NCBI GenBank assembly: GCA_903970515.1
Contig: CAJCJA010000017.1
Location: forward strand, 1-50,405
Direction of reading: 5' to 3'
Length of the DNA stretch: 50,405 nucleotides
From: Candidatus Saccharibacteria bacterium CG_4_10_14_0_2_um_filter_52_9
GTDB taxonomy: Bacteria > Actinomycetota > Acidimicrobiia > Acidimicrobiales > RAAP-2
Shown here one piece after another: positions 1 to 50,405 of this stretch. Position 1 is the stretch's first letter; the number at the start of each line of letters is the position of its first letter. The notes below the pieces were generated by a model. It was not told the DNA's origin. It did no database searches and worked only from the letters and a program-made list of their open reading frames with translations. A program made the translations under genes and the position numbers.

Positions 1-228
1 TTCTACAAGGCGTTTCCCGACAATCCTCCCTACGGGGGGCGCTTCGACGACGTCATCCCGCACCTCACCGTCGCCGACGACGCCCCCCGAAGCGTCCTCG
101 ACGACGCGCAACGCGAAGTCGTCCAAGCTCTACCCATTCAATGCTTCGCTTTCGAGTTGCTCTTGATGACGGGCAGCACCGACGTTGATTCCTGGCGGGT
201 GCGCAACCGCTTCACCCTTGGCGAGTAA
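1..228 (+). CDS. 2'-5' RNA ligase family protein, C-terminal part (5' end outside window)
   Basis: An open frame enters from the left edge and stops at TAA 226-228, leaving 75 residues. Near its start it reads PYGGRFDDVIPHLTVAD. The HLTV tetrad fits the second H-x-T/S-x motif of the 2H phosphoesterase / 2'-5' RNA ligase superfamily, and a PYGGxFDxxxPHLT context is typical of the bacterial members. The first HxTx motif and the start lie outside the window. The family acts on RNA 2',5' or cyclic phosphates, but the substrate here cannot be told. The C-terminus (WRVRNRFTLGE) looks complete. Confidence rests on one motif. Confidence 0.7.
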   Translation, partial: FYKAFPDNPPYGGRFDDVIPHLTVADDAPRSVLDDAQREVVQALPIQCFAFELLLMTGSTDVDSWRVRNRFTLGE

Positions 229-302
229 TTCGAGCGATGAGGACCGCAGTGGCACGAATAGCAGTGCGTCGAGTAGAACGGCATTGAAAAAAGAGAGCAG
301 GA

Positions 303-323
303 CGAAGCATCCGAAATGCTTCG
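303..323 (+). terminator. 8-bp perfect hairpin between the RNA ligase-like gene and the CFA synthase gene
   Basis: CGAAGCAT (303-310) and ATGCTTCG (316-323) are perfect reverse complements around a 5-nt loop. No T-run follows, so it may be a weak terminator of the upstream gene or a structure in the leader of the downstream one. It contains the in-frame ATG at 316, which argues against that codon being the real start of the synthase. Confidence 0.4.
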
Positions 324-339
324 CCATCGTGGAGGCGCC

Positions 340-1662
340 GTGAACGTCGCAACATTTGTAGCATCAATCTTCGACCACCAACTCCCCTTTCGCGTTGAGG
401 CATTCGACGGCAGTAGCGCTGAGCCAAGCATCGAGTCCTCCGCGAACGCAATCACCCTGAAGATTTTGAACAAGAACGCGCTGCAACGCTTCATCACACG
501 ACCCGGCGAACTGGGTCTCGCTCGCGCCTTCGTCGCGGGCGACATCGACATCGACGGCGACCTCGACGCCTTGTTCGAGCTCAGCGTGCCAACACTTCGT
601 CGGGTGCTCACGGCAGAGAATCTTCGAGGCCTCGCCTCGATCATCGGATCAACCGGATTTCAACGTATCGCCCCGCCACGCATCGAGGCGCGTCAGCGAG
701 GCGCGCTGCACAGCCGAGCTCGCGACAAGGACGCGATCTCGCATCACTACGACGTGTCCAATCGCTTCTACGAGATGGTGCTCGGACCTTCCATGACGTA
801 TTCGTGCGCCGTCTTTTCTTCTTCCGAGGACACGTTGGAGATCGCTCAAAAGCGCAAGGTCGACCTCGTCGCGCGAAAGCTGGCACTCGAACCAGGCATG
901 CGCCTCTTGGACGTTGGTTGTGGGTGGGGCGCAATGGCGATTCACGCGGCGAAGAACTACGGCGTGCACGTCGTGGGCGTCACATTATCCGAGCCCCAAC
1001 GCCACTACGCGAGTGAACAAGCTCGCCTCGCCGGCGTGTCGGACCTCGTCGAGTTCCGACTCCAGGACTATCGCGACGTGCACGACGGCCCCTACGACGC
1101 CATCAGTTCGATTGGCATGTCCGAACATGTGGGTCGTCGCTCTCTCGCCCCCTACGCGCAAGGCCTTTATGACCTGTTGGCCCCCGGTGGCCGCTTCCTC
1201 AATCACGCGATTGGACGACCCGTCTCGTTCGAGGAGGATCCTCAGCCAACGAAACTGTCCGAGATCAACCGGCAGACGCAAATCGCGGTGGGGATGCGCG
1301 GACCTTCAAAGATCGGGAGCCCCTTCATCGCGCGCTACGTCTTTCCTGATGGCGAGCTCCATGAGGTCGGCACCATGGTGTCGTTGTTCCAGGCGCACGG
1401 CTTTGAAGTGCGCCACCTCGAGAGTCTGCGCGAGCACTACGCGCTGACCCTTCGTCACTGGGTCGACAACTTGCTCAAGCGCTTCGATGAGGCCGTCGAA
1501 GAAGTGGGTCTCGAACGAGCTCGAGTCTGGCGGCTCTACATGGCGGGTTCCGCGGTGGGCTTCGAGCGCCACCACTTAGAGATCCACCAAGTACTTTGCG
1601 CGAAACCAGTTCGGGGCAAGAGCGGCATTCCCCTCCGAACCAACTTCGAACCTGACTTCTAG
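340..1662 (+). CDS. cfa: cyclopropane-fatty-acyl-phospholipid synthase family methyltransferase
   Basis: Predicted 440-residue SAM-dependent enzyme that methylenates unsaturated acyl chains of membrane phospholipids. The N-terminal part (about 1-130) matches the CFA family lead domain (GELGLARAFVAGDIDIDGDL). It is followed by the hallmark block HHYDVSNRFYEMVLGPSMTY near residue 140. SAM motif I is LLDVGCGWGAMAIHAA, then VGVTLSEPQ and SIGMSEHVG. I prefer GTG 340 (MNVATFVASIF) because GGAGG sits at 331-335. The in-frame ATG 316 lies inside a hairpin without a ribosome-binding site. Known family members use a bicarbonate ligand; I did not map those residues. It stands alone, with no desaturase or flavoprotein partner beside it. 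Tuberculostearate-type or mycolate-type roles cannot be excluded. Confidence 0.88.
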   Translation: MNVATFVASIFDHQLPFRVEAFDGSSAEPSIESSANAITLKILNKNALQRFITRPGELGLARAFVAGDIDIDGDLDALFELSVPTLRRVLTAENLRGLASIIGSTGFQRIAPPRIEARQRGALHSRARDKDAISHHYDVSNRFYEMVLGPSMTYSCAVFSSSEDTLEIAQKRKVDLVARKLALEPGMRLLDVGCGWGAMAIHAAKNYGVHVVGVTLSEPQRHYASEQARLAGVSDLVEFRLQDYRDVHDGPYDAISSIGMSEHVGRRSLAPYAQGLYDLLAPGGRFLNHAIGRPVSFEEDPQPTKLSEINRQTQIAVGMRGPSKIGSPFIARYVFPDGELHEVGTMVSLFQAHGFEVRHLESLREHYALTLRHWVDNLLKRFDEAVEEVGLERARVWRLYMAGSAVGFERHHLEIHQVLCAKPVRGKSGIPLRTNFEPDF

Positions 1663-1699
1663 GGTCGCACGTCGCCCCAGTCAATGGGCGACGTCGCGT

Positions 1700-1705
1700 T
1701 AGCGT
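1700..1705 (+). promoter_or_regulatory. -10-like hexamer TAGCGT for a leaderless GNAT gene
   Basis: TAGCGT lies 6 nt before ATG 1712. No Shine-Dalgarno sequence precedes the ATG, and transcription would begin at about the start codon. The same spacing recurs at many genes in the window. Confidence 0.5.
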
Positions 1706-1711
1706 GGGCGG

Positions 1712-2221
1712 ATGACGCTTCACCTGCGACCGTTGGACGTCGACGACGAAGTCGCAGCGACGGCGGCGCACGTCGCGATGCAACCCGATGACTTCACGTT
1801 CCTTCTCTGGCGCGAGCACGCAGCCGAGTGGCATGACTACGTGCATCTACTGAGCGAACAACGACGTGGCCTTAGTCTCTCGGTCGCGATGGTTCCCGCC
1901 GCCTTTCTCGTCGCCGACGTCGACGGCGAGATCGTCGGTCGCGTGTCGGTACGCTTTCGCCTGAACCGTTTCCTCATGGACTTCGGAGGACATATTGGCT
2001 ACGGGGTGCTACCGCAGTTTCGTCGACGCGGTTACGCCACCGAAATCCTTCGTCAAGCACTGATCATCGCACGCAGCGAAGGTCTCACTTCGATACTCAT
2101 CACGTGCGACGACGACAACGTCGCCTCGCGAGGCGTCATCGAAGCGAACGGCGGCGTCTTCGAAGCCCTCGGGCCTTCGCATGACGGCACGCACCAGCTA
2201 CGTCGTTACTGGATCACCTAG
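1712..2221 (+). CDS. GNAT family N-acetyltransferase
   Basis: 169 residues, the usual size of a single GNAT domain. The acetyl-CoA pyrophosphate-binding loop is visible as YGVLPQFRRRGYATEIL (about residues 95-111), fitting the R/Q-x-x-G-x-G/A motif A. A later segment, DDDNVASRGVIEANGGVFE, is the usual motif B region (N-x-x-S). The family transfers an acetyl group from acetyl-CoA to an amine, but the acceptor cannot be read from sequence. It probably has its own promoter (TAGCGT 6 nt before the ATG). Its stop is 6 nt from the stop of the convergent kinase-like gene. Confidence 0.82.
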   Translation: MTLHLRPLDVDDEVAATAAHVAMQPDDFTFLLWREHAAEWHDYVHLLSEQRRGLSLSVAMVPAAFLVADVDGEIVGRVSVRFRLNRFLMDFGGHIGYGVLPQFRRRGYATEILRQALIIARSEGLTSILITCDDDNVASRGVIEANGGVFEALGPSHDGTHQLRRYWIT

Positions 2222-2227
2222 CGACGT

Positions 2228-2731
2228 CTAGGCGAGCAGCGTCGACATGAACGAATCGGCGTCGGCGCCGGATTCGATCTTGATCACCGTGAGCGAAGAC
2301 GCGTATCGAGCGAGTGCCTCGTCGATCTTGGGTTTCACGTCCCTCGGGAACTGAAAGATGAAACGAATGAACGTCGGATCGAAACGCTCGGGGCAACCAT
2401 CGGCTTGGACGTCGCGTCCGAAGTTACTGAGACTTCGAAAAATAGCTCGGCAGAGGCAACGCCACCGCGATATCTCAAAGACGATGACCGTGTCCGCGCG
2501 TTCGAAACGCAGGTCGAGCGTGTGAAGGTACGTGCCGTCCACGATCCAGGTCTCGCCGGACAAAAGTTCGCTTTGTCGCTTAACCCACTCGTCCTGGGGT
2601 GTCTCGATCCAGCCCGGCTGCCAGTAATGACGGTCGAGATGTATCACCGGCTTCCCCGTTCGTCGGCCCAACTCCTTGGCCATGGTGGTCTTGCCTGAGC
2701 CGGGCGAACCAACGATTGCGACCCGGTCCAT
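2228..2731 (-). CDS. small P-loop NTPase / nucleotide-kinase-like protein (topology-modulation-protein/FlaR type)
   Basis: A 167-residue cytosolic protein that starts directly with a Walker A loop, VAIVGSPGSGKTTMAKELG. HLDRHYWQPGW and the later ETWIVDGTY block are the layout of the adenylate-kinase-like family often labelled topology modulation protein or FlaR-like. WRCLCRAIFRSLSNFGR resembles an LID-type arginine-rich segment. ATG 2731 is taken as the start because it puts the beta-strand and P-loop at the very N-terminus, as usual. A GTG two codons upstream (2737) is possible. The physiological substrate of the family is unclear. Confidence 0.75.
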   Translation of the reverse strand: MDRVAIVGSPGSGKTTMAKELGRRTGKPVIHLDRHYWQPGWIETPQDEWVKRQSELLSGETWIVDGTYLHTLDLRFERADTVIVFEISRWRCLCRAIFRSLSNFGRDVQADGCPERFDPTFIRFIFQFPRDVKPKIDEALARYASSLTVIKIESGADADSFMSTLLA

Positions 2732-2802
2732 ATGCACGAATGTCTAGCATTCTGGATCTTGATCGACTTGTGTTCGCAGCGTCTGGCTGACAGGCTTTTG
2801 AC

Positions 2803-3282
2803 ATGAAGAACGAACGTCTCGAGGTGCAGCGCACCATTCATGCCAGTCCCGCCAGAATCTTCTCCATTCTGCGTAGCCCTTCGGGGCACGTCGCCATCGA
2901 CAGCTCGGGGATGTTGATGGCGGCCGAAGGCGAGGACGTCACCAAAGTGGGTGATGAGTTCATCGTGCACATGGATCGAGAGGCCCTCAACGACTACCCA
3001 CTCGGAAAGTACGACGTGAAGATCACGTTCACCACCTACGAGGAGAACCGCGCCATCGCGTGGAACGTGGCGGGCGTCACGCGCGGGACCATGGGACACG
3101 TGTACGGCTACACACTCGAGCCCGTTTCCGAAGGCACGCTCGTCACTTCATACTACGACTGGTCTGGCGCGGAACAGAAGTGGAAGGACGCCGACATCTT
3201 TCCCATCATTCCCGAATCCTCCCTTCGCGCGACGCTCGGTATCCTGGCGCGCACCGTCGAGGCGAGCGCGCCAACGTCGTAA
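2803..3282 (+). CDS. SRPBCC family protein (polyketide-cyclase/START-like fold)
   Basis: 159 residues. The opening, VQRTIHASPARIFSILRSPSGHVAID, is the standard start of SRPBCC small-ligand-binding domains. The remainder shows alternating strands and a C-terminal helix (SSLRATLGILARTVE) that closes the cavity. GHVYGYTLEPVSEGTLVTSYYDW is also typical. The fold binds hydrophobic small molecules or acts as a cyclase or aromatase; no catalytic role can be assigned. Only a weak ribosome-binding site is seen, and a TAGCAT hexamer 50 nt upstream may be its promoter. Its stop is 10 nt from that of the convergent methyltransferase. Confidence 0.75.
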   Translation: MKNERLEVQRTIHASPARIFSILRSPSGHVAIDSSGMLMAAEGEDVTKVGDEFIVHMDREALNDYPLGKYDVKITFTTYEENRAIAWNVAGVTRGTMGHVYGYTLEPVSEGTLVTSYYDWSGAEQKWKDADIFPIIPESSLRATLGILARTVEASAPTS

Positions 3283-3292
3283 CGAAACTCGC

Positions 3293-4111
3293 TCAGGGAC
3301 GTCGCGCGCAGTACGTCGTCGTCACGTAGGGCAGCTCGAACGATTCGTCAAAGTCCTTGATGATCTCGTCGACGCCTCGAAGGATGCGATCTTGCTCACT
3401 TTCGTCCAACACGGCGATATAACTCGTGCTGAGCACTCGTTGGTGTAATGACGCGCGGTCCATCATTTGTGAGTGCTTGAAAACTTTTCTTTCGACGTCG
3501 AGGAAACCACCCGACGCGACGACTGGAGCGAAATCCGTCGCCATGTCGTAGGGCCTTTGTTGATGCCAGAGGATGGCGTGGCTCAATTCGTCGACCCAGC
3601 TGACCGATTCGTCGCGCTCATTCCAGAGGAGGCCAAGACCGCCGCCCGGAGCCAACACGCGCGCGAACTCGGCCAGTGCCACTCCGGCGTCGAACCAATG
3701 AAAGGCCTGCGCGACGGTGAGGGCGTCGAAAGAGCCGTCCTCGAATGCGAGGTGCTCGGCAACGCCCTCGACGACTCGCAGCGACGGGAGTTGCCTCGCG
3801 AATTCCTCTCGCATGCCCTCGCTAGGTTCGACTGCGAGGACGTGACTCGTGAACGCGAGCAGCTCTTTGGTGAAGAGTCCGGTACCGGCGGCGACGTCCA
3901 ATACCCGTGACGCCGCGTTGATTCTGAGACGCTCGACGAGGTAGGCGACTGCGTCGAAGGGATACCCGGGACGGGCCGACTGGTAGCGACTCCCGTCGGC
4001 GAACCCTCTGATGCCAATCTCGCCCTCTCGGTCATCGACCACGACGACGTCGTTTCTCGCCCACGGTGCCTCAGCATAGAGTCGCTCTTCGACGTGAGAT
4101 CGGGGCTTCAT
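3293..4111 (-). CDS. class I SAM-dependent methyltransferase (Methyltransf_11 type)
   Basis: About 272 residues. The core begins at FADGSRYQSARPGYP. SAM motif I is VLDVAAGTGLFTKELL, with VLAVEPSEGM as motif II, FDALTVAQAFHWFD as motif IV, and LAPGGGLGLLWNERDE as post-motif. These fit the ubiquinone/menaquinone-type small-molecule methyltransferase group. The frame stays open upstream to 4201, but that part overlaps the divergent methyltransferase gene, so I end it at ATG 4111. The first 45 residues are poorly conserved-looking and the true start could be further in. The substrate is unknown. Confidence 0.78.
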   Translation of the reverse strand: MKPRSHVEERLYAEAPWARNDVVVVDDREGEIGIRGFADGSRYQSARPGYPFDAVAYLVERLRINAASRVLDVAAGTGLFTKELLAFTSHVLAVEPSEGMREEFARQLPSLRVVEGVAEHLAFEDGSFDALTVAQAFHWFDAGVALAEFARVLAPGGGLGLLWNERDESVSWVDELSHAILWHQQRPYDMATDFAPVVASGGFLDVERKVFKHSQMMDRASLHQRVLSTSYIAVLDESEQDRILRGVDEIIKDFDESFELPYVTTTYCARRP

Positions 4112-4129
4112 CGCGCGAAGCGTGCTCGG

Positions 4130-4135
4130 TAGTCT
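4130..4135 (+). promoter_or_regulatory. -10-like hexamer TAGTCT for a leaderless methyltransferase gene
   Basis: TAGTCT is 7 nt before ATG 4143, with no Shine-Dalgarno sequence between. It supports the start at 4143 rather than the in-frame TTG at 4122. Confidence 0.45.
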
Positions 4136-4142
4136 TGGCGAC

Positions 4143-4946
4143 ATGGACCGACGTCTCAAAGCGAATCGTGAGAACTGGAACGACCGCGTCAGCATCCACA
4201 CGCAAAGCGATTTCTACGACGTCGAGGGTTGGTTGCGGCGCTCTCCCGGTCCCGCGCCCAGAGAGGTGGCACTCATTGGTGACGTAAAGGGAAAGACACT
4301 CGTGCAGTTGCAGTGCCACTTCGGCCAAGAGACGCTGCAGTGGGTGAGGGCAGGCGCTCGGGTCACGGGTGTCGACTTCTCGCCCGCGGCGATTGAGGCC
4401 GCGACGGAGTTGTCCAAGAGCGCCGGACTCGATGATCGCTCGCGATTCGTGTGTTCGAACGTCTATGACGCCGGCGAAAACCTAGGAGGCGAGCAGTTCG
4501 ACGTCGTCTACGTGACGATCGGGTCACTGTGTTGGCTTCCCGAACTGCGCCCGTGGGCGAAGGTCGTCGCTGAATTGCTCGCGCCGGGAGGCCAGTTCTA
4601 TCTCTTCGAGGTGCATCCGTTCACGAATAGCTTCGACTCAGACGGCGTGCACCTGTTGTACGACTACTTCGAGGAGCCCAGCGCACCGCAGATCTGGGAT
4701 AGCGACACCACCTACACCGACGGCGGCGCGGTGGCGCACCCGCGCAGTTATCAATGGAATCACTCGTTGTCCGAGATCGTCCAGTCACTTATCGACGAGG
4801 GTCTTCGCATCGACACGCTCATCGAACACGACTGGACGGTGTTCCAGCAGTTCCCCTGGCTCGAGAAAGACGGCGAGGGTCTCTTCCAGATCCCGCTCGG
4901 CTATCCCCGCCTACCCCTCATGTTCACGTTGCATGCGCGCATCTAA
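4143..4946 (+). CDS. class I SAM-dependent methyltransferase with QCHFGQ-type motif I
   Basis: 267 residues starting MDRRLKANRENWNDRVSIH. The SAM site is the variant LVQLQCHFGQETLQWVRAGA followed by VTGVDFSPAAIEAA. The usual D-x-G-x-G-x-G is replaced by QCHFGQ, which is normal in this actinobacterial and proteobacterial subfamily. LLAPGGQFYLFEVHPF is the later conserved strand. The C-terminus (EHDWTVFQQFPWLEKDGEG, then LPLMFTLHARI) also matches the subfamily. It is divergent from another methyltransferase, but the two are not close paralogues. The substrate is unknown. Confidence 0.8.
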   Translation: MDRRLKANRENWNDRVSIHTQSDFYDVEGWLRRSPGPAPREVALIGDVKGKTLVQLQCHFGQETLQWVRAGARVTGVDFSPAAIEAATELSKSAGLDDRSRFVCSNVYDAGENLGGEQFDVVYVTIGSLCWLPELRPWAKVVAELLAPGGQFYLFEVHPFTNSFDSDGVHLLYDYFEEPSAPQIWDSDTTYTDGGAVAHPRSYQWNHSLSEIVQSLIDEGLRIDTLIEHDWTVFQQFPWLEKDGEGLFQIPLGYPRLPLMFTLHARI

Positions 4947-4998
4947 TTCGACACGCTGCGCGGGCGCCGCCTCGCTGAGGACACGTGCGCAACGCGGA

Positions 4999-6798
4999 CT
5001 ACGAGCGAGTGTCGGGAGTGGCGTCGGTGAGTTCTGCCGCGACGCCGGTGCCGGCAGCACCCACGCCCGCTTCGGCCATCGCGACGTCACTCACGCTGGC
5101 GAGACCCTCCTCGTCCTCGGCGCTGGTCGTAAGCACGTGACGTTGGACACCGGCGCCACGCATCCAACTAAAGATCGCCGCTAAGAAGCACATTCCCGCC
5201 GCGGCCAGGAAGGCGAGGTGCAGGCCCTTCGCGAACGGCTGGGCGATCAGCCCGGGGAAGAAACCCCGACCGAGCAACACGCTCGCGTGCACGCCTGGTT
5301 GCGCGAGGATGTGCGCGCCGAGCAAGGTCTGGATGGGGTTGATACCGAGGAACGCGGAGAACAGACTGCCGATCGCGGGGATGTGCGAGATCGCGGTCGC
5401 CTGGGCGAGGGGAACGCCCTGCGACGTAAGACCGTGTAGCAACGAATGTGGGAGCGACGACGCGAGGCCCAGGGTGATGACCGTGAAGAAGAACCCAATC
5501 GACAACACGCTCGCGGAATTCTGGAACGTGTTGAGCATCGCGCCGCCGGCGCCTCGCTGGTTCGCGGGTAGCGAGTTCATGACCGCGCTCGTGTTGGGAG
5601 CGGCGAACAGTCCCATCGAGAGACCGACGAGCAGCAGCAGCAGCGCGAAGATCGCGTAGGGGAAGTTAATGGGAATCGCCTGGAGGCCTATGAAACTTAT
5701 GCCGGTCAACACGAGTCCGAGCGTCGCGAAGTTTCGAGCGCCGTGACGGTCGGCTAACCGACCGGCGACGGGGCCCGCGATGAAGAAGCCAATCGTGAGC
5801 GGGACCATATAGATACCGGCCCACAAGGGCGTTCGAGCGAAGGAATAGCCGTGCTCGGGAAGCCAAATTCCCTGCAGCCAAATGATCAACATGAATTGCA
5901 GCCCACCGCGGGCGAGACCTAGCAGCAGACCCGCAATGTTGCCCATGGCGAAGCCTCGGCTATGGAAGAGGTGCAGTTGAAACATCGGTTCTTCCACGTG
6001 AAACTCGATCGCGACGAACGCTCCGAGTATGGCGATCCCCCCGAAGATGCACGACAACACGAACGGACTGGTCCAACCCATGGCGTGACCCCCGTAGGGC
6101 TGGAGTCCGTAGACAATGCCGGTGAGCACCGCGATGAGACCAATCGCGAAGCTGAAGTTGCCGAGCCAGTCAATCGACGCCTTGGTGCGAATACCGTTGT
6201 CGCGCAATTTCAATGCGGCCCACACGGTACCGAACAACCCCACGGGCACCGACACAAGAAAGACCAAACGCCACTCAATCGGTGCGAGCAACCCACCAAG
6301 GATCAAACCAATGAACGCCCCTCCAATGGCCGCGACACCGTTGATTCCAAGTGCGAAGCCTCGCTCATCGGGTGGAAAGGCGTCGGTGATGATGGCGTTC
6401 GAATTCGCGAAGAGGAACGCTCCTCCCACGCCTTGACCCACGCGCATGATGATGATCCACAGCGCCGCACCCGGTCCGGTCATCCAAGTCACGGCGAGAA
6501 GGATTGAGAACACGGTGAAGACGGCGAAGCCCAACGTATACATACGCACACGCCCGAAGATGTCCCCCACACGGCCCAGACTCACGACGAGGACCGAGGT
6601 GACGAGGAGGAATCCCATCAAGATCCATAGGAAGTAGGGCTCGTTTTGCGACGACAGCGGATTCAGGTGGATGCCGCGAAAAATATTGGGCAGCGCAATC
6701 AGAAGGATCGATCCGTTAATCGTCGCCATCAAGATGCCCATCGTGGTGTTCGAGAGGGCAATCCATTTGTATCGTTCGGGGTGCAAGGTGGTGGGCAT
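4999..6798 (-). CDS. MFS transporter, DHA2 (EmrB/QacA) family drug exporter
   Basis: 599 residues with about 14 hydrophobic segments, the DHA2 size class. [19 protein letters not shown] followed by IFGRVRMY is MFS motif [22 protein letters not shown] is a motif-B/C-like stretch, and [19 protein letters not shown] fits the antiporter motif. The C-terminal 40 residues are hydrophilic. The start is ATG 6798 with GGAG about 6 nt upstream. It is transcribed away from the MarR gene, and the 73-bp gap holds a perfect 9-bp-arm palindrome. This is a classical regulator-pump pair, so substrate-induced efflux of a toxic compound is the likely role. Confidence 0.87.
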
Positions 6799-6837
6799 GA
6801 AATCTCCGAGAGGAACGTAAGAATCGAGGACAATTAT

Positions 6838-6861
6838 TACTTAGTTGATACTAACTAAGTA
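6838..6861. promoter_or_regulatory. MarR-type operator: palindrome with 9-bp arms
   Basis: TACTTAGTT (6838-6846) and AACTAAGTA (6853-6861) are perfect reverse complements around GATACT. The site lies between the divergent pump and MarR genes and overlaps the regulator's TATAAT box. Bound protein would therefore block marR transcription and probably the pump promoter (TAATAAT on the minus strand, 6833-6839). Confidence 0.8.
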
Positions 6862-6865
6862 TAAT
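6860..6865 (+). promoter_or_regulatory. consensus -10 box TATAAT of the MarR gene
   Basis: A perfect TATAAT lies 6 nt before GTG 6872 and overlaps the right end of the operator. Transcription would start at about the GTG, giving a leaderless mRNA. Confidence 0.7.
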
Positions 6866-6871
6866 GGCAAC

Positions 6872-7336
6872 GTGGCCAGCGCGCGGACCAAAAATGAGAG
6901 GACGGAAACGTCGGACTACGCCCACGCCGCCGCGCTTCGCCTCGCGGTCGTGCGGATCTACCGGGCCCTTCGTATCCACGCGGACCGCAAGATCACGCCG
7001 TCGCAAGTATCGGCCCTCGCCCGGATCGAGAGAGAAGGCACCGTGCGAGTAGGCGTCCTCGCCCAATTGGAAGGCATCTCGCCCGCGTCGATGAGCAAAA
7101 TCGTCGACAGCCTCGAACAGCTCGAACTCGTCGACCGGGTACCCGACTCTCTTGATGGTCGCGCGAGCGTGATCCAGCTCAGTACCGGCGGACTCGAGTT
7201 CTTCTTCGAGATCCGTTCGGCGAGTACCGAGGCGCTCGAGGTGGTCATTTCGTCGTTGAGCGACGACGAGCGACTGCTGCTAGAACAATCGCTTCCAATT
7301 CTCGAGAAGATTTCAGAGACGTTGCAAGTGAAGTGA
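6872..7336 (+). CDS. MarR family transcriptional regulator
   Basis: 154 residues with a winged helix-turn-helix. ITPSQVSALARIEREGTVRVG and LAQLEGISPASMSKIVDSLE give the recognition helix. LELVDRVPDSLDGRASVIQLS is the wing with the D-x-R-A signature. Terminal helices provide dimerisation. The GTG at 6872 (MASARTKNERTE) is preferred over the TTG at 6845, because the latter lies inside the operator and upstream of the -10 box. It probably represses itself and the divergent DHA2 pump, with release by a pump substrate. A 10-bp hairpin follows the stop codon. Confidence 0.88.
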   Translation: MASARTKNERTETSDYAHAAALRLAVVRIYRALRIHADRKITPSQVSALARIEREGTVRVGVLAQLEGISPASMSKIVDSLEQLELVDRVPDSLDGRASVIQLSTGGLEFFFEIRSASTEALEVVISSLSDDERLLLEQSLPILEKISETLQVK

Positions 7337-7338
7337 CG

Positions 7339-7366
7339 CTCACGACAACTCTTTGCTTGTCGTGAG
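7339..7366 (+). terminator. hairpin terminator after the MarR gene
   Basis: CTCACGACAA (7339-7348) pairs perfectly with TTGTCGTGAG (7357-7366) around an 8-nt loop, starting 3 nt after the MarR stop. There is no U-tract, so it could be an intrinsic terminator of the actinobacterial U-poor type or simply an mRNA 3' end stabiliser. Confidence 0.6.
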
Positions 7367-7426
7367 ATCGCGCAGCGCATGGATGAGCGAAGCAACGAAT
7401 TCTCTGTTGAAGGTGCGTGCCTTCGT

Positions 7427-7921
7427 TCAACTATTTGCTTGGCGGCGAAAGCGATGCGTCGGTGCGATACGGACCAGCGCGTTGTAGGTGACGAGCGCGA
7501 TCGCGAGGTGCATGCACATCAAGACAGCAACCCCCTTCGCAGGTTGTCCCTGGTGCAAGATATATATGTCGGGTGCGAGTAACACGATCGTGACCACGAT
7601 GGCCATGCGCAAGAACAACCAACGAGGCAGCGATGAGACGCGCGTCACGACGGGCCACGCGATGCAGGCAATGACGACGCCGATCAGCGTCAGTTTCGAG
7701 TAATCAGAAAACCGAAAGTGGCCGTAGTGCTTCACTGACGGAAACACCCGCATCCCAATCGCCACGAGCACGATATCGGCGACGAGCGATCCCACGATCG
7801 CGACCAAGGAGGCGAGCACGACTTCACCGTTATGCGGCGGCCGAGGCGGCTCAAAAACCACGTGGAAATAACGCAAGATCGGCCGGAGGAACTTCGGGAA
7901 GCCCTCAATTTTCAAATTCAT
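7427..7921 (-). CDS. hypothetical membrane protein, four predicted helices
   Basis: 164 residues. Hydrophobic segments are at about 38-58 (VVLASLVAIVGSLVADIVLV), 78-97 (LTLIGVVIACIAWPVV), 105-120 (LFLRMAIVVTIVLLAPDIYI) and 128-150 (VAVLMCMHLAIALVTYNALV). Short charged tails flank them. The four-helix layout with an M-x-x-H in helix 4 resembles small uncharacterised actinobacterial membrane families such as DUF6069, but I cannot confirm that. ATG 7921 is preceded by GAGGAAC as a ribosome-binding site. Function is unknown. Confidence 0.7.
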   Translation of the reverse strand: MNLKIEGFPKFLRPILRYFHVVFEPPRPPHNGEVVLASLVAIVGSLVADIVLVAIGMRVFPSVKHYGHFRFSDYSKLTLIGVVIACIAWPVVTRVSSLPRWLFLRMAIVVTIVLLAPDIYILHQGQPAKGVAVLMCMHLAIALVTYNALVRIAPTHRFRRQANS

Positions 7922-7938
7922 TCCAAGGTTCCTCGAGC

Positions 7939-7948
7939 AACAATTGTT
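7939..7948. promoter_or_regulatory. 10-bp palindrome AACAATTGTT upstream of the membrane-protein gene
   Basis: A perfect palindrome 18 nt before ATG 7921, in an A+T-rich stretch (7940-7990) that also holds TATATTTA. It may be an operator in the leader, or chance. Confidence 0.3.
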
Positions 7949-7997
7949 TCGACAGTAAATATATTTTAGTTACTCGAACGATCCGATTAGATTCGCG

Positions 7998-8258
7998 TCA
8001 TTCCTCCAGCAACGTGTCTTCGAGGAAGGTGCGAAGTTGACGCCCCATCTCACGCGGATTCCCCGATATCTCGCCAATCACTTCGCCCTCGATGTCGGTG
8101 TTGTCACCCGGTCGGTAGAGCGACACGCGCATACCTTTGCCTGCCCGAATTGCGCTGATCACCCACGGCGAGCCAATTGAGCCGGAGTCCTTCGTGGCCA
8201 TGATCTGACCGGAGCGTCCAAGGCCAATGCTCCAACCTGGTGAGCGAGCAGCATCCAT
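7998..8258 (-). CDS. hypothetical protein
   Basis: 86 residues, starting MDAARSPGWSIGLGRSGQIM. No family is recognised. The middle (VSLYRPGDNTDIEGEVIGEI) looks like beta-strands, and the C-terminus (REMGRQLRTFLEDTLLEE) like an amphipathic acidic helix. A GTG one codon upstream (8261) is equally possible. No clear ribosome-binding site or -10 box is seen, and the next gene upstream is a minus-strand SRPBCC gene starting 540 nt away. It fills an otherwise empty stretch, which favours a real gene. Function cannot be given. Confidence 0.5.
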   Translation of the reverse strand: MDAARSPGWSIGLGRSGQIMATKDSGSIGSPWVISAIRAGKGMRVSLYRPGDNTDIEGEVIGEISGNPREMGRQLRTFLEDTLLEE

Positions 8259-8342
8259 CACCCGTTGCGTTTCGCCGCCGCTTGAGAATCCAGAAGATTT
8301 TGCGATACCTGAGCCTACGACCGCGCTGTCACATCTATCGCG

Positions 8343-8798
8343 TCACGTTCGCGACGATTCACACATGCTCTTGAGTCGCTCGAGGGTTGTTCGAATCGAC
8401 ACTTTGGTGAAATCGGCACGATCGAAACCCTTTTTCTTGTCGGGACGACGAACGAGCCAATTACGGCGATCCTTCCAGGTTTCAACGACCCGACACCCCG
8501 AGGGCGTCGACTCGATCTCGTAGCGCCAATGCGCGACGCGGAACGGACCATAGGTCACCTCGAATGAGAAATACGCGGGCGGCTCGAAACGAGTGATGCG
8601 CGCCGTCGTCGCCCACCGGTCAGCACCGCGAGCATTCGTGCCCTTGAATTTCGCCCCGATGCCGGGCCCGCGCACCGAACCCAACCACTCGCCACCCGTG
8701 TTCTCGAGTGAAAGCCGTCCCATCGCGGGCAAGTCCGTCACGACGTCAAAGACGCGTTGCGCTGGTGCTTCAATGTCGATCGAGTCCGAGTACGTCAA
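8343..8798 (-). CDS. SRPBCC family protein
   Basis: About 151 residues. SIDIEAPAQRVFDVVTDLPA is the first strand-helix of an SRPBCC/polyketide-cyclase-2 domain. AYFSFEVTYGPFRVAHWRYE and the CRVVETWKDRR block are the central strands, and the last part is the long C-terminal helix. The frame extends upstream to 8843 into the pyrophosphatase gene with an arginine-rich, unlikely N-terminus. I therefore choose TTG 8798 (MTYSDSIDIEAP), 13 nt after the pyrophosphatase stop, which suggests co-transcription with it. Ligand and function are unknown. This protein is unrelated in detail to the SRPBCC protein at 2803. Confidence 0.7.
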   Translation of the reverse strand: MTYSDSIDIEAPAQRVFDVVTDLPAMGRLSLENTGGEWLGSVRGPGIGAKFKGTNARGADRWATTARITRFEPPAYFSFEVTYGPFRVAHWRYEIESTPSGCRVVETWKDRRNWLVRRPDKKKGFDRADFTKVSIRTTLERLKSMCESSRT

Positions 8799-8811
8799 CG
8801 CTCGGTAACGC

Positions 8812-9294
8812 CTACGCCTGGAAACGCGCGCGCGACGCCTCAAGTTCCTTGAGCGCAGCGTCGCGACCCACCCAGTCCTCGACCTTCATCCACTTTCCTT
8901 CGTCTAGGTCCTTGTAGACGGTGAAGAAATGCGCGATACGATCGAGGACGCTCTTGGGCACGTCGCCAATATCGCTCGCCTCCTTCCACGCGGGGTCGTA
9001 GGAAGGTACCGCGAGCAGTTTCTCGTCCTTGCCCTTCTCATCTTCCATGACGCACATGCCAAGGATCTTTGCCTCGATCAAGCATCCAGGAAACGTCGGA
9101 AACTCAGTCAGGACCAGGGCATCGAGTGGGTCGCCGTCGCCCCCCAAAGTGTCGGGGACGAATCCGTACTCGGCCGGATAGCCCATCGACACGATCAAGT
9201 GTCGATCGAGCTTGATGGTGTGATTCGCGTGGTCGTACTCGTATTTGTTCTGACTTCCGCGAGGAATCTCGACGATGATATTGACGGTGTCCAT
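8812..9294 (-). CDS. ppa: inorganic pyrophosphatase, family I
   Basis: 160 residues, the normal bacterial soluble PPase length. It hydrolyses pyrophosphate to two phosphates and so pulls biosynthetic reactions forward. The signature is GGDGDPLDALVL (the D-x-D-P-x-D metal site). KYEYDHANHTIKLDR and YPAEYGFVPDTL are the conserved strands, with KDEKLLAVP and HFFTVYKDLDEGKW near the end. The frame is open to 9378, but MDTVNIIVEIPRGS at 9294 matches the family N-terminus and has AGAAGGCAGAGAG just upstream as a ribosome-binding site. Confidence 0.93.
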   Translation of the reverse strand: MDTVNIIVEIPRGSQNKYEYDHANHTIKLDRHLIVSMGYPAEYGFVPDTLGGDGDPLDALVLTEFPTFPGCLIEAKILGMCVMEDEKGKDEKLLAVPSYDPAWKEASDIGDVPKSVLDRIAHFFTVYKDLDEGKWMKVEDWVGRDAALKELEASRARFQA

Positions 9295-9450
9295 ACTCTC
9301 TGCCTTCTCGAACGATGTCAGATGAACTGCGCAGGTCAATCGTATCGAGAACACGCCACCCGCGACGAGTCCGGTCATTAGCGACCGCGGGCTTCTCCGT
9401 TCGTGCTAAGCACTAGGAAGAATCGACTCGCGTCACAGAAAGGACTGGCC

Positions 9451-10074
9451 ATGGCACCTTCGGAACGCCTGTTGTCGAACTTGCGAGGAATGCGATATGG
9501 CGAAGTGCTGCTCGCCTATCTCGGCGACGAGACTCGCGTCGAGGTATACAACTCGTTCCCCTTGAACGACTGTCCCGATGAACTCTGGCGCGCCCTCGAC
9601 GCGGAACTCATCGCCAAGGAATTCGACGCCACCTTCGCGCTCTTGAACGGACCTCGCTACTGGCTCATGGACGGCATTGGCAAGATCCAGAACGTCGATC
9701 CTTTACTGCGCAGTTTCGGAGGGATCGAGATGCGTTTGGTCGCGACGCTCGAACTCGATGGCGATTCCGCGCGCGTGTTCTATAAGGAACGTCACGTGAA
9801 TCGCGGTGCGGTGTGGTATTTCGACGAGGGCAGCACCATCCACGAACTGACGAGCCCCGAGCACAAGACCTACGTGATGCAGGCCTACTGCACCGGCGTC
9901 GACGCGACGTTACGCGAGGACACACTCGATACGCTCGCGACGACGCTGCAGTTACCGGCGGGTTGGCGCTACACGACACGAGTATTGACGAGCGAGCTCG
10001 TCGTCGATACCACCGCACACGTCGCGACGGTCCTGCAAGACGAACTCGAGAACACCTACACGCTCGTCGACTGA
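9451..10074 (+). CDS. conserved hypothetical protein
   Basis: 207 residues, soluble, no signal peptide. I recognise no named domain. Segments such as VWYFDEGSTIHELTSP, YVMQAYCTGVDATL and a C-terminal TVLQDELENTYTLVD look conserved. They resemble unannotated actinobacterial proteins with a beta-rich, cupin-like sequence character, but that is only an impression. ATG 9451 is chosen over the GTG at 9403 because AGAAAGGAC precedes it at proper distance. It is followed 71 nt later by a hydroxyacyl-CoA dehydrogenase gene on the same strand. No catalytic motif is visible and no function is assigned. Confidence 0.65.
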   Translation: MAPSERLLSNLRGMRYGEVLLAYLGDETRVEVYNSFPLNDCPDELWRALDAELIAKEFDATFALLNGPRYWLMDGIGKIQNVDPLLRSFGGIEMRLVATLELDGDSARVFYKERHVNRGAVWYFDEGSTIHELTSPEHKTYVMQAYCTGVDATLREDTLDTLATTLQLPAGWRYTTRVLTSELVVDTTAHVATVLQDELENTYTLVD

Positions 10075-10098
10075 GGAAAATACGCCGAGCGTCGGCTC

Positions 10099-10104
10099 TA
10101 GACT
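10099..10104 (+). promoter_or_regulatory. possible -10 box TAGACT upstream of the hydroxyacyl-CoA dehydrogenase gene
   Basis: TAGACT lies 41 nt before ATG 10146 and would give a leader of about 35 nt that includes the GAGGAG ribosome-binding site. No clear -35 box. Confidence 0.35.
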
Positions 10105-10145
10105 TTCGGCGAACGACGTGACGTCGTGGGCGAAGAGGAGTTGCT

Positions 10146-11000
10146 ATGGATCGCGTGGGTGTCGTCGGGTGCGGACTGATGGGTTCAGGAATCGCCGAGA
10201 TCGTTGCCCGCTCAGGTTCGAGCGTGGTCGTCATCGAACGCAACGCCGATGCGCTCAATCTTGGCCGTGACCGCATCGAGAAATCGTTCGCCCGAGCGGT
10301 CTCGTCGGGAAAGCTCCCCGAGGACGAGGCCGATCGTGCGCGAGCGAATCTGACCTACAGCGAAGATTTCAAGAAACTCGCCGACGCCGAACTGGTGATC
10401 GAAGCCGTCGCCGAGGACGAGAGGACCAAGGTCGAGGTCTTTAAGACCCTCGACGCCGTCGTCCAGGATCCCTCGGCGATCCTCGCAACGAACACGTCCT
10501 CAATCCCCATCATCAAACTCGCCATGGCGACGCGACGACCCGAGCAAGTGATCGGGCTGCACTTCTTCAATCCGGTGCCAGTTTTGCGGCTGGTGGAGTT
10601 GATTTCGTCGCTCCTCACGAGTCCCGACACAACGGCGCGGGCGAGTGACTTCGCGAGTACGGCGCTCAAGAAGAAGGTCATCACCTCACCAGACCGTGCG
10701 GGATTCGTCGTCAACGCACTGTTGATCCCATATCTATTGAGTGCCGTGCGAATGCTCGAATCAGGATTCGCGAGCGCTGAAGACATCGACACCGGCATGG
10801 TGGTGGGTTGTGCGCACCCACTCGGGCCGCTCGCCCTCACCGACCTCATTGGACTCGACACGACGCTCGCTGTCGCTGAGTCGTTGTACGAAGAGTTCAA
10901 GGAACCCCACATGGCACCGCCTCCACTACTTTCTCGCATGACCCAAGCCGGACTCCTCGGACGCAAATCGGGTCAGGGCTTTTATTCGTATAAGCACTAG
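10146..11000 (+). CDS. 3-hydroxyacyl-CoA (3-hydroxybutyryl-CoA) dehydrogenase
   Basis: 284 residues, the stand-alone Hbd/FadB2 size. It interconverts (S)-3-hydroxyacyl-CoA and 3-ketoacyl-CoA with NAD(P). The Rossmann loop is VGVVGCGLMGSGIAE. The substrate and catalytic region reads TNTSSIPI, then GLHFFNPVPVLRLVELI with the catalytic His. DRAGFVVNALLIPYLLSAVRM and AHPLGPLALTDLIGLD form the C-terminal domain. The start ATG 10146 has GAGGAG 6-10 nt upstream. Family members serve butyrate/PHB metabolism or beta-oxidation. No thiolase or acyl-CoA dehydrogenase is adjacent, so the pathway is open. Confidence 0.9.
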   Translation: MDRVGVVGCGLMGSGIAEIVARSGSSVVVIERNADALNLGRDRIEKSFARAVSSGKLPEDEADRARANLTYSEDFKKLADAELVIEAVAEDERTKVEVFKTLDAVVQDPSAILATNTSSIPIIKLAMATRRPEQVIGLHFFNPVPVLRLVELISSLLTSPDTTARASDFASTALKKKVITSPDRAGFVVNALLIPYLLSAVRMLESGFASAEDIDTGMVVGCAHPLGPLALTDLIGLDTTLAVAESLYEEFKEPHMAPPPLLSRMTQAGLLGRKSGQGFYSYKH

Positions 11001-11063
11001 CGCGACGGCACCCGAGCCTGCGCGTCGTCACCGTGCTCCTACGCTTGTGAAGAAGGAGGTTCT

Positions 11064-11912
11064 ATGTTCACCTACGTCATGACGCTGCAGTGCGTCGATC
11101 GCCCGGGCATCGTGCGCGCGACCAGTTCGTCCATTGTCGAAGTGGGCGGCAACATCCTCGAGAACGACCAGTTCACCGATCCGGTCACCCAACAATTCTG
11201 CATGCGCACCCGTTTCGAGACTGAACAAGGTGACATCGACGCGGTGCGTGATCTCCTCGCACGCGAGTTGGCGCCATTCACTCCGCAACTCGGCATTCGC
11301 AATGAGCAAGTCGAACGGCGCGCGATCATCATGGTCTCGCAGTTCGACCACTGTCTCGCGGACCTGCTCTATCGACGCGAGCAGGGCGACCTTCCACTCG
11401 ACATTGTGGCAATAGTTTCCAACCACGACGTGTGTGCGCCATTAGCCGCTCGCTACGAAGTCCCCTATTTCGAGATTCCCGTCTCGAGCACCACCAAGCA
11501 AGCGGCCGAGGACGAACTTCGCGTGTTGCTCACGAAGTTCCACGTGGACGTCGTCATCCTCGCTCGCTACATGCAAGTGCTCTCGGCGTCGCTCTGCGCG
11601 GACCTGAGTGGACGAGCCATCAACATCCATCACTCGTTCTTGCCGGGATTCAGGGGCGCCAAGCCCTACCACCAGGCCTACGAACGCGGGGTCAAACTCA
11701 TTGGCGCGACGGCCCACTTCGTCACGCCCGAACTCGACGAGGGTCCCATCATCGAACAAGACGTCGTGCGCGTTAGCCACGCACGCCGACCAAGCGATCT
11801 GGTCTCGCTCGGTCGCGACATCGAGCGCAACGTGCTCGCTCGTGCCGTGCGCTTAATAGCGGAGGACCGCGTCGCGCTCGTGGGCAATCGCACGATCGTC
11901 TTCTCGCAATGA
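11064..11912 (+). CDS. purU: formyltetrahydrofolate deformylase
   Basis: 282 residues. It hydrolyses 10-formyltetrahydrofolate to tetrahydrofolate and formate, balancing the one-carbon pool. An N-terminal ACT domain (TLQCVDRPGIVRATSSSIVEVGG) is followed by a formyltransferase-like catalytic domain. That domain holds VILARYMQVLSA, INIHHSFLPGF with the catalytic H, and IGATAHFVTPELDEGPIIEQD with the D. A strong AGGAGG at 11054-11059 fixes ATG 11064. The gene converges on kynU, and only one base separates the two stop codons. Formate is also released in the kynurenine pathway, but a link is only a guess. Confidence 0.94.
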   Translation: MFTYVMTLQCVDRPGIVRATSSSIVEVGGNILENDQFTDPVTQQFCMRTRFETEQGDIDAVRDLLARELAPFTPQLGIRNEQVERRAIIMVSQFDHCLADLLYRREQGDLPLDIVAIVSNHDVCAPLAARYEVPYFEIPVSSTTKQAAEDELRVLLTKFHVDVVILARYMQVLSASLCADLSGRAINIHHSFLPGFRGAKPYHQAYERGVKLIGATAHFVTPELDEGPIIEQDVVRVSHARRPSDLVSLGRDIERNVLARAVRLIAEDRVALVGNRTIVFSQ

Positions 11913-11913
11913 A

Positions 11914-13119
11914 TTAGGTGACGGGGTTTCGCACTCGAAAGCGAGGATCCAAGTACAACCCAGAATCGAAGACCTCAACCAAGCGCTCGACGGCGTCGTA
12001 GACGTCAACGAATCGTAAGTACAGGGGTGTGAACCCGAATCGACAGATATCGGGATCGCGAAAGTCGCCGATGACGTCTCGTTCGATGAGCGCTTGGACG
12101 ATGCCGTAGCCATCCTCGTGCCGCAGGGCGACTTGACTACCTCGTTGGTCGTGCGCCCGCGGCGTCACAATCTCGAAGACACCAGGTAACCGGTCCTCGA
12201 CGAGCGCCATGAAGAGGTCAGTCAGGGCAAGACTCTTGCGTCGAATCTGGCTCATCGGAGCGCGGTCGAACACCTCGAGAGCCCCGTCGAGAGACGCGAG
12301 GGCGATGATCGACGGCGAGGAGGTGACGAACGCCTGCATCCCTTGGGCCGGTTCATAAGTCCGCTCGAAGTCAAAGGGCCGCGCGTGACCCAACCAACCC
12401 GGTAGCGGATTCTCAATCACGCCCTGGAACTCGCGTCGAATGTAGACAAAGCCCGGAGATCCCGGCCCGGCGTTGAGGTACTTGTACGTACAACCCGCGG
12501 CGAAGTCAACCTCGCACCCACTCACGTCGACGGGGACGGCGCCCGTCGAGTGCGCGAGGTCCCAGAGCATCAGGGCGCCCGCGGCGTGCGCCTTCTCAGT
12601 GATTGTCTTCATATCGAGCATCTCGCCGGTACGAAAGTCCACGTGCGTCAGCATCACGAGTGCGACGTCATCGTCGAGATGCTGCTCGAGAGCTTCGCGC
12701 TCGATGGCCTTCACCGACACGTGCCGACCCGCTCGGCGCGCCATGGCTTCGACGATGTAGAGATCCGAATGGAAGTTCGCGGCGTCAGTGATGATCACGT
12801 GACGCTCGGGGCGTAACGCGAGCGCGCCGCCAATCAACTTCGCGAGCAAAAACGTGAGGGTGTCGGCGACGAGGACCTCGCCGGGCTCTGCCCCGATCAA
12901 CGGCGCGACCTTGTCGCCGAGACGAGTTGGCTCGCCCATCCATCCCGCGGCGTTCCAGCTGCGTACGAGCCCTAACGCCCACTCCTCGCTCACGACGTGG
13001 CGCATCCGACGACTCGACGGCTCACAGAGGGGACCCAGTGAGTTGCCGTCGAGATAGATCTCACCTTCGTTGAGGTGGAACTCACCACGCAACGAGCCCA
13101 ACTCGTCGTTCTCGTCCAT
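11914..13119 (-). CDS. kynU: kynureninase
   Basis: 401 residues, PLP-dependent fold type I. It cleaves kynurenine to anthranilate and alanine. IYLDGNSLGPL is the family N-terminal signature. VLVADTLTFLLAKLIGGAL, VMLTHVDFRTGEM and LMLWDLAHSTGAVPVDV precede the PLP-lysine region CTYKYLNAGPGSPGFVY. The open frame runs up to 13452 inside kynA, but MDENDELGSLRGEF at ATG 13119, 23 nt after the kynA stop, is the sensible start. It is co-transcribed with kynA. The intermediate enzyme, kynurenine formamidase, is not encoded here. Confidence 0.93.
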   Translation of the reverse strand: MDENDELGSLRGEFHLNEGEIYLDGNSLGPLCEPSSRRMRHVVSEEWALGLVRSWNAAGWMGEPTRLGDKVAPLIGAEPGEVLVADTLTFLLAKLIGGALALRPERHVIITDAANFHSDLYIVEAMARRAGRHVSVKAIEREALEQHLDDDVALVMLTHVDFRTGEMLDMKTITEKAHAAGALMLWDLAHSTGAVPVDVSGCEVDFAAGCTYKYLNAGPGSPGFVYIRREFQGVIENPLPGWLGHARPFDFERTYEPAQGMQAFVTSSPSIIALASLDGALEVFDRAPMSQIRRKSLALTDLFMALVEDRLPGVFEIVTPRAHDQRGSQVALRHEDGYGIVQALIERDVIGDFRDPDICRFGFTPLYLRFVDVYDAVERLVEVFDSGLYLDPRFRVRNPVT

Positions 13120-13142
13120 TACTTCGCAATCCGCGCGACGAA

Positions 13143-13901
13143 TCACAGCACGGACCTCACTTCCCACAACATCGGGTACAGACGCTGCGTGATGGTCGTA
13201 TCCAGATACGCCATCCCCTCGCTGCCTCCCGTACCAGGGCGCCGGCCAATCTGACGTCCCGCCATCATCATGTGCTGGTGACGCCACATCGCGAGACGTT
13301 CGTCGTGGTCCATCAAGAGTTCCGCGACCGCGTGTAGCGATGAGGTTTGCGGCGTCGTGTGTTCCCAGTAGAGCGCGCGAAGCACGTCGAGTAGGTCGTC
13401 GTGGTCGCTCGCCGCGAGCGTGCGTCGCAACGAATGCTCGAAACCCGTCCATACGTTGGGGGCTTCACTGATCTCTCGCAACCAACGACGCTGTTCGTCG
13501 TCGAACAATTCGAAGGTCAACATTGCCTTCTTGCCCGCACCACTCAAGAACTCGATGGCGCGAAACTGGCAGGACTGAAATCCCGACGCCGGGTTGAGGG
13601 GGTCGCGAAACTTGAGGAACCCTTCGGGCGACATCGTCTCGAGAACGCGAAGGTGCTCGATCAGCAAATCCTCTATGGCGACCATGCGACGCAACGCTGG
13701 CGTCGCCGACCAGGGCTCGTTCTCGTGCAGCGCCGAACTCGCCTTGCGCAACTCGTCGATGATGACCTTGAACCAGAGCTCGTAGGACTGGTGCACGACG
13801 ATGAACAACAGTTCGTCGGGCGCGTCCGGTGTGAGGGGGATTTGCAATTCCAGCAGATCATTGATGCGCAAATACGCGGAATAATCCGTGCCGTTGTCCA
13901 T
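13143..13901 (-). CDS. kynA: tryptophan 2,3-dioxygenase
   Basis: 252 residues, heme enzyme that opens the indole ring of L-tryptophan to N-formylkynurenine. FIVVHQSYELWFKVIIDELR holds the distal His. FQSCQFRAIEFLSG is conserved. MWRHQHMMMAGRQIGRR followed by PGTGGSEGMAYL carries the proximal heme His and the substrate loop. The start is ATG 13901 (MDNGTDYSAYL): TAAGGT lies 7 nt upstream, fitting a leaderless mRNA. The GTG at 13910 is less likely because it overlaps that hexamer. First gene of the kynA-kynU operon. A near-palindrome at 13922-13939 may be its operator. Confidence 0.94.
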   Translation of the reverse strand: MDNGTDYSAYLRINDLLELQIPLTPDAPDELLFIVVHQSYELWFKVIIDELRKASSALHENEPWSATPALRRMVAIEDLLIEHLRVLETMSPEGFLKFRDPLNPASGFQSCQFRAIEFLSGAGKKAMLTFELFDDEQRRWLREISEAPNVWTGFEHSLRRTLAASDHDDLLDVLRALYWEHTTPQTSSLHAVAELLMDHDERLAMWRHQHMMMAGRQIGRRPGTGGSEGMAYLDTTITQRLYPMLWEVRSVL

Positions 13902-13908
13902 CTCTCGC

Positions 13909-13914
13909 ACCTTA
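13909..13914 (-). promoter_or_regulatory. -10-like hexamer TAAGGT of the kynA-kynU operon
   Basis: Minus-strand TAAGGT is 7 nt before ATG 13901. The bases between (GCGAGAG) are purine-rich, so a short Shine-Dalgarno alternative cannot be ruled out. Confidence 0.45.
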
Positions 13915-13921
13915 GTTCTAG

Positions 13922-13939
13922 CGAAAACTTAACTTTTCG
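13922..13939. promoter_or_regulatory. 18-bp near-palindrome upstream of kynA
   Basis: CGAAAACTT (13922-13930) and AACTTTTCG (13931-13939) are reverse complements except at one symmetric position, centred on TTAA. It starts 8 bp upstream of the kynA -10-like hexamer, where a repressor or activator of tryptophan catabolism could bind. It lies past the ettA stop, so a weak ettA-independent hairpin is the alternative. Confidence 0.45.
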
Positions 13940-13954
13940 AAACGGGCGCTGACG

Positions 13955-15634
13955 CTAGGGGCGTGTGAGTGGTTTGTAGCGGAAACGTTGCGGCTGATCC
14001 GCGTCGGTACCAAGTCGTTTGTGACGCTCGGCCTCGTAGTCCGAAAAATTCCCCTCGAACCAACGCACCACGGCGTCGCCTTCGAAGGCCATCACGTGCG
14101 TCGCGATGCGGTCGAGGAACCAACGGTCGTGGCTGATGACAACGGCGCAACCCGGGAAGTTGAGGAGTCCGTCTTCGAGCGCGCGCAGGGTGTCGACGTC
14201 GAGGTCATTGGTCGGTTCGTCAAGGAGCAGCACGTTGCCTCCGCTTCGTAAGACCTTCGCGAGCTGCACGCGATTTCGCTCGCCGCCCGAGATCTCACCA
14301 ACTTTCTTTTGTTGGTCGCTGCCCTTGAAGCCGAAACTCGCGACGTACGCGCGTGCGTGGATCTCGCGATTCCCGACCACCATGTGTTCTTGACCTTCGC
14401 TTATCTCGTCGTAGACGCTCTTGTCGGGATCGAGATTGTCCCGGCTCTGATCGACGTAGGCGAACGCGACGGTGCTGCCCACTTCGATGGTGCCCGCGTC
14501 GGGTGCTTCAAGCCCCAGAATCATTTTGAAGAGGGTCGTCTTGCCTGCACCGTTCGGGCCGATCACACCAACGATCCCTCCGGGCGGCAGAAGGAACGTG
14601 AGATCTTCGATAAGCAAACCTTCGTCGAAGCCCTTGTCGAGTGACGTGGCGTTGACGACCACGTCACCGAGTCGAGGCCCGGGTGGAATCGCGATCTCGA
14701 ACTTGTCCGCGCGTCGCTCGGCGGATTCGGACTCGGCTTGAAGTTCGTGGAACGCCGTGAGTCGAGCCTTGCCCTTGCTTTGGCGAGCGCGCGGTGACAT
14801 GCGGATCCACTCGAGTTCGCGCTCGAGCGCAGCTTGGCGCACCTTGTCAGCCCTCTCCTCCGATGCGAGTCGCGCCTGCTTTTGTTCAAGCCAACTCGAA
14901 TAGTTCCCTTCCCACGGGATACCGTGACCCCGGTCCAGCTCCAAGATCCACGACGCGGCGTTGTCCAAAAAGTAGCGGTCGTGCGTTATCGCGACGACGG
15001 TACCGGCGTACTCCTGCAACGTACGCTCCAGCCACGCGACGGACTCGGCGTCGAGGTGGTTCGTCGGCTCGTCGAGCAGCAACAAGTCGGGTTGGGAGAG
15101 CAGCAGTCGACACAGTGCGACGCGACGTCGCTCCCCACCCGAGAGCTTGATCACGTCGGCGTCGGGCGCCGGCAGGCGCAGCGCGTCCATCGCGATCTCG
15201 AGGGTTCGCTCGAGGTCCCACGCACCGGCGGCGTCGATCTTGGTCTGAAGGTCCGCTTGCTCGTTGAGCAACGCGTCGAAATCGGCGTCGGGATCAGCGA
15301 ACGCGGCGCACACCTCATTGAAGCGAGACAACAGTTCGCGCTGGGCCCCCACGCCGTCGGCGACGTTGCCCACGACGTCCTTGGTCGGGTCGAGTTGAGG
15401 CTCCTGGGAGAGATAGCCCACGCTGAAGCCGGGGGTGAGACGCGCCTCACCCGTGAATCCGTCGTCGATGCCGGCCATGATGCGAAGCAACGAGGACTTT
15501 CCCGAACCGTTCGCGCCGATGACCCCGATCTTCGCCCCCGGATAAAAGGAAAGATTGATGCCCTTCAACACCTCGCGGTCCGGGGGATAGAAACGACGAA
15601 GGTCGCGCATCGTGAATATGAACTGTGCGGCCAT
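13955..15634 (-). CDS. ettA: energy-dependent translational throttle protein EttA (ABC-F ATPase)
   Basis: 559 residues, two ABC ATPase domains and no membrane segment. EttA binds the ribosomal E site and couples translation to the ATP/ADP ratio. Domain 1 holds GVIGANGSGKSSLLRIMAG, LSGGERRRVALCRLLLS and LLLDEPTNHLD. The linker (about 240-320), rich in R and K, is the P-site tRNA interaction motif. Domain 2 holds GVIGPNGAGKTTLFKMILG, ISGGERNRVQLAKVLRSGG and LLLDEPTNDLDVDTLRALED. The C-terminus FRYKPLTRP is the usual EttA ending. ATG 15634 follows a GTG at 15637; either could serve. Confidence 0.94.
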   Translation of the reverse strand: MAAQFIFTMRDLRRFYPPDREVLKGINLSFYPGAKIGVIGANGSGKSSLLRIMAGIDDGFTGEARLTPGFSVGYLSQEPQLDPTKDVVGNVADGVGAQRELLSRFNEVCAAFADPDADFDALLNEQADLQTKIDAAGAWDLERTLEIAMDALRLPAPDADVIKLSGGERRRVALCRLLLSQPDLLLLDEPTNHLDAESVAWLERTLQEYAGTVVAITHDRYFLDNAASWILELDRGHGIPWEGNYSSWLEQKQARLASEERADKVRQAALERELEWIRMSPRARQSKGKARLTAFHELQAESESAERRADKFEIAIPPGPRLGDVVVNATSLDKGFDEGLLIEDLTFLLPPGGIVGVIGPNGAGKTTLFKMILGLEAPDAGTIEVGSTVAFAYVDQSRDNLDPDKSVYDEISEGQEHMVVGNREIHARAYVASFGFKGSDQQKKVGEISGGERNRVQLAKVLRSGGNVLLLDEPTNDLDVDTLRALEDGLLNFPGCAVVISHDRWFLDRIATHVMAFEGDAVVRWFEGNFSDYEAERHKRLGTDADQPQRFRYKPLTRP

Positions 15635-15681
15635 CACCTCTAGTGTTACCGAAATCTCACCAGGTGATCGCGCGGCGACGA

Positions 15682-15705
15682 TGTAAATGGCTTGACGCCA
15701 TTACA
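15682..15705. promoter_or_regulatory. imperfect inverted repeat (operator candidate) at the second DHA2 pump
   Basis: TGTAAATGGC (15682-15691) and GCCATTACA (15697-15705) are inverted copies around TTGAC, with one extra A in the left arm. The right arm overlaps the -10-like TACAAT. The layout fits a TetR- or MarR-type operator, but no regulator gene is next to it. Confidence 0.55.
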
Positions 15706-15707
15706 AT
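15702..15707 (+). promoter_or_regulatory. -10-like hexamer TACAAT for a leaderless pump gene
   Basis: TACAAT lies 6 nt before ATG 15714, with no ribosome-binding site between. Confidence 0.55.
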
Positions 15708-15713
15708 CGTGCC

Positions 15714-17138
15714 ATGTCAACGACCACAAAAACGCCCGTTCGCCACGCCCCGGACTGGATCATCCTCTCGATCGCGTGCTTGGCGCAGTTCATGGTCGTG
15801 CTCGACGTCTCCATCGTCAACGTCGCGCTGCCTCGAATGGGTCACGACCTGCACTTCAGCGTTTCCTCAGCGCAATGGGTGGTGAACGCCTACGTGCTGA
15901 CCTTCGCAGGATTCCTGCTGCTCGGGGGAAGAGCGGCCGACATCTTTGGACGTCGTCGGGTCTACATGACGGGCATCTTCATCTTCACGCTCGCGAGCAT
16001 TGGCGCGGGCTTCGCGCAGACCGGCTCGCAGATGGTGGCGATCCGCGCGGTCCAGGGCATCGGCGGCGCGATTCTGTCGCCCGCAACTCTTACGATCATT
16101 GTCACGACGTTCCATGGCCCTCGATTGCCCAAGGCCATCGGCGCGTGGAGCGCGGTCGCGGGAGCCGGCGGCGCGGTGGGTGGTCTGCTCGGTGGCATCT
16201 TGACTGGTCTCGCGTCATGGCGCTGGGTGTTCTTTATCAACGTGCCCTTTGGCATCGTCGCGGCGGTCGCGGCGGGCTTGTACCTTCGCGAAATGCGCAA
16301 TCGTGATGCCAACGTCAAGCTCGACGTCACCGGCGCGGTGCTCGTAACAGGGTCGCTCGCCTCGATCATCTACGGGGTCGTGAATACCACGACGCACGGC
16401 TGGGGCTCATCGTTCACGCTTTCGTGGTTCATTGGTGGTGCGATTGGAATAATTGCCTTTTTGTTCTGGGAGTCCAACGTCGCGTCACATCCCCTGGTGC
16501 CCTTTCGGATTTTCAAGTCGAGGGCGCTCTCGTCGGCGAACATCGTCATGTTCTTGGTCGGTGGCGCCTTTTTTGCCATGTGGTACTTCCTCACCTATTA
16601 CTTTCAAACGATCCTTCACTATGGGCCCGTGAAGGCCGGTTTCGCTTTTCTGCCGATGGCGCTAGGAATCATCGCGGGCGCCCAGATAAGTTCGCGCATT
16701 ATGGCGAAAACTGGTGCTCGTCCCATACTTTTGACCGGCACCTCAATAGCCACGCTGGGTTTTCTTTGGATCTCGCTTATCAAAGTGGGTAGTTCCTATT
16801 GGGGAGCGGTATTCGTGCCCGCAATACTCTGCTCGTTCGCGATGGGTCTGTTGTTCTCTCCCCTCGCCAATGCCGCCACGTCAGGCGTTGACCGAGCAGA
16901 CGCGGGACTCGCCTCGGGTGTGCTTAACACCTCTCGTCAGGTAGGGGGCTCGCTCGCCCTGGCCATTCTCGCGACCGTCGCGGCGGACCGCAGCCGAACC
17001 TTCGTCGGCCCGCATTCGGGCATCGCTCTGGTCGGCGGTTACGAACGCGCCTTCCAGATATCCGCTCTCATCACGCTTCTTGCGCTCGCCGGAAGTTTTT
17101 TCGTACCCAAGAAAGTGGCCCCCGCCCCCAAACCTTGA
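15714..17138 (+). CDS. MFS transporter, DHA2 (EmrB/QacA) family
   Basis: 474 residues with 14 predicted helices. CLAQFMVVLDVSIVNVALPRM is the DHA2 first helix (motif D1). LLLGGRAADIFGRRRVYMTG is motif A. AIRAVQGIGGAILSPATLTI and GAGGAVGGLLGGILTGLASW contain motifs B and C. WRWVFFINVPFG is also typical. It is a proton-driven exporter of drugs or hydrophobic metabolites. It lacks the long tail of the pump at 4999-6798. It sits alone with an inverted repeat over its promoter, so it is probably controlled by a regulator encoded elsewhere. The nearby kyn and ettA genes give no clue to the substrate. Confidence 0.88.
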   Translation: MSTTTKTPVRHAPDWIILSIACLAQFMVVLDVSIVNVALPRMGHDLHFSVSSAQWVVNAYVLTFAGFLLLGGRAADIFGRRRVYMTGIFIFTLASIGAGFAQTGSQMVAIRAVQGIGGAILSPATLTIIVTTFHGPRLPKAIGAWSAVAGAGGAVGGLLGGILTGLASWRWVFFINVPFGIVAAVAAGLYLREMRNRDANVKLDVTGAVLVTGSLASIIYGVVNTTTHGWGSSFTLSWFIGGAIGIIAFLFWESNVASHPLVPFRIFKSRALSSANIVMFLVGGAFFAMWYFLTYYFQTILHYGPVKAGFAFLPMALGIIAGAQISSRIMAKTGARPILLTGTSIATLGFLWISLIKVGSSYWGAVFVPAILCSFAMGLLFSPLANAATSGVDRADAGLASGVLNTSRQVGGSLALAILATVAADRSRTFVGPHSGIALVGGYERAFQISALITLLALAGSFFVPKKVAPAPKP

Positions 17139-17251
17139 CCGCTTTGGTCGTATTTTCACTTAGAACAAGTTTGAGGAAACACTTAACGCTGACGTAATCA
17201 GGGCCCACTTCGCGTGGTGATGGTTCGGCTATTGTCCAAATCACAAACTGT

Positions 17252-17291
17252 CCGGCAAGTGAAAAAGCGTCATAGCTACTTCACAAGCCGG
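17252..17291 (+). promoter_or_regulatory. stem-loop in the leader of the nucleoside-transport operon
   Basis: CCGGCAAGTGAA (17252-17263) and TTCACAAGCCGG (17280-17291) pair at 10 of 12 positions around a 16-nt loop. The structure ends 14 nt before the GGAGG ribosome-binding site of the substrate-binding protein. A further TTTTCACTT at 17153-17161 is the exact complement of 17257-17265. It could be a DNA operator with repeated TTCACTT half-sites or an RNA leader structure. Confidence 0.45.
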
Positions 17292-17315
17292 CAAATCAAT
17301 TTTCCGGAGGGAAGA

Positions 17316-18503
17316 ATGAATAGAGGCATCAAGTTCCGAGGCGTTCGTCGTCTTGCTCCAACCATGGGTCTCGTCGTGCTCGCACTTTCGTGCACGGCGG
17401 TCAGCGCGGGTGCAACGACAAGAGTGGCGCACACGACCTACGCCAATACTCTTGCGTGTGAAGTCACTGACACCGGCGGTATCAACGACAAGTCGTTCAA
17501 CGCTTCAGCGTTCGCGGGTCTGACTGCGGCTGGTGACGTGAGTAAGAACATCTCGACCTCGGTCATCTCGACGCCCCCGAACGGCACCGAGTCGAACTAC
17601 GACTCCGAGATCGCCTCGTTCGTTTCAGAAAAGTGCGACATCATCATTACGGTCGGCTTCTTGATGTCCGACGCGACCTGGAACGCCGCGGTCGCTAACC
17701 CGACGATCCACTTCGCTCAAGTTGACAATGGCGACACCAGTCCCGGCAACGACGGCATCGCCGTGGCGCCGTACACGGGAACGGCCCCGGGGAACAACAT
17801 CTTGGGACTCACCTATGAGACCCAGCAGGACGCCTTCCTCGGCGGTTTCGAGGCCGCGGCCTACGCCGTCTTGAAGAACCCGAAGGCACCCAAGGTCGCG
17901 ACCTACGGTGGCGAGCAGTTCTCATCGGTCACTGACTACATGGACGGCTACTGGGACGGTGTTCAGTTCTACAACAACGAAGCGAAGCCCAAGCACAAGG
18001 TAGTAGTCCTCGGTTGGAGCGAAGTCACCCAGAAGGGTACGTTCATCGGTAGCTTTGACGACACGGCCACCGCGCGTGCCGACACGAACGCATTCCTTTC
18101 ACAGGGTGCGACGACGATCTTCCCGGTCGCGGGTAGTGACGGCCTCGGCACCACGTCGGCGGTACGTACGTGGAACGCCGCACACAAGTTGAAGGCCAAT
18201 GTTGAGTGGGTCGACACGGACGGCTGTGTCTCGGATCACCCAGACTGCAACCTCTTCCTCAACTCAGTCACCAAGGGTGTCACCGCGTCGGTAAAGACGG
18301 CGGTGCTGGAGCAGGCGAGCGGGACCTTCGCGGGAGGCGACTACGTCGGTACGCTCGCTAACGGCGGCGCCGCGTTCGTCCAGGACCCAGAGAGTGCGAT
18401 GGCCAAGCAATTGCCCAAGGCCGTTGTGGCTGGTGTTGCCCAGATTGCCAAGGGTATCGAAGCCGGCGAAATCAAAGTACCCGTTGGCGGCGCGAGCAGC
18501 TAA
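17316..18503 (+). CDS. BMP family nucleoside-type ABC transporter substrate-binding protein
   Basis: 395 residues, exported. The N-terminus (MNRGIKFRGVRRLAPTMGL, then VVLALSCTAVSAGA) is a signal peptide. A cysteine in ALSC could be a weak lipobox, so lipid anchoring is possible. The mature part opens with the BMP-domain signature VTDTGGINDKSFNASAFAGL, followed by IIITVGFLMSDATW and GLTYETQQDAFLGGFEAA. BMP/PnrA/NupN-type proteins bind purine and other nucleosides. The start is set by GGAGG at 17306-17310. It is the first gene of a four-gene operon whose downstream genes are the ATPase and two permeases. A strong hairpin follows and would raise its expression over them. Confidence 0.9.
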   Translation: MNRGIKFRGVRRLAPTMGLVVLALSCTAVSAGATTRVAHTTYANTLACEVTDTGGINDKSFNASAFAGLTAAGDVSKNISTSVISTPPNGTESNYDSEIASFVSEKCDIIITVGFLMSDATWNAAVANPTIHFAQVDNGDTSPGNDGIAVAPYTGTAPGNNILGLTYETQQDAFLGGFEAAAYAVLKNPKAPKVATYGGEQFSSVTDYMDGYWDGVQFYNNEAKPKHKVVVLGWSEVTQKGTFIGSFDDTATARADTNAFLSQGATTIFPVAGSDGLGTTSAVRTWNAAHKLKANVEWVDTDGCVSDHPDCNLFLNSVTKGVTASVKTAVLEQASGTFAGGDYVGTLANGGAAFVQDPESAMAKQLPKAVVAGVAQIAKGIEAGEIKVPVGGASS

Positions 18504-18523
18504 CGCCTCCGAGTTGTAATTCG

Positions 18524-18565
18524 AACTACGAGGGGCTGGGCCACACGGCTCAGCCCCTCGTAGTT
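18524..18565 (+). terminator. strong hairpin between the binding-protein and ATPase genes (attenuator)
   Basis: AACTACGAGGGGCTG (18524-18538) pairs perfectly with CAGCCCCTCGTAGTT (18551-18565). The stem continues inward with a G-U pair and GCC/GGC around an ACAC loop, so it is about 19 bp. TTTCTAAAT follows. Placed inside the operon, it probably acts as a partial terminator or 3' stabiliser that keeps the binding protein in excess over the ATPase and permeases. Confidence 0.75.
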
Positions 18566-18592
18566 TCTAAATGACTGACAACGGATTGAACG

Positions 18593-20113
18593 ATGAAACT
18601 TGAGCTGCGCGGCATCACCAAGAGATTCGGTTCGCTCACCGCAAACAGCAACGTAAGCCTGGTCGTCAATCCCGGCGAGATTCATTGCTTGCTGGGAGAG
18701 AATGGCGCCGGGAAATCGACGCTGATGAACATCCTCTATGGGCTCATCACCCCCGACGAGGGACAGATCCTGATTGACGACGAAGTCGTCACGATTGCCG
18801 ATCCGAAGGACGCCGTAAACCACGGAATCGGCATGGTGCATCAGCACTTCATGCTCATTCCAGTCTTTAGTGTCGCCGACAACGTGATCCTCGGTTCTGA
18901 GCCCGTTAAGCCCTGGCCAGTGATCGACTACAAGGCGGCGACTACTCGGCTGCTCGAACTCGCCAAGGAATACGGTTTCGAAATCGATGATCCAAACGCG
19001 ACGGTGGAGAATCTCCCTATCGGTGCTCAGCAGCGCGTCGAGATCCTCAAGGCGCTAAGCCACGACGCGTCGGTGCTGATCCTGGATGAACCAACCGCAG
19101 TATTGACGCCTCAAGAGACTGACGCCTTCATGGTCATCTTGCGTTCGCTCAAGGCGAGCGGCAAGTCCATCATCTTCATCACTCACAAACTCCGCGAAGT
19201 CCTCGCGCTGGCTGACGTCATCACCGTCATGCGCCTCGGCGAAGTCGTCGGCGTCACCACACCCGCTCAGACTGACGAGCGCGGACTCGCCACGATGATG
19301 GTGGGGCGCACCGTCAACTTCGTGGTCGAGAAAGTCCCCGCTACGCCGGGCGACGTGGTGTTAGAAGTGCGCGACCTCTACGTCGAAGACGCCCGTGGAC
19401 TCACGAGCGTCAAGAACGTGTCGTTCGAAGTCCGAGCCGGCGAGATACTGGCCGTCGCTGGTGTCCAGGGCAATGGACAGACTGAACTCGTCGAAGCACT
19501 GACGGGTATGCGCCATCCATCGTCGGGGAGCATCATGCTCAACGACGTCAATCTCGCTGGACAGAGCGTGCGTCACTTCTTGAACGCGGGCGTCGGACAC
19601 GTGCCCGAAGACCGTCAGCGTTACGGTCTCATTCCGAGTCTGTCGATATCGGACAATTTGGTGCTCGACCAACTCGACGACGCTCGTTTCCTGCGTCGAT
19701 TCGGAAGGAATTTGAAAGCAATCAAAGCCAACGGTGCCAAACTTCGCGAGTCCTTCGACATCCGCTCCCAAAGCGAGGAAGCACCCGTCGGCGCTCTATC
19801 GGGGGGCAATCAACAAAAGGTAGTGATGGCGCGCGAACTCTCGCGTGAACTCAAGATCTTGATCTGCTCGCAACCAACGCGCGGTCTCGACGTTGGGTCG
19901 ATCGAATTCATGCACCGCCAGATTGTCGATATCCGCGACTCCGGTGTGGCGGTCATTATCGTCTCGAGCGAACTCGACGAAGTGGTCGCTCTAGGTGATC
20001 GCGTCGCGGTTCTCTACGATGGCGAGATCCAAGCCATCGTTCCTCCCACGACGAGCCGCGAGGAGTTCGGCCTCTTGATGGCCGGTGCCGGTGCGGCGAA
20101 GGTAACGCTGTGA
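18593..20113 (+). CDS. nucleoside ABC transporter, double ATP-binding protein (NupA/RbsA-like)
   Basis: 506 residues with two ABC domains in tandem. The first has CLLGENGAGKSTLMNILYGL, NLPIGAQQRVEILKALSHDA and LILDEPTAVLTPQE. The second has VAGVQGNGQTELVEALTGM, ALSGGNQQKVVMARELSREL and the degenerate Walker B region LICSQPTRGLDVGS. This unequal layout is normal for the simple-sugar/nucleoside ATPase subfamily. The protein drives the permease pair on the cytoplasmic face. Its stop overlaps the start of the first permease (GTGA), so the two are translationally coupled. Confidence 0.92.
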   Translation: MKLELRGITKRFGSLTANSNVSLVVNPGEIHCLLGENGAGKSTLMNILYGLITPDEGQILIDDEVVTIADPKDAVNHGIGMVHQHFMLIPVFSVADNVILGSEPVKPWPVIDYKAATTRLLELAKEYGFEIDDPNATVENLPIGAQQRVEILKALSHDASVLILDEPTAVLTPQETDAFMVILRSLKASGKSIIFITHKLREVLALADVITVMRLGEVVGVTTPAQTDERGLATMMVGRTVNFVVEKVPATPGDVVLEVRDLYVEDARGLTSVKNVSFEVRAGEILAVAGVQGNGQTELVEALTGMRHPSSGSIMLNDVNLAGQSVRHFLNAGVGHVPEDRQRYGLIPSLSISDNLVLDQLDDARFLRRFGRNLKAIKANGAKLRESFDIRSQSEEAPVGALSGGNQQKVVMARELSRELKILICSQPTRGLDVGSIEFMHRQIVDIRDSGVAVIIVSSELDEVVALGDRVAVLYDGEIQAIVPPTTSREEFGLLMAGAGAAKVTL

Positions 20114-21375
20114 CCACAACGGAATTTCAAGATCCTCAATTTGGTACGATCTTGCGCTTCGCGATGCGCGCTCGACAGGCCAACATGTTCATCGTGCTGG
20201 TCCTGGCGCTCTTCGTCGGGCTCGCATTTGGCGCCATCATGATTATCGTCACCCAGCCCACCCTGCTCACTTCGTGGTCGCACTTCTTTCACCATCCGGG
20301 AGGGACGATCGCGAGCAGTTTCAATACCGTCTGGTTCGCGTACGAACAGCTCTTTCAAGGAGCCGTGGTCAACTTCCACGCGTTGCGAATGCTGATCGAC
20401 GACCCGAGCAAGGCCAACCTCGGAATTGTTCTCGGTCCGTTGTCGGCAACGTTGACGTACGCGACACCACTGATCGTCGCTGGACTCGGGCTCGCCATTG
20501 GATTTCGCAGTTCGCTATTCAACATCGGAGGACAAGGTCAAGTTATTCTCGGCGGCGTTCTGGCACTGCTCGTGGGATTCTCTTTTCACATGACCCCCGT
20601 GTTGCAAGTAGCTCTCGAGATGCTTGCCGCGATGGCGGGCGGGGCTCTGCTCGCGGGATTTGCGGGCGTGCTGAAGGCCTACACCGGTGCCCACGAGGTG
20701 ATTGTCACGATGATGAGCAATTACACGATGATCGCAGTCCTCGGGTACTTACTGATCCAGCCCCTCTTCGCTCGCCCGGGCGTACTCGATGGTGCCTCCA
20801 AAGCGGTCGGCGTGACCGGCCAGCTCCCGTATTTTTTCTCGCGCATCAATTCGTCGCTGCTACTCAACTTCGGATTCGTCATCGCCCTCGTTGCGGTCTT
20901 CGGCGTGCAGTGGTTCTTTGACCGCTCGAAGACCGGCTTCGAACTCCTCATGGTTGGCCAGAATCCCGATGCCGCGCGGGTCGCAGGAATTAACTCACGA
21001 CGCTCGATCATTATCTGCCTGGCGTTCGCGGGATGCTTGCTCGGACTCGCGGGGATGCTGGAGCTCACCGGCGTCGACCATTTCGTCACCCCGAACTTTG
21101 GTGGCTCCTATGGTTTCGACGCGATCACCGTCGCGTTGCTGGGTCGAAACAAGCCCTGGGGCGTTTTTTTCGCGGCGATCTTCTTTGGTGCGATGTTCTC
21201 AGGCGGCGAAGCGATGCAAGCATTCACGCCCACGAACATTCAATTCTCCTTGGCCGATGTCATCCAAGCCGTGGTCGTCTTCTGTGTGGCGACGCCCGCA
21301 CTGCTTGTCGAGGTCTTTCATCTTCGCGGCGGCGCTCGACTTGTGAGTAACAACAACACCGGAGGTTGGGTCTGA
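20110..21375 (+). CDS. nucleoside ABC transporter permease 1
   Basis: 421 residues, BPD_transp_2 (branched-chain/ribose-type) permease. The N-terminal tail is followed by about nine hydrophobic segments. FRSSLFNIGGQGQVILGGVL is the EAA-like family signature. KAYTGAHEVIVTMMSNYTMIAVLGYLL and FELLMVGQNPDAARVAGINS are conserved in guanosine-type (NupB/YufP) permeases. GFDAITVALLGRNKPWGVFF follows near the end. GTG 20110 overlaps the ATPase stop. The stop TGA overlaps the next ATG (TGATG). With the second permease it forms the membrane channel. Confidence 0.9.
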   Translation: MTTTEFQDPQFGTILRFAMRARQANMFIVLVLALFVGLAFGAIMIIVTQPTLLTSWSHFFHHPGGTIASSFNTVWFAYEQLFQGAVVNFHALRMLIDDPSKANLGIVLGPLSATLTYATPLIVAGLGLAIGFRSSLFNIGGQGQVILGGVLALLVGFSFHMTPVLQVALEMLAAMAGGALLAGFAGVLKAYTGAHEVIVTMMSNYTMIAVLGYLLIQPLFARPGVLDGASKAVGVTGQLPYFFSRINSSLLLNFGFVIALVAVFGVQWFFDRSKTGFELLMVGQNPDAARVAGINSRRSIIICLAFAGCLLGLAGMLELTGVDHFVTPNFGGSYGFDAITVALLGRNKPWGVFFAAIFFGAMFSGGEAMQAFTPTNIQFSLADVIQAVVVFCVATPALLVEVFHLRGGARLVSNNNTGGWV

Positions 21376-22874
21376 TGAGCACCGCATCACGCGAAATCGT
21401 CACGCTGAACAATCTGCGAGTTGTATCACGTACGCGATCACTGGCCTACGGCATCACGCTCATGGGGATGGGCCTCCTCGAAATTGTCTGGTACGGATCG
21501 ACCGATTCGAAGCTGCATACCGTCATTCAGTTCGGCTACAACACCGCGACGGTTTGGCCCGTCGTCTCGAGCATATGGAAGTTCATCCTCGTGTTCGCGG
21601 GAGTCGGCATCATTGCGGCCGTGGTGCGCGTGAGGGCGTTTCCGCGTCTCGCTCGCATCTTCGCGACGGTGCGAGGCACGCGAACGATCGCCCTACTCAT
21701 CGGTGCGTATTTGCTGATCTGGCCCGTGCTGCTGTGGTTGGGTATCAATCACGGTGGTCAACTGCGCACCATGAGTGTTGACGTTGCCTACACCGGATAC
21801 CTATTTGGATGTGCGAGCATCATTGTCGGTGGGCTCACGGCGTGGAAGCGTTTCGACCGTAGCTCCTCGGGCATCTTGTATGGCGGCCTGTTAGTCTTTC
21901 TCCTCGGCTTTTTAATCTGGGTCGCGCGCGGCAGCCTCGACCTGCAACTGACGAGCATCCTGGCGAGCGCCGTTGCCGCATCCACGTTCTTGATGTTCGG
22001 CTCCCTGTCAGGAACATTGTGCGAGCGTTCGGGCGTGGTGAACATCGCCATTGAGGGACAGTTCATGGCGGGCGCCCTCTCGTCGATCGTCTTCGCGAGC
22101 GCGTTTCACGGAACGGGCATCTCGATGACCTTCGCGCTGCTCTTCGCGGGCCTCTTCGGCGCCTTCTTCGGTTGGATCCTCGCCGTAATGGCCCTTCGCT
22201 ACCAGGCGAACCAGATCATCGTAGGTGTCGTCATCGTCGCCTTTTGCACTGCGATGACGCAATTCCTCACGACCCAGGTCCTCGACATCCACCAGAATCT
22301 CGATGGTTCCTATGGTCTGCCGGTCTGGGCAATTCCGGGGCTCTCACACATCCCACTCATCGGGCCAATTCTCTTTGATCAGAACGTACTCGTCTTCATT
22401 GGATTCGCCGCCGTGATCATCGCCAACTTCGCCCTGTTTCGTACGCGCTGGGGACTTCGCGTGCGCTCAGTCGGCGAAAAGCCGATCGCCTCGGAGACGG
22501 TCGGTATCAACGTCGTCCACGTGCGCTACGGGGCCGTCATCCTCGGGGGCTTCATCGCGGGCGTTGGTGGCGCCGGTTTCACGCTAGGGCCGGGATCACC
22601 CTTCACGTTCGGCATGACGGCGGGTTACGGCTACATCGCACTCGCCATCATGATCTTTGGACGCTGGCGCCCGTATGGCGCGTTGATGGCGTCGCTACTC
22701 TTCGGTTTCACGATCGCACTTAGCGCCAATCTCAATCTCTATCTAACTCAGTTGGTCATACCCCAACAGTTCATCACCGCACTGCCGTATCTCATAACGA
22801 TCGCCGTGGTGTCAGGTCTCGTGGGACGCATTCGACCACCCGCCGCGGACGGCGTACCCTTCCAGCGTCACTAG
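21375..22874 (+). CDS. nucleoside ABC transporter permease 2
   Basis: 499 residues. The first 190 carry four to five extra helices. The rest is the standard permease core: LSGTLCERSGVVNIAIEGQF, ALRYQANQIIVGVVIVAFCT, and RVRSVGEKPIASETVGINVV followed by AGYGYIALAIMIFGRWRPYG, as in NupC/YufQ-type proteins. The long N-terminal extension is larger than usual for this subunit. ATG 21375 is set by GGAGG at 21361-21365 and overlaps the previous stop. The end shares the bases CTAG (22871-22874) with the stop of the convergent psuK. Confidence 0.88.
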   Translation: MSTASREIVTLNNLRVVSRTRSLAYGITLMGMGLLEIVWYGSTDSKLHTVIQFGYNTATVWPVVSSIWKFILVFAGVGIIAAVVRVRAFPRLARIFATVRGTRTIALLIGAYLLIWPVLLWLGINHGGQLRTMSVDVAYTGYLFGCASIIVGGLTAWKRFDRSSSGILYGGLLVFLLGFLIWVARGSLDLQLTSILASAVAASTFLMFGSLSGTLCERSGVVNIAIEGQFMAGALSSIVFASAFHGTGISMTFALLFAGLFGAFFGWILAVMALRYQANQIIVGVVIVAFCTAMTQFLTTQVLDIHQNLDGSYGLPVWAIPGLSHIPLIGPILFDQNVLVFIGFAAVIIANFALFRTRWGLRVRSVGEKPIASETVGINVVHVRYGAVILGGFIAGVGGAGFTLGPGSPFTFGMTAGYGYIALAIMIFGRWRPYGALMASLLFGFTIALSANLNLYLTQLVIPQQFITALPYLITIAVVSGLVGRIRPPAADGVPFQRH

Positions 22875-23749
22875 GGGCGAGAGCCCATTCGTCGCACCAC
22901 TTGCGCCGCGCGGCTCATCGCGAGTTCGAGCGACTGGTTACAACTTCGACCACTCAAGCGACGTGACAAGTACACCCCGGTCGCCGCATCGCCGGCGCCG
23001 GTCGTGTCGACGACCTCGACATTACGTGACGGCTTTCGCACGACCTCGCCCTCGCACGACGCGATTGCCCCGCCTTTGCCGAGCGTGATCACGACCTCTC
23101 TCGATCGCTCCTGGAGGAACTTCAGTGCGTTGCGAATATCGTTCTCGCCCGACAACTCCTTCGCCTCCTCCTGATTCGCGAACAACATCGTCACCGGGCC
23201 GATTGCCTTCAGGAATTTCTTCGCCCCGACCTGGCGCAATGGTCCCACCGAGCAGACGTCGACCGACGTGCTTGCTCCGTGCTCATGAGCGATCCAGAGC
23301 GCTTCGGTCGCCAATTTTCGCGTGCGCTGGTCGAGCACCGTGTAACCCGAGACGTGCAGGTGATCGAAATGACTCGCGAGACCGCTACGAACCACTTCGG
23401 ACGTGAGACGGGGATTGACGCCCCGATCAGTCAACATGGCGCGCTGACCCTTGTCGTTCACGAACGCCACGACGACGCCGGTCGAGCCCGGCAGCACGTG
23501 CAACAGCGGTGTCACGTCGGCGTCGCGAAGGTCGCGCGCGAACACCTCGCCCGCCGAGTCGTCGCCGATGACGCCCACGAAGGCCACCTGATGGTTGAGG
23601 GCCACCTCGACCCCGATGTTTGCCGCCGATCCGCCACGTGCGAGACGGACCTTTGATGACGTGTCACTCGTCAGATGCACGGGCTCGAGCGCGCGCACCA
23701 CGACGTCGAGCATCGCGTCACCGAGTATGACGACGTGTTTTTGATTCAT
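22871..23749 (-). CDS. psuK: PfkB-family carbohydrate kinase, probable pseudouridine kinase
   Basis: 292 residues. The ribokinase-like fold shows an N-terminal VVILGDAMLDVVV, the sugar-binding LARGGSAANIGVEVALN, the anion-hole signature VVDTTGAGDAATGVYLSRRL with the catalytic Asp, and VVITLGKGGAIA. The family phosphorylates sugars or nucleosides. The assignment to pseudouridine rests on context: its ATG overlaps the stop of psuG by ATGA. PsuK makes pseudouridine 5'-phosphate, which PsuG splits into uracil and ribose 5-phosphate. Without the neighbour I would only call it a PfkB kinase. Confidence 0.82.
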   Translation of the reverse strand: MNQKHVVILGDAMLDVVVRALEPVHLTSDTSSKVRLARGGSAANIGVEVALNHQVAFVGVIGDDSAGEVFARDLRDADVTPLLHVLPGSTGVVVAFVNDKGQRAMLTDRGVNPRLTSEVVRSGLASHFDHLHVSGYTVLDQRTRKLATEALWIAHEHGASTSVDVCSVGPLRQVGAKKFLKAIGPVTMLFANQEEAKELSGENDIRNALKFLQERSREVVITLGKGGAIASCEGEVVRKPSRNVEVVDTTGAGDAATGVYLSRRLSGRSCNQSLELAMSRAAQVVRRMGSRP

Positions 23750-24675
23750 GATCGCGATCTCGCGATCTCCACGGCGATCTGTGAGGCGACGGTGGCATTC
23801 GCGACGACCAATTCGCGATTTACCTGGACACTCTTTCCACCGGTGTAGTTCGCGAACTCCGACAAGAGAACTGGCGTCACTTCTTTACCCGTGGCGCCGA
23901 GCTCGCTCGCCTTACGTAGCGCGCTGGCTAGGGCGTCGTCGTGCAGCGTGGCGTCCAATTGGGCACTTGCGTCGACCGGATTGGCGACGAGCATGCCCGT
24001 AGGTGAGAACAAGCGATGGGCCAAGAATGCCTTCGCGGCGTCGCGGGGACTCTCTACGGACCAGTCAAGGCTCAATCCACTATCGCTGCGATAAAACCCG
24101 GGAAACTTCAACGTGCGATATCCAACGACCGGCACGCCGAGTGAATCGAGCCGCTCGAGGGTTGCCGCGATGTCGAGGATGGACTTGACGCCCGACGCGA
24201 CGACCGCGACCGAGGTTCGCGACAACGCAGTCAGATCGGCGGACTCGTCAAAACTCTGTTGCGCCGCACGATGCACACCGCCGAGCCCGCCGGTCGCCAT
24301 GACGGCGATGTTGAGTGCTCGCGCGACGGCGATGGTGCCCGCGACCGTTGTCGCACCGTCGACCTCATTGGCAAGAGCAAGCCCGAGGTCGCGCGCCGAC
24401 AACTTCGCGGCGCGTCGACGGGGCGACGCGAGTTCCTCGAGTTCGTCGTCGCGAAGTCCCACCACGATCTTTCCGTTGAGGACGCCAATCGTCGCGGGCA
24501 CGCTCCCCGCGTTACGCACGGCCTTGTCACATTCGCTGGCGACTTCGAGATTGATCGGCGCGGGAAGTCCGTGCACGACGATTGTCGTCTCGAGGGCGAC
24601 GACGCCGCGACCTTCGAAGAGAGCCGTCGCGACCTCATCGCTCAACGTCACATGTTGTTCCAAGAATTTGTCCAC
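23746..24675 (-). CDS. psuG: pseudouridine-5'-phosphate glycosidase
   Basis: 309 residues, near the E. coli length. It cleaves the C-C glycosidic bond of pseudouridine 5'-phosphate. ALETTIVVHGLPAPINLEVA is the N-terminal signature. TTVAGTIAVARALNIAVMAT precedes GGLGGVHRAAQQSFDESADL (metal region) and VVASGVKSILDIAATLERL (Schiff-base lysine region). PTGMLVANPVD and the final NRELVVANATVASQIAVEI also fit. The frame is open to 24765, but that overlaps the divergent cdd promoter. GTG 24675 (MDKFLEQHVTLSDEV) gives a family-like N-terminus. First gene of psuG-psuK. Confidence 0.93.
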   Translation of the reverse strand: MDKFLEQHVTLSDEVATALFEGRGVVALETTIVVHGLPAPINLEVASECDKAVRNAGSVPATIGVLNGKIVVGLRDDELEELASPRRRAAKLSARDLGLALANEVDGATTVAGTIAVARALNIAVMATGGLGGVHRAAQQSFDESADLTALSRTSVAVVASGVKSILDIAATLERLDSLGVPVVGYRTLKFPGFYRSDSGLSLDWSVESPRDAAKAFLAHRLFSPTGMLVANPVDASAQLDATLHDDALASALRKASELGATGKEVTPVLLSEFANYTGGKSVQVNRELVVANATVASQIAVEIARSRS

Positions 24676-24684
24676 GCACTGCGA

Positions 24685-24690
24685 AGTGTA
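24685..24690 (-). promoter_or_regulatory. -10-like hexamer TACACT of psuG-psuK
   Basis: Minus-strand TACACT lies 9 nt before GTG 24675. It shares bases 24689-24690 with the plus-strand -10-like hexamer of cdd, so the two promoters exclude each other physically. Confidence 0.4.
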
Positions 24691-24694
24691 CTGT
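24689..24694 (+). promoter_or_regulatory. -10-like hexamer TACTGT of cdd-deoA
   Basis: TACTGT lies 6 nt before GTG 24701, the inferred leaderless start of cdd. Confidence 0.5.
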
Positions 24695-24700
24695 TTGACC

Positions 24701-25120
24701 GTGAGTTCCTTGAATGAGATTCCGTGGAATGAATTGCGTGCACGCGCCGTACACGCGAGCACCACTTCCTACAGTCCCTATTCCAACGTCAGGGTGGGAG
24801 CAGCTGGTTACACGACCGACGGCCGCATCGTCGAGGGCGCCAACGTGGAGAACGCCAGTTATGGTCTGACGCTCTGCGCGGAGTGCTCGCTCGTGAGCGA
24901 TCTGATCCGCCAAGGTGGTGGTCGCCTCGCCGGGGTTGCCGTGGTGGCGGGTGACCACCAGCCCATCGCCCCTTGTGGTCGATGCCGCCAACTTCTCTTC
25001 GAACACGGCGGCAACGGGCTCTTGATCGACGCGGGCGAGGGACTCGACGCCAAACACCTTCACGAACTTCTCCCAGATGCCTTCGGGCCCGAGGACCTGG
25101 GAACTCGCAAGGATCGATGA
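24701..25120 (+). CDS. cdd: cytidine deaminase
   Basis: 139 residues, homotetrameric Zn type. It converts cytidine and deoxycytidine to uridine and deoxyuridine. SYSPYSNVRVGAAG is the substrate-binding start. VEGANVENASYGLTLCAECS carries the catalytic C-A-E with the first Zn cysteine. IAPCGRCRQLLFE gives the P-C-x-x-C Zn ligands. An upstream open frame runs from 24113 through the opposite-strand psuG and is spurious. GTG 24701 (MSSLNEIPWNELRARA) is set by the -10-like hexamer 6 nt before it. The stop overlaps the deoA start by ATGA. Confidence 0.92.
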   Translation: MSSLNEIPWNELRARAVHASTTSYSPYSNVRVGAAGYTTDGRIVEGANVENASYGLTLCAECSLVSDLIRQGGGRLAGVAVVAGDHQPIAPCGRCRQLLFEHGGNGLLIDAGEGLDAKHLHELLPDAFGPEDLGTRKDR

Positions 25121-26397
25121 GCACGTTCTCCGCCGTCGACGTCATTGGTGCCAAGCGAAACGGTGACGAGCTCAGCGATGAGGCGATTTCGTGGGTCCTG
25201 GGCGCGTATCAGCGCGGCGAGGTCGCCGAAGAGCAGATGTCCGCGTTGCTGATGGCGATCTACTTTCAAGGTCTGGGGGAAAGAGAACTAGGGACCTGGA
25301 CCGATCAAATGATCGCGTCGGGCGAGAGGCTCGATTTGCGCGGACTGTCACGCCCAACCGTCGACAAGCATTCGACCGGGGGCGTAGGCGACAAGATTTC
25401 CTTGATCCTCGCTCCCCTCGTCGCCGCGTGCGGAGCCGCGGTGCCACAACTCTCTGGACGCGGTCTCGGCCACACCGGAGGGACGCTCGACAAACTCGAG
25501 TCCATTCCGGGTTGGCGCGCCGCGCTCAGCAATGACGAGATCCGCGCACAACTCGAGTCAGTAGGTGCAGTGATCTGCGCGGCCGGGCAAGGACTGGCGC
25601 CCGTCGACCGACGACTGTACGCACTGCGTGACGTCACCAGCACGGTCGAGTCGATTCCACTCATCTCGTCGTCGATCATGTCAAAGAAAATCGCTGAGGG
25701 AACTCAGGCGCTCGTACTCGACGTCAAGGTCGGACGTGGCGCGTTCATCAAGACAATCGAGCGCGCGCAGGAATTGGCGACGACGATGGTGGGGCTCGGT
25801 ACGAACCACGGTGTCGCGACCGTCGCGCAACTTACGGCGATGAATCAGCCGCTCGGCGAAGCGGTGGGCAATGCGCTCGAAGTGATCGAATCAGTGCAGG
25901 TCTTGCAGGGTGGCGGCCCCCGAGACGTGCGAGAACTCACGTTGGCGCTCGCTACGACCATGCTCGAGCTCGTGGACATCGAGCAAGATCCCGCCACCAA
26001 GCTCGACGATGGTTCTGCCTACGAGGTCTACCGCGCGATGATCGAAGCTCAAGGCGGTGACGCGGACGTCGTGCTCGCCGCATCAAAGTTGCACGAAGTG
26101 ATTGAGGCGGACGACGAGGGAGTCGTCACGCGCGTCGATGCACTGCGCGTCGGCGTGTGCGCGTGGCGACTGGGCGCGGGTCGAGCGCGCAAGGAAGACG
26201 CCGTGAGTGCCGGCGCGGGCGTGATGTGTCGAGTACGAGAAGGCGATCACGTCGCGAAGGGACAGCCCCTCTTCGAGATCTACGCCGACGACGAGTCACA
26301 CCTGCGCCAAGGTCGCGAAACGATTCGCGACGCCTTCACTCTCAACGGCGAACCCAGTAACGTCATGCCTCTTCTGCTCGAGACGATCACATCGTAA
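25117..26397 (+). CDS. deoA: thymidine/pyrimidine-nucleoside phosphorylase
   Basis: 426 residues. It splits thymidine, deoxyuridine or uridine with phosphate to base and (deoxy)ribose 1-phosphate. The helical domain begins FSAVDVIGAKRNGDELSDEA. DKHSTGGVGDKISLILAPLV binds phosphate. SGRGLGHTGGTLDKLESIPG is the family signature. SIMSKKIAEGTQALVLDVKV holds the substrate-binding S and K. The C-terminal PYNP_C domain ends with GAGVMCRVREGDHVAKGQPL. An ATGA overlap couples it to cdd, so cytidine is deaminated and then phosphorolysed. Pdp (pyrimidine-wide) and DeoA types cannot be separated by eye. Confidence 0.92.
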   Translation: MSTFSAVDVIGAKRNGDELSDEAISWVLGAYQRGEVAEEQMSALLMAIYFQGLGERELGTWTDQMIASGERLDLRGLSRPTVDKHSTGGVGDKISLILAPLVAACGAAVPQLSGRGLGHTGGTLDKLESIPGWRAALSNDEIRAQLESVGAVICAAGQGLAPVDRRLYALRDVTSTVESIPLISSSIMSKKIAEGTQALVLDVKVGRGAFIKTIERAQELATTMVGLGTNHGVATVAQLTAMNQPLGEAVGNALEVIESVQVLQGGGPRDVRELTLALATTMLELVDIEQDPATKLDDGSAYEVYRAMIEAQGGDADVVLAASKLHEVIEADDEGVVTRVDALRVGVCAWRLGAGRARKEDAVSAGAGVMCRVREGDHVAKGQPLFEIYADDESHLRQGRETIRDAFTLNGEPSNVMPLLLETITS

Positions 26398-26414
26398 TTT
26401 CCACGCGCGACAAC

Positions 26415-26420
26415 TAGCCT
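26415..26420 (+). promoter_or_regulatory. -10-like hexamer TAGCCT of add
   Basis: TAGCCT lies 6 nt before ATG 26427. The intervening TGAGGC is too close to the ATG to serve as a ribosome-binding site. Confidence 0.5.
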
Positions 26421-26426
26421 TGAGGC

Positions 26427-27518
26427 ATGTCCGCGCCGGCACTCACGAGAGATGTGATCGTAGAAGCGCCCAAGGTGCTACTGCACGATCACCTCGACGG
26501 CGGACTTCGACCAGCGACCGTGCTCGAGCTGGCGAAGGACGTTGGTTACGGTGAACTGCCCACCGACGATCCCGCCCAACTTCGCGAGTGGTTCATTGCC
26601 GATGCGCCCGGGAGTGACCTCGTTCGCTACCTCGATGGCTTTCGCCACACCACCGCTCTCATGCAGACGAGAGACCAACTCGAGCGCGTGGCGAGCGAGA
26701 GCGCGCTGGACCTCGCGCGCGACGGTGTCGTCTACGCCGAGGTGCGTTTCGCGCCCGAACTTCACCTGCACCGTGGCCTCAAGCTCGACGAGGTGGTCGA
26801 ATCCGTGTTGGCCGGGTTCGCTCACGGGACTCGCCAGGCCGCTCTCGAAGGCAAAGTGATCATTGTGCGCGCCATCCTCTCGGCGATGCGCCAAGCCAAC
26901 GTGAGCGAGGAAATCGCCGCCCTCGCCGTTTCGTTCCGCGACCACGGCGTGTGCGGTTTTGACATCGCGGGGCCCGAGGACGGCTTTCCCCCGACCGAAC
27001 ACCTGCGAGCGTTCCATCTCATCCAACGCGAGAACTTCCACATGACGATCCACGCGGGCGAAGCATTCGGGTTGCCCTCCATATGGGAAGCGGTGCAGTT
27101 CTGCAATGCGGAGCGTCTCGGCCACGGGGTGCGAATCGTCGACGATATCAAGCACGTGGGCGACCACTACGAGCTAGGCCGCCTCGCCAATTACGTGCGC
27201 GACCGACGAATACCGCTGGAGGTGTGTCCGACCTCGAACGTCCACACGGGCGCGGCGAAGTCCATCGCGACCCACCCGATCGAGTTGCTGCGAGCGCTGC
27301 GCTTCCGCGTAACGCTCAATACGGATAACCGCTTGATGAGTGGCATCACCTTGTCGAGCGAATTCGAAATCTGCGCGAGTACGTTCAACTGGACCCTCGC
27401 CGACATGGAATGGCTCACGCTCAACGCCGCGAAGAGCGCGTTCTCTCCATTCGATCAGCGACTCGCCTTGATCAACACCATCATCAAACCTGGCTACGCC
27501 GCCCTTCGTTCGCCCTAG
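26427..27518 (+). CDS. add: adenosine deaminase
   Basis: 363 residues, Zn TIM-barrel amidohydrolase converting (deoxy)adenosine to (deoxy)inosine. VLLHDHLDGGLRPATVLELA supplies the H-x-H metal ligands. GFDIAGPEDGFP is the conserved substrate loop. MTIHAGEAFG provides a third His and the catalytic Glu follows. AERLGHGVRI and TLNTDNRLMSG carry the remaining His and Asp. The NTDNRLMS form is what I expect for actinobacterial enzymes. It makes inosine for the PunA encoded on the opposite strand just downstream. Its stop shares CTAG (27515-27518) with the convergent mutase gene. Confidence 0.94.
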   Translation: MSAPALTRDVIVEAPKVLLHDHLDGGLRPATVLELAKDVGYGELPTDDPAQLREWFIADAPGSDLVRYLDGFRHTTALMQTRDQLERVASESALDLARDGVVYAEVRFAPELHLHRGLKLDEVVESVLAGFAHGTRQAALEGKVIIVRAILSAMRQANVSEEIAALAVSFRDHGVCGFDIAGPEDGFPPTEHLRAFHLIQRENFHMTIHAGEAFGLPSIWEAVQFCNAERLGHGVRIVDDIKHVGDHYELGRLANYVRDRRIPLEVCPTSNVHTGAAKSIATHPIELLRALRFRVTLNTDNRLMSGITLSSEFEICASTFNWTLADMEWLTLNAAKSAFSPFDQRLALINTIIKPGYAALRSP

Positions 27519-29167
27519 AGAGCGAGCAATCCGTCGAGGTCGTTTCGAACGAGGTCCAACGTTCGCTGACATTGTTCTCGCAGTGGCGCGAGTTGCCTCG
27601 TCGCATCGGGCGGCGCCGTAATCTCCACGTAGGCCTTCAACTTCGCCTCCGTGCCCGAAGGCCGCACGACCACTCGGCCCCGCGACCCCAGTTCCAGCAC
27701 AACGCCGTCGGTGGGTGCGAGCCCCTCGTAACCCTTGGCGAGGTCCGCGACCGAACTCACCGCGACGCCTCCGAGCACTGCTGGTGGCGACGTGCGAAGA
27801 CGTTGCACCGCGTCGCGAATCGCGTCCAGCCCGTCGGGTCCCTCCGCGCGGAGGGACAATTGCGTGCCGGCGTGCACGCCAAAGGTCGTTTCGATCTCGT
27901 CAAGTCGGTCGAGTAGCGTGGCCCCGCGCTCAGCAAGATCGTGCGCTAAGCGAGCAATCGCGAGCGCCGCCGACATGCCGTCCTTATCGGCGACCAGAGG
28001 ATCGACCGCGAAACCGAGTGCTTCCTCGTAACCGAATCCCAGAGCGAGCGATCCGGCCGCGCGCGAGATCCACTTGAAACCCGTCAGGGTGACGACGAAG
28101 TGTACGTTGGCTGTCGCGGCCATCTTCTCGAGCATCGTCGACGAGACGATGCTCGTCGCGACGACGTTGTCGTGGGACATCGAAGGCAACAACGCCGACG
28201 CGAGCAACCAACCAATCTCGTCACCGCGCAATGTCCGCCAACGCTCGTGGTCCTTCACCGCGACGCCCAGGCGGTCGGCGTCCGGATCGTTCGCGATGAC
28301 GAGTGAGGATCCGGCGTCCTGCGCGGTTCGTATCGCGAGGTCGAGCGCCCCCGGTTCTTCGGGATTGGGAAACGCCAACGTGGGAAAGCGACCGTCGGGT
28401 TCGAACTGACTCGCCACGACCGTGACGCGAGAGAATCCTGCTTCTTCGAAGAGCTCGGTCATCAGCCGTCCCCCCACACCGTGCATCGGGGTATAGGTGA
28501 TCGCGAGTTCACTGCGTGCGACGCCGAATCGTGCGACGAAATGGTTCCGGTACGCGGCGATGGTGGCGTCATCGACGTAGTGGTGCAAGTCGCTCCGTCG
28601 ATCCTCAAGCAGCGGTGTGAGCGGCTCCGCCATCAAACCCTCGACGATGCCATCACTAGGCGGAATGATCTGTGACCCGCTGTGGTCGTAGAGTTTGTAG
28701 CCATTGTCGCGCGCGGGATTGTGACTCGCCGTGATCATGATGCCCGCGCCGAGTCCGAGAGCCTTGACGACGAAGGGTACGAGTGGCGTGGGCAACGGAG
28801 CCGGCAATTCAACGACGCGCACGCCCGCGCCAAGAAGCACCATCACGACTTCATCATTGAACTTCTCCGAGCCGCGCCGAGCGTCACGACCCACCACGAC
28901 GCCCGTCTCGCGCGCGACCCCGGTCGCGTCTAACCAACCCACCACTCCCTGCGTGGCGCGCCGTACGGTGTGGCGGTTCATGCCCGAGGGCCCCGGCATC
29001 TCAGGACCACGAAGCCCCGCGGTTCCGAACCGCAAGGGAGCGCCGAAGAGTCGTCGTAACTCTTCCTCGTTGTCGGCGTCAAGCAGGTCTTGGAGCGTCG
29101 CGCGGTCGCGTTGGTCGGGTTCCACCGCGATCCACGCCCTCACCGTGGCGTCCAATTCTTGGTTCAC
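27515..29167 (-). CDS. phospho-sugar mutase (alpha-D-phosphohexomutase, PGM2-like), probable phosphopentomutase
   Basis: 550 residues in four domains. FGTAGLRGPEMPG lies near residue 47. The phosphoserine loop is GIMITASHNPARDNGYKLYD. The metal loop is SLVIANDPDADRLGVAV, the sugar-binding loop is GFGYEEALGF, and the phosphate loop is RVVVRPSGTEAKLKAYVE. Such enzymes move phosphate between C1 and C6 of hexoses, or C1 and C5 of pentoses in the PGM2 branch. It is the last gene of the deoC operon, and no DeoB-type mutase is present. Conversion of (deoxy)ribose 1-phosphate to 5-phosphate is therefore the natural role (inference). GTG 29167 overlaps the punA stop (GTGA). Confidence 0.88.
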   Translation of the reverse strand: MNQELDATVRAWIAVEPDQRDRATLQDLLDADNEEELRRLFGAPLRFGTAGLRGPEMPGPSGMNRHTVRRATQGVVGWLDATGVARETGVVVGRDARRGSEKFNDEVVMVLLGAGVRVVELPAPLPTPLVPFVVKALGLGAGIMITASHNPARDNGYKLYDHSGSQIIPPSDGIVEGLMAEPLTPLLEDRRSDLHHYVDDATIAAYRNHFVARFGVARSELAITYTPMHGVGGRLMTELFEEAGFSRVTVVASQFEPDGRFPTLAFPNPEEPGALDLAIRTAQDAGSSLVIANDPDADRLGVAVKDHERWRTLRGDEIGWLLASALLPSMSHDNVVATSIVSSTMLEKMAATANVHFVVTLTGFKWISRAAGSLALGFGYEEALGFAVDPLVADKDGMSAALAIARLAHDLAERGATLLDRLDEIETTFGVHAGTQLSLRAEGPDGLDAIRDAVQRLRTSPPAVLGGVAVSSVADLAKGYEGLAPTDGVVLELGSRGRVVVRPSGTEAKLKAYVEITAPPDATRQLAPLREQCQRTLDLVRNDLDGLLAL

Positions 29168-29979
29168 AAGACGGGTACGACGCGTGCGAGCAACGCACCG
29201 AGTGAACTCGCGGCCTGTTGTCCGGCTTCGAGCACTTCGAGGTGATTGAGCGCGCCCGCAGCGACTCCGGCCGCGTAATTCGTGATCAAGCTGAGGCCCA
29301 GGACCTCGGCACCGAGGTGACGAGCGGCAATCGCTTCAAGGACCGTCGACATGCCGACGAGCGAAGCTCCCATCGTGCGAGCCATAGCGATTTCTGCGGG
29401 CGTTTCGTAGTGAGGGCCTCGAAAACCGGCGTAGACGCCCTCGGTGATGTCGGGCACCGTCGCGTTCACGAGCGCCCGAAGCCGCTTGCTGTAGAGGTCG
29501 CTGAGATCAACGAAACGAGCACCGTACCCTGCGGGCGGCGCGGCGCCTTCGAGAGGTGATGTCGACGTCAGATTGATGTGGTCACTGATCATGACGACGG
29601 TGCCCGGACCCTTCGCGGGATCGATGCCGCCGCAGGCGTTGGTCAACACGACCGACGTGGCGCCCGCCGCGATCACGGTGCGGACCGGATGGACGACTTG
29701 GTCGGGCGAGTTGCCCTCGTAGAGATGCACGCGCCCCGCCACCAGGGCAACGTTCTTATCGTTGACGCGCACGCTCAGTATCTGGCCGCTATGACCCGCT
29801 ACCGTCGGGGCGACGAATCCGCTCAGTGAACTCGACAGGATCTCGCTACTCGGTACGCCGAGCGCCGTCGCCCCTTCGCGCCATCCCGAACCGAGGATGA
29901 TCGCCACGTCGTAGCTACCGACGCCGGTCATTTCGCGAAGTTCGTCCGCTGCCCGGTGACTGAGTTCATAAGGATTCAT
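29164..29979 (-). CDS. punA: purine-nucleoside phosphorylase, trimeric type
   Basis: 271 residues. It splits inosine, guanosine and deoxy forms to base and (deoxy)ribose 1-phosphate. AIILGSGWREGATALG is the N-terminal phosphate loop. VALVAGRVHLYEG and LTNACGGIDPAKGPGTVVMI, followed by SDHIN, match PNP. FRGPHYETPAEIAMARTMGA binds phosphate and base. LSLITNYAAGV has the purine-contacting Asn. W replaces the usual L in LGSGLG. I start it at ATG 29979, 2 nt after the upstream stop; the longer frame to 30003 overlaps that gene. It sits between the short ALDH-like gene and the mutase. Confidence 0.9.
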   Translation of the reverse strand: MNPYELSHRAADELREMTGVGSYDVAIILGSGWREGATALGVPSSEILSSSLSGFVAPTVAGHSGQILSVRVNDKNVALVAGRVHLYEGNSPDQVVHPVRTVIAAGATSVVLTNACGGIDPAKGPGTVVMISDHINLTSTSPLEGAAPPAGYGARFVDLSDLYSKRLRALVNATVPDITEGVYAGFRGPHYETPAEIAMARTMGASLVGMSTVLEAIAARHLGAEVLGLSLITNYAAGVAAGALNHLEVLEAGQQAASSLGALLARVVPVL

Positions 29980-29981
29980 GT

Positions 29982-30836
29982 TCACTGTCCGATCGTGTGC
30001 CACACCGTCGAGGTCTCAACGAACGCGCGAATGCGTCGCAGCGCATCGTCGTCCACGTCCCTCAGGCGAAACACCCGCTTGATGGACCCCGCGGCGACCA
30101 CGTTGAGCTCGTCGACGTCTTCGGGCGCCACACCAGTGAGGTCGACGCCGTCGACGTCCTCGTGCGCGCACAGCACGGGCGCCAGCTCACTCGTGACGCC
30201 GGTGATGACGTTCAGCACGCCCGGAGGAAAGTCCGAGGTCGCGGTCATCTCGCCCAGCAACACGGCCGGCGTCGGTCGGCGTTCGCTCGCGAGCGCGACC
30301 ACCGTATTGCCCGCCGCAATGGGTGCCAACGCCGCGTCGACGAAGCCCTCGAAGGAGGAGTCCTGTGACGACACGATACCGATGACGCCGGAGGGCACCG
30401 GCAAGGAGAAATTGAAGAAGGGACCCGCGACGGGATTGGCGCCCCCTAGTACCTGAGTGATTTTGTCGGTCCAACCCGCGTACCAGATCATCGTGTCGAT
30501 CGTCCGACTCACGAGTCGATCAGCCACTTCGAGCTCGAGACCTTCGCAGAGCATCACGTGCTCGCGCAACTCAGCGCGCCGCGACTCGGCCATCTCGGCG
30601 AGACGATAAATGACTTGACCTCGGTTGTACGGCGTGGCGCCCCACCACTTTTGTTGGACGCCTCGCGCCGCAACGACCGCATCGCGGACATCTTTGCGTG
30701 AACCTTGGGCGACGTTGGCAAGGAATTCCCCCGTAGCGGTCTCGACCTTGTAACTACGACCGGACTCCGAACGTGGAAAGGCCCCATTGATCAAGAGCTT
30801 GTACGTCTTTCTCACGTCGAGACGTTCTTCAGACAT
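29982..30836 (-). CDS. short aldehyde-dehydrogenase-like protein without active-site residues (ALDH16 C-domain-like pseudoenzyme)
   Basis: 284 residues, colinear with the first part of an ALDH: KLLINGAFPRSESGRSYKVE, then AVVAARGVQQKWWGATPYNR and WYAGWTDKITQVLGGANPVA. The key sites are lost. IVSSQDSSFEGF stands where active ALDHs have PWNFPL (Asn gone). ALASERRP replaces LKPAE (Lys gone). LTGVAPEDVDEL replaces FTGSTEVG. The chain ends before ELGGK (Glu) and the catalytic Cys. It overlaps the full-length ALDH gene by 8 bp. Full ALDH plus degenerate short ALDH equals the two-domain plan of ALDH16 proteins, here as two genes. A structural or regulatory partner is likely (inference). Confidence 0.85.
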   Translation of the reverse strand: MSEERLDVRKTYKLLINGAFPRSESGRSYKVETATGEFLANVAQGSRKDVRDAVVAARGVQQKWWGATPYNRGQVIYRLAEMAESRRAELREHVMLCEGLELEVADRLVSRTIDTMIWYAGWTDKITQVLGGANPVAGPFFNFSLPVPSGVIGIVSSQDSSFEGFVDAALAPIAAGNTVVALASERRPTPAVLLGEMTATSDFPPGVLNVITGVTSELAPVLCAHEDVDGVDLTGVAPEDVDELNVVAAGSIKRVFRLRDVDDDALRRIRAFVETSTVWHTIGQ

Positions 30837-32292
30837 CGAGGTACCCCTCCAATCCGTGCCGCCCGCCTTCGCGCCCGAAACCCGATTCGCGCATGCCCCC
30901 GAAGGGGCTGGTGGGGTCGAAGCGGTTATAGGTGTTCGCCCAGATCACGCCCGCACGAAGTCGCTGCGCGACCCAGAGCGTGCGACTTCCCTTCTCGCTC
31001 CACACCCCGCACGCGAGTCCGTACTTCGTGTTGTTCGCCTTGACGACCGCTTCCTCGGGTGTTCGAAACGTGAGGACCGAGAGCACGGGCCCGAAGATCT
31101 CTTCTCGAGCGATGCGGTGCGACTGGGCGACGTCGGCGAAGATCGTCGGAGCGAACCAGTAGCCCTTCTCGGGTAGGACGCAACTGCTCGTGTAGCGCGT
31201 CGCTCCCTCGCGCTCTCCATACGCCGTCAACTCCTCGATGCGTGAAAGCTGTGCCGCGGAGTTGATCGCACCGATGTCGGTGTTCTTGTCCATCGGATCT
31301 CCGACGCGCAGTTGATCGACGCGACGGACCAATCGCCGCAACACCTCGTCGGCAATCGACTCTTGGACGAGTAGACGTGAACCGGCACAGCACACGTGAC
31401 CCTGATTGAAGAAGATACCGTCGATGATTCCCTCGATCATTTCGTCGATCGGCGCGTCCTCGAAGACGATGTTGGCACCCTTCCCCCCGAGCTCCAATGT
31501 CAAGTGCTTCTGGCTCGAGGCGGTGCGTTGTTGGATGAGTCGTCCGACTTCGGTGGAACCGGTAAAGGCGATCTTGTCGACGCCGTCATGTTCGACGAGC
31601 GCACTGCCACTCGCACCGTCACCCGTCACGATGTTGACGACGCCAGGGGGCAAGTCAGCTTGTTGCAGGATTTCTGCCAACGCCAAGGCGCTCAAGGACG
31701 TGCTCTCGGCGGGCTTGAGAACGCACGTGTTCCCGGCGGCGAGTGCCGGAGCGAGTTTCCACGCCGCCATGAGTAGCGGGAAGTTCCAAGGGATGATCTG
31801 TCCCGCGACCCCAAGTGGTCGTGGATTGACCCCAAATCCGGCGTAGTCGAGCTTGTCCGCCCAGCCCGCGTAGTAGAAGAAGTGTGCCGCGGCGAGGGGA
31901 ATATCGACGTCGCGTGACTCTCGTATGGGTTTGCCGTTGTCGAGAGTCTCGAGCACGGCCAACTCGCGAGAGCGTTCTTGGATGAGACGAGCGATGCGAA
32001 AGAGGTACTTCGCGCGCTCGGCGCCACTCGTCTTCGACCACACCGTGTCGTAGGCACGCCGAGCACTCCTGACCGCTCGATCGATGTCCGCCTCACTCGA
32101 CTGAGCGATTGTTGCGAGCAACTCCTCGTTCGCCGGATTCAACGTGACGAAGTGCTCGTGCGACGAGGGCTCAGTGAATTCGCCGTCGATGAAGAGTCCA
32201 TAGCTGGCGTGCAGATTCACGACACTGGTCGACTCCGGCGCAGGGTCGTAGGCGAATGCCCCGAGTTGTGAATTGGCGAGGCTCTCACCCAT
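30829..32292 (-). CDS. aldehyde dehydrogenase, full length
   Basis: 487 residues with all active-site elements. IIPWNFPLLMAAWKLAPALA gives Asn, and VLKPAE gives the cofactor Lys. FTGSTEVGRLIQ is the NAD loop. LTLELGGKGANIVF carries the general-base Glu and FNQGHVCCAGSRLLV the nucleophilic Cys. EEIFGPVLSVLTF and SPFGGMRESGFGREGG finish the fold. The Glu makes hydrolytic NAD(P)-dependent oxidation to an acid more likely than CoA acylation. Downstream of deoC, acetaldehyde is the natural substrate (inference). The start overlaps the deoC stop by one base (TGATG). The C-terminus overlaps the short ALDH-like gene by 8 bp. Confidence 0.92.
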   Translation of the reverse strand: MGESLANSQLGAFAYDPAPESTSVVNLHASYGLFIDGEFTEPSSHEHFVTLNPANEELLATIAQSSEADIDRAVRSARRAYDTVWSKTSGAERAKYLFRIARLIQERSRELAVLETLDNGKPIRESRDVDIPLAAAHFFYYAGWADKLDYAGFGVNPRPLGVAGQIIPWNFPLLMAAWKLAPALAAGNTCVLKPAESTSLSALALAEILQQADLPPGVVNIVTGDGASGSALVEHDGVDKIAFTGSTEVGRLIQQRTASSQKHLTLELGGKGANIVFEDAPIDEMIEGIIDGIFFNQGHVCCAGSRLLVQESIADEVLRRLVRRVDQLRVGDPMDKNTDIGAINSAAQLSRIEELTAYGEREGATRYTSSCVLPEKGYWFAPTIFADVAQSHRIAREEIFGPVLSVLTFRTPEEAVVKANNTKYGLACGVWSEKGSRTLWVAQRLRAGVIWANTYNRFDPTSPFGGMRESGFGREGGRHGLEGYLDV

Positions 32293-33284
32293 CAGTCGCC
32301 ACTGAATTCATCGGGACGCACGTACGCGCCGCGTTGTTGCTTGAGTCGTTGCATCAGCAGGTCGTTCAACAATGACGACGCGCCGAATCTGAACAGCTCG
32401 GGGGTGAGCCACAACGAACCAGCCGTCTCATTGACGATGACCAGATACGAGATTGCCTGCTTGGTCGTGCGAATACCCCCCGCGACCTTGACGCCGACGA
32501 TTCGTCCGGTGGACTCAGCGAAGTCGCGCGCGGCTTCGAGCATGACGAGCGCCGCCGGCGGCGTGGCATTGACCGTCACCTTGCCGGTCGAGGTCTTGAT
32601 GAAGTCCGCACCCGCGAGCATGGCGAGCCAACTCGCGCGGCGAACATTGTCGTAGGTGACGAGCTCGCCGGTCTCGAGGATCACCTTGAGGTGCGCCTCG
32701 CCACACGCCGCCTTCACGGCGACGATCTCTTCGAACACCTGACCGAGTCGACCGGAGAGAAACGCGCCTCTATCGATCACCATGTCCACTTCGTCGGCGC
32801 CCGCGCTGACGGCGTCAGCGACGTCCAATAACTTCACCTTGAGTGACGCGCGCCCGGAGGGGAAGGCCGTCGCCACCGACGCCACCGCCACTCGGGAATT
32901 GCCTAGCACCGATCGGGCGTGGGCGACCAGGTCGGGATAGACGCACACCGCAGCGCACGAAGGCACCGTCAGGTCACTCGGGTCGGGCCGCAACGCTTTC
33001 GTGCACAGCGACGTGACCCGGCCGGGGGTGTCCGCTCCTTCGAGCGTCGTCAGATCCACCATCGAGATCGCCAAGTCGATCGCCGACATCTTGGACGACT
33101 TTTTGATGGAGCGAGTCGCCAATTTGGCGCAACGTCCCTCGACGCCTACGGCGTCAACGCCCGACATCCCCGAGAGCAACGCTTTTAGCTGCGATTCGGA
33201 ATCAATATTAGGCACCGCGCTCGTCGTGGCGATTCGAACGCCGCGATCTTCTGGCGTCACCAGTCGAAGAGGTGCAGTGCTCAC
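32292..33284 (-). CDS. deoC: deoxyribose-phosphate aldolase
   Basis: 330 residues. It splits 2-deoxyribose 5-phosphate into glyceraldehyde 3-phosphate and acetaldehyde. VPSCAAVCVYPDLVAHARSV, the VASVATAFPSG block, and GADEVDMVIDRGAFLSG hold the conserved Asp. LKVILETGELVTYDNVRRAS precedes the Schiff-base segment GADFIKTSTGKVTVNATPPA, followed by VGVKVAGGIRTTKQA with the second Lys. The size matches the long (eukaryote/actinobacterial-type) DERA rather than the 250-residue E. coli form. GTG 33284 has TAGCGT 7 nt upstream. First gene of deoC-ALDH-short ALDH-punA-mutase, all overlapping or nearly so. Confidence 0.93.
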   Translation of the reverse strand: MSTAPLRLVTPEDRGVRIATTSAVPNIDSESQLKALLSGMSGVDAVGVEGRCAKLATRSIKKSSKMSAIDLAISMVDLTTLEGADTPGRVTSLCTKALRPDPSDLTVPSCAAVCVYPDLVAHARSVLGNSRVAVASVATAFPSGRASLKVKLLDVADAVSAGADEVDMVIDRGAFLSGRLGQVFEEIVAVKAACGEAHLKVILETGELVTYDNVRRASWLAMLAGADFIKTSTGKVTVNATPPAALVMLEAARDFAESTGRIVGVKVAGGIRTTKQAISYLVIVNETAGSLWLTPELFRFGASSLLNDLLMQRLKQQRGAYVRPDEFSGD

Positions 33285-33291
33285 GATGACA

Positions 33292-33297
33292 ACGCTA
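33292..33297 (-). promoter_or_regulatory. -10-like hexamer TAGCGT of the deoC operon
   Basis: Minus-strand TAGCGT lies 7 nt before GTG 33284, in the 46-bp gap after rmlC. It implies that deoC can be transcribed separately from the rml genes. Confidence 0.45.
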
Positions 33298-33330
33298 CCA
33301 ACCGAGGAAGATACGAAAAGGCGGAGGACC

Positions 33331-33894
33331 TCAACGAAACGTAGGAAGGACCCCCGCGTCGCGTCGCGATGCGAACGATGGCGCGGCGGCGTCCTTCGCG
33401 CTCAAAATCGCCTCCCCGGTGAGGGGCCACGGCACGTTCAGTTCACTATCGAGAGGCTGAATCTCGAACTCGGTCGAGGGATTGAAGGGCGACGAGATGA
33501 GATACGCGAGCGCCGCCTGATCACTCGTCGCACAGTAACCGTGTGCGACGTCGCGCGGTACCAGCACCGAACGCCCCTCGCCGGCACCGAGGTGAACGAC
33601 TTCGACGCGACCAAACGTTGGCGAGCCCACCCGGATGTCGACAATGACGTCATCGAGTTCGCCCAACACGCACGTGACGACCTTCGCTTGACCTTCGGGC
33701 GCAGTGGAGTAGTGCAAACCACGCACCACGTTGCGACTCGAGAGCGACACGTTGGCTTGCTCGGCGCGAAAGTCGACGCCGGATTCTTCGAAGTCTCGAA
33801 GTTTGAACCATTCGCGAAAGAATCCTCGCTCGTCGCCGTGAACGGGCGAGTCGAGCAAGAACACTCCCGGAATCGACAGTTCGATCAGTTTCAC
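33331..33894 (-). CDS. rmlC: dTDP-4-dehydrorhamnose 3,5-epimerase family protein
   Basis: 187 residues, cupin dimer. It acts on dTDP-4-keto-6-deoxyglucose. LLDSPVHGDERGFFREWF is the N-terminal signature. NVVRGLHYSTAPEGQAKVVT has the active-site His and Lys. IRVGSPTFG and VPRDVAHGYCA (second His) follow. The catalytic Tyr is kept in AYLISSPFNP, but the Phe there replaces a second Tyr that E. coli RmlC carries, which might affect which carbons are epimerised. PLDSELNVPWPL ends the fold. GTG 33894 overlaps the rmlB stop (GTGA). The longer frame to 33945 lies inside rmlB. Confidence 0.88.
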   Translation of the reverse strand: MKLIELSIPGVFLLDSPVHGDERGFFREWFKLRDFEESGVDFRAEQANVSLSSRNVVRGLHYSTAPEGQAKVVTCVLGELDDVIVDIRVGSPTFGRVEVVHLGAGEGRSVLVPRDVAHGYCATSDQAALAYLISSPFNPSTEFEIQPLDSELNVPWPLTGEAILSAKDAAAPSFASRRDAGVLPTFR

Positions 33895-34868
33895 GACGCG
33901 AGGATCTTCAGCGGACGCCACCACGCTTCGTTGTCGTGATACCACTGGACAGTTTGCTTAAGACCTTGCTCGAAGGGGACCTGCGGGTGATAACCCAACT
34001 CTTGGCGGATCTTTGTCCAGTCCACCGAGTAGCGACGATCGTGACCGAGTCGATCGGGGACGTGCTGGATCATCGACGCATCACTCGCGCACAGTTCCAA
34101 GAGCCGATCGACAATGTCTCGATTGGTGAGTTCGGTGCCGCCACCGATGTTGTAGATCTCGCCCACTCGACCTTTCTCCAGCACGAGCAAGATGCCCCGA
34201 CAGTGGTCGTCCACGTGAAGCCAGTCGCGGACATTCAGACCATCGCCGTAGAGCGGCACCTTCTTCGACTCACTTAGATTCGTGACGAACAACGGAACGA
34301 GTTTCTCGGGGAACTGTCGCGGTCCGTAATTGTTCGAACATCGCGTGACCATCACTCCTAGGTCGAAAGTACGGTGGTACGCCAACGCCGCGAGATCCGA
34401 ACCCGCCTTGCTCGATGAATAGGGAGAGTTCGGTGCGAGTACGTGGTCCTCGCGCCACGAGCCTTCACTGATCGATCCGTACACTTCGTCCGTCGAGACA
34501 TGGACGAAACGCTCCACGCCCCCTCGACGCGCACTCTCGAGGAGTTGTTGGGTCCCGAGCACGTTCGTCTCGAAGAACACCCGAGGACCGCTGATTGAGT
34601 TATCGACGTGACTCTCCGCGGCGAAGTGCACGACCGCGTGCGCACCATTCAAGAGTTCGTCGGTCAACGACGCATCGAGTATTGAACCTTCGACGAAACG
34701 AACTCGCGCGTCGCGAAGAACGTCGACGAGATTCTCTCGCCGTCCGGAGTACGTCAACGCATCGAGGATGACGACGTCGTCGTAATCGAAACGCTCGGCA
34801 TTCTCAACGAGGAGTTCGGCGAAACGTGATCCAATGAAGCCAGCGGCCCCAGTAATTACCACGCGCAT
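33891..34868 (-). CDS. rmlB: dTDP-glucose 4,6-dehydratase
   Basis: 325 residues, extended SDR. It converts dTDP-glucose to dTDP-4-keto-6-deoxyglucose. VVITGAAGFIGSRFAELLVE binds NAD. VVHFAAESHVDNSI is the second family block. FVHVSTDEVYGSISEGSW contains the catalytic T-D-E. SPYSSSKAGSDLAALAYHRT carries Y-x-x-x-K. VTRCSNNYGPRQFPEKLVPL, DWLHVDDHCRGI and YNIGGGTELTN complete the signature. ATG 34868 has GAGG 8 nt upstream. It is divergent from rmlA, with overlapping -10-like sequences between them. Confidence 0.94.
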   Translation of the reverse strand: MRVVITGAAGFIGSRFAELLVENAERFDYDDVVILDALTYSGRRENLVDVLRDARVRFVEGSILDASLTDELLNGAHAVVHFAAESHVDNSISGPRVFFETNVLGTQQLLESARRGGVERFVHVSTDEVYGSISEGSWREDHVLAPNSPYSSSKAGSDLAALAYHRTFDLGVMVTRCSNNYGPRQFPEKLVPLFVTNLSESKKVPLYGDGLNVRDWLHVDDHCRGILLVLEKGRVGEIYNIGGGTELTNRDIVDRLLELCASDASMIQHVPDRLGHDRRYSVDWTKIRQELGYHPQVPFEQGLKQTVQWYHDNEAWWRPLKILAS

Positions 34869-34906
34869 AGAAGTACCTCGCCTTTAAGAAGGGGTTAGTG
34901 GACTTC

Positions 34907-34912
34907 TATACT
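34907..34912 (+). promoter_or_regulatory. -10 box TATACT of rmlA
   Basis: TATACT is 6 nt before GTG 34919. TTAAGA at 34884-34889 is a fair -35 with a 17-bp spacer. The transcript would be leaderless. Confidence 0.6.
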
Positions 34913-34913
34913 A
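34908..34913 (-). promoter_or_regulatory. -10-like hexamer TAGTAT of rmlB-rmlC
   Basis: Minus-strand TAGTAT overlaps the rmlA TATACT box by 5 bp. It would give rmlB a leader of about 33 nt containing GAGG. Confidence 0.4.
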
Positions 34914-34918
34914 ATGGA

Positions 34919-35701
34919 GTGAAGGGAATCATTCTGGCCGGCGGCAGCGGTACACGTCTCTATCCCATTACACGAGCAATCTCAAAGCAGTTACTGCCGA
35001 TTTATGACAAGCCAATGGTTTACTATCCGCTCAGCACGTTGATGTTGACGGGACTACGCGACGTTCTTCTCATCACGACACCGCACGATCAAGAATCGTT
35101 TCGTCGATTGCTCGGCAATGGTGAGCAGCTCGGGATGCAAATCTCCTACGTCGTGCAAGAACAACCCAACGGACTCGCCGAAGCGCTCATCCTGGGCGAA
35201 GACTTCCTCGACGGCGACAAGTGTGCGCTGATCCTCGGCGACAATCTCTTTTATGGTCCCGGCCTCGGGACCCACCTGCAGCAGAATACCAACGTCGAGG
35301 GCGCGCTCATTTTCGCCTACCAGGTGAGTGATCCCTCCGCCTACGGCGTCGTGGAGTTCGGCATCGATGGTCGCGTGATCTCCATCGAGGAGAAGCCCGC
35401 CCGACCCAAGAGCACCTACGCCGTGCCGGGTATCTACTTCTACGACGAGCGGGCGTCCAAACTCGCGCGCGAACTCACGCCGAGTGCGCGCGGGGAACTC
35501 GAGATCACCGCACTCAACAACGCCTATTTAGAAATGGGTGAACTGCGCGCCGAGATACTCTCGCGAGCGACGACCTGGCTCGACACGGGGACGCACGAAT
35601 CGCTCTACGAAGCGGGCGGACTCATTCGAACACTGCAGAGTCGTACCGGTCTGCGCATTGGTGACGTCGACCAGATCAGTCGCGACCAGGGCTGGATCTA
35701 A
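34919..35701 (+). CDS. rmlA: glucose-1-phosphate thymidylyltransferase
   Basis: 260 residues starting MKGIILAGGSGTRLYPIT. It makes dTDP-glucose from glucose 1-phosphate and dTTP. The nucleotide loop, KQLLPIYDKPMVYYPLSTLM and LGDNLFYGPGLG are hallmark blocks. EKPARPKSTYAVPGIYFYD binds sugar and metal, and TWLDTGTHESLYEAG is the end of the catalytic core. The C-terminus is short compared with the 290-residue enzymes, which have an allosteric tail. GTG 34919 is favoured over the GTG at 34898 because a TATACT box lies 6 nt before it and the protein then starts as the family does. Confidence 0.93.
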   Translation: MKGIILAGGSGTRLYPITRAISKQLLPIYDKPMVYYPLSTLMLTGLRDVLLITTPHDQESFRRLLGNGEQLGMQISYVVQEQPNGLAEALILGEDFLDGDKCALILGDNLFYGPGLGTHLQQNTNVEGALIFAYQVSDPSAYGVVEFGIDGRVISIEEKPARPKSTYAVPGIYFYDERASKLARELTPSARGELEITALNNAYLEMGELRAEILSRATTWLDTGTHESLYEAGGLIRTLQSRTGLRIGDVDQISRDQGWI

Positions 35702-35711
35702 GCCCGCGTCC

Positions 35712-36176
35712 CTAGGGCGCCACCTCACAGATCATCTCGATCTCGACGGCGATGTCAAAGGGCAACTCCGCCATGCCCACGGCCGAGCGTGCGTGCGCTC
35801 CCACGTCGCGACCAAAGACTTCAATGAGTAAATCAGAACAACCGTCGATCACCGCAGGGATTGAGGTGAATCCCGGTGCGGCGTTGACCATGCCGAGCAA
35901 CTTGACGACTCTGGTCACGTCATCGAGCGTGCCAAGGTGTTGGCGAATGGTGGACAACAAATTAAGTCCCACGAGTCGCGCCGCGCCATAGACAAGCGAC
36001 TCGTTCAACGTCGCGCCCACCTTTCCCACGATGAAGGTTCCGTCGCTTCGATACGGTCCGTGACCCGCCACAAAAAGCAGCGAACCCGTTCGCACGCACG
36101 ACACGTAGTTCGCGCGCGGCGCGGGCGCCGCGGGAAGTTCGATGCCTAATTCACGAAGTCGAGCCTCAGCGCCCAC
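35712..36176 (-). CDS. RidA family protein (YjgF/YER057c/UK114)
   Basis: About 154 residues, the long RidA subgroup. It begins GAEARLRELGIELPAAPAPR, then ANYVSCVRTGSLLFVAGHGP. GKVGATLNESLVYGAARLVG and MVNAAPGFTSIPAVIDGCSD follow. VGAHARSAVGMAELPFDIAV has the R that in true RidA binds the carboxylate of 2-aminoacrylate-type intermediates. The E-x-E region near the end (VEIEMICEV) fits. True RidA deaminates reactive enamines or imines, but this subgroup is not fully characterised. GTG 36176 has GGAAGG upstream. The frame is open to 36326, without support. Confidence 0.82.
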   Translation of the reverse strand: MGAEARLRELGIELPAAPAPRANYVSCVRTGSLLFVAGHGPYRSDGTFIVGKVGATLNESLVYGAARLVGLNLLSTIRQHLGTLDDVTRVVKLLGMVNAAPGFTSIPAVIDGCSDLLIEVFGRDVGAHARSAVGMAELPFDIAVEIEMICEVAP

Positions 36177-36318
36177 GTCACCCCTTCCGCACGTTCTCGA
36201 TAACGTAGTGGGCGCTTTCGCCTCGAAATTGGCCTTTTTCAACTCGACCATGATGTGGCTAGCATCGAAAGAGGGCGAAAGGGCGTGTTCGTCCTGCGAG
36301 GAAGCGGGTGCCGAGTCA

Positions 36319-36510
36319 ATGAGCAATTTCGAGGAGTGGGCGAGCGCGACCTTTCGTCACGAAGAAATCAACTTTGACGCGACCGACCTGGCGTTAGTGG
36401 AGTTGATTTACTCAGGTGCCCTTCAACAATTAGAAATGCTTGATCACATCGACCTCGATGCCTTCCCGGCGCGCGGCATCGACCTGCGCCACGCTCCGAA
36501 AGCAACATGA
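36319..36510 (+). CDS. small acidic protein coupled to the amidase (possible GatC/AtzG-like subunit)
   Basis: 63 residues from ATG 36319 (MSNFEEWASATFRHEEINFD). Its stop overlaps the amidase ATG by ATGA, the usual sign of translational coupling. It has two likely helices (TDLALVELIYSGALQQLEML) and a proline-containing tail (FPARGIDLRHAP). Small helical proteins next to amidases include GatC (with GatA) and AtzG/DUF4089 (with AtzE), which wrap around the amidase. Size, position and helix-tail layout agree, but sequence similarity is not clear to me. The frame is open upstream to 36142 over the ridA start, without convincing start signals. Confidence 0.6.
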   Translation: MSNFEEWASATFRHEEINFDATDLALVELIYSGALQQLEMLDHIDLDAFPARGIDLRHAPKAT

Positions 36511-37826
36511 CCCACCCACAAGATCTCAGCCTTCGCCAGCAGGCCGACGCCATTCGCCACGGCGACATCAGCGCACGCGAGATGCTCGACGCGACCCTGC
36601 TGCGACTGAAGGAACGCGACAACGACATCAATTCGACGCCCGTCGTCTTCGACGAGCTCAGTCAGGCGCAGATTAGTCAAGCGCCGGCGGGACCGCTGTT
36701 CGGCGTGCCCATCACGGTAAAGGACATGTACGCGCTTCCGTGGCGCGCCGCACGAAATGGCACGACGTTCAATCTCATTCCCGCCTCGGCGTCGGGCGCC
36801 TACCGAAACTTGCGCGATGCGGGCGTCATCGTGGTCGGCGTCGCCAACCAACACGAACTCGGTATCGGCACGACGGGCGTGTACTCCGCATACGGACCCA
36901 CGGCAAATCCGTGGAACCCCCTTCATTGCGCAGGAGGCTCCTCGGGCGGCAGCGCCGCGGGCGTCGCTGCGCGGATCGTCGCGGGAAGTCTCGCGAGTGA
37001 CAGTGGCGGATCGACCCGACTCCCCTCGTCATTCTGCGGTGTCGTCGGCATCAAGCTCACCTACGGCGCGGTTCCCTACGACGGCTATTTCGGCGCCGCG
37101 ACGACGTTCAGCGCACCGGGCATCGTGACCCGCGACGGCGGCGACGCGCGACTTCTCACCGCTGCGTTGCTGCAGCGACCGCTCCCTCAGCAGAGCGGCA
37201 GCGGCCTTCGTGTCGGGATCGTGCGCGATCCGTTCTGGAGCGACGTTCAACCCGACGTGCACGAGGCGTGCGAGAAGGCTCTCACGCTCGCGGGCTGGAA
37301 GGTGGTGGAGTTGAAGATCGAGAACCTCGAGCTCGCGGGCGCGGCATTCCTCGGTCGCCTCATCGCCGAGGCGGGTATCCCGTCGCGCGAGGTGTTGAGC
37401 TCAGTGAGCGCACCCACGCGAGCGCTCCTGCTCGCGGGTCTGCTCACGTCGGCGCGCTTCGTTCCCCGCGCTGACCGCGTCCGTGCTGCAGTGCGCTCCT
37501 CGCTCGCGACGGCGTTCGAGACGGTGGATTTTCTCGCGTGGCCCACGTCGCCGGCGAGCGCGCCGAGCTTGCAGGAGCCGTGGGTGACGCTGCCGTCGGG
37601 GAACATGCCCGTCGACGTCCCCAATGTTCGCCAAGCCTCGCTCGCCAACTTGACTGGCGTGCCCGGCGTGTCGATTCCCGTGGGGCTTGACGCGTCGCAG
37701 TTGCCGGTTGGTCTGCAGTTGATTGGACCGTGGGGAAGTGAGGCGCGTCTGCTCGACGCGGTCGAACATATGGAGCGCGCCAGCGATCGTCGCTTCGTCG
37801 ACCTGATACCTCCCCTCGCGCGCTGA
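36507..37826 (+). CDS. amidase, amidase-signature (GatA/AtzE-like) family
   Basis: 439 residues. The AS-family Ser-Ser-Lys triad is complete: Lys in LFGVPITVKDMYALPW, the bridging Ser in CAGGSSGGSAAGVAARI, and the nucleophilic Ser in SDSGGSTRLPSSFCGVVGIK. VANQHELGIGTTGVYSAYGP and LTGVPGVSIPVGL also fit. It hydrolyses a carboxamide, or acts in an amidotransferase-like complex. GatB is absent here, so tRNA amidation is unlikely for this copy. It is translationally coupled to the 63-residue upstream protein. The substrate is unknown. Confidence 0.9.
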   Translation: MTHPQDLSLRQQADAIRHGDISAREMLDATLLRLKERDNDINSTPVVFDELSQAQISQAPAGPLFGVPITVKDMYALPWRAARNGTTFNLIPASASGAYRNLRDAGVIVVGVANQHELGIGTTGVYSAYGPTANPWNPLHCAGGSSGGSAAGVAARIVAGSLASDSGGSTRLPSSFCGVVGIKLTYGAVPYDGYFGAATTFSAPGIVTRDGGDARLLTAALLQRPLPQQSGSGLRVGIVRDPFWSDVQPDVHEACEKALTLAGWKVVELKIENLELAGAAFLGRLIAEAGIPSREVLSSVSAPTRALLLAGLLTSARFVPRADRVRAAVRSSLATAFETVDFLAWPTSPASAPSLQEPWVTLPSGNMPVDVPNVRQASLANLTGVPGVSIPVGLDASQLPVGLQLIGPWGSEARLLDAVEHMERASDRRFVDLIPPLAR

Positions 37827-37845
37827 CCTCAATTTTCGTTGTCTA

Positions 37846-37855
37846 ACTCGCGAGT
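37846..37855. promoter_or_regulatory. 10-bp palindrome ACTCGCGAGT upstream of bioY
   Basis: A perfect palindrome 26 bp upstream of a -10-like TAAAGT and therefore near the -35 position. It could be a regulator site (biotin repressor type is only a guess) or chance. Confidence 0.35.
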
Positions 37856-37857
37856 AA

Positions 37858-37871
37858 CGAGAACGGTCTCG
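37858..37871 (+). terminator. short hairpin after the amidase gene
   Basis: CGAGA (37858-37862) pairs with TCTCG (37867-37871) around ACGG. The stem is only 5 bp and there is no T-run, so this is a weak candidate. Confidence 0.25.
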
Positions 37872-37880
37872 ACATCTCGA

Positions 37881-37886
37881 TAAAGT
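37881..37886 (+). promoter_or_regulatory. -10-like hexamer TAAAGT of bioY
   Basis: TAAAGT is 29 nt before ATG 37916, giving a short leader that contains AAGGAG as ribosome-binding site. Confidence 0.4.
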
Positions 37887-37915
37887 GTCGTGAGCATTTC
37901 GCGAAGGAGCAATTC

Positions 37916-38503
37916 ATGTCAACCATTACTGTCGACCCTCAACGTCGCGTTCTCGCTGACCTCTTGCCGAGAACGTTCATCATCGACACCTTGCTGGTCG
38001 TCGGTGCCGCCGGACTCGTCGGGACTCTCGCGCAGATATCAATTCACCTCTCCTTCACTCCCGTACCCATCACCGGTCAGACCCTCGGCGTACTGCTCGC
38101 GGGTTGCGCACTTGGTTGGCGCAGAGCCGGACTCTCGATGGCGTTGTACATGTTGGCCGGTCTCGCCGGTGTGCCATGGTTCGCGAGCCACGCGAGTGGT
38201 TACGCCGCAGTGACCTTCGGTTATTTGATTGGCTTCATCGCGGCCGGCGCCTTGATGGGCTGGATCGCGTCACGCGGTGGCGACCGCACCATCGTGCGCG
38301 CCGCGATGACGATGCTCATTGGCGAGGTTGCCATTTACGTCATTGGCGTACCCTGGCTCGCCGTCGATCTGCACGTATCGCTCGCGAAGGCCTTCTCCTT
38401 GGGCATGTGGCCCTTCGTCGCGGGTGACCTTATTAAGGCGGGTGTGGCCGGCGTCGCCCTTCCTTCGACGTGGCGTCTGGTCGATCACGCCACCCAGCAT
38501 TAG
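37916..38503 (+). CDS. bioY: biotin transporter BioY
   Basis: 195 residues with six hydrophobic segments. It is the biotin-specific S component of ECF transporters. ISIHLSFTPVPITGQTLGVL contains the family signature. GWRRAGLSMALYMLAGLAGV, FASHASGYAAVTFGYLIGFI and the C-terminal FVAGDLIKAGVAGVAL with its conserved D-x-x-K complete the pattern. No bioM or bioN is adjacent, so it either works alone or shares an ECF module encoded elsewhere. It suggests dependence on external biotin. ATG 37916 has AAGGAG 7 nt upstream. Confidence 0.93.
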   Translation: MSTITVDPQRRVLADLLPRTFIIDTLLVVGAAGLVGTLAQISIHLSFTPVPITGQTLGVLLAGCALGWRRAGLSMALYMLAGLAGVPWFASHASGYAAVTFGYLIGFIAAGALMGWIASRGGDRTIVRAAMTMLIGEVAIYVIGVPWLAVDLHVSLAKAFSLGMWPFVAGDLIKAGVAGVALPSTWRLVDHATQH

Positions 38504-38523
38504 TTCGCAACGGCCCGCGGGAA

Positions 38524-39189
38524 TCAGTTCGTCGTGTAGCCCAGCAGCGCCGCCACCTCGCCCTGGATGAGGCGCTTGTGTTCGCCCAGGATCTTGCGGT
38601 CAAGCGACGCGTACTTCGTCGCTACGTCGATCGCGTGCGAGAGCAGCTCGTCCTCACTGGCGACCGCTTCGACGATGCCGAAGGCGAGCGCGTCAGGCCC
38701 GGGGAATCGACGCGCCGTCGTCGCGGCGATGATCGCGCTTTGTCGCGGCAACCGGTTCGACAAAATCGTCCAGAGCCGTCGATCGAGCGCGAGGCCAATC
38801 TCCGCCTCGTTCATGCACCAAAAGCCGCGGTCCTCACGCATGACGCGATAGTCGAAGGAGCACGATATGAGCGCTCCCGCGGCGAACGTGTGACCGTTGA
38901 GCGCTGCGACGCTATAGGCGGGATAAACCAGTAGGCGGCCAATGGTGCGGTTGAGTTCTTGCAACGTCGCGCCGAACTCGGCCGGGTTTTTCCCAAAACG
39001 CTCGAGGTCGAGACCGTTGCTGAAAAACTTGCCACTCCCCGTAAGCACCAGCGCCAGAGGTCCCTCAATCGCCTCGAGTTCATCGAGGACCTCGTTGATT
39101 CGCTGCAAGGAGTCAAGGTTGACCCGGTTCTCAACCTCATTCCACGTGGTCACGGCCACTGGGCCTTCGAACTGCACGGAGATGTCCAT
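38524..39189 (-). CDS. enoyl-CoA hydratase/isomerase family protein (delta3,delta2-enoyl-CoA isomerase-like)
   Basis: 221 residues, crotonase fold. LALVLTGSGKFFSNGLDLER and VAALNGHTFAAGALISCSFD are the two oxyanion-hole segments. YRVMREDRGFWCMNEAEIGL carries an E-x-x-I-G-L as in plant and peroxisomal enoyl-CoA isomerases. ENRVNLDSLQRINEVLDELE replaces the usual RPPVNALN start. The protein is short for a hydratase, and the pattern points to isomerisation of unsaturated fatty acyl-CoA. ATG 39189 is set by TATGAT exactly 6 nt upstream. The longer frame to 39381 overlaps the divergent peptidase gene. Confidence 0.83.
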   Translation of the reverse strand: MDISVQFEGPVAVTTWNEVENRVNLDSLQRINEVLDELEAIEGPLALVLTGSGKFFSNGLDLERFGKNPAEFGATLQELNRTIGRLLVYPAYSVAALNGHTFAAGALISCSFDYRVMREDRGFWCMNEAEIGLALDRRLWTILSNRLPRQSAIIAATTARRFPGPDALAFGIVEAVASEDELLSHAIDVATKYASLDRKILGEHKRLIQGEVAALLGYTTN

Positions 39190-39195
39190 CACGCG

Positions 39196-39201
39196 ATCAT
39201 A
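39196..39201 (-). promoter_or_regulatory. -10 box TATGAT of the enoyl-CoA isomerase gene
   Basis: Minus-strand TATGAT lies 6 nt before ATG 39189; a leaderless mRNA is implied. Confidence 0.6.
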
Positions 39202-39224
39202 GGTTCGCCGGTGAGGAGCACTAG

Positions 39225-39230
39225 TAAGTT
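39225..39230 (+). promoter_or_regulatory. -10-like hexamer TAAGTT of the aminopeptidase P gene
   Basis: TAAGTT lies 6 nt before ATG 39237, back to back with the divergent TATGAT box. Confidence 0.5.
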
Positions 39231-39236
39231 GGCGAC

Positions 39237-40727
39237 ATGAGTGATGCCACGTTGATCCCGGAACCCGACGTTTCTGAAGAGCATCCATTGTCCGAACACT
39301 GGGTGTGGGTGGGTCCGCATCGCCCGCCGTGTCCCCGAGCCCTGTTCGAACACATGACGAGTTACTGGGACGTCGCCGCACCGTCGTCCGACGTGCATCC
39401 CGCCGCCGCCTTCACGAAACTTCGGCGCGCGGCGATTGGCGAGCGATTCGAGGGAAAGACACTCGTGATCCCGACGGGCAATCCCAAGGTCCGCGCGAAC
39501 GACACCGACTACCGATTCCGCGCGGGGACCGACTTCTTTTATCTCACGGGTTGCGCGGAACCCGACGCCGTGCTCGTCATCGCACCCAGTCCCACCGGTC
39601 CACGATCGACGCTCTACGTCCCGCACCGGCGCGATCACCATACCCACGAATTCTTCACCGACGCCCGCTACGGCGAACTCTGGGTCGGAGCTCGACGCGG
39701 CGTCGAAGAATCGGCCACGTATTACGACATCGAGACCGCTCCCCTCGAGTATCTCGAAAAGGACCTCGCGTCGCTCAAGACCAAAGAAGCGCTCACCTTA
39801 CGAGGTTTCGACGCCGACGTCGACACACTGCTGAAGGAGAACACCGACGACGAGCAGCTCGCCGTCGCCTTGAGCGAACAGCGACTGGTGAAGGACGACT
39901 TCGAAATCGCCCAACTTCAACTCGCCATTCACTACACCGTCAAGGGATTTGAGGACGTGGTTCGCTCCCTCCCGAGCGCCGTCGGACGTGGCGAACGAGT
40001 GATCGAGGGTATTTTCAATCTGCGCGCGCGCGTCGAGGGTAACGACGTTGGCTACGACACCATCGCCGCCAGCGGGTCACACGCGACGACGCTTCACTGG
40101 ACCCGCAATGACGGCGACGTCCGCGAGGGCGAGTTGTTACTGCTCGACGCCGGGGTCGAGTGCCACAATCTCTATACCGCTGACGTCACGCGCACCATGC
40201 CGATCAACGGTTCCTTCACCCCAGCGCAACGCAGCATCTACGAACTTGTCCTCAAGGCCCAAAAGGCGGGCATCGCCGCGGTGAAACCGGGCGTCCCCTT
40301 CATGGCGGCGAACGATGCCGCGATGAAGGTCCTCGCGGAAGGTCTCTTCGAACTGGGTATCTTGTCCGAAGAGCCATCGACGGCACTGCGCAAGGACCGC
40401 CAACTACATCGTCGCTACACGCTGCACGGCGTGAGCCACATGCTGGGTATCGACGTGCACGACTGCTCGAACGCACGCAACGAGGTCTATCTCGGCGAGT
40501 TACACGAGGGCTACGTCTTGACGGTGGAGCCGGGTCTCTATTTCCAGCCCAACGACTTGACCGTACCCGTCGAATACCGCGGGATCGGCGTGCGCATCGA
40601 AGACGACATCCTCGTCACCGCGACCGGCGCGAAGAACCTTTCGGCGGCGCTGCCTCGCGAGCCCAAGGCGCTCGAGGACTGGATGACGGAGATCTGGTCG
40701 CGCGGCACGCCCGACCTCGGACTCTGA
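39237..40727 (+). CDS. pepP: Xaa-Pro aminopeptidase (M24B)
   Basis: 496 residues. It removes N-terminal residues preceding proline. The N-terminal creatinase-like domain (about 1-230) includes YRFRAGTDFFYLTGCAEPDA. The pita-bread metallopeptidase domain carries the five metal ligands: Asp in LLLDAGVE, Asp in LYTADVTRTM, His in HGVSHMLGIDVHD, Glu in LTVEPGLYF, and Glu in GVRIEDDILVT. It has about 60 residues more at the N-terminus than E. coli PepP, starting SDATLIPEPDVSEEHPL, as in actinobacterial homologues. Likely leaderless. Cytosolic, no signal peptide. Confidence 0.93.
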   Translation: MSDATLIPEPDVSEEHPLSEHWVWVGPHRPPCPRALFEHMTSYWDVAAPSSDVHPAAAFTKLRRAAIGERFEGKTLVIPTGNPKVRANDTDYRFRAGTDFFYLTGCAEPDAVLVIAPSPTGPRSTLYVPHRRDHHTHEFFTDARYGELWVGARRGVEESATYYDIETAPLEYLEKDLASLKTKEALTLRGFDADVDTLLKENTDDEQLAVALSEQRLVKDDFEIAQLQLAIHYTVKGFEDVVRSLPSAVGRGERVIEGIFNLRARVEGNDVGYDTIAASGSHATTLHWTRNDGDVREGELLLLDAGVECHNLYTADVTRTMPINGSFTPAQRSIYELVLKAQKAGIAAVKPGVPFMAANDAAMKVLAEGLFELGILSEEPSTALRKDRQLHRRYTLHGVSHMLGIDVHDCSNARNEVYLGELHEGYVLTVEPGLYFQPNDLTVPVEYRGIGVRIEDDILVTATGAKNLSAALPREPKALEDWMTEIWSRGTPDLGL

Positions 40728-40764
40728 CGTTCGTCCACGAGAGAAGTAACGGAGGAAAGTAGAT

Positions 40765-41781
40765 ATGGCGACGGACAAGCCAATGCAGCTAGCCATGGTG
40801 GGACTGGGACGGATGGGGGCCAACCTCGTCCAGCGTGTCGTGCGCGACGGGCATCGTTGCGTCGTGTTCGATACCAATGCCGACGCGGTGAAGAAGCTCG
40901 AGGGTGACGCCGTCACGGGCGCGACTTCTTTGGCAGACCTCGTCTCCAAACTCAGCGGGCCGCGCGCCATCTGGTTGATGCTCCCCGCCGCCATCACCCA
41001 AGCAGTCCTCGATGAACTCACGCCGTTGCTGTCGCCCGGCGACATCGTGATCGACGGCGGCAATTCGTTCTACCAAGACGACATCACGAGGAGCGCCCAA
41101 CTCGCCACGAAGAGCATTCACTACGTCGACTGCGGCACGAGTGGCGGCATCTGGGGTTTGGAGCGTGGTTACAGCTTGATGATTGGTGGCGAGGACGAGG
41201 TCGTCAAGCATCTCGACCCAATCTTTCATTCCATCGCGCCCGGCGGCGAACCCAGTCCCGGGCGTGTCGCGGACCACGCATCATTCGGTTACTTGCACTG
41301 TGGGCCCAATGGCGCTGGTCACTTCGTCAAGATGGTGCACAATGGCGTCGAGTACGGCATGATGGCGTCGATCGCCGAAGGACTCAGCATCATCAAGCAC
41401 GCCAACGCCGGAAAGCAAAAGGTCGTCGCCGACGCCGAGACCTCGCCCATTGCGCATCCCGAGTTCTACTCCTTTGACATCAACGTCGCCGACGTCGCGG
41501 AGGTGTGGCGACACGGTTCCGTCGTGAGTTCCTGGCTCGTCGACCTGACCGCCCAAGCACTCGCGAGCTCTCCGGAATTGGCGGAGTACAGCGGGCGCGT
41601 CTCTGACTCGGGCGAGGGCCGATGGACCGTGCAGGCGGCGATCGAAGAATCGGTGCCCGCGCCCGTCATCAGTGCCGCCCTCTGGCAACGATACGAATCG
41701 CGTGCGCAAGGTGACTTCACTGGAAAGATACTCTCCGCCATGCGCGCCGAGTTCGGTGGACACGTGGAGAAACCCTCTTAA
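40765..41781 (+). CDS. gnd: 6-phosphogluconate dehydrogenase, decarboxylating, short (GntZ/YqeC) type
   Basis: 338 residues. It oxidises 6-phosphogluconate to ribulose 5-phosphate and CO2. AMVGLGRMGANLVQRVVRDG is the N-terminal dinucleotide loop. DIVIDGGNSFYQD is strand E. HYVDCGTSGGIWGLERGYSL is the substrate loop. CGPNGAGHFVKMVHNGVEYG has the catalytic Lys and His-Asn. The short form (about 300-340 residues) is typically NAD-preferring, unlike the 470-residue NADP enzyme. A clear GGAGG precedes ATG 40765. One base separates it from gluconokinase, so both serve gluconate entry into the pentose phosphate pathway. Confidence 0.92.
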   Translation: MATDKPMQLAMVGLGRMGANLVQRVVRDGHRCVVFDTNADAVKKLEGDAVTGATSLADLVSKLSGPRAIWLMLPAAITQAVLDELTPLLSPGDIVIDGGNSFYQDDITRSAQLATKSIHYVDCGTSGGIWGLERGYSLMIGGEDEVVKHLDPIFHSIAPGGEPSPGRVADHASFGYLHCGPNGAGHFVKMVHNGVEYGMMASIAEGLSIIKHANAGKQKVVADAETSPIAHPEFYSFDINVADVAEVWRHGSVVSSWLVDLTAQALASSPELAEYSGRVSDSGEGRWTVQAAIEESVPAPVISAALWQRYESRAQGDFTGKILSAMRAEFGGHVEKPS

Positions 41782-41782
41782 G

Positions 41783-42292
41783 GTGCCCGCAACGTCGTCG
41801 GTCGTCGTCATGGGTGTGTCCGGATCGGGAAAGACCACCATCGGCGAAGCACTCGCTCACGAGTTGCACGTCGAGTTCCTCGACGCCGACTGGCTGCACT
41901 CGCACGACAATCGCGAAATGATGGCGTCGGGTCATGCGCTTGACGACGAGCAACGTCTTCCCTGGCTCCACGCAGTGGGCGAGCATTTGCGCGACGCCCG
42001 AGCACGTGGCGTCGGTCTCATCTGCGCATGCTCGGCACTGAAGAAGGCGTACCGCGACGTACTTCGCGATTACGTCAGCGACGTGTTTTTTCTGTTCCTC
42101 GATGGTTCACCCGAATTACTCGAGGAACGTCTTAACGCCCGCCACCACGAATTCATGCCGGCGTCGCTCCTCGCCTCGCAGCTCGCCACGCTGGAACCGC
42201 TCGGTCCCGACGAGTTGGGGATGCGCGTCGACGTCAGCGCGACGCCGGACGATATTGTCGCACGAGCGCTGCTCGCTCTGGGGACTGGCTAG
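41783..42292 (+). CDS. gntK: gluconokinase, GntK type
   Basis: 169 residues. It phosphorylates gluconate to 6-phosphogluconate, the substrate of the enzyme encoded just upstream. VVVMGVSGSGKTTIGEALAH is the Walker A loop. FLDADWLHSHDNREMMASGH is the gluconate-binding loop (usually D-x-H-x-x-x-N-x-x-K-M-x-x-G). CSALKKAYRDVLR is the ACSALKxxYRDxLR signature. The frame opens at 41672, inside gnd. GTG 41783, one base after the gnd stop, is the fitting start. The stop shares CTAG (42289-42292) with the convergent P450 gene. No gluconate permease is seen. Confidence 0.92.
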   Translation: MPATSSVVVMGVSGSGKTTIGEALAHELHVEFLDADWLHSHDNREMMASGHALDDEQRLPWLHAVGEHLRDARARGVGLICACSALKKAYRDVLRDYVSDVFFLFLDGSPELLEERLNARHHEFMPASLLASQLATLEPLGPDELGMRVDVSATPDDIVARALLALGTG

Positions 42293-43494
42293 GCGACGCG
42301 AAGCGGGACGTGACGAGGTCCGCGCACTTGTCCCGGCGCCCACGTGACGCCACTCGACTCATCGAGTTCGAACTTCTGATAGCGCTTCGTGAATTCCTCC
42401 AGCGCGACGCGAAGTTCCAATCGAGCGAGATTCGATCCCACGCAGCGGTGTATGCCTAAGCCGAACGCGGCGTGTCGATTCACGGCGCGGTCGATGATGA
42501 ACGTGTCAGCGTCATCAAACGCTTCGGGGTCGCGATTCGCCGCGGGAAAGCCAAGGAGAATCCAATCGTCCTTCTTCATCGGACAACCATCGAATTCGTA
42601 GTCCTCGCGCACCAGACGAGCCATCGTCACCGGTGCGTAGAAACGGAGGAACTCCTCGACCGCGAGGGGCATCAGGTCGGGTTCGTTCACCAAGCGAGCG
42701 AGGTCATCGGGATGTGTCGCCAAATGCCAGATGGACGAGCCAATCGCCGACCACGTGGTGTCGATTCCCGCCACCAAGATGAGCACCATGGAACCTCGTA
42801 CGTGCTCGGGAGCGAGCTTGCTCCCGTTGACCTCGACGTTCAAGAGGAAACTCGTAAGGTCGTCGCGAGGATTCGCGATGTGATCCTCGATCTGCTTCGT
42901 GAAGTACTCGGCCATGGGTTCGAACATGGGTCCACGAATTTCGGGTTCCAGGTCGATGAGGTCAAGGACGAGGTGCACGAACTCACGAAACTTTTCATCG
43001 TCCTCTGGCGGGAAGCCGAGCATGTGGGCAATGACGCCCGGCGGAATGAATTGGGCGTAGTCGCTGCCGGCGTCGATGACGTCGCGACCACGCTGGGCGT
43101 CGAGATGTTTATTGCAAAGCGCGCGAATCTGGGGCTCAAGTGCGTTGATTGGGCCCGGCGCGAAGGCGGGTAACAGCAGTCGTCGCGCGATCTGGTGAAA
43201 CGGCGGGTCCGAGGTGATCGGTGGCGCCGGACCAACCGGAGCGGGTGGCGAGTTGGGCGGAAACTTGTTCTTCGTCACCACCACCAAGCGACTCGTAAAG
43301 TGATCGGTGTCGTTCGCGATTCGTGACACCGCGTCGTGCGTCGTCGGGAACCAGCCGCCTCCGTAGCGCTCGGTGTGCGCGACGGGACAGCGTTCGCGAA
43401 GGTCCTCCCATATGGGATAAGGGTTGTTCACCCATTGGGGATCGGTGTGGTCCCAATCGGTCGCGAAATCGACTACTGGTTCTCCGTCAGGCAT
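42289..43494 (-). CDS. cytochrome P450 (second of a tandem pair)
   Basis: 401 residues, soluble bacterial P450. ILVAGIDTTWSAIGSSI is the I-helix with the oxygen-activating acid-Thr pair. AVEEFLRFYAPVTMARLVRE has E-x-x-R. AAFGLGIHRCVGSNLARLEL is the heme-binding loop with the thiolate Cys. TSDPPFHQIARRLLLPAF is the C-helix region. It aligns end to end with the P450 encoded just upstream, for example the shared DFATDWDHTDPQWV block, so it arose by tandem duplication. GAGGGAGA precedes ATG 43494. The substrate is unknown; sterols, terpenes or aromatic compounds are typical. Confidence 0.92.
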   Translation of the reverse strand: MPDGEPVVDFATDWDHTDPQWVNNPYPIWEDLRERCPVAHTERYGGGWFPTTHDAVSRIANDTDHFTSRLVVVTKNKFPPNSPPAPVGPAPPITSDPPFHQIARRLLLPAFAPGPINALEPQIRALCNKHLDAQRGRDVIDAGSDYAQFIPPGVIAHMLGFPPEDDEKFREFVHLVLDLIDLEPEIRGPMFEPMAEYFTKQIEDHIANPRDDLTSFLLNVEVNGSKLAPEHVRGSMVLILVAGIDTTWSAIGSSIWHLATHPDDLARLVNEPDLMPLAVEEFLRFYAPVTMARLVREDYEFDGCPMKKDDWILLGFPAANRDPEAFDDADTFIIDRAVNRHAAFGLGIHRCVGSNLARLELRVALEEFTKRYQKFELDESSGVTWAPGQVRGPRHVPLRVA

Positions 43495-43527
43495 GTCTCC
43501 CTCTCGGGGCCCTAGGCCCTTGCATCG

Positions 43528-44736
43528 TCAACGCAAGATTCGAATCGGCAGGTTGCGCGGACCGCGGACTTGTCCCGGCGCCCACGTGACGTCGGACGGA
43601 TCAGCCAACTCGAAGCGCGGGTGACGCGCGATGAATTCCTCAATCGCGACGCGCAACTCCATGCGCGCGAGGTTCGACCCGGCGCAGCGATGGATGCCGA
43701 GTCCGAAGGCAACGTGACGGTTCTCCACGCGGTCGATGATGAACTTATCCGCGTCCTTGAACACCGCGGGGTCGCGGTTGGCCGCGGGAAAGCCCAAGAG
43801 CAGCCAGTCGTCCTCCTTCATGGGACAACCCAAATACTCCATGTCGTGCTTGACCAATCGGGCCATCGTCACCGGCGCGTAGAAGCGCAAGAACTCCTCG
43901 ATCGCGACGGGCATGAGGTCGGGCTCGTTGACGAGTCGCGCGAGGTCATCGGGATGTGACGCGAGATGCCACAGCGCCGCACCGATCGCCGACCACGTCG
44001 TGTCGATACCCGCCACCAACGTCAGGATGATGGTGCCCGCGATGTGCTCGTCTTGGAGCTTGTTGCCCTCGATCTCGGCGTTCAAGAGGTAGTTGGTGAA
44101 GTCGTCACGGGGATGCTCGCGGTGATCCTCGATCTGGACGCGAAGGTATTCCTCAATAGGAGCGAATTCTTCAATTCGCTCTTCTTCGGGGTGATCGACA
44201 CCCTCCATGATCACGTGGACGAACTCACGAAACGTCTCTTCGTCCTCTGCGGGGAAACCGAGGAGTTGTTGGATGACCGTGGGTGGGATGTACTGCGCGT
44301 AGTCCATGCCACCGTTGATGATCTCGTGGTCGCCGAGGTTGTCCAACAGGCGACGACAGAGGGCGCGTACTTGCGGTTCAAGTTCGTTCACGGGTCCCGG
44401 CGCAAGTGCGGGCAGCATGATGCGCCGAGCGATCGCGTGGAATGGTGGGTCCGACGTGATGGGCGGCGCGACGCCAATGGGCGCGGGCAGCGCGTCGTCA
44501 TCGGGTCGCCCGTTACCAACGACGACCGTGCGGCTCGTGAAGTTCTCGGTGTCCTTCGCCACCATCGAGACACCTTCGTGCGTCGCGGGGAACCATCCGC
44601 CACCGAAGCGCTCAGTGTGCGCAACGGGGCAGCGTTGGCGCAGGTCTTCCCAGATGGGGTAGGGGTCCTGCACCCACTGGGGGTCGGTGTGGTCCCAGTC
44701 AGTCGCGAAGTCTTCCACGGGCGGCTTGATGGTCAT
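43528..44736 (-). CDS. cytochrome P450 (first of a tandem pair)
   Basis: 402 residues. LTLVAGIDTTWSAIGAALWH is the I-helix. AIEEFLRFYAPVTMARLVKH is the E-x-x-R region. VAFGLGIHRCAGSNLARMEL is the heme loop. Compared with the downstream copy it differs mainly in the B-C region (RPDDDALPAPIGVAPPITSD against KNKFPPNSPPAPVGPAPPIT) and in the F-G region (VDHPEEERIEEFAP). Those parts line the substrate pocket, so the two may have different substrates. ATG 44736 overlaps the ferredoxin stop by ATGA, which ties electron donor and oxidase. No ferredoxin reductase is nearby. Confidence 0.93.
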   Translation of the reverse strand: MTIKPPVEDFATDWDHTDPQWVQDPYPIWEDLRQRCPVAHTERFGGGWFPATHEGVSMVAKDTENFTSRTVVVGNGRPDDDALPAPIGVAPPITSDPPFHAIARRIMLPALAPGPVNELEPQVRALCRRLLDNLGDHEIINGGMDYAQYIPPTVIQQLLGFPAEDEETFREFVHVIMEGVDHPEEERIEEFAPIEEYLRVQIEDHREHPRDDFTNYLLNAEIEGNKLQDEHIAGTIILTLVAGIDTTWSAIGAALWHLASHPDDLARLVNEPDLMPVAIEEFLRFYAPVTMARLVKHDMEYLGCPMKEDDWLLLGFPAANRDPAVFKDADKFIIDRVENRHVAFGLGIHRCAGSNLARMELRVAIEEFIARHPRFELADPSDVTWAPGQVRGPRNLPIRILR

Positions 44737-44933
44737 CGGTCCTCCTCAATGAATATGGCGTGCTCGGGACAGTTCGATTGGGCGAGTCGCGCCTGCTCCA
44801 GGGTCCCTTCGGTGAGTATCCCGTCGCCAATCACTACACCGTTACCCAACTCGTCAAACCCAAAGAGATTGGGGGCGATAGAAAAACAGCGTCCTTGACC
44901 CTGGCAGAGATCTGCGTCGATCGTTACCTTCAC
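44733..44933 (-). CDS. ferredoxin, [3Fe-4S]-type, P450 partner
   Basis: 66 residues, starting MKVTIDADLCQGQGRCFSIA. Only three cysteines are in the cluster pattern: C10, C16 and the one in SNCPEHAIFIEE. G takes the place of the middle cysteine of C-x-x-C-x-x-C, so a [3Fe-4S] cluster is expected, as in many actinobacterial P450 ferredoxins. It passes electrons to one or both P450s downstream. GTG 44933 has GGAGGGG just upstream. First gene of the operon, lying 29 bp from a strong palindrome that overlaps its -10-like hexamer. Confidence 0.92.
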   Translation of the reverse strand: MKVTIDADLCQGQGRCFSIAPNLFGFDELGNGVVIGDGILTEGTLEQARLAQSNCPEHAIFIEEDR

Positions 44934-44959
44934 GACCCCTCCTTCGTGTTGTTATCGAG

Positions 44960-44965
44960 ACCTTA
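44960..44965 (-). promoter_or_regulatory. -10-like hexamer TAAGGT of the ferredoxin-P450 operon
   Basis: Minus-strand TAAGGT lies 26 nt before GTG 44933 and overlaps the end of the palindrome at 44963-44990. The transcript has a short leader with GGAGGGG. Confidence 0.4.
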
Positions 44966-44990
44966 CTACCGGGTAATTACCCGATAGTAA
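44963..44990. promoter_or_regulatory. 28-bp near-perfect palindrome, operator of the ferredoxin-P450 operon
   Basis: The left half TTACTACCGGGTAA (44963-44976) and right half TTACCCGATAGTAA (44977-44990) are reverse complements except for one symmetric position. The inner CGGGTAATTACCCG is perfect. The site covers the promoter region of the operon, so it very likely binds a dimeric repressor, for example a TetR family protein. No regulator gene is adjacent. Confidence 0.8.
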
Positions 44991-45098
44991 ATGGGTACTT
45001 GTCACTACCGAGCGCGTCTTTGCCGGGAAACTTCGGCACGCGACGATGCCCGCAGGTCGAATCGTCGCCAGTGGCAAGCAAATTCTTCCCACCAGGAA

Positions 45099-46280
45099 TT
45101 ACTGGGTTTCGATCTCCTCGCGGCTAATGCCTAGGAAGTACAAGACGGCATCTAGATACGGCACCGACAACGCGGTGTCGGCGTGCTCCTGGACGACCGG
45201 TTTGGCGTTAAAGGCAATGCCGAGTCCCGCGACCGAGATCATGTCGATGTCGTTGGCGCCGTCGCCCACGGCGACGGTCTGCTCGAGTGGCACGCCCACT
45301 TCTTGGGCGAAGCGTTCCAGTGCGCGCGCCTTGCCCGCTCGATCGACGATCGGTGCCGCGAGTTTGCCCGTCAAGACGCCATTTCGTATTTCGAGTCGAT
45401 TGGCCTCGAGATAGTCCACGTGCAGCTCCGCCATCAATGGGGCGAGCACCTCGACGAACCCTCCCGACACGACGGCGGGCACGTACCCGAGTCGATGCAG
45501 GGTGCGCAGAAGGGTGCGCGCGCCCGGGGTGAGTCGCAGTTTGGCCCGCACGTCATCGATGACCGATTCCGGCAGACCCGCCAGCAGCGCGACGCGACGT
45601 CGCAGCGACTCCGCGAAGTCGATCGCGCCCGACATCGCGGCGTCAGTGATCTTGGCCACCTCCTCGGCGCACCCGCACGCGTCGGCAAGCAAGTCAATGA
45701 CCTCGTCTTGCAAGAGCGTCGAGTCGGCGTCCATGACGACCAGGTGTTTGGCGCGGCGATGCAGTCCCGCACGCTGCACCGCGAGATCGAGACCCCACTG
45801 CTTCGCGACGGTGGCGAGATCTTCTCGCAACTCCGCTTGACTTGTCCCTTGCACGACGAGTTCATAGCAATCAACGGGATAGCTCGCTAAGTGGACGATG
45901 CGTTCACACGTCGAGTCGTGCTTGGCGAACGTCGAGAAGATTGCATCGAGTTGTCGCGCGCTTATCGAAAGAGCGAGCAGCGTCACGAGGAGACGTCCTC
46001 CGTGCACGACATCACTCGGTGTCACGGGCTCTACACTGACCGTGATGCCCCCGTCGACAATGTGATACTTAGCGATGACGTCGTGAACTTTCGTGGACGT
46101 CACCGAATCGTCGACGTTGATCTCGGCGCACAACACCAGCGCGCCACGAATCGTGATCTGGGCGACGTCGGTGATTTTCGCGCGATGCTCTTCAAGGGCG
46201 GCGAGTGCGGCGAACAACTCCGCGCCCACGCCAACACGGTCCGGTCCGCTCACGGTCACGAGAAAAGTGGACGAACTCAT
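45099..46280 (-). CDS. serB: phosphoserine phosphatase with N-terminal ACT domains
   Basis: 393 residues. It makes L-serine from phosphoserine, the last step of serine synthesis. Two ACT-like regions occupy the first 165 residues (FLVTVSGPDRVGVGAELFAA and LLVTLLALSISARQLDAIFS), as in mycobacterial SerB2, and would bind serine for feedback. The HAD domain shows VVMDADSTLLQDEVIDLLA (nucleophile), VPAVVSGGFVEVLAP (motif II), the motif III Lys in VDRAGKARAL, and VAVGDGANDIDMISVAGLGI (motif IV). TACGCT lies 7 nt before ATG 46280, so it is probably leaderless. It stands alone. Confidence 0.94.
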   Translation of the reverse strand: MSSSTFLVTVSGPDRVGVGAELFAALAALEEHRAKITDVAQITIRGALVLCAEINVDDSVTSTKVHDVIAKYHIVDGGITVSVEPVTPSDVVHGGRLLVTLLALSISARQLDAIFSTFAKHDSTCERIVHLASYPVDCYELVVQGTSQAELREDLATVAKQWGLDLAVQRAGLHRRAKHLVVMDADSTLLQDEVIDLLADACGCAEEVAKITDAAMSGAIDFAESLRRRVALLAGLPESVIDDVRAKLRLTPGARTLLRTLHRLGYVPAVVSGGFVEVLAPLMAELHVDYLEANRLEIRNGVLTGKLAAPIVDRAGKARALERFAQEVGVPLEQTVAVGDGANDIDMISVAGLGIAFNAKPVVQEHADTALSVPYLDAVLYFLGISREEIETQ

Positions 46281-46287
46281 TGATAGA

Positions 46288-46293
46288 AGCGTA
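46288..46293 (-). promoter_or_regulatory. -10-like hexamer TACGCT of serB
   Basis: Minus-strand TACGCT lies 7 nt before ATG 46280, with no ribosome-binding site between. Confidence 0.45.
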
Positions 46294-46348
46294 GAGGGTT
46301 ACTTCACGGCACTCACGTTTCGCCGCAACGCAGGACGCCAACGTGTTC

Positions 46349-47617
46349 CTAGGGCGCTTCCTGCGCTCGCAATTGGCGAACCTCCTCGACGTGGACGTCG
46401 CTTCGCAGGTCAAAGCGCCAGAGCGAAGGGAGCGCCGCGCCCACAACTCCGACCGAACCGGTTGCGGCGAGACCGCCAAAGGTCAAGGAGAAGCGAAGTG
46501 ACGTCCAGGCCGCCATGGCCCCGGCTCGGAATTGTCCGGCCATGGGTCCAATGGCGTAGGAGATCATCTCGAGTCCGCCCATTCGACCGCGGACGTCGGG
46601 CGGAATCGACTGATTCCACATGGTCTGGCGAAAGGTCGCGCTGTACGCGTCCGACGCCCCGGCGAAGGCCAAACCGAGAAACACCAGCCATAGCGACGTT
46701 TCGTAACCGAAGACCGCGATGCCGATCCCCCAGCCGGCTGCCGCAAAGACCAGACCTCGGCCCAAGCGTTGGACCCGTCGAGTCCACGAGGACATCAGCG
46801 TGGCGAGCAAGGTGCCTCCGGGCAACGCGCAGTAGAGGAGCGAAAGCGCGTAGGTCTCGTGGAAGTGAGCTGCCACGAAGGGCAACATCACTACCGGATA
46901 CGCCATGATCATCGCAATGATGTCGATCACGTACGTACCCATGATGTCGGGGCGACTCCTCGCGTAACGCACACCCTCGCGCATGAGCGCCGTCTGGCTG
47001 AGTGGACGCACGAACGGCACACGTACCGACGAAAGCGTGAACAAGAGACTGATCGAGAAAACGAACGTCACGAGATTGAAGAAGTACGACCAGCCGGGTC
47101 CCACGAGCACGGAGAGCAGACCGCCGATCGCGGGGCCAATGATAGACATCGACGCGCCACGCAGGACGTTCAGTTGCGAGGCCGAACGCTGCATGTCGTG
47201 GCTCACGAGTAATTGATTCATCGCCGAGATGCTCGGCGTCTGCACGCTGCCCGAAGAAATGATGAACGCGTCGAAGACGAAGATCGCCCAGACTCGAGGA
47301 TGACCGACGAAGGAATTGAGAAAGAGCATCAGCGTCGCCGCCATCAACACGGCTTCGCTCAGTATGATGACGCGTCGACGATCCCATCGATCCGCGATGA
47401 CGCCGCCGTAGAGGCCGAAGAAGAGCAGCGGGGCGAGTTCGACGAGTCCGAGGGCACCCACGTCCAGCGTCGAATGCGTCAGGTCGCGTAGTTGAAAGGC
47501 CGTTGCCACGTAGGTCGCTTGACCACCGAGCGCCGAGAAGAGACCGGCGATGTAGAGCCGCCGATACTGAGTGGACGCGCGCAGGGGCGTGAGGTCAAGT
47601 CCGAACAATGAGTTCAA
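46349..47617 (-). CDS. MFS transporter (MFS_3 / EntS-like exporter family)
   Basis: 422 residues, 12 predicted helices. The start LNSLFGLDLTPLRASTQYRR leads into YIAGLFSALGGQATYVATAF. FFGLYGGVIADRWDRRRVII is motif A. FIISSGSVQTPSISAMNQLL and LRGASMSIIGPAIGGLLSVL are typical of the MFS_3 group, with QSIPPDVRGRMGGLEMISYA in the second half. The open frame reaches 47794 inside the acyltransferase gene. TTG 47617, whose last three bases with the next one overlap the upstream stop as TTGA, is the natural coupled start. The exported compound is unknown. Confidence 0.82.
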   Translation of the reverse strand: MNSLFGLDLTPLRASTQYRRLYIAGLFSALGGQATYVATAFQLRDLTHSTLDVGALGLVELAPLLFFGLYGGVIADRWDRRRVIILSEAVLMAATLMLFLNSFVGHPRVWAIFVFDAFIISSGSVQTPSISAMNQLLVSHDMQRSASQLNVLRGASMSIIGPAIGGLLSVLVGPGWSYFFNLVTFVFSISLLFTLSSVRVPFVRPLSQTALMREGVRYARSRPDIMGTYVIDIIAMIMAYPVVMLPFVAAHFHETYALSLLYCALPGGTLLATLMSSWTRRVQRLGRGLVFAAAGWGIGIAVFGYETSLWLVFLGLAFAGASDAYSATFRQTMWNQSIPPDVRGRMGGLEMISYAIGPMAGQFRAGAMAAWTSLRFSLTFGGLAATGSVGVVGAALPSLWRFDLRSDVHVEEVRQLRAQEAP

Positions 47618-48255
47618 GACGGCGGGCCCGACTGCCAACCACCCGCGGGACTGTAATGACGCAGCACCTTGGCGGGGACACCCCCCAGGACGACGTGATC
47701 GGGAAACGTGCCACGCACGACCGCACCGGCCGCGACGACGGTGTTGCGACCAAGGGTGGTTCCGGGCAGTATCACGACGTTCGCTCCGAGCCAACTCCCC
47801 GAGCCAATCGCGACGGCGAGTTCATTGGGCGTCTGCCATCCCACGGGCTCATCGGGATCGTCGTAGGAATGATTCTGATCAGTGATGTAGACGTAGGGAC
47901 CAGTTTGGATCTCGTCGCCTAAGACAATGGACCAGTGCCCGATAATGTGCGATCCACGACCGATGATGCATTTTCTCCCGATACTGACGACGGGTGAGGA
48001 CAACATCTCCTGATCGGCACTGATGCCTGCGGTGAGACACACGTTGGGCCCGATGAGCGTGTCGTCGCCAATAGAGAGGTATCGCTCGTTGTAAATCACG
48101 CCCTGGGGAGCCATCAGCGCCGCGTGGCGCCCGAAATAATGAAATTTGTTGGCGTACGCGTCGGAGGCCCCTACCGTCGCGACTTCGTTCGCGTAGGCGC
48201 GCGCCCGGCGGATCCACTGACCCAAGAGGCGTCGATAGAAAAGGCGGGACGTCAC
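47614..48255 (-). CDS. acyltransferase with left-handed beta-helix (hexapeptide repeat) fold
   Basis: 213 residues. The N-terminal helical part (about 1-50) is followed by hexapeptide turns: YLSIGDDTLIGPNVCLTAGI, VVSIGRKCIIGRGSHIIGHW, SIVLGDEIQTGPYVYITDQN, then VAIGSGSWLGANVVILPGTT and LGRNTVVAAGAVVRG. DQNHSYDDPDEPV contains the catalytic-type His of xenobiotic/maltose acetyltransferases. It probably acetylates a sugar or alcohol. GTG 48255 is preferred over GTG 48264 because TAGCGT lies 7 nt before it. Coupled to the downstream MFS gene. Confidence 0.82.
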   Translation of the reverse strand: MTSRLFYRRLLGQWIRRARAYANEVATVGASDAYANKFHYFGRHAALMAPQGVIYNERYLSIGDDTLIGPNVCLTAGISADQEMLSSPVVSIGRKCIIGRGSHIIGHWSIVLGDEIQTGPYVYITDQNHSYDDPDEPVGWQTPNELAVAIGSGSWLGANVVILPGTTLGRNTVVAAGAVVRGTFPDHVVLGGVPAKVLRHYSPAGGWQSGPPS

Positions 48256-48262
48256 TCGAGTC

Positions 48263-48268
48263 ACGCTA
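48263..48268 (-). promoter_or_regulatory. -10-like hexamer TAGCGT of the acyltransferase-MFS pair
   Basis: Minus-strand TAGCGT lies 7 nt before GTG 48255. Confidence 0.4.
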
Positions 48269-48302
48269 CTTCTCGACGCCGGGCAACCCCGTAGCGACTG
48301 TG

Positions 48303-48308
48303 TAACGT
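48303..48308 (+). promoter_or_regulatory. -10-like hexamer TAACGT of the flavin monooxygenase gene
   Basis: TAACGT lies 6 nt before ATG 48315; leaderless mRNA expected. Confidence 0.5.
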
Positions 48309-48314
48309 CTGGTC

Positions 48315-49760
48315 ATGATTCTTAATGTCGCGATAGTGGGATCAGGGTTCGGGGGCCTTGGCGCCGCCATACAACTCAAGCGAGAGGGCGTGGGCAACCT
48401 CGCGATCTTTGAGCGCGCGAACGATCTCGGTGGCACGTGGCGCGACAACACCTATCCGGGATGCCGCTGTGACGTCGCAAGCAACCTCTACTCATTCTCC
48501 TTCGCCCCCAATCCGAGGTGGTCGAATACTTACAGCTACCAACCAGAGATCTGGTCCTACCTTCAAGACGTCGCGACGAAGCACAACCTGCGTCCACTGA
48601 TTCACTTCAATCACGACGTCACCGACATCTCCTACGACCGCGCCGATCGTCTCTGGAAGATCACGACCAGCCAAGGGGACTTCCAGGCCCGCAGCGTGAT
48701 CCTCGCGGCCGGCGGTCTCGCCGAACCACGCATGCCCGACATCGACGGCCTTGCGAGTTTCAAGGGTCCCGTCATGCACACCGCCAAATGGGACTCGACG
48801 ATTGACCTCACCGGTAAGCGCGTGGGCGTCATTGGCACCGGCGCGAGCGCGATTCAAACCGTCCCACAGATCGCACCGTTCGTGGGCACATTGGAGGTCT
48901 TCCAGAGAACGCCGTCGTGGATCTTGCCTCATCTCGGTCACGACGTGAAGCGACGCTCGATGCGGTTGTTCTCCATTGCCCCGCTGCTCCAAAGAGTTGT
49001 TCGAGCTTTCGGTTACTGGCAACGCGAACTAATGGTGCTTGGATTCGTGAAGGACCCTTCACGCATGACGAAGGGCGAGACGATGTCACGCGAGCACCTC
49101 GAACGTCAGGTGCCTGACGAAGAACTCCGTGCCCGCATGACACCGAACTATCGCCTCGGATGCAAGCGAGTCTTGATTAGCAACGACTACTACCCCACCT
49201 TCTCACGCGATAACGTCACCCTCGTCACTGACGCGATCATGCGCATCGAACCTCAAGGGATTCGCACCGTTGACGATGTGCTCCACGAATTTGACGTGTT
49301 GATTACCGCCACGGGCTTCTACGTCACCGACAATCCAATCGGCACCAAGGTGCATGGGGCCAAGGGCGAGCAGCTCGCCGAGGCGTTCCGCGGTGACATG
49401 GCCAACTACAAGGGCACGATGTTCCCGGACTTCCCCAATCTCTTCATGTTGGGGGGCCCGAACACCGCACTCGGGCATTCCTCGATCATCTTCATGCACG
49501 AGAGTCAACTCAACTACATCGTCAAAACCATCAAGGTGGCACTACTCAGCGACGCGCGCATCGAACCCACGCTTGACGCCGCTCGTACCTGGACGCAAGG
49601 TCTTCAAGAGAAACTGCCCGGCACGGTCTGGGGAACCGGCTGTTCGAGTTGGTACTTGAATGATCAAGGCAAGAACACCACCATCTGGCCCGATTTCACG
49701 TTCAAATTCCGTAAAGAGACGCGACACTTCGAACCCAAGGACCATGAAATCTCGGTCTAA
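48315..49760 (+). CDS. flavin-containing monooxygenase, Baeyer-Villiger type
   Basis: 481 residues. VAIVGSGFGGLGAAIQLKRE is the FAD Rossmann loop. FERANDLGGTWRDNTYPGCR, then CDVASNLYSFSF is typical of BVMOs. The BVMO fingerprint F-x-G-x-x-x-H-x-x-x-W is complete in FKGPVMHTAKW. RVGVIGTGASAIQTVPQIAP binds NADPH. FDVLITATGFYVTDNP and FPNLFMLGGPNTALGHSSII form the rest. It would insert oxygen into a ketone to form an ester or lactone, or oxidise a heteroatom. It lies 3.4 kb from the P450 operon but on the other strand, so a shared pathway is only possible. Probably leaderless. Confidence 0.92.
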   Translation: MILNVAIVGSGFGGLGAAIQLKREGVGNLAIFERANDLGGTWRDNTYPGCRCDVASNLYSFSFAPNPRWSNTYSYQPEIWSYLQDVATKHNLRPLIHFNHDVTDISYDRADRLWKITTSQGDFQARSVILAAGGLAEPRMPDIDGLASFKGPVMHTAKWDSTIDLTGKRVGVIGTGASAIQTVPQIAPFVGTLEVFQRTPSWILPHLGHDVKRRSMRLFSIAPLLQRVVRAFGYWQRELMVLGFVKDPSRMTKGETMSREHLERQVPDEELRARMTPNYRLGCKRVLISNDYYPTFSRDNVTLVTDAIMRIEPQGIRTVDDVLHEFDVLITATGFYVTDNPIGTKVHGAKGEQLAEAFRGDMANYKGTMFPDFPNLFMLGGPNTALGHSSIIFMHESQLNYIVKTIKVALLSDARIEPTLDAARTWTQGLQEKLPGTVWGTGCSSWYLNDQGKNTTIWPDFTFKFRKETRHFEPKDHEISV

Positions 49761-49774
49761 TCTCGAACAGCGAC

Positions 49775-50405
49775 TCAGTACTGGGCGAATACTCGACGTT
49801 GCGGACCATCGATCGTCATGAGTCCCCCGTAGGGAAGGATCCACTGAGGATCGGTATGTCCGAAGTCGAGACCGATGACGACAATTGCATCGGGGTTGTA
49901 GGTGGAAAGCGCAAGTAGTACCGCGTCGTGTTGATCGGACCGAAACTGTTGTCGCTCCCGCTCCGACAGCGGCGCGTGCGTGTGCCACGCCTTCGCCTTG
50001 GCGAACACCACTGCAGCGAACTGCTCGAGGAGTCCGCGTTCTCCAAAATTTCGAAGCATCCGAAACACTTCGTCCGCTGACGGCATCTCCTCCGAAGTCT
50101 CAAGTAGGAGGATGCAGTCGCGGTACGTCTCGTTCGGCTCGATCCAGCGATTCGCCGCGAGGTTCCAGTGCAGCACCTCCAGATTTCCGCCCCACGTCGG
50201 GCCCGTCACGACGCGATCCGCGTTGTGCCACTGCCAACCTGGCTCTGGTGTCGTCGCGAGGGGCTGTTCGAGTGTCGTCAAGTCATCCCAGTCCGCTTGA
50301 AGGTCTGTGAACGAGTCGACCGGCGTGATCTCGACGTTCTCGTGATCGAACAACGAGTGGCGCAGCGACGACAGAAACACGTCGTGCACGCCTCCCGGTC
50401 TCGCC
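49775..50405 (-). CDS. S66 family peptidase (LD-carboxypeptidase / MccF-like), C-terminal part
   Basis: 210 residues are in the window and the frame stays open through the right edge (ARPGGVHDVFLSSL), so the 5' end is missing. RDCILLLETSEEMPSADEVF carries the catalytic Glu, and VVIGLDFGHTDPQWILPYGG the catalytic His of the Ser-Glu-His triad. VTGPTWGGNLEVLHW is the conserved G-G-N-L block. The nucleophilic Ser of the N-terminal half is outside. Family members cleave the terminal D-Ala of murein tetrapeptides, or inactivate microcin C. The long form with DFGHTDPQ fits MccF-like more than classical LdcA. The GTG at 50389 is internal, not the start. Confidence 0.82.
   Translation of the reverse strand, partial: ARPGGVHDVFLSSLRHSLFDHENVEITPVDSFTDLQADWDDLTTLEQPLATTPEPGWQWHNADRVVTGPTWGGNLEVLHWNLAANRWIEPNETYRDCILLLETSEEMPSADEVFRMLRNFGERGLLEQFAAVVFAKAKAWHTHAPLSERERQQFRSDQHDAVLLALSTYNPDAIVVIGLDFGHTDPQWILPYGGLMTIDGPQRRVFAQY

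Follow-up and report, generated by a model that had tools for sequence, protein, structure and literature searches.

ALDH16 proteins combine a catalytic aldehyde dehydrogenase (ALDH) domain with a second, truncated, inactive ALDH domain on one polypeptide, and the dimer of the fused protein is reported to mimic the classical ALDH tetramer. The PDB entries 6MVR, 6MVS, 6MVT and 6MVU are presumably all of the bacterial LsALDH16 from Loktanella sp. Human ALDH16 is a pseudoenzyme devoid of the catalytic Cys, according to a review (PMC8160307). Among the papers listed in our literature searches, we found no description of a split ALDH16. Here, we describe an actinobacterial locus where the counterparts of the two domains are encoded by separate, overlapping genes.

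The window is the complete stretch of 50,405 nt analysed (GenBank contig CAJCJA010000017.1, forward strand). The initial annotation had described an ALDH of 487 aa and an ALDH-like protein of 284 aa, overlapping by 8 bp inside a deoC operon; both ORFs are present as claimed, and the pair, on the minus strand, is flanked by deoC and a gene for purine nucleoside phosphorylase (PNP). The features of the locus are the following:

32292..33284, minus strand: deoC, deoxyribose-phosphate aldolase of 330 aa (TIGR00126, 173.8 bits against a cut-off of 117.3; PF01791)
30829..32292, minus strand: large subunit, catalytic ALDH of 487 aa, orthologue of the ALDH16 first domain
30829..30836, minus strand: 8-bp overlap of the large and short genes, ATGTCTGA, with the short-gene start within the large-gene end
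29982..30836, minus strand: short subunit, pseudo-ALDH of 284 aa, orthologue of the ALDH16 second domain
30390..30494, minus strand: residues 115-149 of the short protein, oligomerisation hairpin region (IDTMIWYAGWTDK...NPVAGPFFNFSLPVP)
30114..30155, minus strand: residues 228-241 of the short protein, end of the NAD-binding-domain remnant, with the GSTxxG loop replaced (judged at the columns of large-protein residues S246 and G250)
29985..30026, minus strand: last 14 residues of the short protein, oligomerisation strand (AFVETSTVWHTIGQ)
29164..30003, minus strand: PNP (NF006054, 302.3 bits against a cut-off of 218)
27515..29167, minus strand: phosphohexomutase-family protein (PF02878, PF02879, PF02880, PF00408)
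26427..27518, plus strand: adenosine deaminase, convergent (NF006847, 560.4 bits against a cut-off of 412)

deoC and the large ORF have one base in common, the large and short ORFs are in different frames, and 22 bp are shared by the short ORF and the PNP gene, the latter being followed by the phosphohexomutase-family gene. The overlap ATGTCTGA is likely to bring about translational coupling; of 157 close large/short pairs, 65 have an overlap of precisely this length. From its context, the phosphohexomutase-family gene is probably a phosphopentomutase gene, and none of the seven NCBIfam matches of its product reaches its own cut-off. Promoter and terminator scans returned no match, a result that is uninformative here.

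Pfam assigns PF00171 to both the large and the short protein, and among the NCBIfam matches listed (25 for each, of 33 and 45, respectively), none reaches its cut-off. As the domain libraries thus do not tell either half apart from other ALDHs, trees were used. For the large protein, the full catalytic residue set reported in the initial annotation is indeed there: N170, K193, S246, E267, C301 and E398 occur in all 39 aligned large proteins, including that of the window, and the catalytic C301 and E267 also in five out of five ALDH16 first domains. Its best PDB match is 6mvr_A, over residues 12-474 (551.8 bits; next other entry, 420.8). In the full-length tree, the 39 large proteins and the five ALDH16 first domains are on one side of a branch with an SH-aLRT of 100, and the tree inferred from shared columns yields the same grouping with a support of 96. 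By PDB match and tree, the large protein is thus a catalytic domain of the ALDH16 group; the large ORFs stop close to the point at which the fused ALDH16 chains enter their linker.

The short protein is the dead half. Residue counts at the aligned columns bear out that the substrate-site Asn, the cofactor Lys and the GSTxxG loop, including its Ser, are all replaced, as first noted from the sequence. The accompanying statement that the chain ends before the Glu and Cys is correct in that the catalytic domain is absent, but there is no simple cut-off: a variable linker is followed by a strand (AFVETSTVWHTIGQ) that aligns with the strand at the C-terminus of ordinary ALDHs, so that the catalytic domain is missing from inside. 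Retained are a remnant of the NAD-binding domain, the oligomerisation hairpin and the C-terminal strand.

In the tree, 39 short proteins and five ALDH16 second domains are on one side of a branch (SH-aLRT 100) with every full ALDH, among them 23 ordinary ones, outside, and when one fused ALDH16 is compared domain by domain, the short protein scores 129 bits with the second domain and 67 bits with the first. Its nearer relatives are, therefore, the ALDH16 second domains and not the N-termini of ordinary ALDHs, and we rejected an ordinary truncated ALDH as its identity. With the short proteins joined to the second and the large proteins to the first domains (SH-aLRT 100 each), the interpretation of the pair as a split ALDH16, put forward in the initial annotation, is supported. 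The first PDB match of the short protein, 6mvu_A, attains 114.4 bits summed over two stretches (next entry, 90.7), but the second-domain stretch (residues 500-764) alone scores 85.5 bits, less than the 90.2 bits for an ordinary ALDH, so that the PDB ranking by itself would not decide the affinity of the short protein; it agrees weakly with its assignment as the second, truncated, inactive ALDH domain. Long-branch attraction between two degenerate groups is possible in principle, but the non-degenerate large proteins show the same relation, and tail and gene position are in agreement with it. An alignment of one in-frame pair with separate rows for large and short proteins, in which the latter (30-35% identity) read as placed on the first domain, was dropped. 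As a tree group of their own, the short proteins have a support of 46, so that a single origin of the split is not backed by both trees.

The whole-genome survey covered Actinomycetota; 41 of the class genomes with a short gene were opened, plus 40 loci from the phylum search. Among the class genomes, 72 of 198 carry the short gene as an open frame, as do 83 of the 396 phylum genomes sampled, by which the pair is common, and Streptomyces is among the named matches in the best 80 of 588 relatives from the contig scan. The large gene lies within 300 bp in 157 out of 163 loci holding the short gene. The order deoC-ALDH-short ALDH recurs in Actinomycetota, and a large/short fusion is found in none of these 163 loci. 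With two ORFs in different frames, the domains are on two chains, and, therefore, the pair is filed as a split variant of ALDH16 and not as a standard member. At the thresholds used, 68 of the 198 class genomes have both genes, two the large gene only and four the short gene only; in all six one-gene genomes, the locus is interrupted by a contig end, and the four short-only ones each show part of the large gene. The pair thus recurs across the actinobacterial phylum, and this is not chance. The short gene is under purifying selection (dN/dS of 0.07-0.18 against five relatives) and its product evolves faster than the large protein (dN of 0.068-0.210 versus 0.042-0.108).

These counts bear on two other explanations of the short gene. 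It could have arisen by duplication of the large gene and now be decaying, with chance alone keeping the two side by side, since its ALDH core is degenerate and its product shows 29% identity with the large protein (238 aligned positions); we find this hardly credible in view of the open frame in the class and phylum genomes that have the gene, the low dN/dS, a C-terminal motif ([TSA][VA]WH, close to the C-terminus) in 162 out of 162 short proteins, and a closer relationship with ALDH16 second domains than with the large protein. The concern that the gene might be a lone or decaying occurrence is thereby dispelled. A stand-alone role of the short protein in the operon, as a ligand-binding sensor or regulator, is likewise very unlikely. 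In its favour are the separate chain with its remnant of the fold and, in the window, the overlap of its gene with that of PNP; but the short-only genomes are those cut by contig ends, the cofactor Lys and the GST-loop Ser are replaced, and the same domain is fused to an ALDH in Proteobacteria.

The elements of the oligomerisation arm are distributed unevenly over the two halves. Between two anchor columns, the hairpin spans 27 residues in the short proteins (39/39) and 16 in the large proteins (37/39), compared to a median of 25 in ordinary ALDHs (20-32, n=23); the same interval is 14 residues in ALDH16 first domains (5/5) and 24 in second domains (5/5). The pattern for the C-terminal strand fits the tails of all 23 ordinary ALDHs, 150 of the 162 short proteins and five out of five ALDH16 second domains, compared to 12 of 149 large proteins. 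Ten of these 12 large tails were inspected and appear to be unrelated tails that fit by chance. The groups cannot be told apart by tail length alone: of the 39 aligned large proteins, 11 extend at least 8 residues beyond the conserved Tyr, like ordinary ALDHs. A narrower tail motif, found in none of the 149 large proteins, proved a poor yardstick that fits only four of the 23 ordinary ALDHs and was replaced by broader patterns; a second pattern from the narrow-motif stage fits 116 of the 162 short proteins. As judged from the aligned sequences, the large protein is without the C-terminal strand and has a shortened hairpin, whereas the short protein keeps both, so that each has what the other misses. 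This pattern lends indirect support to a short domain that would stand in for a partner subunit in a tetramer-like assembly, and stabilisation appears the best-supported of the roles proposed for the short protein.

We consider it likely that the pair constitutes a two-subunit ALDH16, probably of α2β2 composition, that would oxidise the acetaldehyde made by DeoC. The large protein would be the catalytic half, without much of the arm (hairpin plus C-terminal strand) that links ordinary ALDH subunits; the short protein would be the dead half, without the catalytic domain that receives the partner arm and without cofactor-binding residues, but with its own arm kept. The short arm would dock on the large catalytic domain to form a pseudo-dimer, and two such large/short pairs would form an α2β2 assembly resembling the classical ALDH tetramer. 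Homology to fused ALDH16 is in itself no proof that the separated halves bind. The gene content of the operon suggests what the enzyme would do. Deoxynucleosides would be cut by PNP (and thymidine phosphorylase) and the product converted by the mutase into deoxyribose 5-phosphate, which DeoC would split into glyceraldehyde 3-phosphate and acetaldehyde (the products of DeoC as given in PMC6365646); the split ALDH16, with NAD, would then oxidise acetaldehyde to acetate.

The deoC neighbourhood, which suggests an acetaldehyde dehydrogenase of deoxyribose catabolism, is common to the split and the fused forms. deoC is upstream on the same strand in all 148 loci with room for it, at less than 0.8 kb in 143 of them. 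In the other five (L209, L216, L224, L234 and L077), it is 0.9-4.2 kb off with the large and short genes still together; for L077 and L234, it was seen on longer sequence, 4.2 and 2.6 kb upstream, respectively. The fused ALDH16 genes, read from plasmid records mostly of Alphaproteobacteria, start 4-26 bp directly behind deoC in 10 out of 10 proteobacterial records opened. From this gene order, the short protein may also have a part in localisation or in acetaldehyde channelling. A stronger version, in which it is a docking or channelling adaptor that tethers the ALDH to DeoC (or PNP) and is dispensable for ALDH assembly, would account for the constant presence of deoC beside both forms and might give a role to the stretch of the short protein with the highest conservation, the N-terminal KTYKL.I.G.FPRSESGR (majority share 0.88), which the assembly model leaves unexplained. 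We nevertheless hold it to be unlikely, as the shortened arm of the large protein and the full arm of the short protein point to assembly first, and the two genes stay together in the five loci where deoC is more distant. Those same five loci, and the fact that acetaldehyde is deduced from gene order, would be compatible with a split ALDH16 as proposed but with another main substrate, e.g., one of the small aldehydes that arise when nucleosides or sugars are broken down; given deoC upstream on the same strand in all loci with room and adjoining in all ten fused records opened, this seems rather unlikely.

The dead domain of a fused ALDH16 can be removed only by cutting the protein; here it has its own gene, so that its role in assembly, stability and activity is testable by clean single-gene deletion and subunit mixing. 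The deoC neighbourhood common to both forms offers a concrete, testable role for bacterial ALDH16 members. More speculatively, and with considerable doubt on our part, the actinobacterial ALDH16 could be an α2β2 enzyme whose dead subunit is a separate, possibly exchangeable arm that activates the catalytic subunit and docks it to DeoC for acetaldehyde transfer. If this were true, the presence of deoC beside both the split and the fused form would make acetaldehyde disposal in deoxynucleoside breakdown the original role of the ALDH16 family, and a family with a human member discussed in gout studies would have been placed beside purine nucleoside enzymes early on.

The locus can be compared with four known systems. 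The E. coli deo operon (deoC-deoA-deoB-deoD) comprises the same aldolase, phosphorylase and mutase steps but no aldehyde dehydrogenase, whereas here a split ALDH16 is located behind deoC. The ordinary homotetrameric ALDHs (ALDH2, betaine aldehyde dehydrogenase, ExaC) resemble the large subunit in catalytic fold and residues, but the 23 compared have their own arm, with a hairpin of 20-32 residues and a C-terminal strand, and we know of no pseudo-subunit for them. Human ALDH16A1 likewise belongs to the ALDH16 family and, according to PMC8160307, is set apart by the missing catalytic Cys, which is present in the large protein. Closest is the bacterial ALDH16 (LsALDH16), whose residues 12-474 are matched by the large and 500-764 by the short protein, with the same two tree groups, the catalytic Cys in the first domain and a second domain without a catalytic domain. 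It differs in that one chain there corresponds to two genes and two chains here, the linker of the fused form (some 25-35 residues by eye) being absent, and in that the fused ALDH16 was found here on plasmids of Pseudomonadota and the split form in Actinomycetota.

Five minus-strand genes make up the operon, in a source genome of 1.97 Mb (56 contigs; completeness 96.46%). They overlap by 1, 8, 22 and 4 bp along the run from deoC to the mutase gene, and the 8 bp shared by the two aldehyde dehydrogenase (ALDH) genes, termed large and short, are ATGTCTGA. The operon genes, in transcription order, and those beyond them are:

32292-33284, minus strand: deoC, first
30829-32292, minus strand: ALDH of 487 aa (large), second
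29982-30836, minus strand: ALDH-like protein of 284 aa (short), third
29164-30003, minus strand: purine nucleoside phosphorylase (PNP), fourth
27515-29167, minus strand: phosphohexomutase-family protein, fifth
beyond the five minus-strand genes, plus strand, convergent: adenosine deaminase
17214-27518, nucleoside uptake and breakdown island adjoining the deoC operon: PnrA-like binding protein, ABC ATPase and two permeases (a PnrA-like ABC importer), cytidine deaminase, thymidine phosphorylase, adenosine deaminase

The phosphohexomutase-family protein matched NCBIfam models, none reaching its cut-off; lying at the position expected for phosphopentomutase, it is probably the deoB equivalent of the operon. 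A probable pseudouridine breakdown pair lies on the minus strand at 22871-24765: a ribokinase-like (PfkB-type) kinase and, next to it, a protein of the PF04227 (Indigoidine_A) family, which includes pseudouridine-5′-phosphate glycosidase.

The reading of the ALDH pair as a split ALDH16 is well supported. Among PDB chains, the large protein is closest to a bacterial ALDH16 (767-residue chain), matched over residues 12-474 with 551.8 bits, the next other entry scoring 420.8. The same chain comes first for the short protein (114.4 bits; next entry, 90.7), which is modest evidence because the score is a sum over two stretches, and the second-domain stretch (500-764) alone gives 85.5 bits, below the 90.2 of an ordinary retinal dehydrogenase over a shorter stretch. 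The short protein matched the second domain of one fused ALDH16 with 129 bits and its first domain with 67. Stronger evidence for ALDH16 membership than the PDB ranking comes from the trees, which are quick ones without bootstrap, with ordinary ALDHs drawn from two genomes. Over 261 shared columns and 111 rows, one branch (SH-aLRT 100) sets apart 39 short proteins and five ALDH16 second domains, another (SH-aLRT 96) sets apart 39 large proteins and five ALDH16 first domains, and the 23 ordinary ALDHs lie outside both groups. In a full-length tree, the large proteins (98) and ALDH16 first domains (100) are sisters, with a joint support of 100. The 39 short proteins form a group of their own with a support of 46, so that the tree is compatible with either fission or fusion, in one or more events. 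Since a single chain is a defining feature of ALDH16 and here there are two, we class the pair as an ALDH16 variant. The literature listings searched, which did not cover the main ALDH16 structure paper, contained no description of a split ALDH16.

The initial annotation had described an active ALDH followed by a degenerate one ending before the Glu and Cys; its coordinates and residue statements were borne out, except that the short protein is no mere truncation. Catalytic residues are present in the large protein and throughout the 39 large proteins aligned, and the short protein has no catalytic domain. Among 162 short proteins, four retain the GST-loop Ser, 160 have V, L, I, F or Y in place of the cofactor Lys, and E or D are the commonest residues at the substrate-site Asn position.

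In ordinary ALDHs, the oligomerisation domain is made up of a hairpin around residue 150 and the C-terminal strand, together called the arm here. Between two anchor columns, the hairpin measures 20-32 residues (median 25) in 23 ordinary ALDHs, 16 in 37 of the 39 large proteins (14 and 25 in the others) and 14 in all five ALDH16 first domains; it has 27 residues in 39/39 short proteins and 24 in 5/5 ALDH16 second domains. Past a conserved Tyr, ordinary ALDHs extend by 8-28 residues, reaching a strand of the type YTEPKSVWINV, and the large proteins by 3-7 (28/39), 8-11 (eight) or 17-33 (three), so that tail length alone overlaps between them, 11 of the 39 large tails reaching at least eight residues. 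A few large subunits (L145 and L173; Microbacterium, Agromyces) do not end soon after the GREGG motif but continue into long Ala/Lys-rich C-terminal tails. A strand pattern, derived from the same ordinary tails on which it is tested, matches 23/23 ordinary ALDHs, 150/162 short proteins, 5/5 ALDH16 second domains and 12/149 large proteins; of these 12, the ten inspected (YLKGADQ, YLDWSEA, etc.) do not resemble the strand. The motif [TSA][VA]WH occurs in all 162 short proteins and in none of the ordinary ALDHs or large proteins. Ordinary ALDHs have three conserved domains, among them an arm-like one for oligomerisation (PMC8160307, in extract).

Strong matches to the short protein occur in 72 of the 198 class genomes (17 of 89 genomes with a match, having weaker ALDH matches only, were not counted) and in 83 of the 396 phylum genomes (97 pass E 1e-40, 14 with weaker ALDH matches only). 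A scan of named genomes found at least 588 relatives, the best 80 being Actinomycetota by title, most commonly Streptomyces. Gene order was read in three partly overlapping sets: 41 class loci, 80 named loci with a plasmid record added, and 40 phylum loci; 163 loci hold a short gene, counting one extra duplicate (L259), and 159 of the 162 short sequences used are distinct. In 157 of the 163, the large gene is upstream in the same orientation, no more than 300 bp away; in two (L073, L236) the distance is 482 and 1032 bp, and in four (L119, L136, L230, L231) the contig ends before it. None of the 163 loci joins the two genes in a single stop-free frame. Their spacing is most often an overlap, of 8 bp (65/157), 4 bp (52/157) or 1 bp (16/157), as in translationally coupled genes. 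A class-wide large-profile search found 70 genomes; at the thresholds used, 68 genomes of the class have both genes, two only the large and four only the short; all six one-gene cases end at a contig edge, and a partial large gene is visible in each of the four.

Purifying selection acts on the short gene much as it does on PNP, and less tightly than on the large gene: against five close relatives (Nei-Gojobori, dS 0.98-1.58), dN/dS is 0.07-0.18 for short, 0.048-0.176 for PNP and 0.035-0.089 for large. Conservation along the short protein (mean majority share; 162 rows, ~89 effective) peaks at 0.88 in the N-terminal KTYKL.I.G.FPRSESGR (residues 10-27; 30756-30809), followed by the C-terminal strand (0.79), hairpin (0.77), Rossmann core (0.67), N-lobe helices (0.63) and linker (0.43). 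Fused ALDH16 second domains instead carry RTAKxxxGGKQARPDxxYS. Very small class genomes (L037-L045, L048; family f22, 0.6-1.1 Mb) retain deoC and the split pair; their short proteins share 32-37% identity with the window's and sit on a long branch of the 261-column tree, and their large proteins share 58-62%. In this streamlined lineage, the genes are kept and the short one has diverged fast.

In the stretches first read, deoC lies upstream on the same strand in 36/37, 76/76 and 34/35 loci with room (class, named and phylum sets), counted by eye in three of the 76 (L120, L133, L156), where the large start is shifted or misplaced. At the two remaining loci, L077 and L234 (longer reads L275 and L274), it is 4.2 and 2.6 kb upstream, not next door, and at L209, L216 and L224 it is 0.9-1.9 kb from the pair. 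DeoC yields acetaldehyde and glyceraldehyde 3-phosphate (PMC6365646, in extract); as the window also has a nucleoside importer and breakdown enzymes, an acetaldehyde-removing ALDH fits. In Streptomyces lividans, the deoC, PNP and adenosine deaminase genes stand together in a differential-expression table, all three up (PMC6302529, in extract). From gene order, acetaldehyde is likely the substrate of the split ALDH16; one might speculate that it is channelled.

Fused forms have the same neighbour. The LsALDH16 (ALDH16 of Loktanella sp.) second domain found 157 plasmid records, chiefly of Sinorhizobium and Agrobacterium. In all ten annotated records read, a non-random sample (Nitratireductor, two; Pacificitalea; Sinorhizobium, two; Caballeronia, two; Phyllobacterium; Marivivens; Agrobacterium), deoC is followed on its own strand, after 4-26 bp, by the gene for an aldehyde dehydrogenase of 786-799 aa. 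The split-form large ORF ends about where the fused-form linker starts.

The two proteins are complementary, since the large one has a catalytic domain and a reduced arm and the short one an arm without a catalytic domain, and it is quite probable that these halves form one enzyme. If the short protein is the partner, an arm on the large subunit would find no docking site, and this reasoning underlies the proposed mechanism. In LsALDH16, tertiary contacts inside one chain mimic quaternary contacts of other ALDHs, and two chains mimic the classical tetramer (PMC8160307, in extract). The split form would turn such intrachain contacts back into contacts between chains.
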